From the NCBI RefSeq assembly GCF_003390885.1, contig NZ_QMEL01000001.1, positions 62,001 to 126,000 on the forward strand: DNA of 64,000 nt, written 5' to 3'. This document shows, in pieces, positions 1 to 64,000 of the stretch. The notes beneath the pieces are model-generated. The model was given only the letters and a program-made list of their open reading frames with translations. It was not told where the DNA came from and did no database searches. The first letter of the stretch is position 1. Every line of letters begins with the position of its first letter. The position numbers and the translations under genes were made by a program. The stretch is from Pelagibacterium sediminicola (lineage in GTDB: Bacteria > Pseudomonadota > Alphaproteobacteria > Rhizobiales > Devosiaceae).

Positions 1-258
1 CGGCTCCTGTTCCTCACCGACGTGCCGGGCGTGCTGGGCAAGGACGGCAAGCTCATCCCCGAACTTTCGGTGGACGAGGCCCGGAAACTGATCGCGGAGG
101 GGACGATCTCGGGCGGCATGATTCCCAAGGTCGAGACCTGCATCGAAGCGCTCGACCGCGGCGTCGAAGGCGTCGTCATCGTCAACGGCAAGACCCCGCA
201 TTCGGTACTGCTCGAGTTGTTCACCGAGCACGGGGCCGGTACGCTGATCGTACGTTGA
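1..258 (+). CDS. argB: Acetylglutamate kinase, C-terminal part (cut by window start)
   Basis: The frame is open from the first base and ends in TGA at 256-258. The 85 visible residues match the C-terminal third of N-acetylglutamate kinase, the second step of arginine biosynthesis (ATP-dependent phosphorylation of N-acetylglutamate). They include [19 protein letters not shown], the [10 protein letters not shown] segment with the conserved lysine near the active site, and the usual ending with [17 protein letters not shown]. The start lies left of the window, so length and regulation cannot be judged. A GTG at position 22 is internal and not a start. The next gene begins 16 bases downstream on the same strand and may be cotranscribed. 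Confidence 0.93.
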
Positions 259-274
259 ATCCGCTCGGCCGCCC

Positions 275-787
275 ATGAACATCCGCCCCGCCACCCAAGC
301 CGATCTGCCCGCCATTCTCGAGATCCATAACGATGCGATCCGGCGGCTCGATGCGATATGGACCGAGACCGAAGAAACGCTTGAGGACCGGCGCGCCTGG
401 CTCATGGACCGGCAGGAGAAGGGATTTGGCGTGTTCGTCGCCGAGGAGGCGGGCAAGGTTCTGGGCCATGCGGGCTATGGCGCCTACAGGCCCCGCTCGG
501 GCTATGACCGGACCGTCGAGCACTCGATCTATCTGCGCGAGGAGGCGCAGGGCAGGGGCGCCGGCAAGGCTCTGATGGATGCGGTGATCGCCGATGCCAG
601 GACCAAGGGTTTTCACGTGATGGTGGCGGTGGTCGATGCGAAAAACACCGGCTCGATCGCGTTTCACGAACGGCTCGGCTTTGTTCATATGGGCATGTTG
701 CCCCAGGCCGGGCACAAGTTCGGGCGCTGGCTCGACCAGGTCAACATGTATCTCATTCTCAACGATGACCCGGCGCCGGGCGCTTAG
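275..787 (+). CDS. GNAT-family N-acetyltransferase (phosphinothricin acetyltransferase-like)
   Basis: A 170-residue GNAT acetyltransferase. It opens with MNIRPATQADLPAILEIHNDA, carries YDRTVEHSIYLREEAQGRGAGKALMD (the Q/R-x-x-G-x-G/A acetyl-CoA pyrophosphate loop near residues 92-97) and ends with GSIAFHERLGF. This pattern is typical of the phosphinothricin/methionine-sulfoximine acetyltransferase subgroup, which acetylates the amino group of glutamate-like toxic analogues. The true substrate cannot be read from sequence. The ATG at 275 lies 16 bases after argB. The TAG stop (785-787) lies inside a 19-bp inverted repeat starting at 783, so the repeat overlaps the end of the gene. Confidence 0.85.
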   Translation: MNIRPATQADLPAILEIHNDAIRRLDAIWTETEETLEDRRAWLMDRQEKGFGVFVAEEAGKVLGHAGYGAYRPRSGYDRTVEHSIYLREEAQGRGAGKALMDAVIADARTKGFHVMVAVVDAKNTGSIAFHERLGFVHMGMLPQAGHKFGRWLDQVNMYLILNDDPAPGA

Positions 788-926
788 AGCGCCTGTTTTG
801 ATGGACTCAAAACAGGCGCTCTAAGTCTTTGTTATATCGCGTTTCCGAACAGCATAAGTGGTATCCACTTATGCTGGAAACGCTCTTAACTGAACGAATT
901 GAACGGATCGCGTTCAATTCGTTCAG
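783..926. repeat. Composite of three consecutive palindromes (RIME-like mosaic)
   Basis: Three stem-loops follow each other. (1) 783-801 pairs perfectly with 807-825 (19 bp, 5-nt loop). (2) 851-861 pairs with 865-875, flanked by GCGTTTCC 839-846 / GGAAACGC 876-883; this resembles the element at 41105-41158. (3) 890-904 pairs perfectly with 912-926 (15 bp). This is the architecture of rhizobial intergenic mosaic elements. The first palindrome overlaps the acetyltransferase stop codon, could act as a transcription terminator, and shares its TGTTTTGATGGA loop region with 42093-42145. Nothing coding is seen in 788-1053. Confidence 0.85.
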
Positions 927-1002
927 TCAAAATTTTGCGGTCGGGCGTCGGCGGCATCGTTTGTCTCCCGAAAATTCCGAGCAAGGGTAGCCGGTGCACT
1001 GG

Positions 1003-1025
1003 ACCCCGTGAATAAATCACGGGGT
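1003..1025. repeat. Small palindrome between acetyltransferase and trhO
   Basis: ACCCCGTGA (1003-1011) pairs with TCACGGGGT (1017-1025) across a 5-nt loop. It lies 28 bases past the 3' end of trhO and could stabilise or end that transcript, but no U-tract follows on either strand. It resembles the GTCACCCGG hairpin at 24476-24498. Confidence 0.5.
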
Positions 1026-1053
1026 GACGATAATGGGGTGAAAAGAGAAGGGC

Positions 1054-2067
1054 TCAGGCCGGCGCCGTGTTGCGCTTCCGGTCGGCTTGGCGCCTCGCCT
1101 TTGCCGCCAGACGCCGCCGTTCGGCTGCGGCCTTGGCGTCTTCGCCCATATGCGCCTCCCCGCGTTGCTGGGCGAGTGCGATCTGGCGCTGGCGCTCGGC
1201 GGCGGCCTTGCGCCTGGCGTCATCGAGGCTATCGGCGCAGTGGTGGCACTGGACGCCTTCGATAAAATCGGGCCGTGCCCGGTCGGCGGGGACGAGAGGC
1301 TGGCGGCAGGCGCGGCACAGCGTAGCCTCGCCAATTTTCAGCCCATGGCCGACCGAGACGCGCTCGTCAAAGACAAAGCACTCCCCATCCCAGCGGCTTT
1401 CCGCTTCCGGCACGGTTTCCAGATATTTGAGGATGCCGCCTTTCAAATGGAACACCTCCTCGAACCCCTGGGCCAGCATGTAGGAGGACGCCTTTTCGCA
1501 GCGGATGCCGCCGGTGCAGAACATGGCGACCTTCCTGTGCTTTTGGGGATCGAGGTTGCGGGCGACGTAATCCTTGAACTGGGTGAAGGTCCGCGTGCCG
1601 GGATCGAGCGCGTTCTCGAACGTGCCCAGCGCCACCTCGTAATCGTTGCGGGTGTCGATGACGACGATGTCGTCGCCTGTGATGACCGCGTTCCAGTCCC
1701 CGGGCTCGACATAGGTGCCCACCTTCTTGCCCGGATTGGCCTCGGGCGCGCGCAACGTCACGATCTCCTGCTTGAGCCGCACCTTCATGCGGTGGAAGGG
1801 CTGGGTGTCGGCGTATGAATATTTGATCTCGGCGCCCCGGAACCGCCCGCCGAAGATATTGCCGTTTTCCAGCCATTCGACGAGTTCGCCGATGGCTTCG
1901 TGGCTGCCCGCCACCGTGCCGTTTATTCCTTCGGGGGCGAGCAGCAGCGTGCCGCGAATGGACCGCGCGCAGCAGAATGCGGCCAGCGGGGCCTTGAGGG
2001 TCTCAAAGTCCGGCTGGTCGGTGAATTTATAAAGGGCGACGATGCTGATGGGCGGCTGTGCGGTCAT
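1054..2067 (-). CDS. trhO: tRNA uridine(34) hydroxylase TrhO (rhodanese-domain, YceA family)
   Basis: Oxygen-dependent tRNA uridine-34 hydroxylase, which makes the 5-hydroxyuridine precursor of cmo5U/mcmo5U at the wobble position. At the ATG at 2067 the protein has 337 residues. An N-terminal acylphosphatase-like region (IVALYKFTDQPDF) precedes a rhodanese domain (VVIDTRNDYEVALGTFENA) with the catalytic-loop cysteine in MFCTGGIRCEKASSYM, then a cysteine-rich region with CRAC and CHHC pairs that may bind zinc, and a basic Arg/Ala-rich tail. The frame is open to 2103 but the extra N-terminal residues are not family-like. It is divergent from the aldo/keto reductase at 2202. Confidence 0.92.
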   Translation of the reverse strand: MTAQPPISIVALYKFTDQPDFETLKAPLAAFCCARSIRGTLLLAPEGINGTVAGSHEAIGELVEWLENGNIFGGRFRGAEIKYSYADTQPFHRMKVRLKQEIVTLRAPEANPGKKVGTYVEPGDWNAVITGDDIVVIDTRNDYEVALGTFENALDPGTRTFTQFKDYVARNLDPQKHRKVAMFCTGGIRCEKASSYMLAQGFEEVFHLKGGILKYLETVPEAESRWDGECFVFDERVSVGHGLKIGEATLCRACRQPLVPADRARPDFIEGVQCHHCADSLDDARRKAAAERQRQIALAQQRGEAHMGEDAKAAAERRRLAAKARRQADRKRNTAPA

Positions 2068-2201
2068 GGCGGGCTCATATACCCTTGGGGCCGTATCGGG
2101 CAAGCGGGCGCTGCTTGCGTACGGGCCGGGGATAGCTAATATCGACTTCAGTCTTATCAGCCGCGCGGCGTCGCGGAATCAATCTCTTTGGGGGAAAAGA
2201 C

Positions 2202-3239
2202 ATGACCTACCGTGCACACGATGCGCGCTACCAGAGCATGCAATATCGCCGGTCGGGGCGCTCGGGGCTCAAGCTTCCCGTCGTCTCGCTGGGGCTGTGG
2301 CAGAATTTCGGGGGCACGCGGGATTATCCTTCCGCCTTCGAGATATTGGGCTATGCGTTCGATCAGGGGCTCACCCATTTCGACCTCGCCAACAATTACG
2401 GCCCGCCGGTCGGCGCATCCGAAGAGCTGTTCGGGCAGGTGCTGGCGCGCGATTTCAGGCCCTACCGTGACGAGATGATCGTTTCGACCAAGGCGGGATA
2501 CCATATGTGGCCCGGCCCCTATGGCGAGTTCGGGTCGCGCAAATACCTGACCGCGAGCCTTGATCAGTCCCTCAAGCGGCTGGGGCTCGATTACGTGGAT
2601 ATTTTCTATTCGCACCGCTTCGACCCCGAAACCCCGCTGGAAGAAACCATGGGCGCGCTGGCCCACGCGGTCAAACAGGGCAAGGCGCTTTACGTGGGCG
2701 TTTCGTCCTACCCCGAAAAGGAAACGCGCCAGGCGCACCGCATCCTCGAGGAAATGGGCGTGCCGCTGACCATCCACCAGCCGTCCTATTCCATCATCAA
2801 CCGCTGGATCGAAGATGACGGGACGATCGATGCGTGCGGGGAACTGGGCATCGGCGTCATCGCCTTTTCGCCACTGACGCAGGGCGTGCTCTCGGGCAAA
2901 TATGGCGCCGGCGTTGCGGCAAACACGCGGGCGGAGAACCCCAGGGGTTCCATGCGCGAAAGCCACACCGAGCCGCGCGTGCTCGAAGCGGTCGAACGGC
3001 TCAGGCCCATCGCGGAGGCGCGCGGGCAATCCATGGTGCAGCTTGCGCTCTCATGGGTGCTGCGACGCAAGGAGATGACCTCGGCGCTGGTGGGTGTGAG
3101 AACGCTCGATCAGCTCAAGGACAATCTGGGGGTGCTGGAAAATCTGGCGCTCTCGGACGACGAGATCGCGGCGATCGATGCGGCGACCGAAGGCGGACGG
3201 ATCGAGCTGCACCCCCGGCCGAGCGGGTGGTTGCGGTAG
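2202..3239 (+). CDS. Aldo/keto reductase, L-glyceraldehyde 3-phosphate reductase type (YghZ/Gpr)
   Basis: 345-residue aldo/keto reductase of the AKR14/YghZ type, which reduces L-glyceraldehyde 3-phosphate and methylglyoxal-like aldehydes with NADPH. Family hallmarks are MQYRRSGRSGLKLPVVSLGLW near the start, THFDLANNYGPP with the catalytic Asp and Tyr, MIVSTKAGYHMWPGPYGEFG with the catalytic lysine, SLKRLGLDYVDIFYSHRFDP, and VRTLDQLKDNLGVLENL at the cofactor-binding C-terminus. Length matches the family. The ATG at 2202 follows GGGGGAAAAGAC. Role is inferred from similarity only: probable detoxification of reactive triose aldehydes. Confidence 0.9.
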   Translation: MTYRAHDARYQSMQYRRSGRSGLKLPVVSLGLWQNFGGTRDYPSAFEILGYAFDQGLTHFDLANNYGPPVGASEELFGQVLARDFRPYRDEMIVSTKAGYHMWPGPYGEFGSRKYLTASLDQSLKRLGLDYVDIFYSHRFDPETPLEETMGALAHAVKQGKALYVGVSSYPEKETRQAHRILEEMGVPLTIHQPSYSIINRWIEDDGTIDACGELGIGVIAFSPLTQGVLSGKYGAGVAANTRAENPRGSMRESHTEPRVLEAVERLRPIAEARGQSMVQLALSWVLRRKEMTSALVGVRTLDQLKDNLGVLENLALSDDEIAAIDAATEGGRIELHPRPSGWLR

Positions 3240-3266
3240 AAGGTTCCTCGCCCCTGAGAGGCAGGA

Positions 3267-3422
3267 GAAAGGTAAATGGTTTCGGCTTTCGCCGACCCCC
3301 CCTCCCAACCTCCCCCACAAGGGGGGAGGTGCTGGCCCTGTGCGTAGGGAGACAACAAGGAAAAGGAAACCCCCTCCCCTTGATGGGGAGGGCTGGGGAG
3401 GGGTGAAGCCACAAGCGCAGCT
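3267..3422. repeat. Dispersed CCCCTCCCCA/AAGGGGAGG repeat, copy 1
   Basis: A roughly 150-bp element in the 227-bp gap between convergent gene ends (aldo/keto reductase and pheT). It contains CTCCCCCACAAGGGGGGAGG and CCCTCCCCTTGATGGGGAGG stem-loops and ends GGGGTGAAGCCACAAGCGC. The reverse-complement order matches copies at 7937-8062 and 21466-21690, including the flanking TCGGCGAAAGCCGAAACCAT shared with the third copy. The strong hairpins could serve as a bidirectional terminator. Confidence 0.85.
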
Positions 3423-3466
3423 TTAAGTACGTTAGCTCCGCCCTTGAAGACCGCGTGATGCCCGCC

Positions 3467-5875
3467 TTACCCCCTCAAAACCCCGCCTGTCGCCTTTTCC
3501 ACCGCCGAAACGATCTTTTCGCCCACCGCCTCGATTTCCTCGTCAGTCAGCGTCCTGTCACGCGGCTGAAGCGTTACTTCGATGGCGACGGATTTTTTGC
3601 CCTCGCCGACATGGGCGCCCGAGAAGATATCGAAAATCGACACATCGGTGACGAGCGCCTTGTCGGCCCCGCGCGCGGCGCGGAGGATCGCGGCGGCTTC
3701 AACGCCATCATCGACGACGAAGGCGAAGTCGCGGTGGACCGACTGGAAGGCCGAAAGCGTCAGCGGGGGCCGGGCGCGGGTGGCCTTCTTTCTGGGCTCG
3801 GGCAAGGCTTCCAGGTCGATCTCGAACGCAACGACCGGGCCGTCGAGGTCGAATTCGGCAACCAGCGCGGGATGGAGCTCCCCGAACCAGCCAAGGATCA
3901 CCTTGGGGCCGAGCTGGATGCGTCCGCCGCGCCCCGGATGACTCCAGGGGGCGGGCTCGGCCACGATCTGAAGCTTTTCAATGTCGCTGCCCAGCGCATC
4001 GAGCATGGCGGCGACGTCGGCCTTGGCGTCATAGACCGAGACGGTTTCGGCCTTGCCCTGCCAGTGGCGGCCCGCCCCGTTCGGGCCGGCGGTGGCGGTG
4101 CGGATACCGGCGGCAACGGTGCGCTGGCCCTCGGGGGTATCGGAATGGAACACCTGCCCCACCTCGAACAGCGCAAGGTCCGTCAGCCCGCGGTTCTGGT
4201 TGCGCGTGGCGCCCGAAAGCAGGCCCGGCAAGAGCGAGGGGCGCATGTCGGTCATGTCCGAGGCGATGGCGTTGGCAAGCTTTAACTCCGGCTGCCCGCC
4301 GCCGAATTTTTCGGCGAGGGTGGCGGAAATGAACGACCAGGTGACCGCTTCGCCCATCCCCCGCGCGGCCAGTGCCCGGCGCGCGAGGCGTCGGCGGTTC
4401 TGGATGGGGGTGAGCATTTTGGAGGCAACGCCTGAAAGGCGCGGCAGCGGCTCGACCGGCACGCGGTCGACCCCCACGATGCGCATGACCTCCTCGACGA
4501 GGTCGGCCTTGATCGCGACGTCCGGGCGCCATGAGGGCACCGCGACCCTGACGGTCTCGCCCTTGCCCTCAATGGCAAAGCCCAGCCGCGTCAGCACCGT
4601 TTCGATCTCGGAAAAATCGAGCTTGAGCCCGGTAAGGCGGGTGATCTCGGAAAGGGGGAAATCGATGACCGTTCCGGGCGCCTCGACATGGCCCGCAACC
4701 GCGATCTCGGCGGGTTCGCCCCCGCAAAGGTCCATCACGAGCTTGGTTGCCAGCTCGATGCCGGGCATCACAGTTTCAGGATCGACGGTGCGCTCGAAGC
4801 GGTAGCGGGCGTCCGAGACGATGCCGGTCCTGCGGCCCGTCGCGGCGACGGCGTCGGGGGCGAACCAGGCGGATTCGATGAAGACATTGGTGGTCTCATC
4901 GGTGGAGCCGGTATCCTCGCCGCCCATGATGCCGCCGAGGCCGAGCACCTTTTCGTCGTCGGCGATGACGCACATGGTTTCATCGACCGCGTAGGTCTTG
5001 CCATCGAGCGCAAGGAAGGTTTCGCCCTTTTTCCCCAGCCGCGCGCCGACATTGCCCTTGAGCTTGTCGGCGTCAAAGACGTGCAGCGGGCGGGCGCGGT
5101 CGAGCGAGACGAGGTTGGTGATGTCCACCAGCGCATTGATGGGGCGCAGACCGACGGCGCGCAGGCGGTCCTGCAGCCATTGCGGCGAGGGGCCGTTCCT
5201 GACGTTTTTCACATAGCGCCCCGCAAACATCCGGCAGATCTCGCCATCGACATGAACGTTAATGGGCGAGGGACCGGCGGTTGCGGGGACGGGGGCGATG
5301 GCGGGATCGATGAAGGTGCCAAGACCCGCGGCGGCAAGGTCGCGCGCGATGCCGCGCACGCCGGCGCAGTCGCCGCGATTGGGGGTGATGGCGATCTCGA
5401 TCACCACCTCGTCCATCCCGGCATATTCGGGATAGGAGACCCCGATGGGCGCATCCTCGGGCAATTCGATGATGCCATCGTGATCGTCGGACAGCTCGAG
5501 CTCGGCGTTCGAGCACAGCATGCCGTTGGAGACCTGCCCTCTTATGTTGCCCTTGCCGATGGTCATGCCCTTGCCCGGAATATGGGTGCCGGGGAAGGCA
5601 AAGACCGATTTAAGACCCGTGCGGGCATTGGGCGCCCCGCACACCACATCGATCAGTTCGCCCGTCCCCGCATCGACCTTGCAGACCTTGAGCTTGTCGG
5701 CGTTGGGGTGCTGCTCGGCGGAAACCACAAGGGCGGTGACGAAGCTCTTCAATCGAGCGGCCGTGTCGGCGACCTCCTCGACCTCGAGCCCGATCATCGT
5801 CAGTTTTTCGACGATCTCGTCGAGGGCGGCGGTGGTGTCGAGATGTTCCTTGAGCCAGGAAAGCGTGAATTTCAT
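3467..5875 (-). CDS. pheT: Phenylalanyl-tRNA synthetase beta subunit
   Basis: 802-residue beta subunit of the alpha2-beta2 class II phenylalanyl-tRNA synthetase. The N-terminal tRNA-binding OB fold starts with MKFTLSWLKEHLDT and continues through VCGAPNARTGLKSVFAFPG. The B3/B4 editing domain (INALVDITNLVSLDRARPLHVFDADKL), B5 domain, catalytic-like domain and the C-terminal anticodon-binding FDX-ACB domain (SVHRDFAFVVDD) are all present in order. Length is usual. It is the distal gene of a leftward rpmI-rplT-pheS-pheT group; pheS ends 12 bases before its start. Confidence 0.97.
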   Translation of the reverse strand: MKFTLSWLKEHLDTTAALDEIVEKLTMIGLEVEEVADTAARLKSFVTALVVSAEQHPNADKLKVCKVDAGTGELIDVVCGAPNARTGLKSVFAFPGTHIPGKGMTIGKGNIRGQVSNGMLCSNAELELSDDHDGIIELPEDAPIGVSYPEYAGMDEVVIEIAITPNRGDCAGVRGIARDLAAAGLGTFIDPAIAPVPATAGPSPINVHVDGEICRMFAGRYVKNVRNGPSPQWLQDRLRAVGLRPINALVDITNLVSLDRARPLHVFDADKLKGNVGARLGKKGETFLALDGKTYAVDETMCVIADDEKVLGLGGIMGGEDTGSTDETTNVFIESAWFAPDAVAATGRRTGIVSDARYRFERTVDPETVMPGIELATKLVMDLCGGEPAEIAVAGHVEAPGTVIDFPLSEITRLTGLKLDFSEIETVLTRLGFAIEGKGETVRVAVPSWRPDVAIKADLVEEVMRIVGVDRVPVEPLPRLSGVASKMLTPIQNRRRLARRALAARGMGEAVTWSFISATLAEKFGGGQPELKLANAIASDMTDMRPSLLPGLLSGATRNQNRGLTDLALFEVGQVFHSDTPEGQRTVAAGIRTATAGPNGAGRHWQGKAETVSVYDAKADVAAMLDALGSDIEKLQIVAEPAPWSHPGRGGRIQLGPKVILGWFGELHPALVAEFDLDGPVVAFEIDLEALPEPRKKATRARPPLTLSAFQSVHRDFAFVVDDGVEAAAILRAARGADKALVTDVSIFDIFSGAHVGEGKKSVAIEVTLQPRDRTLTDEEIEAVGEKIVSAVEKATGGVLRG

Positions 5876-5887
5876 TTTTCCAATACC

Positions 5888-6970
5888 TCAGCTCGAAAGG
5901 CCGCCGAACAGGGTCGGCAGGTCGAAGGGCCGGAAGCCGTAATGGTCGATCCAGCGCTTGTCGGCGTCGAAAAAGGCGCGCAGATCCGGCATGCCGTATT
6001 TGAGCATGGCGATACGGTCGATCCCCATGCCCCAGGCAAAGCCCTGATAGATTTCGGGATCGAGCCCGCCGGCGCGGATAACGTTGGGATGGACCATGCC
6101 GCAGCCCAGGATTTCCAGCCAATCCTCGCCCTGCCCGATTCTCACCTCATTGCCCGAGCGGTCGCACTGGACGTCCACCTCCATCGAGGGTTCGGTGAAG
6201 GGGAAAAAGGAGGGGCGGAAGCGCAGCGTCACGCTTTCGACCTCGAAGAAGGCCTTCAAAAATTCCTCGAGCACCCAGCGCAACTGGCCGATATGGCTCG
6301 ACTTGTCGATCACCAGCCCCTCGACCTGATGGAACATGGGGGTGTGGGTCTGGTCGGAATCGTTGCGGTAGGTCCGCCCGGGCATGACGACGCGGATGGG
6401 CGGCTCGGTCTTTTCCATCGTCCGGATCTGGACGGGCGAGGTGTGGGTGCGCAGCAGCTTGCGCGCGCCGTCCGGGCCGGGGTTGAAAAAGAAGGTGTCG
6501 TGCATCTCGCGCGCCGGGTGGCCTTCGGGGAAGTTGAGCGCGGTGAAATTGTAGTAGTCGGTCTCGATGTCGGGCCCTTCGGCGATCGAAAAGCCCATAT
6601 CGGAAAAGATGGCGGCGATCTCGTCGATCACCTGGCTGACCGGATGGATGCGGCCCATGGCGGCGGGTGCGGGCCGCAAGGGGAGCGTGACGTCGAGCTT
6701 TTCGGCCACGAGCCGCTGTTCCAGCGCTTCGGCCCTGAGGGCCGTGCGGCGCGTTTCGATGAGCGTAGCGATATGGGTCTTGAGGCCGTTGATCGCCGGG
6801 CCCCGTTCCTTGCGCTCATCGGGGGTCATGGCCCCCAGCGTTGCCAAAAGCGCGGAAACAGACCCCTTCTTGCCCAGCGCGGAAACGCGCACGGTGTCGA
6901 GGGCGGCCTCGTCTTTGGCGCCGGCGATGGCCTGTTCAAGCGTTGTCGAGAGATGTGCAAGGTCGGTCAT
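5888..6970 (-). CDS. pheS: Phenylalanyl-tRNA synthetase alpha subunit
   Basis: 360-residue catalytic alpha subunit, which charges tRNA-Phe. Class II motifs are visible: motif 1 in [19 protein letters not shown], motif 2 in [20 protein letters not shown] and motif 3 in [18 protein letters not shown]. The N-terminal coiled coil that contacts tRNA lies in residues 1-90. The ATG at 6970 was chosen because AAAGGG precedes it by 6 bases and MTDLAHL begins the family alignment; the frame runs open to 7048 through the upstream terminator hairpin. The hairpin between rplT and pheS suggests separate control or attenuation of pheST. Confidence 0.97.
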
Positions 6971-7006
6971 TTGAACCCTTTGGGAGTGCTGCGAAGCGGT
7001 AGCAAA

Positions 7007-7054
7007 CGAAAAAGCCCCGCGCCACCCCAAATCCCCGGAGCGGCGCAAGGCTTT
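7007..7054 (-). terminator. Intrinsic terminator or attenuator between rplT and pheS
   Basis: Read on the minus strand, AAAGCCTTGCGCC (7054-7042) pairs with GGCGCGGGGCTTT (7023-7011) over 13 bp with two T-G wobbles, followed by a short U run. It lies 24 bases after the rplT stop and about 40 bases before the pheS start. The rplT stop region (AAAGCCCC, 7080-7073) could also pair with the same 3' arm. Confidence 0.75.
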
Positions 7055-7078
7055 GATTTTCGGCCTCGGTATGGGGCT

Positions 7079-7477
7079 TTAAGCGGAAACGCGCTCGTGC
7101 GTGGTCGCTTCGATCTCGCCCAGATAGGCGAGCGCGCCCTTGGCCTTGACAACAAGCGCCTCGAAAGCGGCGGGCTCGTTGACGGCCAGATCGGCGAGGA
7201 CCTTGCGGTCCACTGCGACCTCAGCCTTGCCGAGGCCGTCGATAAATCGGCCATAAGTGAGGCCGTGCTGGCGAACGGCGGCGTTGATGCGCTGGATCCA
7301 GAGCGCGCGGAAATTGCGCTTCTTGATCTTGCGGTCGCGGTAGGCGTACTGGCCGGCCTTCTCGACGGCCTGCACGGCAGAGCGATAGGTGGTCGCACGG
7401 CGGCCGTAATAGCCCTTGGCGGCCTTCAAAACCTTCTTGTGGCGGGCGTGGGCGGTAACGCCTCTTTTAACGCGCAT
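7079..7477 (-). CDS. rplT: 50S ribosomal protein L20
   Basis: 132-residue L20, a primary 23S rRNA-binding protein needed early in large-subunit assembly. It shows the family start [20 protein letters not shown], then [43 protein letters not shown] and [10 protein letters not shown]. The C-terminal extension ([20 protein letters not shown]) is typical of alphaproteobacteria. It lies 15 bases downstream of rpmI in the same direction. Unlike the common infC-rpmI-rplT order, infC is separate here at 10523-11059, with a chemotaxis receptor between. Confidence 0.97.
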
Positions 7478-7492
7478 GTCTTTGTCTCCCTA

Positions 7493-7693
7493 TCAGCGGT
7501 CGTAAGGCATGTACTTCTTCACAATCCTGGCGTCCTGATCCGAAAGGACCGAGGTGCCGCGATTGGAGCGGATGTACTTTGCGTTGTGGCTGATGAGGCG
7601 GTGACGCTTGCCGGCCGGACCGGCGAGCACCTTGCCCGTGGCCGTGACCTTGAAACGCTTCTTGGCGCCCGATTTGGTCTTCATCTTCGGCAT
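7493..7693 (-). CDS. rpmI: 50S ribosomal protein L35
   Basis: 66-residue L35: [20 protein letters not shown], then [20 protein letters not shown], and the end KKYMPYDR. The ATG at 7693 follows CAAGGAAAAGCAAA, an acceptable ribosome binding site; the longer frame to 7738 adds residues not found in the family. First gene of the rpmI-rplT pair. A leader of unknown extent lies in 7694-7930. Confidence 0.96.
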
Positions 7694-8064
7694 TTTGCTT
7701 TTCCTTGGGTTTTCGGGGCGCTTTGGGGAAACCCCCACGGCCCTTTATCGCATTCAGGGATCGCCACGGCATGCCTTCCGGCCGGGCGGCCCGTTCAAGA
7801 ACGCTGCGTTATAGGAGGCGCGGAGGGGAAAGGCAAGACCCTCGCGCGGGGCGATTTGCCTGCGTTTGCGGCAGGCTCGGATAGCTCCATCCTCAATCCC
7901 TCTCCGCAAAGGGGGAGGGTTATCGCATATAGATCTGCGCTTGTGGCTTCACCCCTCCCCAGCCCTCCCCATCAAGGGGAGGGTGCTTCCTTTTCCTGGG
8001 CACTTCCCCACGCACAAGATCAGCACCTCCCCCCTTGTGGCGGAGGTTGGGAGGGGGATCGGTC
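7694..8064. other. Gene-free gap upstream of rpmI (371 bp), contains a dispersed repeat
   Basis: The part nearest rpmI (7694-7860) should hold its promoter and leader, but no clear -35/-10 pair or L20-type autoregulatory fold could be assigned by eye. 7895-7920 has a small CCTCTCCGC/GGGGGAGGG hairpin. 7937-8062 is repeat copy 2, listed separately. No tRNA or small gene was found. Confidence 0.6.
7937..8062. repeat. Dispersed CCCCTCCCCA/AAGGGGAGG repeat, copy 2
   Basis: Begins GCGCTTGTGGCTTCACCCCT, carries CCTCCCCATCAAGGGGAGG and CTCCCCCCTTGTGGCGGAGG hairpins, and ends two bases before the chemotaxis receptor stop. It is the reverse complement of copy 1 (3267-3422) and collinear with the first half of copy 3 (21466-21690). 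Confidence 0.85.
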
Positions 8065-10365
8065 TTAGCCCGCCTGCTGGCGCCAGTCGGTAGGGCCGCC
8101 CGCTGCCTCGAGCACTTCGTCGGCCTGGGATTCCTCGGCGGCGGTCATTTTCGAGCCGTCGAGGTCGAAGATATCGACGATGGTATCGAGGGCGCGGGCC
8201 TGTTCCTCGGTCTGCTCGATCGCCGCGTTGGTCTCTTCGACGAGCGCGGCGTTGTGCTGGGTCATCTCGTCGAGCTGGCGCACGGCGGCGGAAACCTCGC
8301 CGATCGCGGCGGCCTGTTCGCGGCTTGCGCCGGAAATGGCGTGCATCACCTGCGCGTTTTCCCGTACCGCGGAAAGGATGGCGCGCAGCTTTTCGCTCGC
8401 CTCGGACACCAGCCGCGTGCCGCCGGCAACTTCGGCGCCCGATTCCTCGATCAGCACCTTGACCTCCGAGGAGGCTTCGGCCGCCGACTGGGCAAGGCGG
8501 CGCACCTCGATGGCGACCACCGCGAACCCCTTGCCCGCCTCCCCGGCCCGCGCCGCTTCCACCGAAGCGTTGAGCGCCAGAAGATTGGTCTGGAACGCGA
8601 TGTCGTCGATCAGCTTGATGATGTTGGAGATCTTTTCCGACGAGGTGGAGATGCGCTCCATGGCGCTGTTGGCGGCGTCCATCACCTGGCCGCCGGCGCT
8701 GGCCATGGTGGACGCCTGCTCGGCCTTGCCCGCGACCTCTTGGGCCTTGGCGGCGTTTTCGTTGACCGTTGCGGCAAGCTGTTCCATGGCGGCGGCGGTT
8801 TCCTCGACGGTCGCGGCCTGTCGCGTGGTGCGTTCGGAGAGATCGTTGGCGCCCGCAAGGATTTCGCCCGTCGCCAACCGGAGCGCGCCCGCGGTGTCCT
8901 GGAGCCGGCCCACGACCTCGGAAAACCGCTCGGCAACCGCGTTGGTGTCGGATTTGAGCTGGTCGAACGCGCCCTGATACTGGCCGGTGACCCGCACCGA
9001 AAGGTTGTCATTGGCAAGCGCGGAGAGCACCGTGCCCGTTTCGGTCAGCCCCCGGTCGACGGTTTCGATCAGCGCGTTGACCGAACGGGCCATCTCGTCG
9101 AGTTCGGGGCGCTCGAAGCTCTTTTCGATGCGCACCGAGAAATCGCCCGAAAGGGAAGCGGCGACCACCTGGCGGATTTCCTCCTGAAGATCGAGCCGGA
9201 TGGCGTTTTCGGCCTGTTCGCGCTCTTGGGCGGCTTCCTTTTCGGCGTCCATCGCGCGCATGGCCTTGCCGTTGTCGCGGAAAACGGCCAGCGCCGCGAC
9301 CATCTGGCCGACCTCGTGGCGCTGCTTTTCATCGAGCGAGAGATCCAGATCGCCATCGGCCAGCGCGCGCATGTCGGCTGCAACCTTGCGGATGCTGCCC
9401 GAAAGCCGCGAGCCGATGACCAGCGCCAGCCCGGTTCCGAGCACCAGCGCAAAGGCGCCCGCCACCATGACGACGATACCGGTGATGCCCGCCTGCTCGT
9501 TGGCAAGAACGCCAAGCCGCTCCTGTTCGCCGGTCACCGAGGCGAGCATGGCATCGTACCCGGCCTGCATCTGGGGGCCCAGCACATCGAGTTCGCCATC
9601 CAGGATCGCATTCCGCTCGTCGATCAGGGTGCGCATTTCGGTCATCATCGCCGCGTAGCTCTCGAAATCGGCAAGGATGGCGGCGATGGTCTGTTTCTGG
9701 CCCTGGCTGAACACCGCGCTTTCGAGCCGCGTGAACGCCTCGTTGGCCGCCTGGCCGTGGGCAAAGGCGGAATCGAACTCGGTGGCGCTGTTGGAGAGCA
9801 GGAAGCGCTCGACATCGAGCTGGGTGAGCAAAAGGGACTGGACCGCTTCGGCGGCAACGCCGGTGGCGTGGAAATTGGCGCTCGCGCTCGCCGCCTGCAC
9901 GGCGGCGCCCGCATTGGCGCGCAGGGCCTCCCCCGTCGCCCCGATATCGGCCACCAGCCGGTCGGCCTGCGATTGCAGCGCCGTCATGCGCGTGAAGGCA
10001 TCGGCATAGGCCTCTGCGTCCCGCGCGAGTTCGTCAAGAATCGCCTGCTTTTCGGCATCGTTTGCAAACATGTCCACGATCGCGGCCTTGTCGCCGACCA
10101 GCGAGGCGATTTCGCCGGCGAGAAGTTCGGCCGTGGCCGGGGAGGGATCGAGGCGGAACTGGAGGCCGGCGAGCCGCGCCGCCGAGAGGTTTTCGACGAG
10201 CGCGGAGATGGTCAGCGTCTGGCCGGTCCCTTCCCGGTAATCGTCAAAGGTCGTTGCGACCCGATTGAGCCCGATGACCGCGGCAATGCCGGTCGCGGCC
10301 AGCAGCACGATCAGGACCGCAAAAGAGGAATAGATCTTCTGGGCTATCGAAAGACGGGCGAACAT
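8065..10365 (-). CDS. Methyl-accepting chemotaxis protein
   Basis: 766-residue transmembrane chemoreceptor. TM1 is about residues 10-32 and TM2 about 290-312 ([20 protein letters not shown]). The periplasmic part between them is helical and resembles a long four-helix-bundle sensor of unknown ligand. A HAMP domain follows ([19 protein letters not shown]), with at least two more HAMP-like units before the signalling domain. The cytoplasmic tip reads [20 protein letters not shown], the CheA/CheW-contacting hairpin. No C-terminal CheR-binding pentapeptide is visible (it ends TDWRQQAG). ATG at 10365 with AAGGA seven bases upstream. It splits the usual infC-rpmI neighbourhood. Confidence 0.93.
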
Positions 10366-10469
10366 GGGCCGGTTCCTTGGTCATCAAATCGCGGGCATGA
10401 CGTGAGGACGCTAGGGCCGTTCGGGTTAAGGAAGGCTCAAGGGCGGCACGGTTCGCCGCTCCGGAAGGC

Positions 10470-10495
10470 AAAAAAGGTGGCGCACCGGCCACCTT
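10470..10495 (-). terminator. Intrinsic terminator after infC
   Basis: On the minus strand AAGGTGGC (10495-10488) pairs with GCCACCTT (10481-10474) around a 6-nt loop, followed by six U. It lies 27 bases past the infC stop. Confidence 0.85.
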
Positions 10496-10522
10496 CCTGA
10501 CGTATCGGGACTGCGACAGCCC

Positions 10523-11059
10523 TCAGCGCGGGGCGAGGACCATCACCATCTGGCGGCCTTCCGACCGGGGCGAGGATTCGACCTTGGCGATCTCGTCCAT
10601 CTGGTCCCTGACCTTGTTCAAGAGTTCAAGACCGATTTCCTGGTGCGCCATTTCACGGCCGCGGAAGCGCATGGTGACCTTCACCTTGTCGCCTTCGCCG
10701 ATGAATTTCTGCACCGAGCGCATTTTCACGTCGTAATCGTGGTCATCGATGTTGGGCCGGAGCTTGACTTCCTTGACCTCGATGACCTTCTGCTTTTTGC
10801 GCGCTTCGGCGGCTTTCTTCTGGGCGGCGTATTTGTATTTGCCCAGGTCAAGGATCTTGCACACCGGAGGCACGGAATTGGGTGCGATCTCTACGAGGTC
10901 CATCCCGGCATCCATTGCCATGGCGATGGCCTCGCTGGTGCGTACCACTCCAATATTGGTGCCTTCCGCGTTGATAAGCTGGACTTCGGGAACGTTGATT
11001 TCGTTGTTTGAGCGCGGCCCCTCCTTTTGGGGCTGCACGGGTCTCATCGGGCGACGAAT
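10523..11059 (-). CDS. infC: Translation initiation factor IF-3, likely ATT start
   Basis: 178-residue IF-3, which prevents subunit joining and proofreads start codons on the 30S subunit. Both domains are present: N-terminal [20 protein letters not shown] with [18 protein letters not shown] in the linker, and C-terminal [20 protein letters not shown] to [11 protein letters not shown]. The first ATG (11047) has no spaced ribosome binding site, but an in-frame ATT at 11059 lies 9 bases after AAGGA (11073-11069) and gives an N-terminus [22 protein letters not shown]-3 genes typically use ATT because IF-3 represses its own translation from non-canonical starts. A terminator follows. Confidence 0.93.
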
Positions 11060-11073
11060 GGGTTCATTTCCTT
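11057..11073 (-). promoter_or_regulatory. infC ribosome binding site and ATT start codon
   Basis: AAGGA at 11073-11069, 9-nt spacer, ATT at 11059-11057, in frame with infC. An ATG within the spacer region opens a 7-codon frame (MNPFVAR) whose TGA overlaps the internal infC ATG at 11047; its spacing from AAGGA is too short for good initiation. The ATT is the likely autoregulatory start. Confidence 0.75.
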
Positions 11074-11212
11074 AAATAATTGACGATTGGGTTCGGCTCT
11101 GGCCGAGCGCGCCTTAAAATCTTGGCAAACGGGGGTAAAGTCAACAGGCAAACAGGAGCGATTCTTTAGCTTTCGCCCCAATGGGCACCGCCCGGCATCA
11201 AGGGATATGGGA

Positions 11213-11977
11213 ATGACGAGCACAGTTGAAAAGATCACCGTGGGAACGGGGGACAATATCCGCGATATCGCCGTGCTACGACGGGGAGGCAAGACGCCGG
11301 GGCTTTTCTGGCTCGGCGGCTTCCGCTCCGATATGGAAGGCTCCAAGGCAGAGGCCCTTGACCGGCTTGGCGCCGGAGCGGGACTTGCCGTGACGCGGTT
11401 CGATTATTCGGGCCACGGGCGCTCGGGCGGGGCGTTTCTCGATGGCACCATTTCGCGCTGGCTGGCCGAGGCGCTGGCGGTCTTTGCGACGACCCAAGGT
11501 CCCCAGATCGTCATCGGCTCCTCGATGGGGGGCTGGCTGGCGCTGCTGCTCAACAAGGCGCTGCGGGCGCAAGGGGACGAGCGGGTGAAGGCGATAGTGC
11601 TGATCGCGCCAGCCGCCGACATGACGCGCGACCTGATGCGCGACACCTTCACCGATGCCGAACTTGCCGACCTTTGGGAAAAGGGGCGGGTCGAGCAGCC
11701 TTCGGACTATTCGGACGAGCCTTACGTGCTGACGCGGGACCTGATCGAGGATGGCGAGAACCACCTCTTGTTCTCCGCGCCCATCCGCACCCATTGCCCG
11801 GTCGCGATATTGCAGGGCGGAAAGGACACCGACGTGCCGCCCGCCCATGCGCTCAAGCTGGTGAGCCACCTCGTTTCCGATCCGGTGACGTTTACGCTCA
11901 TCCCCGACGGTGACCACCGGCTGAGCCGGGAGGCCGATCTTGAAACGCTCAGGCAAACGGTATTGCGGCTGGTTTGA
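11213..11977 (+). CDS. Alpha/beta hydrolase (ABHD10-like)
   Basis: 254-residue alpha/beta hydrolase. The nucleophile elbow is VIGSSMGGWLALL, FDYSGHGRSGG lies in the usual preceding loop, an acid is present in ILQGGKDTDVPPAHAL and the histidine in LIPDGDHRLSREADL, so the Ser-Asp-His triad looks complete. The best resemblance is to alphaproteobacterial carboxylesterases related to ABHD10 thioesterase; substrate unknown. Start taken at 11213, 8 bases after AAGGG; the ATG at 11207 is too close to it. Divergent from infC. A strong terminator follows at 11991. Confidence 0.85.
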   Translation: MTSTVEKITVGTGDNIRDIAVLRRGGKTPGLFWLGGFRSDMEGSKAEALDRLGAGAGLAVTRFDYSGHGRSGGAFLDGTISRWLAEALAVFATTQGPQIVIGSSMGGWLALLLNKALRAQGDERVKAIVLIAPAADMTRDLMRDTFTDAELADLWEKGRVEQPSDYSDEPYVLTRDLIEDGENHLLFSAPIRTHCPVAILQGGKDTDVPPAHALKLVSHLVSDPVTFTLIPDGDHRLSREADLETLRQTVLRLV

Positions 11978-11990
11978 GGATTACGTGGGA

Positions 11991-12018
11991 AAAAGGGCGC
12001 CTCGGGGGCGCCCTTTTT
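11991..12018 (+). terminator. Intrinsic terminator after the hydrolase gene
   Basis: AAAAGGGCGCC (11991-12001) pairs with GGCGCCCTTTT (12007-12017), 5-nt loop, T-run on the + strand and A-run on the other side. It could work in both directions but lies beyond the MITE-like element from the infB end. Confidence 0.9.
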
Positions 12019-12026
12019 GGTTTCCT

Positions 12027-12199
12027 TGGAACATTTCAGCCCTTGATGGAAGCGATCGCCTTGCCTCGGTCGCTTTCCCGGCGAAAGCCGGGACCCACGC
12101 AGACCCTCGACCATGGAGAGCGTTGCAGCATGGACCCCGGCTCAAGGCCGGGGTAGCGAAGGGCGTGGCGCCGATCCAGGCAAGACCTGAAATGCCCCA
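12027..12199. repeat. MITE-like element, copy F (subfamily 2)
   Basis: 173 bp with imperfect terminal inverted repeats (left TGGAACATTTCAG; right, reverse-complemented, TGGGGCATTTCAGG). The inside has CCCGGCGAAAGCCGGG and ACCCCGGCTCAAGGCCGGGG-type hairpins and the stretch TTGCAGCATGGACCCCGGCT, shared with copy E at 45887-46050. It ends two bases from the infB TAG stop. Confidence 0.75.
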
Positions 12200-12201
12200 C
12201 A

Positions 12202-14837
<2,636 letters not shown>

Positions 14838-14841
<4 letters not shown>

Positions 14842-15458
14842 ATGGTGCCGTCTTCTTCTCTGTCTGTGGCGATAAAGCGCGCGAGCCGTCTTGCCCGCTC
14901 AACCACCGAATTTGCAGCCGCGCCGGGAGCAAGCGCAGCGTGTATCACATTTTCGAGCCCCAATGCCAAACCCAATTGGTCCGAGCCGAGCGATTCGATG
15001 TGCTCGGGAGCCTCGTGCGTCTCATAGGCGCGCCGCACCGACTGAAGCATCTTGCGGCGGCTGTCAGGCGCGGCGTCGCTGGCGGTAATCAGCGCCGCTG
15101 CACCCCTTCTTTCGACCAGCGCCGCAACCTTGGCGGCACCGGTCACGAGCGCCCCAGCCTTGCGCGCCAGTCCAAGCGCCCCTGTGAGGCGCTGTTCTAA
15201 CCGCGTCCGGGTCACAAGCGCAAGCTCGGCGGGAACCGCAACCTGCGTCTTGAGGCTTCTGGAGAACACTTTTCTCTTTACCGCCTCCTCAACGGAAGCG
15301 AAAGAGAGCGTTATCCAGACCCCCCGGCCCGGCGCCTTGCCATCGACATCGGGCACGATGCCGCCCTCGGGCGACTCGGCGAACCGGATCAGTTCGGCCA
15401 CCGGCCTTTCGGTCCGGGTGAGCGCGCATTGGCGCATCATGTCCTTGCCGCGCGCCAC
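14838..15458 (-). CDS. RNA-binding protein, YlxR (DUF448) fused to L7Ae-like domain
   Basis: 206 residues with two domains. The N-terminal YlxR/DUF448 domain is residues 8-85 ([28 protein letters not shown]). The C-terminal L7Ae/YlxQ-like domain is about residues 90-190 ([34 protein letters not shown]). In Firmicutes these are separate genes (ylxR, ylxQ) at the same place between nusA and infB; the fusion is common in alphaproteobacteria. Probably RNA-binding and linked to translation or RNase P, but the function is not settled. Starts 15 bases after nusA and overlaps infB by 4 bases. Confidence 0.9.
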
Positions 15459-15473
15459 CTTCCCGCACAGCTC

Positions 15474-17102
15474 CTATTCGGCGGCCCCGCCTTCGGCAAA
15501 GACCTGTTGTTCCTCGTCCTCGACCTCAAGCCCGGCCTCGGCCTGCGGCAAGTCGTCCTCGGTGATCCAGCCCATCTTGAGACGGGCGGCCATGATCATG
15601 TCCTCGGCTTCCTGGCGCGACAGCGGGAAGGCGCTCAGTGCGCCGTCGAAGCGCTTGGTCTCGCCATCCTTGCGCTCGGACCAGCCGATCAGATCGTCGG
15701 CAACGCAGCCGGCGAAATCCTCGACCGTCCTGATGTCGTCCTTGCCGAGCGCGACGAGCATAGCGGCGTTGAGCCCGCCAATGTCGTAAAGCGCGTCCTC
15801 GACACCCATCGCCTTGCGCTCCTCGTCCTGCTCGCGCTCGCGCGCATCGAGATATTCGGTGGCGCGGTTCTGGATTTCGGTCGCCGTCTCCTCGTCGAAC
15901 CCGGCGATGGAGGCGATTTCGGCGAGTTCGACATAGGCCAGTTCCTCGATCGAGGAAAAGCCTTCCGAGGCCAGAAGCTGGGCGACCATCTCGTCGACGT
16001 CGAGCGCTTCCATGAAGAGCGTGGACCGCTCGGTGAATTCCTTCTGGCGCCGCTCGCTCTCTTCCTGCTCGGTGAGGATGTCGATGTCCCAGCCGATGAG
16101 CTGGGAAGCCAGACGCACGTTCTGGCCCCGACGTCCGATGGCCAACGAAAGCTGCTCGTCGGGCACCACCACCTCAATGCGCTCGGCCTGCTCGTCGAGC
16201 ACCACCTTGGCAACGTCGGCCGGCTGGAGCGCGGAGACGACCAGATCTGCTATATTGTTCGTCCAGGGGATAATATCAATCTTTTCGCCCTGCAATTCGC
16301 CCACGACCGCCTGAACGCGGCTGCCGCGCATGCCCACGCACGCGCCCACCGGATCGATCGAGCTGTCCGACGAGGTGACGGCGATCTTGGCACGGCTGCC
16401 CGGATCGCGGGCGATAGAGCGGATGGTGATGATGCCGTCGTAGATCTCGGGCACTTCCTGCTGGAAAAGCTTGGCCATGAACTGGGGGTGGGTGCGCGAA
16501 AGGAAGATCTGCGGCCCGCGCTGCTCGCGCCTGACGTCATAGATATAGGCGCGCACGCGGTCGCCATAGCGGAACTGCTCGCGCGGGATCAATTCGTCGC
16601 GGCGGATAATGGCTTCGCCGCGCCCCAGATCGACGATGACGTTGCCGTATTCGACGCGCTTGACCGACCCGTTGACGATCTCCCCGATGCGGTCGGCATA
16701 TTCGTCATACATGCGCTCGCGCTCGGCGTCGCGCACCTTCTGGACGATGACCTGCTTGGCCGACTGGGCGGCGATGCGGCCGAACTCGATGGGCGGGAGC
16801 GGCTCGGTCACGTAGTCGCCGAGCTTGGCGGCATCGTTCTTGGCCCTGGCATCCTCGAGCGCGATCTGGCGGCCATATTCCTCGACCTCCTCGACCACTT
16901 CGAGCAGGCGCCACAGGCGCAATTCGCCGGACTTGGGATTGATCTCGGCCTTCACCTCGGTTTCCGCGCCGTAGCGGGCCTTGGCGGCGCGCTGGATGGC
17001 TTCTTCCATCGCCTCGATGACGATCATGCGGTCGATGGACTTTTCGCGGGCCACCGCATCGGCGATCTGCAAAAGTTCGAGCCTGTTGGCTGAAACGGCC
17101 AT
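15474..17102 (-). CDS. nusA: Transcription termination/antitermination factor NusA
   Basis: 542-residue NusA, the RNA polymerase pausing and termination factor. In order: the N-terminal polymerase-binding domain ([19 protein letters not shown]), S1 domain ([20 protein letters not shown]), KH1/KH2 ([20 protein letters not shown] and [20 protein letters not shown]), and two C-terminal acidic repeat domains separated by a helical linker. Length is normal for the class. Second gene of the operon: rimP ends 20 bases upstream and the YlxR-L7Ae gene starts 15 bases downstream. In E. coli NusA feeds back on its own operon leader; the hairpin before rimP could play a similar part here. Confidence 0.97.
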
Positions 17103-17122
17103 GGATAACTCCTAAGTCCTTG

Positions 17123-17752
17123 TTATCGCGTTGTCCCGGCGTTTTCCCCGTCCGGTCCGTCTTCGTAAATGGTTTCGATATCCCCGTCCTCGCCATCGAA
17201 GGCGGGGTCGTTTTCCTGCATGGCGCGCGCCGCGTCCAGCAGCTTGTCGGTCAGGATCAGCTTGGCATCGGCGAGCGCGGAAAGCGGCAGGCGGTGGACC
17301 GGGTCCTCGTCCTTGGGCACGTCCGGCAGGCGGATCGAAAAACTCTCGTCGTCGGCCCCCACGATCTCGCCGCGGAACCGCTTGCGGCCTTCTATCATGT
17401 CGGCCAGTTCGACCTTGGCCTCGTGACCGGCAAAGGCGAGAAAATCGCGCGCCCGGACCAGCGGGCGGTCAACGCCCGGCGAGGAAATCTCGAGGTGATA
17501 TTCGCGGTCGATGGGGTCTTCGAGATCGAGAACGGGCGAAAGGTCGGCGTTGAGCGCCTCGCAGTCCTCGATGGTGAAGCGCCCGCTGGCGTCTTCGCAC
17601 ATGATCTGCAGCGTGCAGCCGTTTTCCTGGGTCACCCGCACGCGTACGAGATCATAGCCCAACGATTGAGCGATCGGCTCGACGAGCCCTGCGATGCGGG
17701 CTTCGAGCGGGGTCTCGCGGATATAGCGCTTGTGGTTGGTTATTTCGGCCAT
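17123..17752 (-). CDS. rimP: Ribosome maturation factor RimP
   Basis: 209-residue RimP, a 30S maturation factor that helps 16S rRNA bind uS12. The N-terminal domain contains RIAGLVEPIAQSLGYDLVRV, CTLQIMCEDASGRFTIEDCE and the signature YHLEISSPGVDRPLVRARDF; the C-terminal SH3-like domain follows (FRGEIVGADDESFSIRLPD). An acidic tail (about 45 residues, DGEDGDIETIYEDGPDGE) extends beyond the core. ATG at 17752 was chosen at MAEITNHKR; the open frame continues far upstream only through a repeat. First gene of the operon, with promoter and terminator-like leader just upstream. Confidence 0.95.
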   Translation of the reverse strand: MAEITNHKRYIRETPLEARIAGLVEPIAQSLGYDLVRVRVTQENGCTLQIMCEDASGRFTIEDCEALNADLSPVLDLEDPIDREYHLEISSPGVDRPLVRARDFLAFAGHEAKVELADMIEGRKRFRGEIVGADDESFSIRLPDVPKDEDPVHRLPLSALADAKLILTDKLLDAARAMQENDPAFDGEDGDIETIYEDGPDGENAGTTR

Positions 17753-17773
17753 CGGGTTCCGGTGTCCAGGTAA

Positions 17774-17806
17774 CAAAAAAGAGCGGGGCCGGTTGGCACC
17801 CACTCT
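17774..17806 (-). terminator. Terminator-like hairpin in the rimP leader (probable attenuator)
   Basis: On the minus strand AGAGTGGG (17806-17799) pairs with CCCGCTCT (17787-17780) with one T-G wobble, followed by six U. It ends only 22 bases before the rimP ATG and about 20 bases past the predicted transcription start, so operon transcripts must read through it. Confidence 0.7.
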
Positions 17807-17833
17807 CTCATTGGTTCTGAGATTGTTGGCGGT

Positions 17834-17862
17834 GATATAGCGCGGGGCGGGGGGAATTGCAA
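17834..17862 (-). promoter_or_regulatory. Predicted housekeeping promoter of the rimP-nusA-infB operon
   Basis: Minus strand: TTGCAA (17862-17857), 17-nt spacer, TATATC (17839-17834). Spacing is ideal for a sigma-70-type promoter. The predicted start near 17827 gives a leader of about 75 nt containing the hairpin at 17774-17806. Confidence 0.6.
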
Positions 17863-17904
17863 GATCGGGTAATCCATCACCCTTTGCGTGTTTTGCATGG
17901 ATCG

Positions 17905-18090
17905 CTGGCCCCCTCACCCCCAACCCCTCTCCCACGGAGGGGAGAGGGGGGCGAAAGTGGTAGCCCCACGGTTTCCCTTCTCCCCTTGTGGGATTGAGGA
18001 ATGTCCCGAAGGGCAAATCGCTCCAGTGGAGCGATTTGAATGACGAAAGTGGGCTTTCGCGAAGCGAAAGGTCGGATGTGGGGGCCAGCG
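17905..18090. repeat. Hairpin-rich dispersed repeat (copy 4, divergent)
   Basis: Contains CCCCTCTCCCACGGAGGGGA and TTCTCCCCTTGTGGG segments like the other copies, then three strong hairpins: GGGCATT-type arms near 18002-18013, CAAATCGCTCC (18014-18024) with GGAGCGATTTG (18028-18038), and CTTTCGC/GCGAAAG (18054-18070). The middle hairpin keeps a TCCAGTGGA core also found at 21602-21626 on a different stem. It sits directly after the dnaE2 stop. Confidence 0.75.
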
Positions 18091-18095
18091 GTCCC

Positions 18096-21000
18096 TCAAT
18101 GGAAGTCCCGCGATTTCGGCACCACGCGCACATTCCTCGGGTGCCCGCGATTGCGCGAGATCAGGGGATGCCTGACGTGGTCGGCGCGGGAGAGTTCAGG
18201 GGTTATCGCCGCGCCGATGGTCAGGGAATCGAGCAGGTCCGAGCGGTCGTAAACCGCCGACATGATGACGTGGATCACCCCTTCGGCGCTTTTCTGCACC
18301 TCGCCTTCGATGATGGCCAGCCGGGCGGCCATGAAGGGGCGGCGGTAGTTGCGCTCGAAGACGCGTGCCCACATCAGCCCGTTGGCGATGCCCGTTTCGT
18401 CCTCGATGGTCATGAAGAGTGCATTGCCCTTGCCGGGGCGCTGGCGGACCAGAACGATCCCGGCAACCCTCACCCGCGCGCCCTCGCGCTGGGCTTCGAG
18501 CCCGGCGCAACTGACGATGCCCTGCCGGTCGCAATATGCGCGCAGGAACGCCATGGGGTGGGATTTGAGCGAAAGGCGGATGGTCTGGTAGTCGGCGATG
18601 ACGTGCTCGGAAAGCACCATTTGCGGCAGGTCCATATCCGGCTCGGCGGCAAGCTCGCGCGCTTGGGCATGGGCAAAAAGCGGCAGGGGATCGTCATCGG
18701 GCAGGCGCCGCACCGCCCATGCGGCGGCGCGGCGGTCCGGCCCCAGCGAGCCGAACGCATCGGCATCGGCTAGAATGGTCAGCGCCCGGCGCGGCAGGCC
18801 GGTGCGCTGCCAGACGTCCTCGATCGAGCCATAGCCATTGCCGCGACGTGCAAGGATGCGCTCGGACCAGTCCTTCTTGAACCCGTCGAGCTGGCGAAAG
18901 CCCAGCCGCAGGGCGCAATGGCGGGTTTTTGTTGTTTCGAGCGTGTTGTCGTGGGTGCTGAAATTGATGTCGGCGGGCCGCGCCTCGACGCCGTTTTCGC
19001 GCGCGTCGCGCACGAGCTGGGCGGGGGCGTAAAAGCCCATGGGCTGCGCGTTGAGAAGCGCGCAGGCAAAGACATCAGGATAGTGATGCTTGATCCATGA
19101 GGAGATGTAGACGAGCTTGGCGAAACTGGCCGCGTGGCTTTCGGGGAAGCCATATTCGCCGAACCCCTTGATCTGGTCGAAACAGCGCTGGGCGAATTCG
19201 CGGGCATAGCCGCGCTTGACCATGCGCTCGACCATCATTTCGTGGAACTGGCCGATGGTGCCGTTGTTGCGGAAGGTCGCCATGGCCTTGCGCAGCCGGT
19301 TGGCCTCGACATCGGTGAATTCGGCGGCGACCATGGCGATCTTCATGGCCTGCTCCTGAAACAGCGGCACCCCCTTGGTGCGTTTGAGCACGTCGCGCAA
19401 TTCCTCCGGGTCGTGGGGCGGGGCGGGCGAGGGTAGGTCCGAGGCTTCCTCACCGGCCCGCCGCCTCAAATAAGGGTGGACCATGTTGCCCTGGATGGGG
19501 CCGGGGCGCACGATGGCGACCTGAATGACGAGATCGTAAAATTCGCGCGGCCTCAAGCGCGGCAGCATGTTGATCTGGGCCCGGCTTTCCACCTGAAAGA
19601 CCCCGATCGATTCGCCCCGGCAGAGCATGTCGTAAACCGCCGGGTCTTCTTGGGGGACGCTCGCCAGATCATAGACCTTGCCATGATGGTGATGGATCAG
19701 CTCGAACGCCTTGCGGATGGCCGTGAGCATGCCCAGCGCCAGCACGTCGACCTTCATCATCCCCAGCCGGTCGATATCGTCCTTGTCCCATTCGATGAAG
19801 GTGCGGTCGGCCATGGCGGCGTTGCCGATGGGCACGTATTCATCGAGCCGCCCTTGCGTCAGGACGAACCCGCCCACGTGCTGGGAGAGGTGACGGGGAA
19901 AGCCCAGAAGGCGTGTCGCGAAAAAAACCGCGCGCCCGATGGCGGGGTTGTCGGGATCGAGCCCGGCCTGCCTTATGTGTTCGCCCGGCAGCTTGCCCCC
20001 GCCGCCCCAGCTTCCCCAGACGGTCGAGGCGATGCGGGCGGTGATGTCCTCGGAAAGCCCCAGGGCCTTGCCCACTTCCCGGATGGCGCTTTTGGGGCGG
20101 TAGGAAATGACCGTGGCGGCGATCCCGGCGCGGTTGCGGCCATAAAGTCCATAGATGTGCTGGATCACCTCCTCGCGCCGCTCGTGCTCGAAATCGACGT
20201 CGATATCGGGCGGTTCCCTGCGTTCCCGCGAAAGGAAGCGGGCAAAGAGCAATTCGTTCTCATTGGGATCGACCGCTGTGATGCCGAGCGCGTAGCAGAC
20301 CGCCGAATTGGCCGCCGAACCCCGGCCCTGGCACAAGATACCCTTGTCCTCGGCGACCCGGACGATGTCGTTGATGGTCAGGAAATAGCAGGCGTAGTCG
20401 AGTTCCTCGATCAGCTTGAGCTCGTCGTGCAGCAGTTTTTTGACCTTGGCGGGCACGCCATCGGGATAGCGCATGGCGGCGCGGCGCCAGGTCAGCTCTT
20501 CGAGCCATTTCTGCGGCGTGAACCCGGGGGGGATAGGTTCTTCAGGGTATTGGTAGCGAAGCTGGGAGAGTGAGAAATCGATGCTTTCAAGAAAGGTCTG
20601 CGTCTCGGCGATGGCCTCGGGAGCGTCGGCATAAAGGCGCGCCATCTCCTCGGGAGATTTGAGGTGCCGTTCGGCATTGGCCTCGAGCAAAAGGCCGGCA
20701 TTGTCGATGATCACGCCCTCGCGGATGCAGGTGAGGATATCCTGCAGGTCGCGCTGTTCGGGGGCGTGATAGAGCACGTCATTGGTGGCGATGAGGGGGA
20801 CGCCGGTGCGGGCGGCAAGGGCCTTGAGCACCATCAGGCGGCGGCGGTCGTCTCCCTTATATGTCATGGGGGCGCCGAGCCAGACGGCGGCGGTACGCGA
20901 AAGTTCGGCCAAGACCGTTTCGAGCCTTGCCGTATCCTTGCCCGGCATGACGATGAGGTTGAGCCCGGCGGCCGAAAAGCGCAGGTCGGAGAATTCGAGC

Positions 21001-21446
21001 AGGCATTCTCCCTTCCTTCCCTTGAGATTCCCGCGCGTCAGCACCCGGCACAACCGCCCCCAGCCCTCGCGGTCCTGCGGGTAGGCGACGATGTCGGGGG
21101 TGCCGTCGGTAAAGACCAGCCGCGCGCCCACCGCCAGCCTGAAATTTTTCGCGCGCTCGGTAATCTCGGCGGCGGGGAAGGGCAATTCTTCCTCGCCATA
21201 TCGCTCCTTGAATCTGTATTCGCCCGGCCCCGAACCCTCGCGCTGCTTTTCGATGAGCAACTCTCCATTGCGCAAATCCTCGAGCGCCCCATAGGCGCGG
21301 ACGACCCCGGCAACCGAATTGCGGTCGGCGATCCCGATGCCCGACTGACCGAGCAGCACGGCGGCCAGCACGAGGTCCTGCGCGTGGGAGGCGCCGGAGA
21401 GGAAGGAGAAATTGGTGGCGGTGACCAGTTCGGCGAAGGGGGTCAT
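18096..21446 (-). CDS. dnaE2: Error-prone DNA polymerase DnaE2 (ImuC)
   Basis: About 1116 residues, the DnaE2/ImuC form of the C-family polymerase alpha subunit that extends past lesions in SOS mutagenesis. The PHP domain begins [20 protein letters not shown]. Catalytic aspartates lie in [35 protein letters not shown] and [20 protein letters not shown] are polymerase-core motifs. The protein ends [15 protein letters not shown], a strong DnaE2 signature. ATG at 21446 is preferred; a GTG at 21455 is in frame, and neither has a clear ribosome binding site. Upstream lies a 241-bp gap filled by a repeat, unusual within an imuA-imuB-dnaE2 cassette. Confidence 0.94.
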   Translation of the reverse strand: [1116 protein letters not shown]

Positions 21447-21465
21447 GGAGAACACACAAGTGTCA

Positions 21466-21690
21466 GAGCGTGTGGCTTCACCCCTCCCCAGTCCTCCCCA
21501 TCAAGGGGAGGGTGCTTCCTTTTCTCTGGCGCTTCCATACGCACAAGGCCAACACCTCCTCCCTTTTGGGGGACTTTCAAGCGGTTCCGGCAACGCCGGA
21601 ACGCAAGGGTCCAGTGGACCCTTGCGAGCGCAGAAAGGGGAGGGGGGATTCGGCGACAGCCGAAAACCATTGGCGGGGACAGATTATTCC
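21466..21690. repeat. Dispersed CCCCTCCCCA/AAGGGGAGG repeat, copy 3, inside the imuAB-dnaE2 cassette
   Basis: Starts GTGTGGCTTCACCCCTCCCC and follows copy 2 closely to about 21570. It is then interrupted by a 65-bp block with two extra hairpins (21584-21602, GTTCCGGC/GCCGGAAC; 21602-21626, CGCAAGGGTCC/GGACCCTTGCG) and resumes with GATTCGGCGACAGCCGAAAA as in copy 1. It fills the gap between the imuB stop and the dnaE2 start. Confidence 0.85.
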
Positions 21691-21696
21691 CGTCCC

Positions 21697-23250
21697 TCAC
21701 GGAAACAATCCCTGCATAAACCAGCGCACCGGCCCGGCCTCGCGGTCATAGAGCCCGTAGCGGAAGAGCCAGAAGCGGTGGCCTTCTTCGTCCTCGACGC
21801 GGAAATAGTCGCGGGTGGCGGTGTCGCGTCTGGCGCGCCACCATTCGGGGGCGATGCGTTCGGGACCTTCGACGTGGGCGGTATTGTAAAGCCCGCCGCG
21901 CCAGCGAAAGCGCCGGGGCGGGCCATCGGGGATTTCGGCCACCACCTCGATCGCCTCGGCGGGGGAGAGCAGGAAAAGCGGGCGCGGGGGTCTGGTCTTG
22001 CTATCCGGCCATGGGGAAGGCTTTGCCGCAAGGGACGGGACGGCGAGCGCGGCGCGTTCGGGGAGGTGGCTGCCCCGTGCAACAAAACGCTTGACCGTTT
22101 CGGTCCCGAAGCGGGCGGCGAGGCGGTCGACCAGTTCGATCACCGAACGCTCGCCGCCCTTTTCACCCTCGAGGCCGGGCTGGATGGCGGCGGCGGCGTC
22201 CGCGTCCGGAACGGCGATGCGGATCATGTCGAAGCCGAAGCCGGGGTCAAGCGGGTCGGACAGCGCATCGAGGCGCATCGCGATCAGGCGCATGAGGATT
22301 TTCGGATCGCGCAGGGGCTGGCCGGAAAGCACCTCGATCCGGCGCACCGCGCCATCGGCGCGAAAGAACGAGACCTCGAAGGCCCGCCCGCCCCGGTCCT
22401 CCCTGCCCAGCGTTTCGCACAACTCGCGGGCAAGCCCGGAAAGCGCCAGATCGATGTCTCCGGCCAGCCCGACCGGATCGGCAAAGCGGCATTGGGCGGA
22501 AAAATCGGGCGGCGGGCGGCGGGGGATAAGCGGGCGGTCGATTTCACCCAGCGTCTGCGCAAGCCCAAGGGTCAGCTCTTCGCCAAAGCGCGCGGCGAGC
22601 GGTTTGCGCGGGCGGGTGGTGAGATCGGCGATGGTCTTGAGCCCGGCCCGGCGCAGCGCGACGGCAATCCTTTCCCCCGCTTCGAGCGCCTCGACGGGGA
22701 GGTTCGCGACATGATCGCGTTCGGCGCCGCAGGGCACGATGGTGCCCGAGGGGCGGAAGCGGCCAAGCGCGCGGGCCGCCCGGGTGGTGCCTGCAATGGC
22801 GGTGTGGGCGGTAAACCCCATGCGCGCGAGGCGGGCAACCAGATCGTCCCTGAGCGCCTTTTCCCCGCCGAACAGATGCGCGCTGCCCGAGATTTCGAGC
22901 AGCGCGCCATCGGGCGGGTCCTCGGCGAGAACGGGGGTATAGCGGTCGCACCAGGAAAGAAGGTTTTCCATCAGCGCGCGGTCGGCCGCCTCGTCCTCGT
23001 TTTCCACGCGCATATGGGGCACCCGTGCGCGGGCATCGGCAAAGGCCAGGCCGGGGAGGAGCCCGAGCGCACGCGCCTGTGGGTCCGCCGCAACCAGCCG
23101 CAGCGCGTTCTCGCGCCGCCCCACGATAACCAGCGGCGCTTTATCCGGCGCGAGCCCGGATGCCCTCTCGATCCGCCCGATGCGCTCGGTCGAAAGGTAG
23201 GGCAACCAGAGGGCGAGATAGCGTCTTGGGGTTGAATTGCCGTGTTTCAT
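21697..23250 (-). CDS. imuB: Y-family polymerase-like protein ImuB
   Basis: 517-residue ImuB, the inactive Y-family polymerase homologue that bridges ImuA, DnaE2 and the beta clamp during SOS mutagenesis. The N-terminus RRYLALWLPYLSTERIGRIE and the helix-hairpin-helix segment AGLKTIADLTTRPRKPLAARF fit the family. The catalytic acidic triad of active Y-polymerases is not apparent, as expected. The end reads HRFWLFRYGLYDREAGPVRWFMQGLFP, a family C-terminus. Start at 23250 overlaps the imuA 3' end by 110 bases, more than usual, so translation may be coupled or the true start slightly later. Confidence 0.92.
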   Translation of the reverse strand: MKHGNSTPRRYLALWLPYLSTERIGRIERASGLAPDKAPLVIVGRRENALRLVAADPQARALGLLPGLAFADARARVPHMRVENEDEAADRALMENLLSWCDRYTPVLAEDPPDGALLEISGSAHLFGGEKALRDDLVARLARMGFTAHTAIAGTTRAARALGRFRPSGTIVPCGAERDHVANLPVEALEAGERIAVALRRAGLKTIADLTTRPRKPLAARFGEELTLGLAQTLGEIDRPLIPRRPPPDFSAQCRFADPVGLAGDIDLALSGLARELCETLGREDRGGRAFEVSFFRADGAVRRIEVLSGQPLRDPKILMRLIAMRLDALSDPLDPGFGFDMIRIAVPDADAAAAIQPGLEGEKGGERSVIELVDRLAARFGTETVKRFVARGSHLPERAALAVPSLAAKPSPWPDSKTRPPRPLFLLSPAEAIEVVAEIPDGPPRRFRWRGGLYNTAHVEGPERIAPEWWRARRDTATRDYFRVEDEEGHRFWLFRYGLYDREAGPVRWFMQGLFP

Positions 23251-23911
23251 GGTCCCACTCGAGGTCCCAGTGGCGGCCGGTTTGTGCCGACCGGTGTTTC
23301 AAAAGCGTGAGGGTAAAAGCCGGCTGTCCGGGCAGGTCCAGCCCCGGCGAGGCCGAAAGGGAGGCAGCGACCCGCCAGCGGGTTTCCGCCGCGCTCGGGC
23401 CGGGGTCAGCGCCCGCACGCAGGATCAGCGCGGTCACCCCATGTTCGGCAGCGGCAAGTTTCAGCCGCCGTGTGGCGGAAAGATCGAGATGGCGGGCGGG
23501 CCCTTCGATCTCGAGGACGACGCTGGCCAGCCCGTCGCAGCGCAGCCCTTCCCGGGCGGCGCGCAGCGCGTCCTTTTCATTCTCGACCGACAGATGGATG
23601 AGCGCACCCGGATCGAACCCCAGACTTGCAAGCCCACCCCCATAAAGCGCGCCCGCCCCCTTGCCGGTGTGGCGCACCCAAAGCGATGGCCGTTCCGCCG
23701 TGCCCGCGACAAGGGCAAGGCCGGTGACAAACCCCGCCGCGGCGGGCGCGTCCTTGCGTCCGGCGGCGAAAATCTCGTGCACCGAGCCGCGCGCGAGCGC
23801 CGGAAACCCGGGCACGCGCGGGCCCGGCGAGAACGATCCGAACGCTGCCCGGTGTGGGGCCATACAGGCAACAGCGCGCAGCCGGCGCAGGGTGTGCTGT
23901 GCTCCGCTCAT
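23141..23911 (-). CDS. imuA: SOS mutagenesis protein ImuA (RecA-like)
   Basis: 256 residues resembling alphaproteobacterial ImuA, a RecA-fold partner of ImuB. Family-like segments are VHEIFAAGRKDAPAAAGFVT, LYGGGLASLGFDPGALIHLS and WRVAASLSASPGLDLPGQPAF, with DLEWDHETRQF near the end. A classical Walker A motif is not evident, in keeping with the degenerate RecA fold. ATG at 23909-23911. Eight bases upstream lies a perfect GTTC-N7-GTTC LexA box, so the cassette should be SOS-induced. Overlaps imuB by 110 bases. Confidence 0.88.
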   Translation of the reverse strand: MSGAQHTLRRLRAVACMAPHRAAFGSFSPGPRVPGFPALARGSVHEIFAAGRKDAPAAAGFVTGLALVAGTAERPSLWVRHTGKGAGALYGGGLASLGFDPGALIHLSVENEKDALRAAREGLRCDGLASVVLEIEGPARHLDLSATRRLKLAAAEHGVTALILRAGADPGPSAAETRWRVAASLSASPGLDLPGQPAFTLTLLKHRSAQTGRHWDLEWDHETRQFNPKTLSRPLVALPFDRAHRADREGIRARAG

Positions 23912-23918
23912 CGTATAT

Positions 23919-23933
23919 GTTCCTATTTTGTTC
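23919..23933 (-). promoter_or_regulatory. LexA (SOS) box upstream of imuA
   Basis: GTTCCTATTTTGTTC on the + strand (GAAC-N7-GAAC on the gene strand), an exact match to the alphaproteobacterial LexA consensus. It lies 8 bases before the imuA start codon, overlapping the likely transcription start or early leader, a position suited to repression. Confidence 0.92.
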
Positions 23934-24057
23934 TATTAAGACTCCGCGCGCGGCAAGAGTCAATCGGGCACGCAATCACTTAAAATCGGCCGCGTGTGTC
24001 GGATCGGAACGGGCTGGTGCGTCGTTATCGGAAACCACCGGAAAAAGGAGAAGTCCC

Positions 24058-24405
24058 ATGGCCTATATCGAAGGTTTCGTGGCCGCCGTGCCCACCGCCA
24101 ACAAGCAGGCTTACCTTGAGCAAGTCAGACAGGGCGAGGTCTTTTTCAAGAAATTCGGCGCCACGCGTTATGTCGAGTGCTGGGGAGACGACGTGCCCAA
24201 AGGCGTGCTCACCGATTTTTACAAGGCAACCCAGGCGCGGGAAGACGAAACCCCGATCTTTTCCTGGATCGAATACCCCGACAAGGCCACGCGCGACGCC
24301 GCCAACGTCAAAATGCTGAACGATCCCGATATGGGAAAGATGGAGCTGCCCTTCGATGGCCAGCGCATGTTCTGGGGCGGGTTCGAGGTGATTCTGGACC
24401 GTTGA
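24058..24405 (+). CDS. DUF1428 family protein
   Basis: 115-residue DUF1428 (YbaA-like) protein of dimeric alpha/beta-barrel type; no biochemical role is established. Recognised by MAYIEGFVAAVPTANKQAY, FKKFGATRYVECWGDDVPKG, FSWIEYPDKATRDAANVKM and the end DGQRMFWGGFEVILDR. The ATG at 24058 follows AAAAAGGAGAAGTCCC, a strong ribosome binding site. Single gene, divergent from imuA (146 bases apart). Two hairpins follow at 24425-24498. Confidence 0.9.
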   Translation: MAYIEGFVAAVPTANKQAYLEQVRQGEVFFKKFGATRYVECWGDDVPKGVLTDFYKATQAREDETPIFSWIEYPDKATRDAANVKMLNDPDMGKMELPFDGQRMFWGGFEVILDR

Positions 24406-24424
24406 GTGATGTTTTTTCTTCGTT

Positions 24425-24498
24425 ATTGCCCGGTCTGTCGTACAGCCCGGGCAATCCGGTTTTCCAGAAGTACCAGTCACCCGGATGAACCGGGTGAC
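24425..24498. repeat. Two palindromes between DUF1428 and helicase genes
   Basis: ATTGCCCGG (24425-24433) pairs with CCGGGCAAT (24447-24455). GTCACCCGG (24476-24484) pairs with CCGGGTGAC (24490-24498). They sit between convergent gene ends and may end transcription from both sides, though no U-tract is present. Confidence 0.65.
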
Positions 24499-24532
24499 GA
24501 GGGGAGATTTGGGCAGGTCTTGCCTTTTTCGG

Positions 24533-25903
24533 TCAGGCGCTGCGGGCGGTTTTTGCGCCCTTTTTGTTGACAAAGCCGCGCTTTTTCTGCCCGAAGGACC
24601 GGCCGTTGGCGGGACGGGTTCGGGCGGGTTTGCGCTCCCCATCTCTGCCGGCGGGCGCCTCACCCGCACCGCCGGGCGCGCGGTTGTCGTTGTGGGCCCT
24701 GCCGCGCGCGGGCTTGTTGCGCCGGACATTGCGTGGCTCGCCACCGCCGGTGTCGCTGGCGACCCCCGGATCGCCGCTGAGCGGCAGGGTGAGCTTTACC
24801 AGGCGCTCGACATCGCGCAGCTTGCGCCGCTCCGCGCCGTCGCACAGCGTGATGGCGGTGCCCGAAGCCCCGTTGCGGCCCGTGCGGCCGATGCGGTGGA
24901 CGTAGTTTTCAGGATCGTCGGGCAACTCGTAATTGATCACGTGGGTGATGCCGGGGACATCGATGCCGCGCGCCGCGATGTCGGTGGCGACGAGGATGCG
25001 CACAGCGCCCTTGGCAAAGTCCCTGAGCGCGGCCTGACGGGCGTTCTGGCTCTTGTTGCCGTGGATGGCTGCGGCGCGGTGGCCGTCGGCCGCAAGGTTC
25101 TTGGCCACGCGGTCCGCGCCGTGCTTGGTGCGCGAGAAGACGATGACGCGGTCCATGGGGTCCTCGTCACTCGCCAGCAGATCGTTGAGAACGCCCCGCT
25201 TGGCCTTGGTGGGGGCAAGGATGACGCGCTGGTCGATCCTTGTGACGGTCGATCCGGCCGCGGCCGCCTCGACACGCACGGGATCGCGCAGAAGGGTCTT
25301 GGCGAGATCGGCAACCTCGGGGGCCATGGTGGCCGAGAACATCATGGTCTGGCGCTCGGCCCCGATGGCCTTGACGATATGGCGCACGGGCACGACAAAC
25401 CCCATGTCGAGCATGCGGTCGGCCTCATCGAGCACGAGCCATTTGGTGCCCGCGAGCCTGATCTTGTTGTCATCCATCAGATCCTTGAGCCGGCCCGGCG
25501 TGGCGATCACCACGTCCATGCCGCGTTCCAGACGCTTGATCTGGTGGTGGCGCGATACCCCGCCCAGCAAAAGGACGGTCTGGAGCCTCGATTTCGGCCC
25601 GGCATATTTGCGCAAGGAGTCGTCGATCTGGACGGCAAGCTCGCGGGTGGGCGCAAGGATCAGCGCGTGCGTGGTGCGCGGCTTGGGGCGCTCCTCGAGC
25701 GCCATGATCCCGGCAAGGATGGGCAGGCCGAAAGCGGCGGTCTTGCCCGAACCGGTCTGGGCGATGCCCATCACGTCCTGGCCGTCGAGCACGAGCGGGA
25801 TGGCCTGGGACTGGATCTTGGTGGGCTGGGTAAATCCGGCCGCCGCAAGCGGGCCGGTCAGGCGGGCCGGGAGGCCCAGTGACTGAAAGTCGGTCAAATT
25901 CAT
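24533..25903 (-). CDS. DEAD-box ATP-dependent RNA helicase (RhlE type)
   Basis: 456-residue DEAD-box helicase. Motifs in order: Q-motif [22 protein letters not shown], Ia PTRELA, Ib TPGRL, II DEAD ([13 protein letters not shown]), III SAT, V ARGID and [10 protein letters not shown]. The C-terminal 75 residues are basic and Gly/Arg/Asn-rich ([36 protein letters not shown]), an RNA-binding tail as in RhlE-type enzymes involved in ribosome assembly or mRNA decay. The specific paralogue cannot be fixed. Read leftward as a single gene; divergent from ahcY with a 374-bp gap. Confidence 0.93.
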
Positions 25904-26277
25904 ATATCTTTCCGCGCCAAAACAGGCGCATGGCGTCGCGCGCCAGGGCAGCGACGGATCAAAGGGTGCAATCGAGCGAATTTAAAAAAGGGAAAAATCG
26001 CGCGGGTGCTGGCTCGAACCCGGATAGTTTTCGATCCGGGCCGACTTCGCCGCTCACCGCCAGAAGGGACAAGAGAAGAGAAGTCCATGCGCCGCCTCAA
26101 AGGCAGCAGCAACGGTGCTCATATGGGCCACGGCGCGGGACTTTGCAAGTCAAATCGCAGGGGCTGAACGCCGCGAAGGGATATAAGCAAGTCTTTATAT
26201 CCCCTGTTGTCACCCCTTTCCCCACCGCGTATAAGCCGGAGCAACCAGATGTACACATCAATGCAAGGGAGCGCCCG
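25904..26277. other. Gene-free gap between helicase and ahcY (374 bp)
   Basis: Contains promoters for both divergent genes. Visible structure: CCCGGAT (26019-26025) with ATCCGGG (26034-26040), and a 9-8-9 palindrome at 26178-26203, listed separately. The frame is open through the region into ahcY but without family-like sequence. No SAM-II or SAH riboswitch core was recognised. Confidence 0.6.
26178..26203. promoter_or_regulatory. Palindrome upstream of ahcY, candidate operator
   Basis: GGGATATAA (26178-26186) and TTATATCCC (26195-26203) form a perfect 9-bp inverted repeat around an 8-bp spacer, 75 bases before the ahcY start. AT-rich half-sites in GC-rich DNA suggest a protein operator, possibly for an ArsR-type SAH-responsive regulator. 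This assignment is inference only. Confidence 0.45.
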
Positions 26278-27681
26278 ATGAGCGCCAGTTTTTCCGATTA
26301 TGCCATCAAGGACATTTCGCTTGCCGGCTATGGCCGCACGGAAATCGAGATGGCCGAGATCGAGATGCCCGGCCTGATGGCCATCCGCGCCGAGAACGCG
26401 GCAAACCAGCCGTTAAAGGGCGCGCGCATCGCCGGCTCACTCCACATGACCATCCAGACCGCCGTGCTGATCGAAACGCTCGTGGCGCTGGGGGCCGATG
26501 TGCGCTGGGTATCGTGCAACATCTTTTCCACCCAGGACCACGCCGCCGCCGCGATCGCCGCCGCTGGCATCCCGGTTTTCGCCCATAAGGGCGAGACGCT
26601 GGAAGAGTACTGGGCCTTTACCGACCGCATGATGGAATGGGGCGATGGCGGCACGCCCAACATGATCCTCGATGATGGCGGGGACGCCACCATGCTGGTG
26701 CTGATCGGGGCGAAAGCCGAAACCGATCCGTCCGTCATCGCCAATCCGGGCAATGAGGAAGAGGAAATCCTTTTCGCCACCATCAGGAAGCGGCTGGCAA
26801 GCCATCCGGGCTTTTATTCAAAAATCCGCGACGCGATCAAAGGGGTGTCCGAGGAAACCACCACCGGCGTCATGCGGCTTTACCAGCTCGAGGAAAAGGG
26901 CGAACTGCCCTTCCCGGCCATCAACGTCAACGACAGCGTCACCAAATCCAAGTTCGACAACCGCTATGGCTGCCGGGAAAGCCTTGTCGATGCGATCCGG
27001 CGCGGCACGGACGTGATGATGGCGGGCAAGGTCGCGATCGTTTGCGGCTATGGCGATGTGGGTAAGGGCTCGGCGGAATCCCTGCGCGGTGCGGGCGCGC
27101 GCGTGCTGGTCACCGAGATCGATCCCATCTGCGCGCTGCAGGCGGCGATGGACGGCTATGAGGTCGTGACACTCGACGAGGACATCGAGCGCGCCGACAT
27201 CATCGTCACCGCGACCGGCAACAAGGACATCCTGACGGTCGATCACATGCGCCGGACAAAGAACATGGCGATCGTATGTAATATCGGGCATTTCGACAAC
27301 GAGATCCAGGTCGCCGGCCTGCGCAATTTCAAGTGGACCAATGTCAAGCCGCAGGTCGATCTGGTCGAATTTCCCGACGGCAAGAAGATGATCCTTCTGT
27401 CGGAAGGGCGGCTGGTCAATCTGGGGAACGCCACCGGACACCCCTCTTTCGTGATGAGCGCCTCGTTTGCCAACCAGACGCTGGCCCAGATCGAACTCTT
27501 CACCAAGGGCCAGGAGTACGAGAACAAGGTCTATGTGCTGCCCAAGCAGCTCGACGAAAAGGTCGCAAGGCTGCATCTCGACAAGCTGGGCGTGAAGCTC
27601 ACAAAGCTCACAAAGGCCCAGGCCGATTATATCGGCGTGCCCCAGGAAGGCCCGTTCAAGGCCGAGCATTACCGCTACTGA
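26278..27681 (+). CDS. ahcY: Adenosylhomocysteinase
   Basis: 467-residue S-adenosylhomocysteine hydrolase, which splits SAH to adenosine and homocysteine and relieves inhibition of methyltransferases. Seen: [25 protein letters not shown] with the substrate-binding aspartate, the NAD-binding [32 protein letters not shown], and the family terminus FKAEHYRY. The ATG at 26278 is preceded by GCAAGGGAGCGCCCG. An in-frame extension upstream to 25879 is not family sequence. Upstream of divL and tsaE, as commonly seen in alphaproteobacteria. THF-linked methyl transfer in the LigM region does not depend on it directly. Confidence 0.97.
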
Positions 27682-28056
27682 TTGGCTCAGGTTTGGGCGG
27701 AAACGATGCCCTGGCGCTTGCCGCTCTCTGGATTGCCGGAATGACATCGGTGTGGTCGGCACGATCCCAGCCCCCATCTCCAATGTCACCCCGGGATTTA
27801 TTCCCGGGGACCAGAGCGATCGTGGCGGCAAACACCGTGACGCCATCGCGTCAGCCCAGTCCGCAAGGCCCCATTTCTTTTCCACAATACAACCCCCGCT
27901 GGCCGGGCTTTGCGGTCAATAGGCAAGATTTGCCTTAAATCGTGACTTTGACTCTTGGAGCCGATTCGGCGCGCCTGTATGTTTTAGTGATTCGGGTCGC
28001 CCTTTGAGCGGCGGCCCTCTGCGGGCGGATCACGATTTTAGCGAGGCATAAGGGGT
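27682..28056. other. Gene-free gap between ahcY and divL-like gene (375 bp)
   Basis: 27735-27815 is a partial MITE-like copy (listed separately). 27930-28056 should contain the kinase promoter; no confident -35/-10 pair or CtrA TTAA-N7-TTAA box was found by eye. No RNA gene seen. Confidence 0.55.
27735..27815. repeat. Partial MITE-like element, copy D
   Basis: CCGGAATGACATCGGTGTGG to CACCCCGGGATTTATTCCCG matches the central part of copies A (42614-42828) and B (48345-48500), including the CCCCGGGATT-ATTCCCGGGG hairpin. Both ends are missing. Confidence 0.65.
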
Positions 28057-30528
28057 ATGAAGCCGGCTGGATTCCGGAAATTTTCTGGATTCATGGCTCT
28101 GTCAGCGGCGCCTTCCGCATTGCTTTGCGCCTCCCCTGCGCTGTCCGCTCCGCTTGTTTCAGCCAACATGGCGGCAACCGCCCCTTATGCGATTGCGTTC
28201 GGCGCGGCGGGGTTCGGGCTGGTCGCGACCTTCATGGCCGCGCGCTGGCGGCGCGCCGCCGAGATCGCCGATGCGCGGGGCACAGCGCGGCTGGGCGAGA
28301 TGCGGGCCGCGCTCGATGAGTTCGAGACGCTGCTGGCGGGCATGCCCGAGGTCACGATCTTATGGAAGGATACCGGGTTCGAGCCATCCGTCCTTGGCCC
28401 CGTCCCCGCGCTCATCCCGGGCGAAACGCGGGCCGAAATGGTGCTCGATTTCCGCGCATGGCTCGACCCGGACGCCGCGCGCGAACTGGCCGACCGGCTG
28501 ACTGATCTCAGGATCGAGGGCAAGGTCTTCGAAACTTCGGTCACCGCGCGGGACGGGCGCATCATCCGCTGCGCGGGGCGGCTGGTGGGCGGCACGGCGG
28601 TGGTGCGGCTCAGGCCCTCGGGCTCGTCGGCCCAACCGCCGCTTTCGGGCAGCGCACTCATGCGCCTGCCCTCGCTCACCGATGCGCAAGGCATCCTTTC
28701 CAGCCTCACCGTACCGGCATGGCTACGCGACAGGGACGGCGTGATGGTCTATGCCAACGCCGCGTATCTGCATTTCACCCGCACGCTGGGGCTGAAGTCC
28801 GATCGCGGAACGGCGCCCGACATCTTTCCCGGCGAAGCGCGCGAAACGCTTTTGAAGGCCCTCGAGGATGCGGGCGACACCATCGCGCTCGAACACGAGC
28901 ACGCGCTGGCCGGACAACTCGATCTGGTGCTGTTTCCCCTCAATGGCGGGTCGGCGGGTTATTGCTACCTGCCGCTCAAAACCCCCAGGCCCAAGCAAAC
29001 CGCGCCGCGCGAACCCGATCTGGGGCATCTGACCACAGTTATCGATGCGCTCGCCACCCCGGTCGCTGTGTTCGACAAGGACCGGCGCCTCTCCCACTTC
29101 AATTCCGCCTATGCCCGGTTCTGGTCTCTCGATGCGGACTGGCTTTCGTCCCGGCCCGACGAGCGCGCCATCCTCGACAAATTGCGGACCATGGGCGCGC
29201 TCCCCGCCGAGCCCGATTATCGCTCGTGGCGCGACAAGCACCTGATGAGCTATGCGCTGACCGCCCCGCGCGAAACCCCCTGGTATCTGCCCGACGGGCG
29301 CTCGGCCAATGTGATCGCGGCCCCCGCCACCGGCACGGGCGGCGTCATCTATGTCTTTGAGGACATGACCGAGCGGCTGGCGCTCGAAACGCGGCACAAT
29401 GCGCTGATCAGCGTGCAGCGCGAAACGCTCAACGCGCTCAACGAGGGCGTTGCGGTTTTCGGCACCAATGGGCGGTTGCGGCTGCACAATCCAAGGCTTT
29501 CGGAAATCTGGAAGCTGCCGATGGCGGCGCTCGACAGCCATCTTCATATCGACGAGGTGACCCGCGCCGCGGCTCTCGCCTTTCCCGAGGACGGGGAGGC
29601 GATCTGGCGGGATTTGAAGCGCAAGATCATCGACCTCAACCCCACGCGCGGGGACGCCAAGGGGCGCATCGCGCGCGCCGACGGGCGGCTGATCGATTTT
29701 GCCGTGGTGCGCCTGCCCGACGGGCAGTCGATGATGACCTTCATGGACGTTTCGGAAAGCGCCAATTACGAGCGCGTGCTCAAGGAGCGCAACGAGGCGC
29801 TGATCGCCGCCGACAAGCTCAAGGATACGTTCGTGCAGAACGTTTCGTATGAGTTGCGCTCCCCGCTCACCAACATCATCGGCTTTGCCGATCTTCTGGC
29901 CTCCGGCGAAGTCGGCCCGCTCAATGAAAAGCAGCGCGCCTATACCGGCTATATCCGCACCTCGAGCGCCAATCTGGGGCTGCTGATCGACAACATCCTC
30001 GATCTTGCCAATGTCGATGCGGGCATCGCCCAGCTCCATACGGAAAAACTCGACATCGCCGAACTGATCGAAAAGGCACGGGCCGGGCTCTCCGCCGCGT
30101 TTTCGGGGTCGGAAAAGCCGGTCAACCTCAAGGTGGAGATCGCCGGGGACCTGCCCCCCTTCATCGCGGACGGCACGCGCATCGTCCAGATTCTCTACAA
30201 TCTCTTGTCCAACGCCGCCCGCTTTTCCGATCCGGGCGCGGAAATCTCGCTTGCGGTCAGCGCGCGCGGGGGCGACCGCATCGTCTTTGCGGTCGAGGAC
30301 GAGGGGGTGGGCATCCCCGAGGAAATCCGCAACGCGGTGTTCTCGCGTTTTGAAGGCCAGACGATCGAGGGCCGCCAGCGGGGCGCCGGGCTGGGTCTGG
30401 CCATCGTCAAGACCTTTGCCAACCTTCACGGCGGCACGGTCCATATCGAGACCCGCAAACCGCGCGGCACGAGGGTTTCAGTGATCCTGCCGTCCGATGC
30501 CTCGCTCGCCCAGAATGCCGGCGAATAG
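28057..30528 (+). CDS. divL: DivL-like PAS sensor kinase with Tyr at the phospho-acceptor site
   Basis: 823 residues. A probable membrane segment lies at about 43-62, followed by PAS-like regions (about 80-190, 225-320, 345-450, 460-570), then the dimerisation helix and ATPase domain. The H-box reads QNVSYELRSPLTNIIGFADL: the usual histidine is Tyr598 (codon 29848-29850). The ATPase side looks intact: N-box LYNLLSNAARFS, G1 VEDEGVGIPE, G2 GAGLGLAIVKTF. A tyrosine here is the hallmark of DivL, the CckA-CtrA pathway regulator of Caulobacter, and the neighbourhood (ahcY, tsaE) fits. Probably a non-canonical scaffold or sensor at the pole controlling the cell cycle. Confidence 0.85.
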   Translation: MKPAGFRKFSGFMALSAAPSALLCASPALSAPLVSANMAATAPYAIAFGAAGFGLVATFMAARWRRAAEIADARGTARLGEMRAALDEFETLLAGMPEVTILWKDTGFEPSVLGPVPALIPGETRAEMVLDFRAWLDPDAARELADRLTDLRIEGKVFETSVTARDGRIIRCAGRLVGGTAVVRLRPSGSSAQPPLSGSALMRLPSLTDAQGILSSLTVPAWLRDRDGVMVYANAAYLHFTRTLGLKSDRGTAPDIFPGEARETLLKALEDAGDTIALEHEHALAGQLDLVLFPLNGGSAGYCYLPLKTPRPKQTAPREPDLGHLTTVIDALATPVAVFDKDRRLSHFNSAYARFWSLDADWLSSRPDERAILDKLRTMGALPAEPDYRSWRDKHLMSYALTAPRETPWYLPDGRSANVIAAPATGTGGVIYVFEDMTERLALETRHNALISVQRETLNALNEGVAVFGTNGRLRLHNPRLSEIWKLPMAALDSHLHIDEVTRAAALAFPEDGEAIWRDLKRKIIDLNPTRGDAKGRIARADGRLIDFAVVRLPDGQSMMTFMDVSESANYERVLKERNEALIAADKLKDTFVQNVSYELRSPLTNIIGFADLLASGEVGPLNEKQRAYTGYIRTSSANLGLLIDNILDLANVDAGIAQLHTEKLDIAELIEKARAGLSAAFSGSEKPVNLKVEIAGDLPPFIADGTRIVQILYNLLSNAARFSDPGAEISLAVSARGGDRIVFAVEDEGVGIPEEIRNAVFSRFEGQTIEGRQRGAGLGLAIVKTFANLHGGTVHIETRKPRGTRVSVILPSDASLAQNAGE

Positions 30529-31003
30529 GGCGGTGCTCGCGCTTTTCGCGCCCGATGAGAAGGCAACCGACGCCATCGGCGCGGCGCTTGCCGGATTGCT
30601 CGAGCCCGGCGACACGGTACTGCTCGAAGGCGACCTGGGGGCGGGCAAGACGGCGCTGGCCCGCGCCATCATCCGCGCAAGGCTGGGCGACCCGGCGATG
30701 GCGGTCCCCTCCCCCACATTCGCGCTGGTCCAGCCCTATCCCGGCATCGTCCACGCCGATCTTTACCGGCTTTCGCACGCCGACGAACTTGAAGAGCTCG
30801 GGATTTTCGAGAACGATCGGACGATAAAGCTCATCGAGTGGCCCGAACGCGCGCCCGAGCTTGAAACGCTGCCCGGCATCATGGTGCGGCTGGCGCCGGG
30901 GGAAAACGGTGCGGGCCGGGTGATGACCATCACGCCCATGGGCGGGCGGGCGCTCACGACCTGGGGAACCGGTTTGGCACAATGGATAAGGGACGAAACT
31001 TGA
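30497..31003 (+). CDS. tsaE: tRNA t6A biosynthesis ATPase TsaE
   Basis: 168 residues (or 162 from the ATG at 30515). TsaE is the ATPase partner of TsaB/TsaD for threonylcarbamoyl-adenosine at position 37 of ANN-decoding tRNAs. Walker A is LEGDLGAGKTALARAII, with the SPTFALVQPYPG and HADLYRLSHADELEELGI motifs and IEWPERAPEL (Walker B-like). Overlaps the kinase 3' end by 32 bases, so translation is probably coupled. In many relatives TsaE is followed by, or fused to, an AmgK-type phosphotransferase; here the protein stops after the TsaE domain and no such gene is present. Confidence 0.93.
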   Translation: MPRSPRMPANRAVLALFAPDEKATDAIGAALAGLLEPGDTVLLEGDLGAGKTALARAIIRARLGDPAMAVPSPTFALVQPYPGIVHADLYRLSHADELEELGIFENDRTIKLIEWPERAPELETLPGIMVRLAPGENGAGRVMTITPMGGRALTTWGTGLAQWIRDET

Positions 31004-31005
31004 TC

Positions 31006-31734
31006 ATGGGCGGGGCGGGCGGCATGCCCGATGTGATGCTGCTGGCGGCAGGGCTCGGCACGCGGATGCGGCCCCTGACATTTACCAAACCCAAGGCGCT
31101 GATCGAGGTGGCGGGCAAGCCGCTGATCGACCACGTGATCGACGCGGCATTGGCAGAGGGGTGCAGCCGGTTCGCCGTCAACGCCCATCACAAGGCCGAA
31201 CAGGTTGCGGCTCATGTCGAGAGACTCAAAAAAGGCCTGCCCGACATCGCCTTTGCCATTTCCCACGAAAAAGAACGTCTGCTGGATACGGGCGGGGGCC
31301 TGCGCAACGCCCTGCCGCTGCTGGACACCGACCCGGTGCTCACGATGAACACCGACAGTTTCTGGCTGGCGGGCGAGGACAGGCCCATTTCGCGCATGGT
31401 GGACGCCTATGGCCAAGGGGACGCCGATGCGGCGCTGCTGTGCGTTTCCCCCGACCACGCCACGGGCTATTTCAAGGGCGCCGATTTCCTCCTGTCGGAA
31501 GACGGCACGATCTCGAAAACGGTGGGGCGGCCGGTGGTCTATGCCGGGGTGGCGCTGATTTCGCGCGCCCTTGCCGCACAAGGCCCGGACGTGCCCTTTT
31601 CGCTCGTGCGGCATTTCGAGACAGCACGCGCGGCGGGGCGGCTACGGGGCGTCAGCATCGAGACCGGCTGGTATCACGTCGGCGATCCCGGCGCGATCGC
31701 CCGCACCGAGCAGCAGATCGGCGAACTGGTCTGA
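31006..31734 (+). CDS. MurU-like sugar nucleotidyltransferase
   Basis: About 242 residues. The nucleotidyltransferase signature LLAAGLGTRMRPLTFTKPKA and GKPLIDHVID are followed by DTGGGLRNALP and LTMNTDSFWLAGE (metal-binding region), matching N-acetylmuramate-1-phosphate uridylyltransferase MurU of the cell-wall sugar salvage route. Substrate identity is inferred. Start uncertain: 31006 or 31024 (MPDVMLLAAG); an in-frame ATG at 30982 overlaps tsaE. The partner kinase AmgK, normally adjacent, is missing. Its TGA overlaps the addB ATG (TGATG). Confidence 0.82.
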   Translation: MGGAGGMPDVMLLAAGLGTRMRPLTFTKPKALIEVAGKPLIDHVIDAALAEGCSRFAVNAHHKAEQVAAHVERLKKGLPDIAFAISHEKERLLDTGGGLRNALPLLDTDPVLTMNTDSFWLAGEDRPISRMVDAYGQGDADAALLCVSPDHATGYFKGADFLLSEDGTISKTVGRPVVYAGVALISRALAAQGPDVPFSLVRHFETARAAGRLRGVSIETGWYHVGDPGAIARTEQQIGELV

Positions 31735-34700
31735 TGGGGGCCGGGGGCAACATCTTTTCGGTCCCGCCCCATGCGCCGTTCCTCGAGACACTGGCGCGGG
31801 CGCTGATCGATGGCGCGGTGTTGCCCGGCTGGCCGCGCCAGGGCCCCTTCTGGCTGTCAGACATCACCATTTTCCTCCCCACCCGCCGCGCACGCGGCGC
31901 GTTGGCCGACGCGCTCGTTGCGGCGCTGGGGGGAGCGCCGATGCTTTTGCCCGATATCAGGACGCTGGGTGGGGAAGACCCTTCCGAAGAGCCGTTTCTG
32001 CCCCCCTACGAGGCCGTTGCGCTGCCCCCAGCCATGAGCCGGGTCAAGCGCCGCCTGCTGCTCGCGCAACTGATTGGGAAATGGCTCGCAACGCGCGCCG
32101 ATACGCCCTTTTCCGCCCCGGCGCTGGGCGGGTATCGGGGCGGCCCCAATATCGCCGAGGTGCTGGCACTCGCCGATTCGCTGGGCACGCTGATCGATGA
32201 TTTCGCCATTGCCGGCAGGGACCTTTCCGACCTTGAGGCCATCGAGACCGGCCAGCTCGCCGAGCAGTTCCTCGCCAATCTCGATTTCGTGCGCTTCATC
32301 TTCGCCAACTGGCCCGCCATCCTCAAAGCCGAGGGCGAGATGGACGCCAGCGCGCGCACCACCGCGCTTCTTCACCGCCACGCGCAGGTCCTGCCAAAGA
32401 TTTATGGCGAACGGCCCGTCATCGTCGCCGGATCGACCGGCTCGATGCCCGCCACCGCCGAACTCATCGCCGCCATTGCCGCCCTGCCGCGGGGGGCCGT
32501 GGTGTTGCCGGGGCTCGATACCGGCCTTGACCCCATGCGCACCGACGCGCTGCGGACGGACAGGAACAACCCCCACGGACACCCGCAATATGGGCTGGTG
32601 CGGCTGCTCGATACGCTGGGCGTCCGCCCCGAGGCCGTGGAAACGCTTGGGCCTTCGGCCGCTCCACGCACCGAAGCGGTCCGGGCCGCGCTGGTGCTGG
32701 CGCCCGAAACGGCGCGCTGGGGCGAGATCGGCGCCGGGATCGATATGGAGGCCGCCGCCGAAGGCATCGCGCTCGTTGCGGCACGCAACCCCGAGGAGGA
32801 AGCGCGCGCCATTGCCATTGCGGTTCACGATGCGCTGGCCAACCACAGGACCGCCGCCGTCATTACCCCCGACCAGACGCTGGCCCGGCGCATCGCGGCC
32901 GAACTCAGACGCGCCGGGATCAACGCGGACGACGCGGCGGGCACCCCGCTCCATCTTTCACGCGCCGGGCGGCTGGTGCGGCAGGCGGTAACGCTGGTCG
33001 TGGGCCGGTACGCGCCGGTTGACCTCATGGCACTGCTGCGCAACCGGCACGTGGAACTGGGGCTGGGCCGGGCGCACGTCGCTCCCATAGGAGAAACCCT
33101 CGATCTCAAGGTGTTGCGCGGCCAGCGGCCCGGCACGGGGATTTCCGGGCTCAAGACAATCGTTGCCGCCATGGTGAGGGACGGCGATGCCGGTGCCCGC
33201 CGCCCGCTTTCCCTTGAGGACGCGCGCGATATATCGGCCCTCCTCGATGCGCTGGACGATGCGCTCGCCCCGCTCGAAGCATTGATCGAAGGCGGGGCGT
33301 TCCGGCCCGCACAACTGGCCGTCGCGCTCGATGAGACGCTCATGCGCCTGCGGACCGGCGAGGCGGGGGGAGCGCCCGAACCGCTCGAGGGGGAGGCCGA
33401 ACTTGGGGCTCTCCTTGAAACGCTGGCCCGGCAGGGCGAACGCGGGCCGATGATCGAGCGCACAACGCTGCCGCTTGCGCTTGACGGGCTGATGGCCGGC
33501 CAGAGCGTCCGGCCCCACCGCCCACCCCACGAGGGCGTTACCCTTTATGGCCGGCTCGAAGCGCGGCTGATGACCGCCGACCGGGTCATCCTTGCCGGTC
33601 TTGTCGAGGGCGTCTGGCCGGAGGTGGCCGATCCCGGCCCGTGGCTGAGCCGGGGCATGCGCATGGGCGCGGGTCTCGAGCCACCCGAAAAGCTTCACGG
33701 ATTGGCGGCGCACGATTTCGAGATGGCGATGGGCGCGCCCGAGGTGATCCTGACGCTTTCCGAACGGCAGGGCACCGGACCGGCAACCCCCTCGCGGCTC
33801 GTCCAGCGGCTCGAAGGCTTTTTTGGCGCGGACCGGTTCAAGGCCATTGCCGAACGCGGCGCGGTCTGGCGCGATCTGGCGCGGCGGCTCGATCTCACCG
33901 GGCAGCCACCCAGAGCAGAGACGCGCCCCGCCCCCACCCCACCCAAAATCGCCCGCCCGAAAAAACTCTCGATCACCGATGCGGAAACGCTTTTGCGCTC
34001 GCCCTATGACATCTATGCCAAATACGTCCTGGGCCTGCGCAAGATCGAACCGCTGGGCGCCGATCCCGACCTTGCGGAGCGCGGCACGATCATCCACGAC
34101 ATCGTGGGGGATTTCATCGTCAAGGGGCACGATATCGCCGCGCCCGACGCGCTCGATACCCTGATGGGGCTGGCCCGGACCCGCTTTGCCGCGCTCGATG
34201 CGATCCCCGCCCGCCGCGACCTCTGGCTGTCCCGCTTTGCGCAGGCGGCACACCAGTTCCTCGACTTCGAGCGCCAGCGCGACGCGCGCGTTGCCAAGCG
34301 GCACGCGGAAATCGAGGGGGAATGGCAGTTTCCGCAGGATGGCGAGGCCTTCACCTTGAAAGGCAGGGCCGACCGGATCGACCTCATGGCGAGCGGGAAG
34401 CTCGAAATCATCGATTTTAAGACCGGGTCCATCCCCTCTCAGACCGACATGAAGGATTTTTTCGCGCCGCAATTGCCGCTCGAGGCGGTGATGGCGCGGG
34501 GCGGCGGGTTCGATGCAGTACCGGCGGCGGACGCCGAGGCGCTGACCTATATCAAGATCGGTTCCAAGCCCGATGCGGTCGAGCCGACCCCGTTCGCGCT
34601 GCCAAAGAATGGCGATCTCGATACGGCGATCGCCGAGACCTTCCGGCGCTTTATCGCCCATATCTCGAAGGTGCTGATGCAGGACGACCAGCCGATGACC

Positions 34701-34808
34701 GCGCGGGTCTTTCCCAAAAAGGGCCAGCGGTTCAGGGGCGATTACGAACATCTGGCGCGCACCGGGGAATGGGCGCTGACCGAGAGCGGCGAGGACGAGG
34801 GCGAATGA
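31734..34808 (+). CDS. addB: Double-strand break repair nuclease subunit AddB
   Basis: 1024 residues, alphaproteobacterial AddB, partner of AddA in RecBCD-like end resection and recombination. The N-terminus has DITIFLPTRRARGALADALV in place of a Walker motif, and the middle is an inactivated helicase-like core. The C-terminal PD-(D/E)xK nuclease reads GRADRIDLMASGKLEIIDFK. The four iron-sulfur cysteines of Bacillus AddB are not seen around the nuclease, as in other alphaproteobacteria. ATG 31734-31736 overlaps the upstream stop, and its own TGA overlaps addA ATG, so the three genes are translationally coupled. Confidence 0.93.
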   Translation: MGAGGNIFSVPPHAPFLETLARALIDGAVLPGWPRQGPFWLSDITIFLPTRRARGALADALVAALGGAPMLLPDIRTLGGEDPSEEPFLPPYEAVALPPAMSRVKRRLLLAQLIGKWLATRADTPFSAPALGGYRGGPNIAEVLALADSLGTLIDDFAIAGRDLSDLEAIETGQLAEQFLANLDFVRFIFANWPAILKAEGEMDASARTTALLHRHAQVLPKIYGERPVIVAGSTGSMPATAELIAAIAALPRGAVVLPGLDTGLDPMRTDALRTDRNNPHGHPQYGLVRLLDTLGVRPEAVETLGPSAAPRTEAVRAALVLAPETARWGEIGAGIDMEAAAEGIALVAARNPEEEARAIAIAVHDALANHRTAAVITPDQTLARRIAAELRRAGINADDAAGTPLHLSRAGRLVRQAVTLVVGRYAPVDLMALLRNRHVELGLGRAHVAPIGETLDLKVLRGQRPGTGISGLKTIVAAMVRDGDAGARRPLSLEDARDISALLDALDDALAPLEALIEGGAFRPAQLAVALDETLMRLRTGEAGGAPEPLEGEAELGALLETLARQGERGPMIERTTLPLALDGLMAGQSVRPHRPPHEGVTLYGRLEARLMTADRVILAGLVEGVWPEVADPGPWLSRGMRMGAGLEPPEKLHGLAAHDFEMAMGAPEVILTLSERQGTGPATPSRLVQRLEGFFGADRFKAIAERGAVWRDLARRLDLTGQPPRAETRPAPTPPKIARPKKLSITDAETLLRSPYDIYAKYVLGLRKIEPLGADPDLAERGTIIHDIVGDFIVKGHDIAAPDALDTLMGLARTRFAALDAIPARRDLWLSRFAQAAHQFLDFERQRDARVAKRHAEIEGEWQFPQDGEAFTLKGRADRIDLMASGKLEIIDFKTGSIPSQTDMKDFFAPQLPLEAVMARGGGFDAVPAADAEALTYIKIGSKPDAVEPTPFALPKNGDLDTAIAETFRRFIAHISKVLMQDDQPMTARVFPKKGQRFRGDYEHLARTGEWALTESGEDEGE

Positions 34809-37800
34809 GGAACGAACGCCCCACCACGCCGCCGCCCGACGCCATCGCCACCCAGCGCGCGGCGACCGACCCCCAGGCCAGCGCCTGGGTCAACGCCAAT
34901 GCGGGGTCGGGCAAGACGTTTGTGCTGACGCGCCGGGTGATCCGGCTGCTGCTTTCGGGCGCGGCCCCCGAAACGATCCTTTGCCTCACCTATACCAAGG
35001 CAGCCGCCGCCGAGATGCGCCATCGGGTGTCGGAAATCCTCGGGGGCTGGACGTTGCTCGACGATCAACGACTGGGCGAAGTGCTGGGCGAGATGCTGGG
35101 CGAATGGCCCGATGCCGGAACGATGACCCGCGCGCGAGAACTTTTCGCGCTGGCGCTCGAAACGCCGGGCGGGCTCAAGATCAATACGATCCACGCCTTT
35201 TGCGAAGCGGTGTTGCAGCGCTTTCCCTATGAGGCGGGCGTGCCGGTCAATTTCGCCGTCATCGAGGACGCCGACCGCAACCAGATGATCCTCGATGCGC
35301 GCGAGGCCGTGCTGGCCGAAGGGCTGGGAGCCGAGGGCCCGCTCGGAGAGGCGGCGCGGCGGCTGTTCTCGCGGCTGGGCGACCACGCCATCGAAAAGGC
35401 TGTCGCGGGCGCGTTGGGGCTGGGGCGCAGGCTCGAGCCCATCCTTGCCGATCCGGCCGCCGCCAAGGCAAATCTTTTTGCCCGGCTCGGAATTGGACCG
35501 GAGGTATCGGTCGCGGCGGTGCGCACCGAAATGATCGCGGGGATGATCGTTACGTCCGCCGACTGGCCCGAGATTTTCGCGATCGCCCCGCCCGAGCCGG
35601 GCAAGACCCGGTTCGAGGACAAGCTCGCCGCGCTCGATCCGGACAATCCCGACCCGATGAAACTGGCGCAAGCCTATCTCAAGGCCGATGGCACGGTGCC
35701 CAGCGGCTTTCCCAAAAAGGCGTTCGGGAAAGCCAATCCCGCGCTCGCCGCAAACCTTCTTGCCGAAGCCGAGCGGCTTGCCTCCCTGCTCGATCTTTAC
35801 CGCGCCAGCGAGATCGCCGAACAGTCCGCCGCCCTGCTCGATGTCCTCTCCGCGATCATCGCCCGCTACGAGGCGCAAAAGCGCGCCCGGTCGTGGCTCG
35901 ATTTCGACGACCTGGTCGTGCGCACCGCCGCGCTGTTCGCAAACCCCGACTATGGAGCGTGGGTGCGCTACAAGCTCGATGCGGGAATTGACCACATCCT
36001 TGTTGATGAAAGCCAGGACACCAATCCCGAGCAATGGCAGGTCATCGAGGCGCTGGCAGGGGATTTTTTCGACGGCGAGGGCACCGGGCGGCCCAAGACG
36101 CTGTTCGCGGTGGGCGATCCCAAGCAGTCGATCTATTCGTTCCAGGGGGCCGAGCCGGCGCTGTTTCTTGAAACGGGGCGCAAGACCAGGCGCAAGGCAA
36201 AAAACGCGGACAGGACGTGGCACGACCTGACCCTGCGCACCAGTTTTCGCACCCTTCCCGCCATCCTCGACGGGGTCGATGCGGTCGCCAACCGGCCCGG
36301 CGTCCGGGATGGTCTTCTGGCGGGCGACAGCCCTGTCCGGCACGAAAGCGCCCGCAACGACAAGGGCGGCACCATCACCCTCTGGCCGGTGATCGCGCCG
36401 CCCGAAACAATCGCAACGGAGGGCGACTGGCCGCTCGAGCCGGTCGAGAACCTTGCGAGTGCCCCGCGCCAGCTTGCCCGCCGGATCGCCCGGACCATCG
36501 GGCACTGGGTCACCCAAAAAGCCCCGCTCGGCCCTCGCAGACGGGCCATCGTGCCCGAGGACGTTCTGGTGCTGGTGCAGCGCCGCTCGGCGATTTTTGG
36601 GGAAATCGTGCGCGCCCTCAAGGAAGAACGCATCGAGAGCCCCGGCGCCGACCGGTTGCCGGTTTCGGCCCATATCGCGGTCGACGACCTTCTGGGGCTG
36701 GCCGATGTGCTGCTCAATCCGGGCGACGGGCTGACGCTCGCTGCGATCCTGCGCTCGCCGCTTTTTGGCTTAAGCGAAAACGATCTTTATCAACTGGCCC
36801 ATCCGCGCGGGAACCTCTCGCTCTGGCAGGGGTTGCAGACGAGCCCGCTGCCGGCGGCGCAGGATGCCTACGGTCAGCTTTCGGCCCTGCGCCAGAGGCT
36901 CGACCTCGACCGGCCCTATGAATTTTTCGCCCATGTGCTTTACGCGCAGGGCGGGCTCAGGCGCTTTCATCAAAGGCTCGGCGCGGAAGTCGATGAGGTC
37001 ATCGCCGAATTTCTCGACCTCGCGCTCGAACACGAAAAATCCGACCAGCCCTCCCTCACCGGCTTTATCGCCGCGATGCGCAAGAGCGACATCGTCATCA
37101 AGCGCGATCTCGTCGCCAAGACATCGGGCGTCCGGGTGATGACCGTACACGGCGCCAAGGGGCTGGAAGCGCCCCTTGTCATCCTTGCCGATTCCGCCGC
37201 CAAGCCGCCACCGGTCAAGGATTGCGTCTTTGCCGGGCCGCCCGACGCGCCGTTCCTTCTTTATTGTCCGTCAAAGGACAATCATTGCGCCGCGTCCCTG
37301 CCCTTGCGCGAGGCGGTTTCGGCGCGCCAGGACGCCGAATACTGGCGCAATCTTTATGTCGCCATGACGCGGGCCGAGGACGGGCTGGTGCTGGCGGGCT
37401 GCCTTGCCCGCCCGACAACCGATGTCGACAAGGCGTTGACGGGCTCATGGCTGGGTGCGGCGCGCGATGCGTTTGCCAAGGACGCGGCAACGCTTCTTGA
37501 TCCGGTTCTTGGCGAAAACGTCATGCGCTTTCCCGCCAGCGCGCCCGATCCCGCACCGATAACGCACGCGGCAGAGGGCGGACGCGACGCCGAGACGCCC
37601 TTCGCGCTCTCCCCATTGACGCCTGTCCAGCCAAGAGAGATCATTTCCCCCTCGGGGATCGGGGCGGCCTTGCCGGCCGAAGACGGGTTCGTGCCCGATG
37701 CCGAACGGCTGCTCGACGCAGCGACGGCGCGGGACAAGGGGATCGCGCTCCACGCGCTGCTCCAGCACCTGACCAGCGTACCTCATCACTTGCGCGCCGA

Positions 37801-38242
37801 GGTTGCGGCTGCCGCAGCGCAAACCCTTTTGCCCGATGCGCCCGAACTGGCCGGGCCGGTGACCCGGGAGGCGCTCGCCATTCTTGGCGATCCGGCGCTG
37901 GCCGCGATCTTCGGGCCCGATGCGCGCGCCGAAGTGAGCTTTGCGCTCGACGCCACCCGCAACGGAGCGCCGGTGCGCCTTGCCGGGCGCATCGACCGGC
38001 TGGTGGCCGATGAGGAGGGGATCACCATCGTCGATTTCAAGTCCGACGCCATGGCGCCCGAAGAGATGGACGGGGTGCCCGAAGCCTATTGGGTGCAGTT
38101 GGGGCTTTACGCCAGGGTCGCCGCGCGGCTCTTTCCCGGCCAGAGGGTAACCACGGCCATCTTGTGGACGACGCCAAGGCGGCTGATGATGCTCGATCCG
38201 GCCCGTCTCGCCCGGGCCAGCGCTGCCATCGCGCTGGTGTGA
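34805..38242 (+). CDS. addA: ATP-dependent helicase/nuclease AddA
   Basis: 1145 residues, UvrD-type helicase plus nuclease. Motif I is [20 protein letters not shown], Ia [77 protein letters not shown] and [17 protein letters not shown]. The C-terminal RecB-like nuclease has [20 protein letters not shown]. Length is usual. Overlaps addB by 4 bases (ATGA). With AddB it degrades blunt duplex ends and loads RecA. trxA lies 124 bases downstream. Confidence 0.96.
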
Positions 38243-38366
38243 TGGCGGCATAGGGGTGCCGGACTTGAACTGGCCACCGACTCCCCCTAGCTATGAACGA
38301 ACCGAACTTTTCCCGGCGGGCGCCATTTTTCCATCCCGGGCCCGCGATTTGCCAAAGGTATTCTCC

Positions 38367-38690
38367 ATGACCGGACATGTGACCGACTCGACTTTTGCCA
38401 CCGAGGTTCTGGGTTCGAGCGAACCCGTACTCGTCGACTTCTGGGCCGAGTGGTGCGGACCGTGCCGCGCGATTGCGCCGATCCTCGATGAGATTTCGAC
38501 CGAGATGGCCGGCAAGGTGAAAATCGTCAAGCTCAATGTCGACGAAAACCCCGGCACCGCCGCCCAGTACGGCGTGCGCTCGATCCCCACGATGATCCTG
38601 TTCAAGGGCGGCGAAGCCGCCGACATGAAGATCGGCGCAGGCACGCCCAAGGCCGGCCTCGTCAAATGGCTCGAAAGCCACGCCGCTTAA
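38367..38690 (+). CDS. trxA: Thioredoxin
   Basis: 107-residue thioredoxin 1, the general cytoplasmic disulfide reductase. Active site [16 protein letters not shown], then [21 protein letters not shown] with the cis-proline and the usual C-terminal helix [11 protein letters not shown]. The ATG at 38367 starts [10 protein letters not shown]; the longer open frame to 38256 is not family sequence. Position after addA and before folC is the normal alphaproteobacterial order. Confidence 0.96.
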
Positions 38691-38738
38691 ATCCAAAAAG
38701 ACGACCGCGTCGCTGTTCCTTTCGTCAGCGACGCCAGA

Positions 38739-38771
38739 ACGCCCCCGCGACTGGGTTCAGTCCGGGGGCGT
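38739..38771 (+). terminator. Terminator between convergent trxA and folC
   Basis: ACGCCCCCG (38739-38747) pairs with CGGGGGCGT (38763-38771), 15-nt loop, followed by CTTGTT. It overlaps the last codons of folC. The U-tract is weak, so it may rely on stem strength. Confidence 0.6.
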
Positions 38772-40049
38772 CTTGTTGAGCTTGAGGACCGCGCCGGCGA
38801 GATAGAGCGAACCGCAAACGACCACCCGCGCGCCCTCGATATGGGCGGCGCGCGACAAGGCATCGGGAACCGAGCGGGCGATCGTGGTCCTTATCCCGTG
38901 CGCCTGTGGAAAGGGCGCCAGTTCTCCCGCCTTGAGCGCTCCGGGTTCGCCGGGGATGGGCACGACGAACACCTCTCGCGCCATATCCTTGAACGGAGCA
39001 AAAAAGCGCGCCGCATCCTTGGTCGCCATCATGCCGGCAACCAGCACCAGCGGGGCGGAGCGGGTCTGGTCCATCTCGGCAAGGGCGGTTGCCAGCGCCC
39101 CGGCTCCGGCCGCGTTATGCCCGCCATCGAGCCAGAGCTCCTGGCGCTCGCCCAGATATTCATTGAGCGCGCCGCGCAAGGGTGTGAGCCGGGCGGGCCA
39201 GACCGCGCTACGCAACCCAACCGCGATGGCGTCTTCCCCGACCGGCAGGCCGAAATGGCGTATCGCCGCGATGGCCAGCGCCGCGTTGTCGATCTGGTGC
39301 GGGCCGACAAGGGCGGGCAGGGGCAGGTCGAGCAGTTGCGCATCGTCCTGATAGACCAGTCGCCCGCGCTGACTAAAGCCGTCAAAATCGATTCCCGCCG
39401 CAAAGGGGGCAACCCCGAGACACCGGGCCTCATCCATGATGGTCTCGAGCGCCTCGTCAGGCTGGCGCGCGATCACCGCCGGGGCGCCGCGCTTCAATAT
39501 CCCTGCCTTGGCCGAGGCGATCCCGGCGAGCGTGTCGCCCAGGAACTGGGTGTGGTCGACCGAAACCGGCGTGATCACCGCGCCGAGCGGGTGATCGATG
39601 ACGTTGGTGGCGTCGAACCGCCCGCCAAGCCCCACTTCGAGCAGCAGGTAATCGGCCTCGACTTCGGAAAAAAGCAGGAAGGCCGCGCAGGTCGTGATCT
39701 CGAAAAAGGTGATGGGCGCGCCGCCATTGGCCCTTTCGCAAGCTTCAAGCGCGGTGTTGAGGCGACGCGAGGAGACGAGCGTTCCCGCCAACCTTATGCG
39801 CTCGCGGAAGGCGGAGAGGTGCGGGGAGGTATAGACATGGACCGTCTTGCCCGCCGCTTCGAGCATCGCCCGCATATAGGCAATGGTCGAGCCCTTGCCA
39901 TTGGTGCCCGCAACGTGGATGACCGGGGGCAGGCGATCCTGCGGGCGGTCCAGCGCCTCGAGCAGCCGCAAGGTGCGGTCGAGCTCGAGATCAATCAGCT
40001 TGGGGTGCAGCGTCAGCAAACGCTTGAGGATCGCGTCGGTACGGGACAT
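38757..40049 (-). CDS. folC: Dihydrofolate synthase / folylpolyglutamate synthase
   Basis: 430 residues. FolC adds glutamate to dihydropteroate and then extends folate polyglutamates. The P-loop is IHVAGTNGKGSTIAYMRAML; the family motifs YLLLEVGLGGRFDATNV, TPVSVDHTQFLGDTLAGIA with KAGILK, and the C-terminal Mur-ligase domain motif LWLDGGHNAAGA are all present. Length is normal. Gene order accD-folC, both leftward, 62 bases apart, is standard in this group. Polyglutamylated tetrahydrofolate is the methyl acceptor expected for the LigM-like enzyme at 46787, but the link is only metabolic. Confidence 0.95.
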   Translation of the reverse strand: MSRTDAILKRLLTLHPKLIDLELDRTLRLLEALDRPQDRLPPVIHVAGTNGKGSTIAYMRAMLEAAGKTVHVYTSPHLSAFRERIRLAGTLVSSRRLNTALEACERANGGAPITFFEITTCAAFLLFSEVEADYLLLEVGLGGRFDATNVIDHPLGAVITPVSVDHTQFLGDTLAGIASAKAGILKRGAPAVIARQPDEALETIMDEARCLGVAPFAAGIDFDGFSQRGRLVYQDDAQLLDLPLPALVGPHQIDNAALAIAAIRHFGLPVGEDAIAVGLRSAVWPARLTPLRGALNEYLGERQELWLDGGHNAAGAGALATALAEMDQTRSAPLVLVAGMMATKDAARFFAPFKDMAREVFVVPIPGEPGALKAGELAPFPQAHGIRTTIARSVPDALSRAAHIEGARVVVCGSLYLAGAVLKLNKTPPD

Positions 40050-40111
40050 CGTGCGGCCTGCCGGAAAAGGAAGCGCCCGGCGGGAACGCCGGGCACGGGA
40101 GACATCAGGGC

Positions 40112-41092
40112 CTATTCGGCGTGACCGGCAACCGGGGTCGTGGCCAGAAGATCGTCGTCGCCTTCCGCCGCGATCGCCACGTCGCGCGCCGTGAGCGCGG
40201 GCACGCTGGCGGCGTCGGCGCGGGTGGGGATGGCGTCGTTGGCAGGCGCCCCGGTCATCATCCGCACGAGCGAAGCGATGGTCGGCCTCAGATCGTGGCG
40301 GTGGATGACCATATCGACCATGCCGTGATCGTAAAGATATTCGGAGCGCTGGAAGCCCTTGGGGAGCTTTTCGCGGATGGTCTGCTCGATGACCCGCGCC
40401 CCCGCAAAGCCGATCTCCGCCCCCGGTTCGGCCAGCTGGATGTCGCCCAGCATGGCGTAGGACGCAGTCACCCCGCCCGTGGTGGGGTTGGTGAGGACGA
40501 CGATATAGGGCAGGCGCGCCTCGCGCAGGCGCTGGACGGCAACCGTGGTGCGCGGCATCTGCATGAGGGACAAAATCCCCTCCTGCATGCGCGCGCCGCC
40601 CGAGGCAACGAACATCACGAACGCGGTCTTGTCGCGCACGGCCGCTTCAAGCCCGGTGATGATGGCCGAACCCGCCGCCATGCCGAGCGATCCGCCCATG
40701 AACTCGAAATCCTGCACCCCCACGGTCATGGGCGTACCGTAGACATCGCCCTGGGCGATGATCACGGAATCCTCATTGCCGGTCTTGGCGCGGTATTCCT
40801 TGAGCCGGTCGGCATAGCGCTTGATGTCGCGGAACTTGAGCGGATCGTGGGCGACCGAGGGCAGAGCGAGTTTTGTATATTTGCCCTCGTCGAAGAAATT
40901 GGTCAGCCGGTCGGCGGCCTTGATCTTCATGTGATAGCCCGAATTGGGCACCACCCACTGGTTGGATTCCAGATCGCGGTGGAACACCATTTCCCCGCTC
41001 TCGGGGCATTTGACCCAGAGATTGTCCTCGACGTCGCGCTTGTTGAGGAAGGAGCGGATTTTGGGGCGGACGACGTTGTCGATCCAGTTCAT
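40112..41092 (-). CDS. accD: Acetyl-CoA carboxylase carboxyltransferase beta subunit
   Basis: 326 residues. With AccA it transfers the carboxyl group from biotin to acetyl-CoA, the first step of fatty acid synthesis. Seen: [54 protein letters not shown] and the carboxyltransferase core [19 protein letters not shown]. The N-terminal zinc finger of E. coli AccD (four Cys) is reduced to one cysteine in CPESG, with VVPNS in place of the second CxxC. A Pro/Ala-rich C-terminal tail adds about 40 residues. ATG at 41092 chosen; the frame runs to 41125 without family sequence. Confidence 0.95.
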
Positions 41093-41104
41093 CTCGGTTT
41101 CTCG

Positions 41105-41158
41105 CCTAGAGCGCTTCCAGGACAAGTGGATTCCACATATCCGGTTCGGAAACGCGTC
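41105..41158. repeat. RIME-like palindrome upstream of accD
   Basis: TAGAGCGCTTCC and GGAAACGC flank GACAAGTGGATTCCAC, the layout of rhizobial RIME1-type elements. It resembles the second palindrome at 839-883. It begins 13 bases before the accD start, so it lies in the accD leader and separates it from trpA. Confidence 0.7.
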
Positions 41159-41247
41159 AAACTAAATTCAGTCCCTGTTACATCCCATCTGCCCGGCAGG
41201 CCGGTCTGGGACCTGCCATATGTAGGATGCGATTGTGGCAATTTATA

Positions 41248-42072
41248 TCAGCTTCTGGCGCGCTTTGCACCCTCGGCGAGCGTGCGCACGACATTGTGGA
41301 CAGCTTCGGGGGTCCCCCGCTGCGGCACCCCGTCGACAAGCGATTCCGCGATCGCCGACACCAGCGCCGAACCCACGACCACCCCATCGGCGTCCCGGCC
41401 GATGAGCGCGGCATCCTCGGCGGTCTTGATACCGAACCCCACGGCGATGGGAAGGCCGGTATGGACCTTGATGCGGTTGACCGCCGTACCCACCGCGCCG
41501 CGGTCCTTGATCTCGGCCCCGGTGATGCCGGTCATCGAGACGTAATAGACAAAGCCCGAACTGTTCTTAAGGACCGTGCCCAGTCGGTCATCGTCGGTGG
41601 TGGGTGTGGCCAGCCGGATGAAATTGAGCCCCGCCTTGAGCGCGGGCAGGCACAATTCGCCGTCTTCCTCGGCGGGCAGATCGACGACGATCAACCCGTC
41701 GACACCGGCGGCAAGCGCATCGGCGATGAAATCGTCGACGCCGTAGATATAGATGGGATTATAGTAGCCCATCAGGACGATGGGGGTCTCGGTATCGGTC
41801 TTGCGGAAGCGGGCGACCATATCGAGGGTCTTTTTGAGCGTCATCCCGGCCTTGAGCGCGCGCTGCCCCGCCATCTGCACGGCGACGCCATCGGCCATGG
41901 GGTCGGAAAAGGGCATGCCCAGTTCGATGATATCGGCCCCGGCGGCGGGCAGGCCGGCAATAATTGCATCGGCGGTGGCCTCGTCGGGGTCTCCGGCCAT
42001 CACAAAGGAGACGAAAGCGGGGCGGTTCTCGGCCCGGGTCTTTTCAAAACGCCTGTCGATGCGAGTGGTCAT
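41248..42072 (-). CDS. trpA: Tryptophan synthase alpha subunit
   Basis: 274 residues. TrpA cleaves indole-3-glycerol phosphate to indole and G3P, which is then used by TrpB. Catalytic Glu lies in [16 protein letters not shown] (Glu and Asp both present), then [25 protein letters not shown] (catalytic Asp), [13 protein letters not shown] and [13 protein letters not shown] at 42072 chosen at MTTRIDRRF; the open frame to 42135 is within a repeat. trpB and trpF, which normally precede trpA, are not here: upstream lie a repeat, a DUF1127 peptide and polA. TrpB must be encoded elsewhere. Confidence 0.96.
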
Positions 42073-42092
42073 AGGCCGTCCGCCCTCCCTGC

Positions 42093-42145
42093 CAGAGCTT
42101 TTCCTGTTTTGATGGAACCGAAACAGAAGCTCCAAGTCTTTGATT
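42093..42145. repeat. Palindromic element upstream of trpA
   Basis: GAGCTT (42095-42100) with AAGCTC (42127-42132), and inner CTGTTT/AAACAG arms around TGATGGAACC, followed by CAAGTCTTTGATTTATC. The same loop words and CTAAGTCTTTGTTATATCGC tail occur at 783-840, so the two are copies of one element. Confidence 0.7.
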
Positions 42146-42202
42146 TATCACGCCGGATAAAGGGCAAGAACGCCCCAAGAGTCAACCACGGGCCCGGAAA
42201 AG

Positions 42203-42230
42203 AAAAAGGCATCCGCGGATGGCGGATGCC
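42203..42230 (-). terminator. Intrinsic terminator after the DUF1127 gene
   Basis: On the minus strand GGCATCCGC (42230-42222) pairs with GCGGATGCC (42216-42208), 5-nt loop, then five U. It lies 31 bases past the DUF1127 stop. Confidence 0.85.
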
Positions 42231-42261
42231 GGTTTCTTCACATCTGGGCGAGGCACCGTGC

Positions 42262-42441
42262 CTACTTGCCCGAAAAAGCCTTGTCGAAGGCGTAGCGGGG
42301 AAGGCTATCCCTGCTCAGCCCGCGTGCCTTGAGAGCCTCGTCGGACAGTCCGGAAAGATCGCGATAAAGCGCGGAGGCGGCACGGGCGCGCCCAATGTCA
42401 CCGAAAAAGCCTGCCAGGCCGTCGAAAACACGATTGGACAT
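42262..42441 (-). CDS. DUF1127 family small protein
   Basis: 59 residues starting MSNRVFDGLAGFFGDIGRAR and containing ALYRDLSGLSDEALKARGL, the arginine/leucine-rich DUF1127 core seen in small alphaproteobacterial proteins often linked to phosphate, RNA or stress responses. No molecular function can be stated for this one. ATG at 42441 has GGAGGT five bases upstream, better than the ATG at 42453. It has its own terminator and is bordered by repeats on both sides, so it is probably a single-gene unit. Confidence 0.82.
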   Translation of the reverse strand: MSNRVFDGLAGFFGDIGRARAASALYRDLSGLSDEALKARGLSRDSLPRYAFDKAFSGK

Positions 42442-42825
42442 GTGAACCTCCATTTCAATCGAAGTTGATTACGATTGATAGATGGACCCCGATGCCCTGT
42501 TTGTGTAGGGCCATATTGGTCATGCCAGCCATCCGGCCTGCGCATGGCTGGCGGGTTTGCTGAATCGTTTCCGGTTTTTATCCTGTCGCCGCGCGTGAAA
42601 GCCTCAGCGGATCTAGAATGTTTCAGGTTTTGATGGAAACGGCCTGCCGGGACGGGTGGGGATGGATCGCGCTGGGTTCCGGGAACGAGTCCCGGAAGGA
42701 CATTGGCGGCTTTGGCCGATACCGGCCCCATTCCCGCCCGTCGCCCCGGGCTTCAATCCCGGGGTCCAGACCGAACCCGCCGCAATCGCAAGAGCCTCGA
42801 CGATTCCGTCAGAACCTGAAACGAT
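42442..42825. other. Gene-free gap between DUF1127 gene and polA end (384 bp)
   Basis: 42442-42600 should contain the DUF1127 promoter; nothing definite could be assigned. 42614-42828 is MITE-like copy A. No RNA gene was recognised. Confidence 0.6.
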
Positions 42826-42828
42826 CTA
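42614..42828. repeat. MITE-like element, copy A (best preserved)
   Basis: 215 bp bounded by imperfect 23-bp terminal inverted repeats: left 42614-42636 starts TAGAATGTTTCAGG, right 42828-42806 reads TAGATCGTTTCAGG inward; 19 of 23 positions agree. The interior contains TTCCGGGAACGAGTCCCGGA and CCCCGGGCTTCAATCCCGGG hairpins, then GGTCCAGACCGAACCCGCCG. The right terminal TAG (42828-42826) is the polA stop codon. No coding capacity. Related copies: 48345-48500, 59861-60050, 27735-27815, and subfamily 2 at 12027 and 45887. Confidence 0.85.
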
Positions 42829-45717
42829 ATGCGCGGCCTCCCAGTTCCGGGCGGCTTTTGCGTCCACGTGGATCGGCACGGCCAGCCGCACGGCTGGTTC
42901 GGCTGCCCCTTCCATCACCTTGCGGATGACGGGGATGGCGGCTTCGGCCTTGTCCTGCGGCGCTTCAAAGATCAGTTCGTCATGGACCTGCAAGAGCATG
43001 TCGGCGTCGGCCTTTTCGGCGCCAAGGGCTTTTTCCATGCGGATCATGGCGCGCCGGATGATGTCGGCGGCGCTCCCCTGGATGGGGGCGTTGATCGAGG
43101 CGCGTTCGATGAAGGCGCGTTCGGAGGGGTTCTTGGTGTTGGCGTTCTCGAAGGGGATTTTCCGGCCGAAAATGGTCGAAACGAACCCTTGCGCTTTCAC
43201 CAGCCGCTTTTGCTGGTCCATATAGTCCTGGATACCGGGGAAACGCTTGAAATAGGTCTTGATGTAGTCGCTCGCCTCCGAACGGGCGATGCCGAGCTGG
43301 TTGGCGAGCCCGAAGGCCGAGATGCCGTAGATGATACCGAAATTGATCGCCTTGGCCTTGCGGCGCACCATCGGATCCATGCCCTCGATAGGCACCCCGA
43401 ACATCTCGCTTGCCGTCATGGCGTGGATGTCGAGCCCTTCCTCGAAGGCGTCTTTCAGCGCGTCGATATCGGCGATATGGGCAAGGACGCGCAATTCGAT
43501 CTGTGAATAGTCCGCCGAGATCAGCAGATTGCCCGGCCGGGCGACGAACGCCGTCCTGATCTTGCGCCCGTCCTCGGTGCGCACGGGAATGTTTTGCAGG
43601 TTCGGATCGGTCGAGGAGAGCCGGCCCGTTGCAACCGCGGCCTGATGATAGGAGGTGTGGACGCGCCCGGTGCGCGGGTTGATATAGCCGGGCAGCGCGT
43701 CGGTATAGGTGGATTTGAGCTTGGTGACCCCGCGCCAGTCGAGCAGCACCTTGGCCAGCGGCACGCCTTGGGCTGCGAGGTCGTCGAGCACCGAAGCGCC
43801 CGTCGCCCAGGCGCCGGTCTTGGTCCTGGCGCCGCCTTCAAGGCCCATCTTGCCGAACAGGATATCGCCGAGCTGCTTGGGCGAGCCCAGATTGAATTTT
43901 TCGCCCGCCAGCGCGTGCGCCTCGGCTTCAAGGGCCGCGGCGCGCTGGGCGAAATCGCCGCTCATGAGCGAGAGGATCTGCCGGTCGACCGAGATCCCGC
44001 GCGCTTCCATCCGCGCAAGCACAGGGGCGAGCGGACGGTCGATGGTTTCGTAGATGGTCGTTGCGCCAAACGCGGCGAGCCGGGGCTTGAGGACATGCCA
44101 GAGCCTGAGCGTCACATCGGCGTCCTCGGCGGCATATCTGGCCGCGTCCTCGATGGCGATCCTGTCGAAGGTGAGCTGGTTCTTGCCGGTGCCGGCAAGA
44201 TCGGTGAATTTGAGGCAGGTGTGGTTGAGCCAGCGGTCGGCCAGCGCATCCATGCCATTGTTGCGCGCGCCATCGAGCGCATAGCTCATGAGCATGGTAT
44301 CGTCGATCGAGACAAGCTCGATGCCGTAGCGGGCAAAGATGCCCAGATCGTATTTGAGGTTCTGGCCGATCTTCAAAATCGCGGGGTCCTCAAGGACGGG
44401 CTTGAGCATGTCGAGCGCGGTGCGCATCTCCATCTGGCCCTCGGCCCGCCCGCCCCCGAACATGTCGCCCGCCCCATCGACATGGCCGAGCGGGACGTAG
44501 CAGGCGGTGCCCGGTTCGGTCGCAAGGCAGATGCCGACAAGGTCGGCCTGCTGGTTGTCGAGCCCGGTCGTTTCGGTATCGATGGCGACGTGGCCCTTTT
44601 CGATGATCCTTTCGACCCAGCCGGCCAGGTCGTGGGGGTCGCGCACGATGGTATAATCCTCGTGCCGGCAGGGGATGGCGCGAATGGTTTCGAGCACCGC
44701 CTCGGCGTGGGCCTCGGGGCCATGATCGGTGGCGTGGGTCGTGCCGGTGTCGGCGGAAATGCCCGACTGGCCCGAAAGCCCCTCGCCCGAGGCGGCGAGC
44801 GCGGAATCGGCCTCGAAATCGGCTGGATCGACCTCCAGAAGCGTTGCCACCCGGCGCGTGAAGGCGGCAAATTCCATCGCCTTCAAAAACGGGATCAGCG
44901 TTTTTGCTTCGAGCGGCTGGCGGACGAGATCGTCGAGCGGGGTCTCGACGGGGGTGTTGCAGTCGAGCTCGACCAGCGTGCGCGATATGCGGGCCAGTCC
45001 GGCATTCTCGAGGATCGTTTCGCGGCGCTTTTGCTGCTTGATCTCGCCCGCCCGCGCCAGAAGGGTTTCAAGATCGCCATATTCGTTGATGAGCAAAGCC
45101 GCGGTCTTGATCCCGATGCCGGGCACGCCCGGCACGTTGTCCACCGCGTCCCCGCACAGCGCCTGAACGTCGACCACCTTTTCGGGCCCCACCCCGAACT
45201 TGGCGACAACCTCGTCGGGCCCAATCCAGCGCATGGGCGGTTGGCCGGGGCGGGCGATGGTATCGAGCATCACGACGTTGTCGTCGACAAGCTGCATCAG
45301 ATCCTTGTCGGAGGAAACGATGGTGACCTTGCCGCCTTTATCGCGCATCTGGCAGGCATAGGTGGCGATGATATCGTCGGCCTCATAACCTTCCTGCTCG
45401 ATCGAGGGCAGGTTGAAGGCGCGGGTCGCCTCGCGCGTCAGCGGGAATTGCGGCACCAGATCCTCGGGCGCCTCGGGGCGGTTGGCCTTGTACTGGTCGT
45501 AAAGATCATTGCGGAAGCTCTTGCCCGAATAGTCGAAGATCACCGCCATGTGGGTGGGGGCGTTGTCGCCCTTCAGATCCTCGGAGAGCTTGAACAGCAT
45601 GTTGCAGAACCCGGCGACCGCGCCGACCGGTAACCCGTCGGACTTGCGCGTCAGGGGCGGAAGCGCGTGATAGGCCCTGAAAATGAAGGACGAGCCGTCG
45701 ACGAGGACGAGGTGCAT
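42826..45717 (-). CDS. polA: DNA polymerase I
   Basis: 963 residues, three-domain Pol I for Okazaki fragment maturation and repair. The 5'-3' exonuclease starts LVLVDGSSFIFRAYHALPPL with DYSGKSFR and the GIKTAALLINEYG helix-hairpin-helix. The 3'-5' exonuclease has VAIDTETTGLD and YAAEDADVTLRL, so proofreading residues are present. The polymerase domain has SADYSQIELRVLAHI, RRKAKAINFGIIYGISAFGL and LLQVHDELIFEAP. ATG at 45717 chosen at MHLVLVDG. It ends NWEAAH, and the stop TAG is the first triplet of the MITE-like copy A. Confidence 0.97.
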   Translation of the reverse strand: MHLVLVDGSSFIFRAYHALPPLTRKSDGLPVGAVAGFCNMLFKLSEDLKGDNAPTHMAVIFDYSGKSFRNDLYDQYKANRPEAPEDLVPQFPLTREATRAFNLPSIEQEGYEADDIIATYACQMRDKGGKVTIVSSDKDLMQLVDDNVVMLDTIARPGQPPMRWIGPDEVVAKFGVGPEKVVDVQALCGDAVDNVPGVPGIGIKTAALLINEYGDLETLLARAGEIKQQKRRETILENAGLARISRTLVELDCNTPVETPLDDLVRQPLEAKTLIPFLKAMEFAAFTRRVATLLEVDPADFEADSALAASGEGLSGQSGISADTGTTHATDHGPEAHAEAVLETIRAIPCRHEDYTIVRDPHDLAGWVERIIEKGHVAIDTETTGLDNQQADLVGICLATEPGTACYVPLGHVDGAGDMFGGGRAEGQMEMRTALDMLKPVLEDPAILKIGQNLKYDLGIFARYGIELVSIDDTMLMSYALDGARNNGMDALADRWLNHTCLKFTDLAGTGKNQLTFDRIAIEDAARYAAEDADVTLRLWHVLKPRLAAFGATTIYETIDRPLAPVLARMEARGISVDRQILSLMSGDFAQRAAALEAEAHALAGEKFNLGSPKQLGDILFGKMGLEGGARTKTGAWATGASVLDDLAAQGVPLAKVLLDWRGVTKLKSTYTDALPGYINPRTGRVHTSYHQAAVATGRLSSTDPNLQNIPVRTEDGRKIRTAFVARPGNLLISADYSQIELRVLAHIADIDALKDAFEEGLDIHAMTASEMFGVPIEGMDPMVRRKAKAINFGIIYGISAFGLANQLGIARSEASDYIKTYFKRFPGIQDYMDQQKRLVKAQGFVSTIFGRKIPFENANTKNPSERAFIERASINAPIQGSAADIIRRAMIRMEKALGAEKADADMLLQVHDELIFEAPQDKAEAAIPVIRKVMEGAAEPAVRLAVPIHVDAKAARNWEAAH

Positions 45718-45886
45718 GAAGAAGGGCTCCGGCGGGTCTGAGGTTGGTGCGCACCTTGGCGCGGAATCGGATGCCGGGCAAGACCGGAGGGGCTTGCCGG
45801 GTTCGTCGCGAAAATAGACGATTTCGCGACCGGCGTCTCCGTATAACTGCCCACAAGAGGAGAAGGTGGGGCAGGGCAATCGGCTT

Positions 45887-46050
45887 TAGATCGTTTCAGG
45901 TTTCGATCGAAACGATCGGTTTGTCTCCGTCGCTATCCCGGGATCCATAGCGAACCATCCAACACGGCGGACTTTGCAGCATGGGCCCCGGCTTTCGCCG
46001 GGGCAGCAAAGGAGCTTGAGGCCGATTCCGACAAAATCCGAAATGATCCA
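45887..46050. repeat. MITE-like element, copy E (subfamily 2)
   Basis: 164 bp. Left end TAGATCGTTTCAGG with an immediate TTTCGATCGAAACGATCG palindrome; right end, reverse-complemented, TGGATCATTTCGG. The interior shares GTCGCTATCCCGGG and TTTGCAGCATGGGCCCCGGC with copy F (12027-12199). Placed upstream of polA. Confidence 0.75.
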
Positions 46051-46067
46051 GTGTTTGGAAAGGCATC

Positions 46068-46130
46068 GCTGCCCCTCATCCGTCTCGCCCTTCGGGCGAT
46101 CCACCTTCTCCCACGAGGGAGAAGGGTAAC
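46068..46130. repeat. CCTCATCCGTC/TTCTCCCACGAGGGAGAAGG repeat
   Basis: CGCCCTTCGGGCG and CTTCTCCCACGAGGGAGAAG hairpins form a compact element like those scattered through alphaproteobacterial genomes. It lies 21 bases before the lipoprotein gene end and could terminate it. Confidence 0.55.
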
Positions 46131-46150
46131 CGGGGGGGGCGATCTCGGGC

Positions 46151-46684
46151 TTAAGCCATATCCGGCGAGCGGACGCCCATGATGAGGGCCCAGTAGGTGC
46201 CGTAGGTGTTGAAGGTGGTCGAGGGGCCGCGCCGCACCGAGATGCCGAACTGGACGTAGTCGGGATTGACCATGACCCTATGGTGGGCCCGCGATTCCAT
46301 CCAGCCATCAATCGCGGTGGCAAGGTTGGGCGGGCCGCCAGCGAGGTTTTCGCCTGCCGCGCCCCAGAACCCGGCGCGCCGCAGCCGCTCGATGAAGGGC
46401 TGGCCCGCCTCGGCCGTGTGGGCGATCTTTGTGGTGCGGGCCATGATCCCGGCCTGTTCCTCGGCCACCGCCTGGAGCATGGCGTTGTGGGTCAGCTCTG
46501 TAAGCCCGTTCTCACGCCGCATGGCGTTAAGCGCGCCATTGGCCTCGGCGACCGAGACGGTGGAGACCGGGGTGGCACGGGCCGTCGTCATGATGACGGG
46601 GGAGGGCGTACACCCTGAAAGCCAAAGCGCCCCGCCCGATGCGGCGAGACCAATAGCGAACTGACGGCGGGACAACAGCTTCAT
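46151..46684 (-). CDS. CAP-domain lipoprotein (SCP/PR-1 family)
   Basis: 177 residues. The N-terminus MKLLSRRQFAIGLAASGGAL has a twin-arginine-like SRRQFAI motif and a lipobox LSGC at about residues 22-25, so it is probably an exported lipoprotein. The rest is a CAP domain: NAMRRENGLTELTHNAMLQA, KIAHTAEAGQPFIERLRRAGF, GENLAGG, and VMVNPDYVQFGISVR. Bacterial CAP proteins have varied or unknown functions. ATG at 46684 chosen over 46726 because it begins the signal peptide. Single gene, flanked by repeats on one side and the ligM-like gene's terminator on the other. Confidence 0.87.
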   Translation of the reverse strand: MKLLSRRQFAIGLAASGGALWLSGCTPSPVIMTTARATPVSTVSVAEANGALNAMRRENGLTELTHNAMLQAVAEEQAGIMARTTKIAHTAEAGQPFIERLRRAGFWGAAGENLAGGPPNLATAIDGWMESRAHHRVMVNPDYVQFGISVRRGPSTTFNTYGTYWALIMGVRSPDMA

Positions 46685-46724
46685 GGCGCCTCTTCTATCA
46701 GATCGGCGCGGGACCGGAAGATGC

Positions 46725-46755
46725 AAAAAACGCCGCCCCCGAAGGGAGCGGCGCT
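46725..46755 (-). terminator. Intrinsic terminator after the ligM-like gene
   Basis: On the minus strand AGCGCCGCTCCC (46755-46744) pairs with GGGGGCGGCGTT (46737-46726 region), TTCG loop, followed by six U. It lies 31 bases past the stop at 46787. Confidence 0.88.
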
Positions 46756-46786
46756 CTTTTGAAAGCCGGTGGAGGAACGGTCCGGC

Positions 46787-48190
46787 TTATTTGCGGGTGC
46801 GCCAGCTATCGGCGTAGTTCTCGCGCGCCTCGCGGGCGTAGGGGGTGGGCGAAACGCGGACGCGGATCTCGGCCTGCTTGTGGGTTTCGGCCGAGGTCTT
46901 GCCGGTCGGCTCGGGCTCACCCCAGAGCATGGTGAGCACGTCGCCTTCCTGGACGTCGGCGTTGACGACGCCGAGCGAAAGGACGCACCGCTCGTTGAAC
47001 GAATAGCCGTTGAACATCGACATGCCGACCATCTTGCCGTCCTTCATGACCATGTCGGCCGAAGAGGAGGCGTAGTTGGGCTGGGGGAAGTCGATCCACT
47101 TGTAGGGTGTGCCGTCCTCGAAGGCCGAGGCGATGACCTTGAGGACGTCCTCGCGGTTCCACTCGAAGGTGACCTTCTTGCGGTTGGTCTGGCCCTTCAT
47201 CTTTTCGAGCGCGGCCTTGCCGATGAAATCGTCCTTCTTCCAGCCGATATAGAAGTCGTAGCCCAGTTCGAACGGATTGACGTAGTAGTCCTCGATATTG
47301 TCGGAAACAAAGCTGCCGCCGATGGCACCCGAGGCTTCGTAGCTGTCGGCGCCCAGCCATTCGCGGTAGGCGGCCAAGAGGCCATCGCCCGAATAGATGC
47401 CCGGCAGGGGCGAGGGAATCCAGCCCGATTCGAGCGTGTTGGTCGAATAGGCCCGCGAGCCGCAGCGCACGAGATCAACGCCAGCTTCCTTGGCCGCATC
47501 GAGGATGCACGAGAGGATATAGCTCTTGTCCTCGTACGGGCCCCAGATCTCGAGACCCGGCGCGCCCGACATGCCGTGGCGCAGGGCCTGCACCTTTTTC
47601 GATCCGATATTGATGTGGTCGACGTGGAAGAACTTGATGTCCGGGATCGGACCGCGGTTCAACTTCTCGAAGATCTTGTTCGCCTCGGGACCCTGGATCT
47701 GGTAGCGGTAATGGGTGCGGAACACCCGCTCGCCCTCGGGGCGCGACGGAGAGCGCGGGTCGTGCGTGATGCGCACGTTCCACTTGCCATAGGCGGCGTT
47801 GAACAACAGCCAGTTCGAGGTCGGTGCGCGGCCCACGAGGACAAACTTGTCCTCACGCTCGCGGAAGATGATGTGGTCGCCGATGACGTGGCCGGCCGGG
47901 GTCACGGGCACGTAGTGCTTGGCGCGGTTGAGGCTGAAATTGGCAAACGAGTTGATGCCGTGATGGGACAGGAACGCTTCGGCGTCCGGGCCCTCGACGA
48001 TCACTTCGTCCATGTGATGGGTCTGGTCGAACAGGACGGCGGAATTGCGCCACGCCCACTGTTCGGTGCGCCAGTTGGAAAATTCCGGCGCGACGACCGG
48101 GTATACATACATCCCGATCCTGGAATTGCGGAGCCGGCCCACAATGTCGGGGTTTTCTTTCATGATATCGGCAAGACTGGTGTGCGCCAT
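46787..48190 (-). CDS. LigM/DesA-like tetrahydrofolate-dependent aryl O-demethylase
   Basis: 467 residues of the GcvT/aminomethyltransferase fold, close to LigM and DesA, which move the methyl group of vanillate, 3-O-methylgallate or syringate to tetrahydrofolate. Strong family words: NSRIGMYVYPVVAPEFSNW, RTEQWAWRNSAVLFDQTHHM, ALRHGMSGAPGLEIWGPYE, NTLESGWIPSPLPGIYSGDG, SYEASGAIGGSFVSDNIEDY and MSMFNGYSFNERCVLSL. Length equals LigM (about 470), not DmdA (about 370). The exact methoxy-aromatic substrate cannot be told. Single-gene unit with its own terminator and a TGTATACA palindrome 31-40 bases upstream of the ATG. The THF-recycling genes ligH and metF are not in the window. Confidence 0.85.
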   Translation of the reverse strand: MAHTSLADIMKENPDIVGRLRNSRIGMYVYPVVAPEFSNWRTEQWAWRNSAVLFDQTHHMDEVIVEGPDAEAFLSHHGINSFANFSLNRAKHYVPVTPAGHVIGDHIIFREREDKFVLVGRAPTSNWLLFNAAYGKWNVRITHDPRSPSRPEGERVFRTHYRYQIQGPEANKIFEKLNRGPIPDIKFFHVDHINIGSKKVQALRHGMSGAPGLEIWGPYEDKSYILSCILDAAKEAGVDLVRCGSRAYSTNTLESGWIPSPLPGIYSGDGLLAAYREWLGADSYEASGAIGGSFVSDNIEDYYVNPFELGYDFYIGWKKDDFIGKAALEKMKGQTNRKKVTFEWNREDVLKVIASAFEDGTPYKWIDFPQPNYASSSADMVMKDGKMVGMSMFNGYSFNERCVLSLGVVNADVQEGDVLTMLWGEPEPTGKTSAETHKQAEIRVRVSPTPYAREARENYADSWRTRK

Positions 48191-48220
48191 GGCAATCTCT
48201 CCCTTGGGTTTACGCTTATG

Positions 48221-48230
48221 ATGTATACAT
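48221..48230. promoter_or_regulatory. GntR-type operator candidate upstream of the ligM-like gene
   Basis: ATGTATACAT, a perfect 10-bp palindrome with the TGTATACA core common to FadR/VanR-group GntR operators, 31 bases before the start codon. No GntR gene is in the window, so the regulator is unknown. Confidence 0.45.
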
Positions 48231-48344
48231 ATGCGCTGGTTCAGGGGCGAAAAGCAAGTGTATTTCGCCAGGGCACAGGTGACATGCGCACATTATTTCG
48301 CGTGCGTCGTCTTGTGCTCTGCCTCCTCGCTTTTCCAGCGAAAG

Positions 48345-48500
48345 CCGAAATCCGGAACGAGTCCCGGAATGACATTGATGACTCTGGCCGATACCTGCCC
48401 CATGCTCGCCTGTCACCCCGGGATTCATTCCCGGGGTCCAGACCGAACCCGCCGCAATCGCGGGAAACTCGATAATTCCGTCAGAACCTGAAGCGATCTA
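48345..48500. repeat. MITE-like element, copy B (left end lost)
   Basis: Matches copy A from TCCGGAACGAGTCCCGGAAT to the right terminus GTCAGAACCTGAAGCGATCT(A). It includes CACCCCGGGATTCATTCCCG and GGTCCAGACCGAACCCGCCG. The left inverted repeat cannot be found. Confidence 0.8.
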
Positions 48501-48581
48501 AAGAGCCGGGATGAACGGGTTTGCAGCCCCGCCTCGATCTCCCTCGAGCTCGGTGCGGCCGTCGGCTCGGCCGCGGCCTCC

Positions 48582-50519
48582 TCATGACACCGACCGCACA
48601 AACATTGGCCCTCCGCGCCAGCGGGGGAAACCATAGCCATGTATCTCGACCAGATCGATATCGGCTGCCTGGCGTACGATACCTTCCGCAAGAATCCGTT
48701 CGCCCTCCGCCGCCATCTCGGCGACAAGGCTGTCCGCGATCTGCTGGCGGGTCCGGGTTTTGCCGGGTCCCACCGAACCTGCAAGCAACTTCATGACATC
48801 TTCCGACATGACGGGTGTGCGGCTCCCCGAAACGTAATCATACCACCCGGCGCCGACCTTTTGTCCCTTTCGCCCGGCGCGCACGAGTATGTCGCCAAGC
48901 GTTTCGGCGATTTGCGTGCCCGCCGAGCGGGCGGCCTCGCGCTGAGCGAAAGCAATGTCCAGACCTCCGAGGTCCTGGGCCTCGAACGGCCCCATGGCAA
49001 ATCCATAATCGCGCATTGCAGCATCGATTTCCGCGATGGAAATCCCGCGGCGCACCAGGTCTTCGGCTGCGGCGCGATACCGTTTGAGAATGCGATTGCC
49101 GACAAACCCTTCGCAGACGCCGGACCGCACCGGGATCTTGCCAAGGCGCCGCGCCAGCGAAATGGCTGTCGCCAAGACGGTCTGGCTGGTCTGTGCCAGC
49201 GGTACAATTTCGAGCAGCTTCATGATATTGGCGGGGCTGAAGAAATGAAGCCCGATGAAGCGCTCCAGCCCGGAAACGGGTTCGGCAATCGCGCGCGGAT
49301 CGAGATATGATGTGTTGGTCGCCAGAATGGCGTCGGGCCGGCATATCCTGTCGAGCCGCCCGAACAGCTCCTGCTTGATGGCGATGTCCTCGAACACCGC
49401 CTCGATCACCAGATCGGCCGCCGCCAGTGCGGTAAGATCGGATATCGCGCTGAATCGCGCCAATCTCGCCTCGGCCTCAGCGTGGCTCAGCCGCCCGCGT
49501 TTGACTGTTCCTTGGTAAAGCGCCTTCAGATTGGTTTTGGCCCGTTGAGCGGACTCCAGGTCGCGTTCAACCAGAGTGACGGTCAGCCCCGCATCGAGAA
49601 AGGCGGCTGTGATGCCGATCCCCATCGTACCACCTCCTACGACGCCGATCTGTTCGATCGGAAGAGAGGCAATGTCTTTGAGGTCGGCCGGGCGGAGCGC
49701 GGCGCGTTCTGCAAGAAAGACATGGCGAAGCGCGGCTGCCTGCGGGGCGGTGCGCAGTTCAAGAAAGGCTCGCCTCTCGAAAGCCATTGCCTCATCAAAA
49801 TCATGTGTCGTCGAAAACTCTATGCTTTCCAGCGCCTTGAGCGGGGCCAGCTCGCCCCTGGCGCGTCGCGTCAGGATCTGGCGCTGAGCCTCCCATGCAA
49901 AATTCCCCGCATGCTGCGGACGCTGCGAGATCGCCGGCGGCAACGGACGATGAAGCGCTTCGCGGAGATAGCTGACAGCCTCCGTCATCAACTCGCCATC
50001 GATCACTTCGTCGACAAGACCAACCGCTAGAGCCTCCGGGGCGGAAATGGGCTTGCCGGAGGTGATGAGGTCCACCGCGGCATTGACGCCGATGAGACGG
50101 GGCGTCCGGACCGTGCCCGACGCACCGGGAATGACCCCGAGCGCGACTTCGGGAAAGCCCAGCGAAGCGTTCCGCGCCGCCAGCCTGAACCGGCACCCCA
50201 ACGCCACTTCCAGCCCACCGCCGAGGGCAGCGCCATGAATGGCGGCAAGCCAGGGTTGGGGCGCGTTCTCGATAGCGGCAACCAGGTCCGGCAAATGCGG
50301 CGGCGCGGGCGGCTTATCGAACTCGTTGACGTCGGCGCCGGCAATAAAGGTACGGCCTGCACAGAGCAGAACCACGCCCCGGACGCCGGCATCCGCGCCC
50401 AGACTGCCCACCACCTCGAGGAGTTGCTCCCGCAGCGCCTGGCTCAGCGCGTTGACTGGTGGATTGCTTACGGTAACGATTGCGATTTCAGCGTCGCGGG
50501 TAAGGGTAACGAGCTTCAT
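48582..50519 (-). CDS. Bifunctional enoyl-CoA hydratase / 3-hydroxyacyl-CoA dehydrogenase (FadJ-like)
   Basis: 645 residues. The N-terminal crotonase domain (1-190) has both catalytic glutamates in GAALGGGLEVALG and LGFPEVALGVIPG. The C-terminal hydroxyacyl-CoA dehydrogenase (about 290-640) has the NAD motif IGVVGGGTMGIGITAAFLDA, catalytic His in IGLHFFSPANIMKLLEIV, and VCEGFVGNRILKRY. Performs steps 2 and 3 of beta-oxidation. ATG at 50519 is preferred (AGAGGAA six bases upstream) over 50552. Divergent from the PaaG-like gene; together with the ligase-dehydrogenase-thiolase operon it completes one beta-oxidation round. Confidence 0.92.
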   Translation of the reverse strand: MKLVTLTRDAEIAIVTVSNPPVNALSQALREQLLEVVGSLGADAGVRGVVLLCAGRTFIAGADVNEFDKPPAPPHLPDLVAAIENAPQPWLAAIHGAALGGGLEVALGCRFRLAARNASLGFPEVALGVIPGASGTVRTPRLIGVNAAVDLITSGKPISAPEALAVGLVDEVIDGELMTEAVSYLREALHRPLPPAISQRPQHAGNFAWEAQRQILTRRARGELAPLKALESIEFSTTHDFDEAMAFERRAFLELRTAPQAAALRHVFLAERAALRPADLKDIASLPIEQIGVVGGGTMGIGITAAFLDAGLTVTLVERDLESAQRAKTNLKALYQGTVKRGRLSHAEAEARLARFSAISDLTALAAADLVIEAVFEDIAIKQELFGRLDRICRPDAILATNTSYLDPRAIAEPVSGLERFIGLHFFSPANIMKLLEIVPLAQTSQTVLATAISLARRLGKIPVRSGVCEGFVGNRILKRYRAAAEDLVRRGISIAEIDAAMRDYGFAMGPFEAQDLGGLDIAFAQREAARSAGTQIAETLGDILVRAGRKGQKVGAGWYDYVSGSRTPVMSEDVMKLLAGSVGPGKTRTRQQIADSLVAEMAAEGERILAEGIVRQAADIDLVEIHGYGFPRWRGGPMFVRSVS

Positions 50520-50664
50520 CGGAAATTCCTCTGACTGAAGTGAAATCCGCACAAATAACTGATTTTAAGCACAAATTTCAGATTTCTCGGTTGGCTGGAA
50601 ACGCCTTCTGTGCAAGAGTTGGCGAATAGCGTTCGCGTAAATTTTGTGAGACGGGAGACGAGGG

Positions 50665-51459
50665 TTGCAGGCTTCGGATAGTGTTCTTTCGGCAGTCGAG
50701 GATGGCGTTCTGAAGCTGACGCTGAACCGGCCCGACAAGCTCAACGCGTTCAATATCGAAATGCATGTGGCGCTGCGGGCCGAGCTGGAACGCGCCTGTG
50801 ACGATACCACAATCAGGGCTGTCCTTTTGACGGGCTCGGGGCGCGCCTTTTCTGCCGGGCAGGATCTGAGCGATCGCGATCCGCGCAAGCGGACCGCCCC
50901 GCACGATCTGGGCCATTCTCTCGACACCTATTACAACCCCGCCATCCGTCTCATCCGCGATCTGCGCAAACCCGTGGTCGTCGCCGTCAACGGCGTGGCG
51001 GCAGGCGCCGGCGCCAATATCGCGCTGGCCTGCGATATCGTGATTGCCGCCCGTTCGGCCAAATTCGTACAGGCGTTTTCCAAGGTCGGGCTGGTGCCGG
51101 ACGCCGGCGGAAGCTGGACGCTTCCCCGTATTCTCGGGGAACCCCGCGCCAAGGCCCTCATGTTGACGGGTGAACCGCTTGCCGCCGAAACGGCTGCCGA
51201 ATGGGGTCTCATCTGGAAAGCCGTCGACGATGTGGATCTTCTCGATCAGGCCGGCCAGCTTGCACGCAAGCTTGCCAAAGGCCCCACGATCGGACTTGGT
51301 CTGACCAAACATCTGATCCAGCTTGCCGCCTCCAATACGCTCGACGCCCAGCTCGACCTCGAGCGCGACAGCCAGCGTGTTGCCGGCAACAGTGCCGACT
51401 ATGCCGAAGGTGTCGCCGCCTTTCTCGACAAGCGCCCGCCGGTTTTTCGCGGGGAGTGA
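50665..51459 (+). CDS. PaaG-like enoyl-CoA hydratase/isomerase
   Basis: 264 residues, crotonase fold, strongly PaaG-like: SAGQDLSDRDP, YYNPAIRLIRDL, AVNGVAAGAGANIALACDIV, FVQAFSKVGLVPDAGGSWTL with the isomerase aspartate, and LDLERDSQRVAGNSADYAEG. PaaG isomerises 1,2-epoxyphenylacetyl-CoA to the oxepin and also shifts double bonds. No paaABCDE or paaZ is in view, so a role in isomerising an unsaturated ring or acyl-CoA made by the neighbouring enzymes is as likely. TTG start at 50665 is the only family-consistent start seen. Ends 23 bases from the NmrA-type gene, convergent. Confidence 0.87.
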   Translation: MQASDSVLSAVEDGVLKLTLNRPDKLNAFNIEMHVALRAELERACDDTTIRAVLLTGSGRAFSAGQDLSDRDPRKRTAPHDLGHSLDTYYNPAIRLIRDLRKPVVVAVNGVAAGAGANIALACDIVIAARSAKFVQAFSKVGLVPDAGGSWTLPRILGEPRAKALMLTGEPLAAETAAEWGLIWKAVDDVDLLDQAGQLARKLAKGPTIGLGLTKHLIQLAASNTLDAQLDLERDSQRVAGNSADYAEGVAAFLDKRPPVFRGE

Positions 51460-51482
51460 TCCCCGCCCCGGAAAGGAAGCGA

Positions 51483-52361
51483 TCACTCCCCCCTTTTGTT
51501 CTGTTCAGCGCAAAATGCCGCCAGGTGATCCGCCACGCGCCCTAAGGCGCGGCCAGCGAACAGCGCCGCTTGCGGAGACAACAGATCATATTCACCCGCG
51601 CCCGACGCCAGGCGGATGCCGATCTGCGCTTCGACCGCAAAGGGCGGCAAACCCCGTTCCGCAAGAATACGGCCATAGTCGACGCGGTCGAGCTCGCTCG
51701 CCGTCACCGCCCGCCCCCAGACCTGGCTCGCCAGCCCGGCAACCTCATGCAGATCGAGCGCCTCTGGGCCTGTGAGCTCGTATATCCGGTTCGCGTGTCC
51801 CGGCTGGGTCAGTACGGTGGCGGTGGCCTCGGCCACGTCGCGGCGGAAGATATAGCCCACTTTGCCTGCGGCTCCCGGCAGCGTTAGCGAGCCGGTTTCC
51901 CACGCTCCCACCAGGGCATTGTCGAGATTTTCGACGAAATGATTGTTGCGCAGGATCGTATAGGGCACGCCCGAATCCATGAGGTAGCGCTCGCTATCTT
52001 CATGAACCGCGGCATAGGGAAAGAGGCTTTCGCGCTTTGGATTGATAAAGCTCGTATAGACGAGCCTTCCCACGCCTGCATCGCGGGCGGCATCGATCGC
52101 CGCCCGATGCTGTTTCACCCGCGCTTCGACCGGGGCGGTTCCACAGATGATCAGCGCGACGTCCGCCCCCGAAAAGGCGGCCCGCATGGTTTCAGGCCGG
52201 TCAAAATCCGCCGTGACGGTTCTGATCCCGCCTTCCGCAAGATCGCCGATTTTCTCTGGGTTTCTGGTACCCGCAACGATTGCGGAGCCAAATCCGCGCT
52301 GTGTGAGGGCTGAAACAATTTTCCGCCCCAACTGACCGGATGCGCCGGTGATACTGATCAT
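51483..52361 (-). CDS. NmrA-like NAD(P)H-binding oxidoreductase (QorB type)
   Basis: 292 residues, atypical short-chain dehydrogenase. The N-terminal nucleotide-binding motif is MISITGASGQLGRKIVSALT, followed by AGTRNPEKIGDLAEGGIRTV, VGRLVYTSFINP and TILRNNHFVENL, as in NADPH:quinone oxidoreductase QorB/YtfG and NmrA-like redox sensors. Whether it reduces a quinone or another substrate is unknown. Last gene of the leftward operon; 60 bases after the ligase. Such genes are not standard members of beta-oxidation operons, so it may act on an aromatic intermediate. Confidence 0.83.
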   Translation of the reverse strand: MISITGASGQLGRKIVSALTQRGFGSAIVAGTRNPEKIGDLAEGGIRTVTADFDRPETMRAAFSGADVALIICGTAPVEARVKQHRAAIDAARDAGVGRLVYTSFINPKRESLFPYAAVHEDSERYLMDSGVPYTILRNNHFVENLDNALVGAWETGSLTLPGAAGKVGYIFRRDVAEATATVLTQPGHANRIYELTGPEALDLHEVAGLASQVWGRAVTASELDRVDYGRILAERGLPPFAVEAQIGIRLASGAGEYDLLSPQAALFAGRALGRVADHLAAFCAEQNKRGE

Positions 52362-52421
52362 GGTTTCTCGGAAGGTTAAGCGTTTGGTGCAGTATGGGGA
52401 CGATCGAGCGGTGAGATCACG

Positions 52422-53954
52422 CTAGATGCGCTTGTCTCGACCGGCCCAATAATCTTCGCGGATCACGTTCTTCTGGATTTTGCCAATCGGCGTCTTGGGA
52501 AAATCGGTCACCAGCTTGATCAGGCGCGGCCGTTTGAAGCGCGCCAGCCGTTCGGTGCAGTGACCGACCAGATCCTCTTCGCTCGCGGTGCTCCCGGCCC
52601 TGAGCTGGACATGGGCCGCGGGAACTTCGCCCCATTTGTCGTCAGGAATGCCGAACACGGCGCATTCGGCTACCGCAGGGTGATCGTAGAGCACGTTCTC
52701 GATTTCCTTGGGATAGATGTTCTCGCCGCCGGCGATGATCATGTCCTTCGAGCGGTCGACCAGCGTCAGGAAACCATCGGCATCAACCGTCGCCAGATCG
52801 CCACTCCAGGCCCAGCCATGGCGCCAGAAAGCCTCGGTCTGCTCGGGATCGTTATAATATTCGAGCATGACATTGGCACCGCGCGCGACGATTTCGCCGA
52901 TCTCGCCCGGCTTGACCGGGTTGCCGTCGCGATCGAGCACCGCCAGATCGGCGTTATAGACCTGCCGGCCGACGCTGCCGAGCTTGTGCGGCAGGTCGTC
53001 CGACTTGAGCGCCGCCACGATGCCCATCTCCGATTGCCCGTAGAACTGCGTCAGCCTGAGTCGCGGCAACTTTTCAAGGATCGTCTTCTGGACCCAGTCC
53101 GGCATGGGTGCGCCGGAAAAGTTGAGCTTGGTCCAGACGGAGTAGTTTTCGGCATCGAAATTCTCGTCGCCCACCAGCATGCTGACCTGGGTAGGCACCA
53201 TGAAGGCAGCGCTGATACCGTAAGTCCGCGAGAGCCTGGCGTATTCCCCGACATCCCATTTGGGAAGAAGGACGGTGGTCGCCCCGACCAGGACGGCAGG
53301 CTGAAGCATGATATTGAGCGCTGCCACATGGAACAGGGGCGTGACGACGGCCACGACGTCCTTTTCCGTGATACCGCTTTCAACGACGACCGTATGCGCC
53401 GTGACCACCCGGCTCTTGTGGTTGGCCAAAACCCCTTTGGGACGGCCGGTGGTACCGCCCGTATAGGTCATGCAGAAGGGATCATCCTCGTCGATCTCGA
53501 CGCCGGGATCGGTATCGGGATAATTGGCGAGGAGGGCGTCGAAGGTCGGCTCGTCGCCGGCCGCACTGCCAATGAGGATCGTCTGCCTGAGCCTGGGCAG
53601 GCGCTCGGCGGCCTGCTTCACGCGGTCGGCAAAGCAATCTTCATACAGCAGAACCTCCACATCCGCCTTGTCGAGGACATAGACCAGTTCCTCTAGCGCA
53701 TAGAGCACCGAGACATTGACGAAGACGCAGCCTGTGCGCGACGCGCCGAAGAACGCCGTCACATATTCCGGGCGGTTGCGCGACAGAATGGCAACCTTGG
53801 CGCCCTTGGCCAGTCCCATGTCGAGCACGGCATGAGCGAAACGGTTGGCGTCCCTGTCCAGGTCGCCATAGCTTTTCTCTACCCCGTGGCAGATGATCGC
53901 CGCCTTGCTCGGAAAGCGCTCCGCGGAACGCCGCAGCATATCTCCAGTCAACAC
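52422..53954 (-). CDS. Acyl-CoA ligase (AMP-forming)
   Basis: 510 residues, ANL superfamily. The P-loop is MTYTGGTTGRPKGVLANHKS, then LNFSGAPMPDWVQ, FYGQSEMG, the hinge GWAWSGDLATVDADG and C-terminal DRSKDMIIAGGENIYPKEIE; the catalytic lysine lies in TPIGKIQKNVI. The set is typical of acyl- or aryl-CoA ligases activating carboxylates; chain length or ring preference cannot be read. GTG start at 53954 has GGGAGG seven bases upstream. 22 bases downstream of the acyl-CoA dehydrogenase. Confidence 0.92.
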   Translation of the reverse strand: MLTGDMLRRSAERFPSKAAIICHGVEKSYGDLDRDANRFAHAVLDMGLAKGAKVAILSRNRPEYVTAFFGASRTGCVFVNVSVLYALEELVYVLDKADVEVLLYEDCFADRVKQAAERLPRLRQTILIGSAAGDEPTFDALLANYPDTDPGVEIDEDDPFCMTYTGGTTGRPKGVLANHKSRVVTAHTVVVESGITEKDVVAVVTPLFHVAALNIMLQPAVLVGATTVLLPKWDVGEYARLSRTYGISAAFMVPTQVSMLVGDENFDAENYSVWTKLNFSGAPMPDWVQKTILEKLPRLRLTQFYGQSEMGIVAALKSDDLPHKLGSVGRQVYNADLAVLDRDGNPVKPGEIGEIVARGANVMLEYYNDPEQTEAFWRHGWAWSGDLATVDADGFLTLVDRSKDMIIAGGENIYPKEIENVLYDHPAVAECAVFGIPDDKWGEVPAAHVQLRAGSTASEEDLVGHCTERLARFKRPRLIKLVTDFPKTPIGKIQKNVIREDYWAGRDKRI

Positions 53955-53976
53955 CCCTTCGCCTCCCTAAATCGCG

Positions 53977-55134
53977 TTACACGCCACGGATCAGCGCATG
54001 GCCGATCCGCATCTTCATGAGTTCATTGGGGCCATCGACAAGCTGGGTCACCTTGGCGTCGCGCATCAGGCGCTCGACATGGTTCTCGCGATAATTGCCG
54101 TAGGCGCCGAAGACCTGCACGGCGTCGATGGTGACTTTCATCGCCATGTCCGAGGCCTGCATCTTGACCATGGCGCACAGCTTTGCGGCCTCGCGGCTGG
54201 TCGTATCGTCGGTCTCATCCATCCAGCGGGCGACCTGATAGACCAGCGCGCGGCTGGCCTCGATCTGCGTTGCCATGTCAGCGAGCGAGAACTGGATCGC
54301 CTGATGCTCGATCAGCGGCTTGCCGAAGGTGTGACGCTTCTTGGCATAGGCCAGGGCGTGCTCGAACGCGCCCTGGGCGACGCCGAGGGCCTGCGTGCCG
54401 CCACCCAGGCGGCCCAGATTGAGGGCCTGCGCGAAGAGCTTGAAGGCGCCGCCGATTTCACCCAGCAACTGCGAGCGCGTCACCCGCACATTGTCAAAGA
54501 ACACGTCCGCCGGCGGCAGCTGGCGGAAACCCATCAGTTCATCGGCCTCGCCCACAGAAAGCCCTGGCGTACCCGCATCGACGACGAAGGCGGAAATGCC
54601 GCGCGTGCCCAGGCTCGGATCGGTGAGAGCGAACACCAGATACATGCCGGCGGCGCCAGCCAGCGAGGCAACGCGCTTGTGGCCGGAGATGAGCCAGCCA
54701 TCGCCGTCCGCAACGGCCGTCGTCTTCATCTGGGCCAGGTCGGCGCCGGTATCGGGCTCGGTGATCGCAATGCAGGTCAGCGAGCCCTCGGCCATGCTCT
54801 TGATGGCGCGCTCGCGCAGCGCTTCGTCCTGGCAATGGGTGAAGATCGCATAGGCACAGGCCTCGTGCGACACGATGTTGGCATAGCCGCCATCAACCTT
54901 GGCGATCTCTTCCTGCGCCAGCACCAGCGACATGGTATCTGCGCCTTCGCCCCCCTTTTCCTTCGGGATGTGCAGGCGCAGCAAGCCTGCATTTTCCAGC
55001 AGATGCAGCCCCTCCCACCACTGCTTGGAGTGGCCCGTCTGGCGGTCGATATCGATGATGATCTTGGAGAGTTCGCGGGCAGCTTCGGCTGCTGTGTCAC
55101 GAACGGAGATTTGCGCGGGTGTGAACACGTGCAT
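53977..55134 (-). CDS. Acyl-CoA dehydrogenase, Asp at the usual catalytic Glu
   Basis: 385 residues, flavin acyl-CoA dehydrogenase. CIAITEPDTGADLAQMKTTA and SGHKRVASLAGAAGMYLVFA mark the FAD/substrate middle domain; LGRLGGGTQALGVAQGAFEH and RHTFGKPLIEHQAIQFSLAD the C-terminal domain; VDGPNELMKMRIG the end. In most relatives the latter reads (Y/A)EGxxE, where the Glu before Gly is the catalytic base (Glu376 in MCAD); here it is Asp367. Either Asp takes over or the base is elsewhere, which could point to an unusual substrate such as a cyclic acyl-CoA. Between thiolase (51 bases) and ligase (22 bases). Confidence 0.9.
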   Translation of the reverse strand: MHVFTPAQISVRDTAAEAARELSKIIIDIDRQTGHSKQWWEGLHLLENAGLLRLHIPKEKGGEGADTMSLVLAQEEIAKVDGGYANIVSHEACAYAIFTHCQDEALRERAIKSMAEGSLTCIAITEPDTGADLAQMKTTAVADGDGWLISGHKRVASLAGAAGMYLVFALTDPSLGTRGISAFVVDAGTPGLSVGEADELMGFRQLPPADVFFDNVRVTRSQLLGEIGGAFKLFAQALNLGRLGGGTQALGVAQGAFEHALAYAKKRHTFGKPLIEHQAIQFSLADMATQIEASRALVYQVARWMDETDDTTSREAAKLCAMVKMQASDMAMKVTIDAVQVFGAYGNYRENHVERLMRDAKVTQLVDGPNELMKMRIGHALIRGV

Positions 55135-55185
55135 GGAAAATTCCTCTTCTGAATTAAGTCGGCGACGCAGCGCTGGGATGAAGCC

Positions 55186-56376
55186 TTACTGGCCCAGATT
55201 GCGCGTTTGCCCTGCGTCGTCCGCGACCAGTATGTGAATGCAAAGCGCTGCGGGCTCACCGAGGACCGTGCCCCCTGCGTTATGCGCCAGCCCGACACGC
55301 GCACCGTTGACCTGGCGCGGACCGGCCTGCCCGCGCAGTTGCTGTGTGATCTCGACGATCTGGGCGACGCCCGTTGCGCCGACCGGATGCCCGCGAGAGA
55401 TCAGGCCTCCACTGGTATTGACCGGCATATGGCCGCCGATCCGGATGGCGCCGGTATCCACCAGCTTGGGCCCCTCATTGGCAGCGCAGAAGCCCAGTCT
55501 TTCGTAGAGCATCAATTCACTGGCCGCAGTGGTGTCGTGGACCTCGGCCAGCGACAACTCCTCGGGGCCGATCCCGGCCATTTCATAGGCCGCATCCGCG
55601 CCGCGTTCCGCGATGCCCACGCCATCGGGGCTGCCCGCTGACCTCACAACGGATGCGCCGATCCGGATTCCGGCACGACCGATTTTTTTCGCATAGGCTT
55701 CCGAGCAGACCACGAGGGCCGCGGCCCCGTCTCCGATCGGCGAGCACATGAGCCGGGTCAGCGGTGGCGCCGATACAGGCGAGGCGAGAATTTCATCGAC
55801 GCTATAGGCGTTCTGATATTGCGCGAGGGGATTGAGCGCGCTGTTGCGATGGCTCTTTTCGGCAATCATGGCCACATGCCGGAGGGTTGCGCCCGTCCGT
55901 TCCATATAGGCGGCGAACCTCTGGCTGGACTCCTCCAGGAACACACTGCCGCCGCCATCACCGGACAGTTTTTCGACATCGGTCGCCGATGCCAGTGCGC
56001 GCAGCGTAACGGCGCGGTCGGGATGAAAAAGCTTTTCCACGCCCAGCACCAGCACCACCTCATAGAGCCCTGCACCGACGGCCATCCAGGCCTGGTGTAG
56101 CGCCGATGATCCCGACGCGCAGGCATTGTCGACATTCACGATCGGCAGGCCGCCAATGCCCATGGCGCTCAGCACGACCTGGCCGCGTACGGCCTCCTGG
56201 CCCGTCACGATCCCGGCCATGGAATTGCCGACGAATGCCGCCTGTAGATCGCGCGCTTCCACCCCGGCATCGGCAAGGGCCGCCGTCACGGCTTCGCGCC
56301 CCAGATCCTTGAGCGATCGATCGTGGTACTTTCCGAAGCGGGTCATGCCGACGCCGCAAATATTGACTGTGCGCAT
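55186..56376 (-). CDS. Thiolase, SCP2/lipid-transfer type
   Basis: 396 residues of the SCP2-type thiolase group. The nucleophile Cys is in VNVDNACASGSSALHQAWMA; HDTTAASELMLYERLGF replaces the HDCF-type motif; NTSGGLISRGHPVGATG carries the catalytic His; LAHNAGGTVLGEPAAL sits at the C-terminus in place of the CxG loop. SCP2-type thiolases often act on branched, sterol side-chain or aryl beta-ketoacyl-CoA. The ATG at 56376 overlaps the permease stop by one base (TGATG), with GGAGA seven bases upstream. No partner DUF35 protein is adjacent. Confidence 0.88.
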   Translation of the reverse strand: MRTVNICGVGMTRFGKYHDRSLKDLGREAVTAALADAGVEARDLQAAFVGNSMAGIVTGQEAVRGQVVLSAMGIGGLPIVNVDNACASGSSALHQAWMAVGAGLYEVVLVLGVEKLFHPDRAVTLRALASATDVEKLSGDGGGSVFLEESSQRFAAYMERTGATLRHVAMIAEKSHRNSALNPLAQYQNAYSVDEILASPVSAPPLTRLMCSPIGDGAAALVVCSEAYAKKIGRAGIRIGASVVRSAGSPDGVGIAERGADAAYEMAGIGPEELSLAEVHDTTAASELMLYERLGFCAANEGPKLVDTGAIRIGGHMPVNTSGGLISRGHPVGATGVAQIVEITQQLRGQAGPRQVNGARVGLAHNAGGTVLGEPAALCIHILVADDAGQTRNLGQ

Positions 56377-57140
56377 CAATGTGTCTCCGTGGTCGGACGC
56401 CAGCGCATCACCCAGCGCTCGAGGAGTTTCATCCCCTCGCTGGCAAGGACTGCGAGAATGGCCAGAACGATGATGATGCCGAAAACCTGGGCGGTATCGA
56501 ACATGTTGCCGGCCCGGGCGATCATCTGGCCCAGCCCGTATTGGCCGGCGATCATTTCACCGACAATGGTGCCGATAAGTGCAAGGCCGATACTGATCCT
56601 GAGCCCGGCAAAGATGAAGGTGAGGGACGATGGCAACAGCACGCGACGGGCAATGAAGCCGCGGCTCGCCCCCATGGTCCGCACCGCATTGACCAGATTG
56701 CGGTCGATTTCCCTGATGCCGGTATAGGTATTGAGCAGCAGAACGAAATAGACAAGCGAAGCGGCCAGCGCCACTTTCGAGCCTTCACCGATGCCGAACC
56801 AGACCAGAAACAGCGGCGCCAAGGCGACGCGCGGCAGGCTGTAGAGAGCCATGATGAACGGCTCCAGCAGCCGGAAGGCGCCGCGCCACTGCGCCAGGGC
56901 GAAGCCGGAGAGGATGCCGAGCACGGCACCAATGAGCAGGCCGAGCAGCGTCTCGCGGACGGTGACGAGTATGTTCATCCAGAAGAACCCGTCGACCAGC
57001 GCTCCGCCCAGCCATGCGAAAATTCTCGAGGGACGGCTCATGGTGAACTCGGTGACGAGGCCAAGACTCGCCGCGCCTTCCCAGATGGCCAGCAGAACAG
57101 CCAGCAGGAGCACCCGGTAAATATTGAGTATGATGTTCAC
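56376..57140 (-). CDS. ABC transporter permease (SsuC/TauC/NitT type)
   Basis: 254 residues, about six membrane helices. The cytoplasmic EAA-like loop NAVRTMGASRGFIARRVLLP with LRISIGLALIGTIVGEMIAG is typical of permeases for sulfonates, taurine, nitrate or aromatic acids. GTG start at 57140 overlaps the ATPase stop by 4 bases (GTGA). Middle gene of the SBP-ATPase-permease set; genes for the importer and for CoA-dependent catabolism are coupled in one operon, suggesting the imported compound is the ligase substrate. Confidence 0.92.
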   Translation of the reverse strand: MNIILNIYRVLLLAVLLAIWEGAASLGLVTEFTMSRPSRIFAWLGGALVDGFFWMNILVTVRETLLGLLIGAVLGILSGFALAQWRGAFRLLEPFIMALYSLPRVALAPLFLVWFGIGEGSKVALAASLVYFVLLLNTYTGIREIDRNLVNAVRTMGASRGFIARRVLLPSSLTFIFAGLRISIGLALIGTIVGEMIAGQYGLGQMIARAGNMFDTAQVFGIIIVLAILAVLASEGMKLLERWVMRWRPTTETH

Positions 57141-57907
57141 GACAGTTGAATCTCTTCCTTGAGGCTGCGCCAGAGCCGGACAAACAGGTCGTTATACTGG
57201 GGATCCTGCACGATGGCCTCGATGTTCCGGGGCCGCGCCAGGGGCACCTCATATTCTTCCTTGACGTGTCCCGGACGAGCACTGAACAGCAACACCCGGT
57301 CGGAAAGGCTGATCGCCTCGGACAGATCGTGCGTGACGAACAGAACCGTCAGGCCGGACTTTTCCCAAAGACGCAGCAACTCCTCCTGGATAAGCAGCTT
57401 GGTCTGGGCGTCGAGCGCGCCGAAGGGCTCATCCATCAGGAGGACTTCGGGCTGCTGGGCCAGCAGGCGCGCGAGTTGAACCCGCTTTTTCATCCCGCCG
57501 GATAGCTGCCAGGGATAGGCGTCGGCGAAATCGCCGACACCCACTCGCTTGAGAAGATCGAGGCAGAGCCCCTCATCCTTGCGGCCAACGGCCTCCAGAG
57601 GCAGCCTCACGTTTTCGAGCGCGGTGTTCCAGGGCAGCAAGGTGTCGCTCTGGAACATGTACCCGATGCTGGGCATGCCCGGTTTGATGGGCTTGCCATC
57701 CAGATAGCACTGGCCTCCGGTCGGCGGCATCAGCCCGGCAATGAGGTTCAGAAGCGTACTCTTGCCACAGCCCGAAGGTCCGACAATTGTGCAGAATTCC
57801 CCACGCTTGAGATCCAGATTTACATTGGCGAGCACCCGCAAGCCGCGCTCGTCATTGCCGAAATCAAGAGACAGACCCTCGACCCGGAGCTTGGCTTCTG
57901 CCGTCAT
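57137..57907 (-). CDS. ABC transporter ATP-binding protein (SsuB/TauB type)
   Basis: 256 residues. Walker A GPSGCGKSTLLNLIAG, Q-loop GYMFQSDTLLPWNTALENV, signature LSGGMKKRVQLARLLAQQ, Walker B VLLMDEPFGALD and H-loop VTHDLSEAI are all intact. Belongs to the same transporter class as the adjacent permease. Of GTG 57919, ATG 57910 and ATG 57907, the last is best spaced from GGAAG. Begins 33 bases after the binding-protein gene. Confidence 0.92.
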   Translation of the reverse strand: MTAEAKLRVEGLSLDFGNDERGLRVLANVNLDLKRGEFCTIVGPSGCGKSTLLNLIAGLMPPTGGQCYLDGKPIKPGMPSIGYMFQSDTLLPWNTALENVRLPLEAVGRKDEGLCLDLLKRVGVGDFADAYPWQLSGGMKKRVQLARLLAQQPEVLLMDEPFGALDAQTKLLIQEELLRLWEKSGLTVLFVTHDLSEAISLSDRVLLFSARPGHVKEEYEVPLARPRNIEAIVQDPQYNDLFVRLWRSLKEEIQLS

Positions 57908-57940
57908 CATTTCTTCCACTTAGCTCGCTGGAGAGGCCGA

Positions 57941-58936
57941 CTATTCCCATTCCGCGGCAAGCCGCGGATCGACCAGATCTTCAAAGGCAACAGGCGTAGC
58001 GATCAGACCGGCCTCGACATAGACATCGTTCATGTGAGCGATGGCCTCGGCGGTGATGACGGGATTGTAAGCCGCAGCCTCGACCTGGGCGATTTCGGCC
58101 AGGAGGTCATCGGGCACAGACGGGAAAATCTGCTGGAGCGTGGAGATCATCAGGCTCGGATCGGCCTTGATATCACGGGCTGCTTCTGCGATGGCGCGAG
58201 CGGCTGCCTTGGCTTTCTCCAGATTTTCCTCGCTGGCGCCCAGCCATTCATCGGTGGCCTGCAGCGAGCTTCCGAGCAGATTTTGCAAAGTCTCGGGAAC
58301 CTCGTCGGTGCGCAGATCCATGAATACCTTGCCGGCGCCTTCATGGGTGATGGTGACCGTTGCCGGCTCCCAGGTCATCTGGGCATCAACCCGGCCGGCC
58401 TGAAGCGCCGGCAGATGCCCACTCAAGCCACCCGTACCAACGATCGTCACGTCGGTGTCCGGGTTCAACCCGGCATCCCGAAGCGCAATGCGCAGGAACA
58501 GATCGGTCAGGCTGCCGGGCGAACTGATGCCGATATTCTTGCCCTTGAGCGCCGAAAAATCACCCGGCTCGACGTCGAGCGCGCTGGAGACGACCAGGGT
58601 GAAGATCGGCTTGTCCTGAAACAAGACGATATTGGTCGCCTCGATACCCTGATTGGCCATGATGAGCGTGCTGCCAACACCGCCGCCGCCCATATCGACC
58701 GCGCCGGCCACCATGGCCCGCTCGGCTTCCGCGCCGCTGGTGAATTCGACGATTTCGACATCCAGGCCGTGCTTTTCGAAATAGCCGCCATCCTGCGCAA
58801 CGTAAAGCACAGCCGAACTCGTCGAAGGCACAACCGACATCGTCACCACACCAAGCTCGCTCGCCGCGACGGACGCCGGCCCGAGCGTGACGGCAGCACA
58901 CAGGGCAAGCGCCGCTTTATTCCAATGTAATCCCAT
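57941..58936 (-). CDS. ABC transporter substrate-binding protein (NMT1/SsuA type)
   Basis: 331 residues. The signal peptide is about residues 1-25 (AALALCAAVTLGPASVAASE). The mature part LYVAQDGGYFEKHGLDVEIV, GGGVGSTLIMANQGI and GKNIGISSPGSLTDLFLRIA matches the NMT1/SsuA/ThiY-like family of periplasmic proteins that bind sulfonates, pyrimidine precursors or aromatic acids. ATG at 58936 follows GGGAGGAAGAAA, a very strong ribosome binding site. First gene of the seven-gene operon; the intergenic region to the divergent iclR gene holds the likely operator. Confidence 0.91.
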   Translation of the reverse strand: MGLHWNKAALALCAAVTLGPASVAASELGVVTMSVVPSTSSAVLYVAQDGGYFEKHGLDVEIVEFTSGAEAERAMVAGAVDMGGGGVGSTLIMANQGIEATNIVLFQDKPIFTLVVSSALDVEPGDFSALKGKNIGISSPGSLTDLFLRIALRDAGLNPDTDVTIVGTGGLSGHLPALQAGRVDAQMTWEPATVTITHEGAGKVFMDLRTDEVPETLQNLLGSSLQATDEWLGASEENLEKAKAAARAIAEAARDIKADPSLMISTLQQIFPSVPDDLLAEIAQVEAAAYNPVITAEAIAHMNDVYVEAGLIATPVAFEDLVDPRLAAEWE

Positions 58937-58988
58937 TTTCTTCCTCCCGATGCGATTTCCTATTGAAACCGGATCATTTCCATGCCAC

Positions 58989-59013
58989 GTTCGCGTATAA
59001 CGAACGCTGTTCG
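58989..59013. promoter_or_regulatory. Candidate IclR operator between iclR gene and transport/catabolic operon
   Basis: GTTCGCGTATAACGAAC (58989-59005), a 5-7-5 palindrome, is followed by GTTCG at 59009, forming a third half-site (CGAAC-3-GTTCG). IclR-family proteins such as PcaR bind GTTCG-type sites, and three half-sites are known in the family. It sits 53 bases from the binding-protein start and 66 from iclR. Confidence 0.55.
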
Positions 59014-59078
59014 CAAAAATAAACTTAAGACGTTTTCCGTGGCCTGTAAAGGGCCCAGGTGGTGGGGGAGTGGTGGAT

Positions 59079-59843
59079 ATGGCCAAAGAGAAACCCGGCG
59101 GGCCCGTGACGCGGACCGTAGGCTCGGTCGCCAGGGCATTGCAGATTATCGAATTTTTGATCGATCATCCCGGCGAGGAACTGGGCGTCACCGAGATCGC
59201 GCGGCACTTGGGAATCGCCAAAAGCACTGCGCATCAATTGATTGCGACGCTCCAGTCGCGCGGCTTTATCGATCAGGATCAGATGTCCTCGCGCTATCGG
59301 CTCGGGTTGCGGACGATGGAGGCAGGCACCGTGGCCGCGGCCAATATCGGAATCGGCCCTGCCCTCACCCCGCTGCTCCAGGAACTGGTCGACGAGGTCC
59401 ACGAAACCTCTTCGATCGGCGTTCTGAGCGGCGATGGCGTGGTTTTGCTGCAACGCGTCGAAGCCGAATCGATTCTGCGTGTGGATCTCAAGCTCGGCAC
59501 GCGGTTGCCGCTGCATAATTCAGCGGTAGGCAGAATGATTCTGGCGACAATGTCACAGGCGGAGCGCCTCCAGAAACTGGAAGGCCTGCAGCTGTCTGCG
59601 GAAGATCGGATGGCGACCGAGGCGGCCATCGGGGAGGCGGCGCAGATGGGCTGTGCGATCGTGCGGGACATTCCGGTCGATGGCATCAGCGCGATCTCGG
59701 TGCCGATCCAGGGCCAGCAGGGACACGCTATCGCGGGTCTTGTCGTCGCCGGGCCGACCTTCCGGTTCGAGCCACTCGATTATCGTGAGACGGCCTGGAA
59801 AATGGCAAAGAAGATATCCGATCGCATGAAGTCTCTTGTCTGA
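59079..59843 (+). CDS. IclR-family transcriptional regulator
   Basis: 254 residues. The N-terminal winged helix reads RALQIIEFLIDHPGEELGVT and EIARHLGIAKSTAHQLIATL; the C-terminal effector domain contains SIGVLSGDGVVLLQRVEAES and GTRLPLHNSAVGRMILATMS, with AISVPIQGQQGHAIAGLVVA. Many IclR regulators sense aromatic acids. ATG at 59079 has GGGGGAG eight bases upstream; GTG at 59070 is less likely. Divergent from the transport/catabolism operon, which it probably controls along with itself. A MITE-like copy begins 18 bases after the stop. Confidence 0.92.
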   Translation: MAKEKPGGPVTRTVGSVARALQIIEFLIDHPGEELGVTEIARHLGIAKSTAHQLIATLQSRGFIDQDQMSSRYRLGLRTMEAGTVAAANIGIGPALTPLLQELVDEVHETSSIGVLSGDGVVLLQRVEAESILRVDLKLGTRLPLHNSAVGRMILATMSQAERLQKLEGLQLSAEDRMATEAAIGEAAQMGCAIVRDIPVDGISAISVPIQGQQGHAIAGLVVAGPTFRFEPLDYRETAWKMAKKISDRMKSLV

Positions 59844-59860
59844 AGGCCGTGCCGCACGGT

Positions 59861-60050
59861 CAGACCGTGTCAGGTCCTGATGGAAACGGTATGGTCGGTG
59901 CCGTGGCGAGATCGCGCTGGGTTCGGGGTCGCGGAATGCCATTGGCGGCTTGGGTTGATACCGACCCCGTTTCCACCTGTCATCGCGGGTCCGACCGAAC
60001 CCGCCGCAATCGCAGGAGCCTCGACGATTCCCTCGGAACGCAGCACTCTA
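59861..60050. repeat. MITE-like element, copy C
   Basis: 190 bp. Left end CAGACCGTGTCAGG, followed by TCCTGATGGAAACGGTATGG; the interior keeps GAGATCGCGCTGGGTTCGGG and GACCGAACCCGCCGCAATCG; the right end GAACGCAGCACTCTA is worn. Its terminal triplet, TAG on the minus strand (60050-60048), is the stop codon of the aldolase gene. It fills the space between the convergent iclR and aldolase genes. Confidence 0.8.
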
Positions 60051-61295
60051 TTGCTTGGAAAGCTTGGCCTGCTCCAGCGACCAGTATTCCATATCGAACA
60101 GGTCTTTTTCACCAATCGGTGAGAATCGGCCATAGCGCTCGGCAGACAAAACGATCCGGGCCGTTTGTTCCGCAAGATCGGCCGCGATTTTAGCAGCCTT
60201 GGCATCGGGGGCGATACCGGCAAGACCCACACCAGGGATCAGAACAACCCTGGGCAGGGGGTCGAGCATGATCTTGTCTGTATCCGCCAGTGCCGCATTG
60301 CGGTTGAAATAATCCGCGTAACGCGTCCGGTAAGAGTCGACTGCGGTTCTCATTTCGCTTCTGTCAGCATCCGGTTTCACGATCAGCGGGAAGGGCTTGA
60401 TGCGGATGACGTGATCGGGCGTTGCGGTGCCACGATGTACGATATTGCAAAGATCGGGGAGGTCGAGATAGGAGCGGATTGCGGCATTGGAGCGGAAATC
60501 CCAGGCCGCCGCAGCGCCAAACGGCCCTTCATATTCACCGAGCACCTCCACCAGACCCGCAAGCAGCAAGGCCGGGGCATCCGCATCGGTATCTTGCGCT
60601 GGCGCCAGCCCGGCGTGATGGGCTTTCAGCTCACCCTCCGCGATCGTGACGAATTCGATCATGCGCTCATACGAAGTCCTGGCATCGGCGCCGAATGTGA
60701 AAAGCCCATGATTTTCGAGCCATAGCCCTTCGCAACCGGTGTTTCGGGAATAGATCTTTTCACCTTCGATCGAAAGATCGAACCCGGGCATGACGTAGGG
60801 AACGAAAGCGACCCGGCCTTCATAAAGTGCCCTGACGCGGTCTTTCATACCCGTTTGGTTGGCCAGCGCCAGCACGGCCGTGGAGTGGCAGTGATCCACG
60901 AAAGCCTCGTCGATGAACCCATGCAGCAAGGCTTCGACCGATGGATTGGGCGCTGAAGGATCGATCAGTGCGTCGCGCAACGCGCGCACCATCTCGGGAT
61001 CCGACAGTTTCGGGCCATCCTTGATCCCCAGCAGCGGCTCCAGCCGCACGGCGGGAAGACCCGGGGCTTCGATATTGCCAAGATCCCAGCCACTGCCCTT
61101 GATGTGCATCAGCCGTGTGCCGTCCCGTGCGGTCACCTTGACCGAGGTGTTGCCGCCTCCATGCATGACCAGATCGGGATCCTGTCCAATGATCTGCGAG
61201 GTATAGATGCGCAATCCGAGTTGCCGATCGTATCCATCCGCTTCGGCCCTTTGCGCAAAAGTCTGCGCTTGTGCGTCGCTCCAACTGCTCTTCAT
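60048..61295 (-). CDS. Class II aldolase, RhaD-type, lacking the dehydrogenase domain
   Basis: 415 residues matching the aldolase half of bifunctional rhamnulose-phosphate aldolase/short-chain dehydrogenases: QIIGQDPDLVMHGGGNTSVK, the metal-binding VDHCHSTAVLALANQ and LWLENHGLFTFGADA, IRIKPFPLIVK, and the linker DLFDMEYWSLEQAKLSKQ that normally leads into the SDR domain. That second domain (about 270 residues) is absent: the frame ends with the TAG provided by the right end of MITE-like copy C, with no SDR remnant before iclR. It may be truncated or naturally single-domain. 72 bases after lsrB, so probably in the lsr operon. Confidence 0.82.
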   Translation of the reverse strand: MKSSWSDAQAQTFAQRAEADGYDRQLGLRIYTSQIIGQDPDLVMHGGGNTSVKVTARDGTRLMHIKGSGWDLGNIEAPGLPAVRLEPLLGIKDGPKLSDPEMVRALRDALIDPSAPNPSVEALLHGFIDEAFVDHCHSTAVLALANQTGMKDRVRALYEGRVAFVPYVMPGFDLSIEGEKIYSRNTGCEGLWLENHGLFTFGADARTSYERMIEFVTIAEGELKAHHAGLAPAQDTDADAPALLLAGLVEVLGEYEGPFGAAAAWDFRSNAAIRSYLDLPDLCNIVHRGTATPDHVIRIKPFPLIVKPDADRSEMRTAVDSYRTRYADYFNRNAALADTDKIMLDPLPRVVLIPGVGLAGIAPDAKAAKIAADLAEQTARIVLSAERYGRFSPIGEKDLFDMEYWSLEQAKLSKQ

Positions 61296-61319
61296 CGTTT
61301 ACCCCTGTTCCAATGCGAC

Positions 61320-61345
61320 GGGCCGCCCACATGTCGAGGCGGCCC
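61320..61345 (-). promoter_or_regulatory. Intercistronic stem-loop after lsrB
   Basis: GGGCCGCC (61320-61327) pairs with GGCGGCCC (61338-61345) with a 10-nt loop. On the transcribed minus strand no U-tract follows, so it looks like an mRNA-stabilising hairpin, common after binding-protein genes, rather than a terminator. Confidence 0.55.
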
Positions 61346-61367
61346 GGTTTTGTTTGCGATATCTGAA

Positions 61368-62390
61368 TTAGAAGTCGAAATCGTTGATGTTGTCGGCTGT
61401 GAACACTGTGCGCTCTGGCAGCAGGATGATGCCGTTGCCGTCGGCTTCGTAATCATAACCCTGGATGGAGTTGGGTTCGACCGTCACGGTGCCCATGCCC
61501 GGCACATCGAGCGTGTCGCCGACGTTGAGCGGACCGTTTTCGATCACATGTGCGGCCACGTAAACCGACAGCGCGCCCTGATCGGTCACGTCCCAAAGCC
61601 CGAAGCGCTTGATCGTGCCGCGCTCGACATAGGGGCGCATCACGTTCGGGGTCGAGAAGCCGACGATGGTGACGTCCTCACGGCCGAGGTTTTCGGCAGC
61701 CTGAGCGGCCGCGGGCAGCGCGTTCGCATCGGGCGCCAGGATGGCGTCGAGATCGGGATAGGCCTCCAGAATGCTTTCCGCTGTCTGCAGGGACTGCTGG
61801 GCATCGTTATAGCCATACTGGGTCGTCACGATTTCCCAGCCAGGATATTCCGTGGCGATCTTTTCCTGAGCAGCGGCCACCCATGCGTTCTGGTCGGTCA
61901 CAGTCGGGCTGGAATAGAAGAACGCGATCTTTGCATTCTCGTTGGTGACATCTTCTGCCGCCATATCGACGAGCATGCCACCGAGTTGTTCCGGGGTGCC
62001 CTGGTTGATGTAATAGCTGCGGCATTCGGGGTCGACGTCGCTGTCCCAGGTCATGACCAGAACATCGCGCTGCATGGCGCGCTTGAGGGCCGGGCATAGA
62101 CCGTCGGGCGAAACGGACGATACGATCACCGAGTCGTAGCCCTGGTTGACGTAGTTGTTGATAAACTGCACCTGGCTGGAAACGCTCGGCTCGGTCGGAC
62201 CATCATAGGTCACGTTCACGCCGATCTCTTCGCCGGCCGCGACCGCGCCCTGGCCGCCGCTGGTGAAAAAGCCCACACCCACGAGCTTGGGAATAAAGGC
62301 GATATCCTGGGCAATCGCAGGCACGGACCCTGCCGACAAGGCAACCAGCGCCGTGGACAGCACGGCTATACTTTTCAGAGTTTTTCTCAT
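61368..62390 (-). CDS. lsrB: Autoinducer-2 binding protein LsrB
   Basis: 340 residues. Signal peptide to about residue 27 ([12 protein letters not shown]). The mature protein is very close to enteric Lsr[105 protein letters not shown] and [16 protein letters not shown]. The AI-2 ligands known from enterics (Lys in IPKLVG, Asp in TWDSD, Asp-Gln in TVTDQN, Pro and Ala in APDANA) are all present, which separates it from rhamnose-binding RhaS. ATG overlaps the lsrD stop (ATGA); GGAGGAG upstream. Confidence 0.94.
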
Positions 62391-63406
62391 TTGATTTTCT
62401 CCTCCACAATAGGCCGGGATCTGGCCGCCATGGCCTTGTTTCCCCGGGCAACGAAACCGGCCAGCATTGCACTACCGAGGCGCAATGCGACCACACCCAC
62501 CAGCAACCCGCCTGAGAGAGCGCTGGAAACTTGACTGGGCACGCCGGCCATCTGCAGCCCTTGCTGCAGAAAGCCGATAACGAATACAGCGATGACCGTA
62601 CCCAGCACCGAACCCTGTCCTCCGTAGATCGAGGCACCACCGAGCACGGCCGCCGTGATCGCTGGCAGCAGGGTCGCCGTTCCAAGATCGACGCGTGCCG
62701 ATCCGAAATACGATGAGAGCATCAGCCCGGCGATCGCGGCGCACAGGCCGGTGAGCAAATAGGTGACCGTCTGGATGCGCTCGACCGGCAGGCCCGAATA
62801 GCGCGCAGCGTTTTCGGACTGGCCGACGAGATAGACCGAGCGGCCGAACCGTGTGAAATGCAGCAATACGATGAAAATCAGCGCCATGATCACGAACAGG
62901 ATCAGCATGGCCGGGATGCCGAAGACCTCAAGATAGCCGAACTCTGTGAAAATGCCGGGAAAATTGCCGATGCCTTCATAACCGCCCGCACCGACAGCGC
63001 CTGACAGAACCGTGGCAGCTCCACCGAAAAGGTAGAGACTCCCGAGGGTTACGACCAAGGGCTGAATCTTTGAGAAGTGAATGATCGCAGCGTTCATCGC
63101 TCCAGCGCATACCCCGGCGGCCAGGGCCGCCAGAATGGACAGGGGCAGCGGCACGCCGAAGAAATTGGCCACGCCGAAAACGATGGCGCACAACCCCACC
63201 AGCGAGGCGAACGATACATCGATCCCCCCGCCGATGATCACCAGCGTGAGCGGGACGGCCACGATCCCGATATGGATGAAATCCGACGTTCCGTAGAGCA
63301 GATTCGAGGGGTTGAGGAACCGTGGGTTGATCAACCCGAACACGACGAACTCGAGTATCAGGATCAGGACAAGTACCGCTTCCCAGCGCAGGACAAGCCG
63401 TTTCAT
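62387..63406 (-). CDS. lsrD: Autoinducer-2 import permease LsrD
   Basis: 339 residues, about ten membrane helices of the RbsC/LsrD class. LsrD-like words include [80 protein letters not shown] and [20 protein letters not shown], very like the E. coli protein. Forms the membrane channel with LsrC; the ATPase LsrA is expected right of the window. Start overlaps the lsrC stop and its own stop overlaps lsrB ATG, so lsrC-lsrD-lsrB are translationally coupled. Confidence 0.94.
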
Positions 63407-64000
63407 CGCGTGGCCTCCGAGGAAACGTGCAGACTCTCCGCCGCTTTTTCTTTGCTTGCAGGCTTTGCGTTCTGCCCGCCATGGCCGATTGCATAGCGCT
63501 TGGCACGGATGCGCTTGTCGAGCGCAAGCCGGATGCGGCCATCGAGCATCAGAACGCTCAACAGAATCGCCCCGGCAATGAAATCGTTCCAGAAGGCAGG
63601 AATGCGCAGGAAAACCAGCGCACTATCGATTGCGGTGAGAAAGATCACAGAGATGAACACGCCCACTGCGGAGCCCACACCGCCGAGCAGACTGACGCCG
63701 CCCAGAACGTTGGCCGCAATGGCCTTCAGTTCGATGCCGTTGCCCGCTTGATTTGGGATAAAACCGATCTGCGCGGCAAACACGACTCCCGCGAGCGCCG
63801 CGCAAGCACCGGCCCCCACAAAGGCACTGAACTCGATCCAGCGCGCGGGAATGCCGAGATGCCGCGCCGCTTCCCGATTGTCGCCGACGGCAAAGAAATA
63901 GCCGCCCGACCGCGTCCGCCGCAGGAAGAACCAGAGCCCTGCAAAGACCAGCAGAACGATAATCGTCAGGACCGAGCCGCCCCAGCCCAGATTGCTGGCA
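63403..64000 (-). CDS. lsrC: Autoinducer-2 import permease LsrC, C-terminal part (cut by window end)
   Basis: The frame is open to the right edge of the window (199 codons seen). Reading inward it gives a membrane helix (VLTIIVLLVFAGLWFFL), then RTRSGGYFFAVGDNREAARH with GIPARWIEFSAFVGAGACAA, the sugar-permease cytoplasmic loop, and AANVLGGVSLLGGVGSAVGV near the C-terminus. Agrees with LsrC and its place before lsrD. The C-terminal 45 residues are polar and lysine-rich. The GTG at 63819 is internal, not the start. Confidence 0.9.
   Translation of the reverse strand, partial: ASNLGWGGSVLTIIVLLVFAGLWFFLRRTRSGGYFFAVGDNREAARHLGIPARWIEFSAFVGAGACAALAGVVFAAQIGFIPNQAGNGIELKAIAANVLGGVSLLGGVGSAVGVFISVIFLTAIDSALVFLRIPAFWNDFIAGAILLSVLMLDGRIRLALDKRIRAKRYAIGHGGQNAKPASKEKAAESLHVSSEATR

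Follow-up and report, generated by a model that had tools for sequence, protein, structure and literature searches.

A candidate IclR-controlled operon for uptake and beta-oxidation of a bulky acid, likely of a branched or alicyclic type, in Pelagibacterium sediminicola

The window, a 64,000-nucleotide stretch of the Pelagibacterium sediminicola genome, carries seven genes on the minus strand at 51483-58936, whose families agree with those named in an earlier note on this DNA. From first to last these encode an NMT1/SsuA-type periplasmic substrate-binding protein (57941..58936; 331 aa), an ABC transporter ATPase (57137..57919) and permease (56376..57140), an SCP2-type thiolase (55186..56379; 397 aa), an acyl-CoA dehydrogenase (ACAD; 53977..55134; 385 aa), an AMP-forming acyl-CoA ligase (52422..53954; 510 aa), and an NAD(P)-binding protein of the NmrA type that is likely to be a reductase (51483..52361; 292 aa). 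They are as densely packed as that note described, being separated in this order by 21 nt, two 4-nt overlaps, and 51, 22, and 60 nt, and the gene for an IclR-family regulator (PF01614, PF09339) does lie opposite the operon on the plus strand (59070..59843, with a possible ATG start at 59079). Spacing and conservation suggest that the seven genes form one transcript. Within the window, no Rfam family matched at gathering thresholds and no tRNA was found, while sigma-70 and terminator scans gave chance-level output.

Three genomes were compared for the operon: that of the window (G000), G070, and L003. The IclR gene and the seven operon genes occur in identical order in L003 (52-77% identity) and G070 (71-90%), a grouping of eight genes that exceeds chance. 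The set is rare, being present in 2 of 136 family genomes. Between the window (48601-59845, from a FadJ-like gene to IclR) and G070, a single colinear block of 11.3 kb with 76% DNA identity was detected, which stops at the two outer genes, FadJ and IclR. Transport-coupled CoA-dependent catabolic operons are an already known kind, and a search of open-licence literature returned no paper on such a combination of NMT1 importer, SCP2 thiolase, ACAD, CoA ligase, and IclR regulator.

The importer assignment rests on PF09084 in the binding protein (83.3 bits, cut-off 20.5; PF13379 also matches) together with PF00005 in the ATPase and PF00528 in the permease, both above cut-off and in one operon. Pfam and NCBIfam scans of the binding protein were run on a longer ORF reaching 59086, and every NCBIfam model fell under its cut-off. 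The closest solved structure is 3qsl (E 3.5e-19), a structure prediction from four sequences reached a mean pLDDT of 47, and a plasmid search at E 1e-20 gave zero matches. A sulfonated or other heteroatom-bearing carboxylate might be suspected as the substrate, given the scores for the SsuA-family model TIGR01728 (98.6 bits) and for SsuC (117.2 bits), the nitrate/taurine-type models matched by the ATPase and the SsuC/TauC-type ones matched by the permease, and a distant resemblance of the ACAD to 3-sulfinopropanoyl-CoA desulfinase (NF042439, 242 bits). However, all of these Ssu/Tau and desulfinase models remain below their curated cut-offs (163.5 bits for SsuA and 347 for SsuC), models of acryloyl-CoA reductase and of cyclohexane-1-carbonyl-CoA dehydrogenase give the ACAD better scores, albeit also below cut-off, and simple desulfonation needs no thiolase, FadJ, or PaaG, which makes such a substrate quite unlikely.

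The thiolase (PF22691, PF00108) conserves the segments NACASGS, HDTT, GHPVG, and HNAGG in all three orthologues, and its solved-structure matches include the SCP2-thiolase 6hsj (E 1.2e-63) and the BbsB-type chain 7pxp_C (E 3.4e-63). A benzoylsuccinyl-CoA thiolase (BbsAB) is not indicated: the BbsB model scores 238 of the 750 bits required, and the OB-fold/zinc-ribbon partner (PF01796) has zero matches in G000 and one in G070, elsewhere than the operon. Plasmid thiolases at 46-50% identity have neighbour genes that vary by locus, with no substrate named. Related importer-thiolase arrangements are found in Mesorhizobium liriopis (L028) and a Hoeflea MAG (L021), where an NMT1-type binding protein, ATPase, and permease at 27-45% identity lie upstream of SCP2-type thiolases that are 42-43% identical to that of the window. 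The Hoeflea locus shares an IclR gene with the window, whereas the Mesorhizobium locus differs in carrying biotin-dependent carboxylase parts, a CoA-transferase III, and a ChsH2-type OB-fold protein; the window ligase, ACAD, and NmrA protein are unmatched in either locus. The NmrA-type protein itself (PF13460, PF05368) is closest among solved structures to triphenylmethane reductase 2vrb and YtfG 2zcu. Evidence from the ligase (PF00501, PF13193) points weakly both ways on the substrate: it scores 468.9 bits with the PRK06187 subfamily, just below the 476 cut-off (475.8 for the G070 orthologue), and its closest solved chains are 8weu and 8wev, the latter named feruloyl-CoA synthetase.

The ACAD has the three domains of its family (PF02771, PF02770, and PF00441). 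In short- and medium-chain ACADs, a Tyr of the C-terminal loop is followed by the catalytic Glu; here Val366-Asp367 occupies the usual Tyr-Glu place, and Val-Asp is found in all three orthologues. Phe, Leu, or Val before Glu has been associated with substrates that are substituted at the alpha position, among them isobutyryl-CoA, methylsuccinyl-CoA, and cyclohexane-1-carbonyl-CoA (PMC11659651, section 4.3), and by this residue rule Val366-Asp367 supports the earlier proposal of a substrate other than a straight chain. Ten plasmid ACAD relatives, picked from the 20 listed of 37 records, all read Tyr/Phe/Leu-Glu; the residue before Glu is Phe or Leu, which PMC11659651 counts as small, in three of these ten, so the rule lacks specificity. 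An Asp base also occurs outside this operon, in 9 of the 16 further ACAD-like ORFs of the thiolase loci examined. An AlphaFold2 model of the ACAD (mean pLDDT 87.3, below 50 at 368-382) retrieved, in Foldseek order, 4l1f, 3pfd, and cyclohex-1-ene-1-carboxyl-CoA dehydrogenase 7p9x (36% identity), and neither the predicted structure nor this ranking separates the substrate classes. The cyclohex-1-ene-1-carboxyl-CoA dehydrogenase type was rejected at the base position, since 7p98, the same enzyme as 7p9x, has Thr there.

Between the IclR gene and the operon lies a candidate three-box operator, CGAAC-N3-GTTCG-N7-CGAAC (58989..59013, minus strand), whose boxes and spacing are identical in all three genomes. 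An exact match occurs once per genome in each of the three, compared with none for a control pattern. Boxes of alternating direction upstream of the operon fit the IclR-family layout described in PMC8222616, according to which PcaU binding requires the third box. The window regulator is like the PcaU/PcaR/PobR-type regulators of aromatic-acid genes in its putative operator and in a weak match to the PcaR/PcaU model (125.9 bits, below the 284.75 cut-off), but the spacing between boxes 2 and 3 exceeds the group-1 consensus given in PMC8222616.

The earlier note had further proposed that flanking FadJ-like and PaaG-like genes supply the missing hydratase and dehydrogenase functions. The PaaG-type crotonase (50665..51459, plus strand, convergent with the operon end) passes its family model TIGR02280 (390.6 bits, cut-off 345.15), as does its G070 orthologue (385.7 bits), which also sits beside the operon with 83.5% identity. 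The FadJ-like enoyl-CoA hydratase/3-hydroxyacyl-CoA dehydrogenase (48582..50519, minus strand; PF02737, PF00725, PF00378), for which the ATG at 50519 is preferred over the ORF start at 50552, stays below the FadJ model cut-offs, and its orthologue adjoins PaaG in G070 (72.7% identity). An operator-like palindrome with one mismatch (50623..50635, plus strand) occupies the intergenic promoter region shared by PaaG and FadJ; about 0.008 would be expected by chance per 145 bp, and the third box is absent. Across the whole window, two such palindromes were seen against 3.9 expected, so that only the position is notable, and the 14-mer with one mismatch gave 5 matches in G000 (control 3) and 1 in G070 (control 8). 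Since the palindrome is missing from the G070 PaaG/FadJ gap and neither gene is found within 19 kb around the L003 operon, membership of the pair rests on one relative and one site. The contribution of these genes is accordingly rated as likely, upheld by their adjacency in G070 and the palindrome here and weakened by its lack in G070 and by the L003 locus. In a comparison of the sequences by eye, FadJ has Glu, presumably catalytic, in both segments whereas PaaG has Asn and Lys, so the hydratase looks like FadJ and not PaaG.

An adjacent FadJ-like gene and a ligase nearest to the PRK06187 long-chain-fatty-acid-CoA ligases, only 7 bits short of that cut-off, would also suit import and degradation of ordinary medium- or long-chain fatty acids. 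The Val-Asp site of the ACAD, the SCP2-type thiolase, and the NMT1/SsuA-type importer argue otherwise, and both the rare, accessory distribution and an operator matched exactly once per genome misfit core fatty-acid use, rendering such substrates unlikely. A lignin aromatic such as a methoxylated phenylpropanoid, demethylated by LigM, was suggested by a LigM gene 0.4 kb beyond FadJ, which does pass NF047885 (643.8 bits, cut-off 580); the feruloyl-CoA synthetase among the closest ligase chains and the PaaG family match lean the same way. In the sister genome G124, however, LigM sits with polA in a shared block and the operon is absent, and LigM appears neither in the 4.5 kb beyond FadJ in G070 nor in the L003 locus. 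The link that the note drew to LigM was therefore rejected, LigM belonging to a different block, and a lignin aromatic is considered improbable, all the more as the residues at the ACAD site suggest an alpha-substituted substrate, and simple phenylpropanoids carry no substituent at that carbon.

Among known pathways, the bad-ali route of Rhodopseudomonas palustris and Aromatoleum sp. CIB, as presented in PMC9795900, is similar in its CoA ligase, alicyclic-acyl-CoA ACAD, hydratase, hydroxyacyl-CoA dehydrogenase, and a regulator beside the genes. It differs in that its regulator is the MarR-type BadR rather than an IclR protein and in that the window operon has its own ABC importer and SCP2-type thiolase. 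The 2-oxocyclohexanecarboxyl-CoA hydrolase BadI (TIGR03210) exceeds its cut-off in neither G000 nor G070 (104.7 and 119.5 of 467.6 bits), and the ACAD does not appear to be an AliB-type cyclohexanecarboxyl-CoA dehydrogenase (TIGR03207, 162 of 575 bits; NF043006, 264 of 650). Because no BadI passes the cut-off in either genome, the known cyclohexanecarboxylate route is unsupported. The paa phenylacetate pathway resembles the locus in the PaaG-type isomerase above its family cut-off and the FadJ/PaaH-like dehydrogenase; this reading was rejected, as no PaaA/PaaC ring epoxidase subunit (PF05138) is found in G000 or G070. Together, the lack of BadI above cut-off and of PaaA/PaaC means that neither known route fits.

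The gene families of importer, ligase, ACAD, and thiolase support import coupled to CoA-dependent breakdown, as originally proposed, and the locus is probably an IclR-controlled import and beta-oxidation unit for a bulky acid, most plausibly branched or alicyclic as a candidate substrate class. In this scheme, the binding protein and ABC importer would take up a carboxylate, the ligase would form its CoA thioester, and the ACAD, with Asp for the catalytic Glu and Val for the preceding Tyr, would dehydrogenate a branched or alicyclic acyl-CoA that is substituted at the alpha carbon. The product would then be hydrated and oxidised by FadJ, PaaG may shift double bonds, and the SCP2-type thiolase would cut a bulky 3-oxoacyl-CoA, while IclR may bind the three-box operator and sense either the acid itself or the CoA ester formed from it. 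A very improbable variant is an alicyclic route free of BadI, in which the ACAD (with its Asp base) and FadJ would yield a 2-oxo ester that the thiolase would ring-open by thiolysis to a di-CoA dicarboxylate; if true, this would represent chemistry unlike the hydrolytic bad-ali route. Conserved in three genomes and equipped with a single importer, ligase, and dehydrogenase and a private operator, the operon offers a compact test case. Identity of the substrate would show whether Val-Asp in the ACAD marks alpha-substituted or ring substrates, and would assign a function to a group of NMT1-type binding proteins and SCP2-type thiolases that are identified here by family.

The seven-gene operon noticed earlier was observed correctly: all seven genes lie on the minus strand at 51483-58936, and adjacent genes either overlap by 4 nt or are separated by gaps of 21 to 60 nt. 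Pfam and NCBIfam calls give the transport half as an NMT1/SsuA-type binding protein, an ABC ATPase and a permease, and the enzyme half as an SCP2-type thiolase, an acyl-CoA dehydrogenase (ACAD), an AMP-forming acyl-CoA ligase and an NmrA-type NAD(P)-binding protein; they also identify an IclR gene on the opposite strand (59070-59843). The operon proteins all stay below the curated cut-offs of those listed NCBIfam models that would name a substrate; the ligase is 7 bits short of the PRK06187 subfamily cut-off. Beside the operon, PaaG (50665-51459, plus strand) passes its curated NCBIfam cut-off (390.6 vs 345.15), and a FadJ-like protein (48582 to about 50519, minus strand) matches NCBIfam FadJ models below cut-off. 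The operon GC content (0.622) is slightly below that of the window (0.639). Separately, 61368-63819 (minus strand) and 60048-61295 form an autoinducer-2 (Lsr)-type uptake cluster adjoined by an aldolase-like gene; its binding protein scores above the LsrB cut-off (611.9 vs 384), and its permease (62387-63406) matches LsrD below cut-off.

A relative from another genus of the family (G070) carries the IclR gene and all seven genes at 71-90% identity, with orthologues of PaaG (83.5%) and FadJ (72.7%) adjoining the operon, and window positions 48601-59845 align to it as a single 11.3-kb DNA block (76%) that ends at FadJ and IclR, with nothing beyond. In Rhizobiales bacterium 64-17 (locus L003), tblastn against fetched loci recovered the IclR gene and the seven genes with order and strands unchanged, at 52-77% identity. 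PaaG and FadJ were not found near the operon in the 19 kb of this locus, so either other enzymes supply their steps there or the substrate differs. Upstream of its IclR gene, TonB-dependent receptor-like and PepSY-like ORFs were recognized by eye (locus positions 1085-4828). Among the genomes searched, the gene set is rare. A thiolase of at least 70% identity occurs in 2 of 136 family genomes, the window's own included, the next in the family standing at 46%. In overlapping samples, into none of which G070 was evidently drawn, matches were confined to the window's own genome, for the thiolase in the order (n=397, E 1e-120) and for the ACAD in the class (n=385, E 1e-110) and phylum (n=398, E 1e-100). 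A named genome collection held 245 thiolase relatives; among the 80 kept, one reached 70% identity and the next 51%. The operon was likely acquired by transfer.

The LigM-type vanillate/3-O-methylgallate O-demethylase gene at 46787-48190 (minus strand), which passes its model (643.8 vs 580) and has matches at E 1e-60 in only 2 of 13 congeneric genomes, had been read in the earlier note as a clue to the substrate. In a sister genome (G124), LigM neighbours polA inside a block whose alignment to the window covers positions 42830-48265 and goes no further; positions 48266-64000 have no alignment in the 32 kb fetched, and a thiolase search of this genome at E 0.001 gave no match. LigM was also not found in 4.5 kb past FadJ in G070 or in the 19 kb of L003. 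LigM and the operon therefore look like separate units, and the clue should be dropped.

The gap between the IclR and binding-protein genes contains the boxes CGAAC-N3-GTTCG-N7-CGAAC, with identical spacing in the window's genome, G070 and L003. An exact copy of the whole pattern is found a single time per genome in all three, and each copy sits at the operon promoter; allowing one mismatch yields two, one and two matches, respectively, one of those in the L003 genome overlapping the operon-promoter site, and a reversed control gave none. The predicted private operator is unusually clean. PMC8222616 describes IclR-family operators of three boxes in alternating directions and reports that PcaU cannot bind without the third box; as we read it, boxes 1 and 2 of the operon are similar to its group-2 consensus, and the spacing between boxes 2 and 3 exceeds that of its group-1 consensus. 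Two operator-like palindromes with at most one mismatch occur in the window, fewer than the 3.9 expected, the second lying in the PaaG/FadJ intergenic gap (50623-50635), and about 0.008 would be expected per 145 bp under a Markov model. L003 has two more exact palindromes, both away from promoters of the operon set. The 14-mer GCGAAYARCGTTCG, composed after both sites were known and hence partly circular, matches exactly in the window's genome at these two places only; with one mismatch it gave 5 matches (control, 3) there and 1 (control, 8) in G070. Such a palindrome is missing from the PaaG/FadJ gap of G070, an argument against a shared regulon in that genome.

Where a catalytic Glu would usually stand, the ACAD has Asp367, preceded by Val366; all three orthologues, the window's own included, share both residues. 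Nitroalkane oxidase, a relative of ACADs, uses Asp as base. Tyr-Glu occupies these places in six of seven distinct solved relatives, the remaining one being cyclohex-1-ene-1-carboxyl-CoA dehydrogenase (7p98, Tyr-Thr). Ten plasmid ACADs, chosen from 20 listed entries among 37 plasmid records, all have Glu, preceded by Tyr (seven), Phe (two) or Leu (one). The loci fetched around SCP2-type thiolases gave 21 ACAD-like ORFs, of which 14 carry Asp, five of the 14 being the three orthologues, two of which appear twice. Non-orthologous ORFs with Asp number 9 of 16 (loci L005, L008, L010, L011, L012, L018, L049 and L107), with L010 and L011 possibly near-copies; Asp may be common among ACADs near SCP2-type thiolases. 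Phe, Leu or Val before the catalytic residue goes with alpha-substituted substrates (PMC11659651), and the case for a branched or alicyclic substrate rests mainly on these residues. They are suggestive only, because the plasmid relatives with Phe and Leu also satisfy this rule.

PaaA and PaaC homologues are missing from the window's genome and G070, so PaaG does not serve the known phenylacetate epoxide route. The bad-ali route, which leads to pimelyl-CoA (PMC9795900), is likewise not encoded as known, since neither genome has BadI above cut-off. An OB-fold (PF01796) candidate partner for the thiolase had no match in the window's genome and one in G070, elsewhere in the genome. A different cluster pairing an NMT1-type importer with an SCP2-type thiolase occurs in two other fetched loci, L028 (2477-13574), with biotin-dependent carboxylase parts, a CoA-transferase III and a ChsH2-type OB-fold protein, and L021 (1543-12526), with an IclR gene.

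Judging from protein families, the operon would provide uptake, CoA activation and alpha,beta-dehydrogenation; FadJ would supply hydration and oxidation, PaaG would shift double bonds, and the thiolase would carry out cleavage. The NmrA-type protein, whose closest solved relatives are triphenylmethane reductase and YtfG, is plausibly a quinone- or enone-type reductase. The proposed coupling of import to CoA-dependent degradation is well supported, and the operon represents a well-known type of system whose ACAD residues are unusual.
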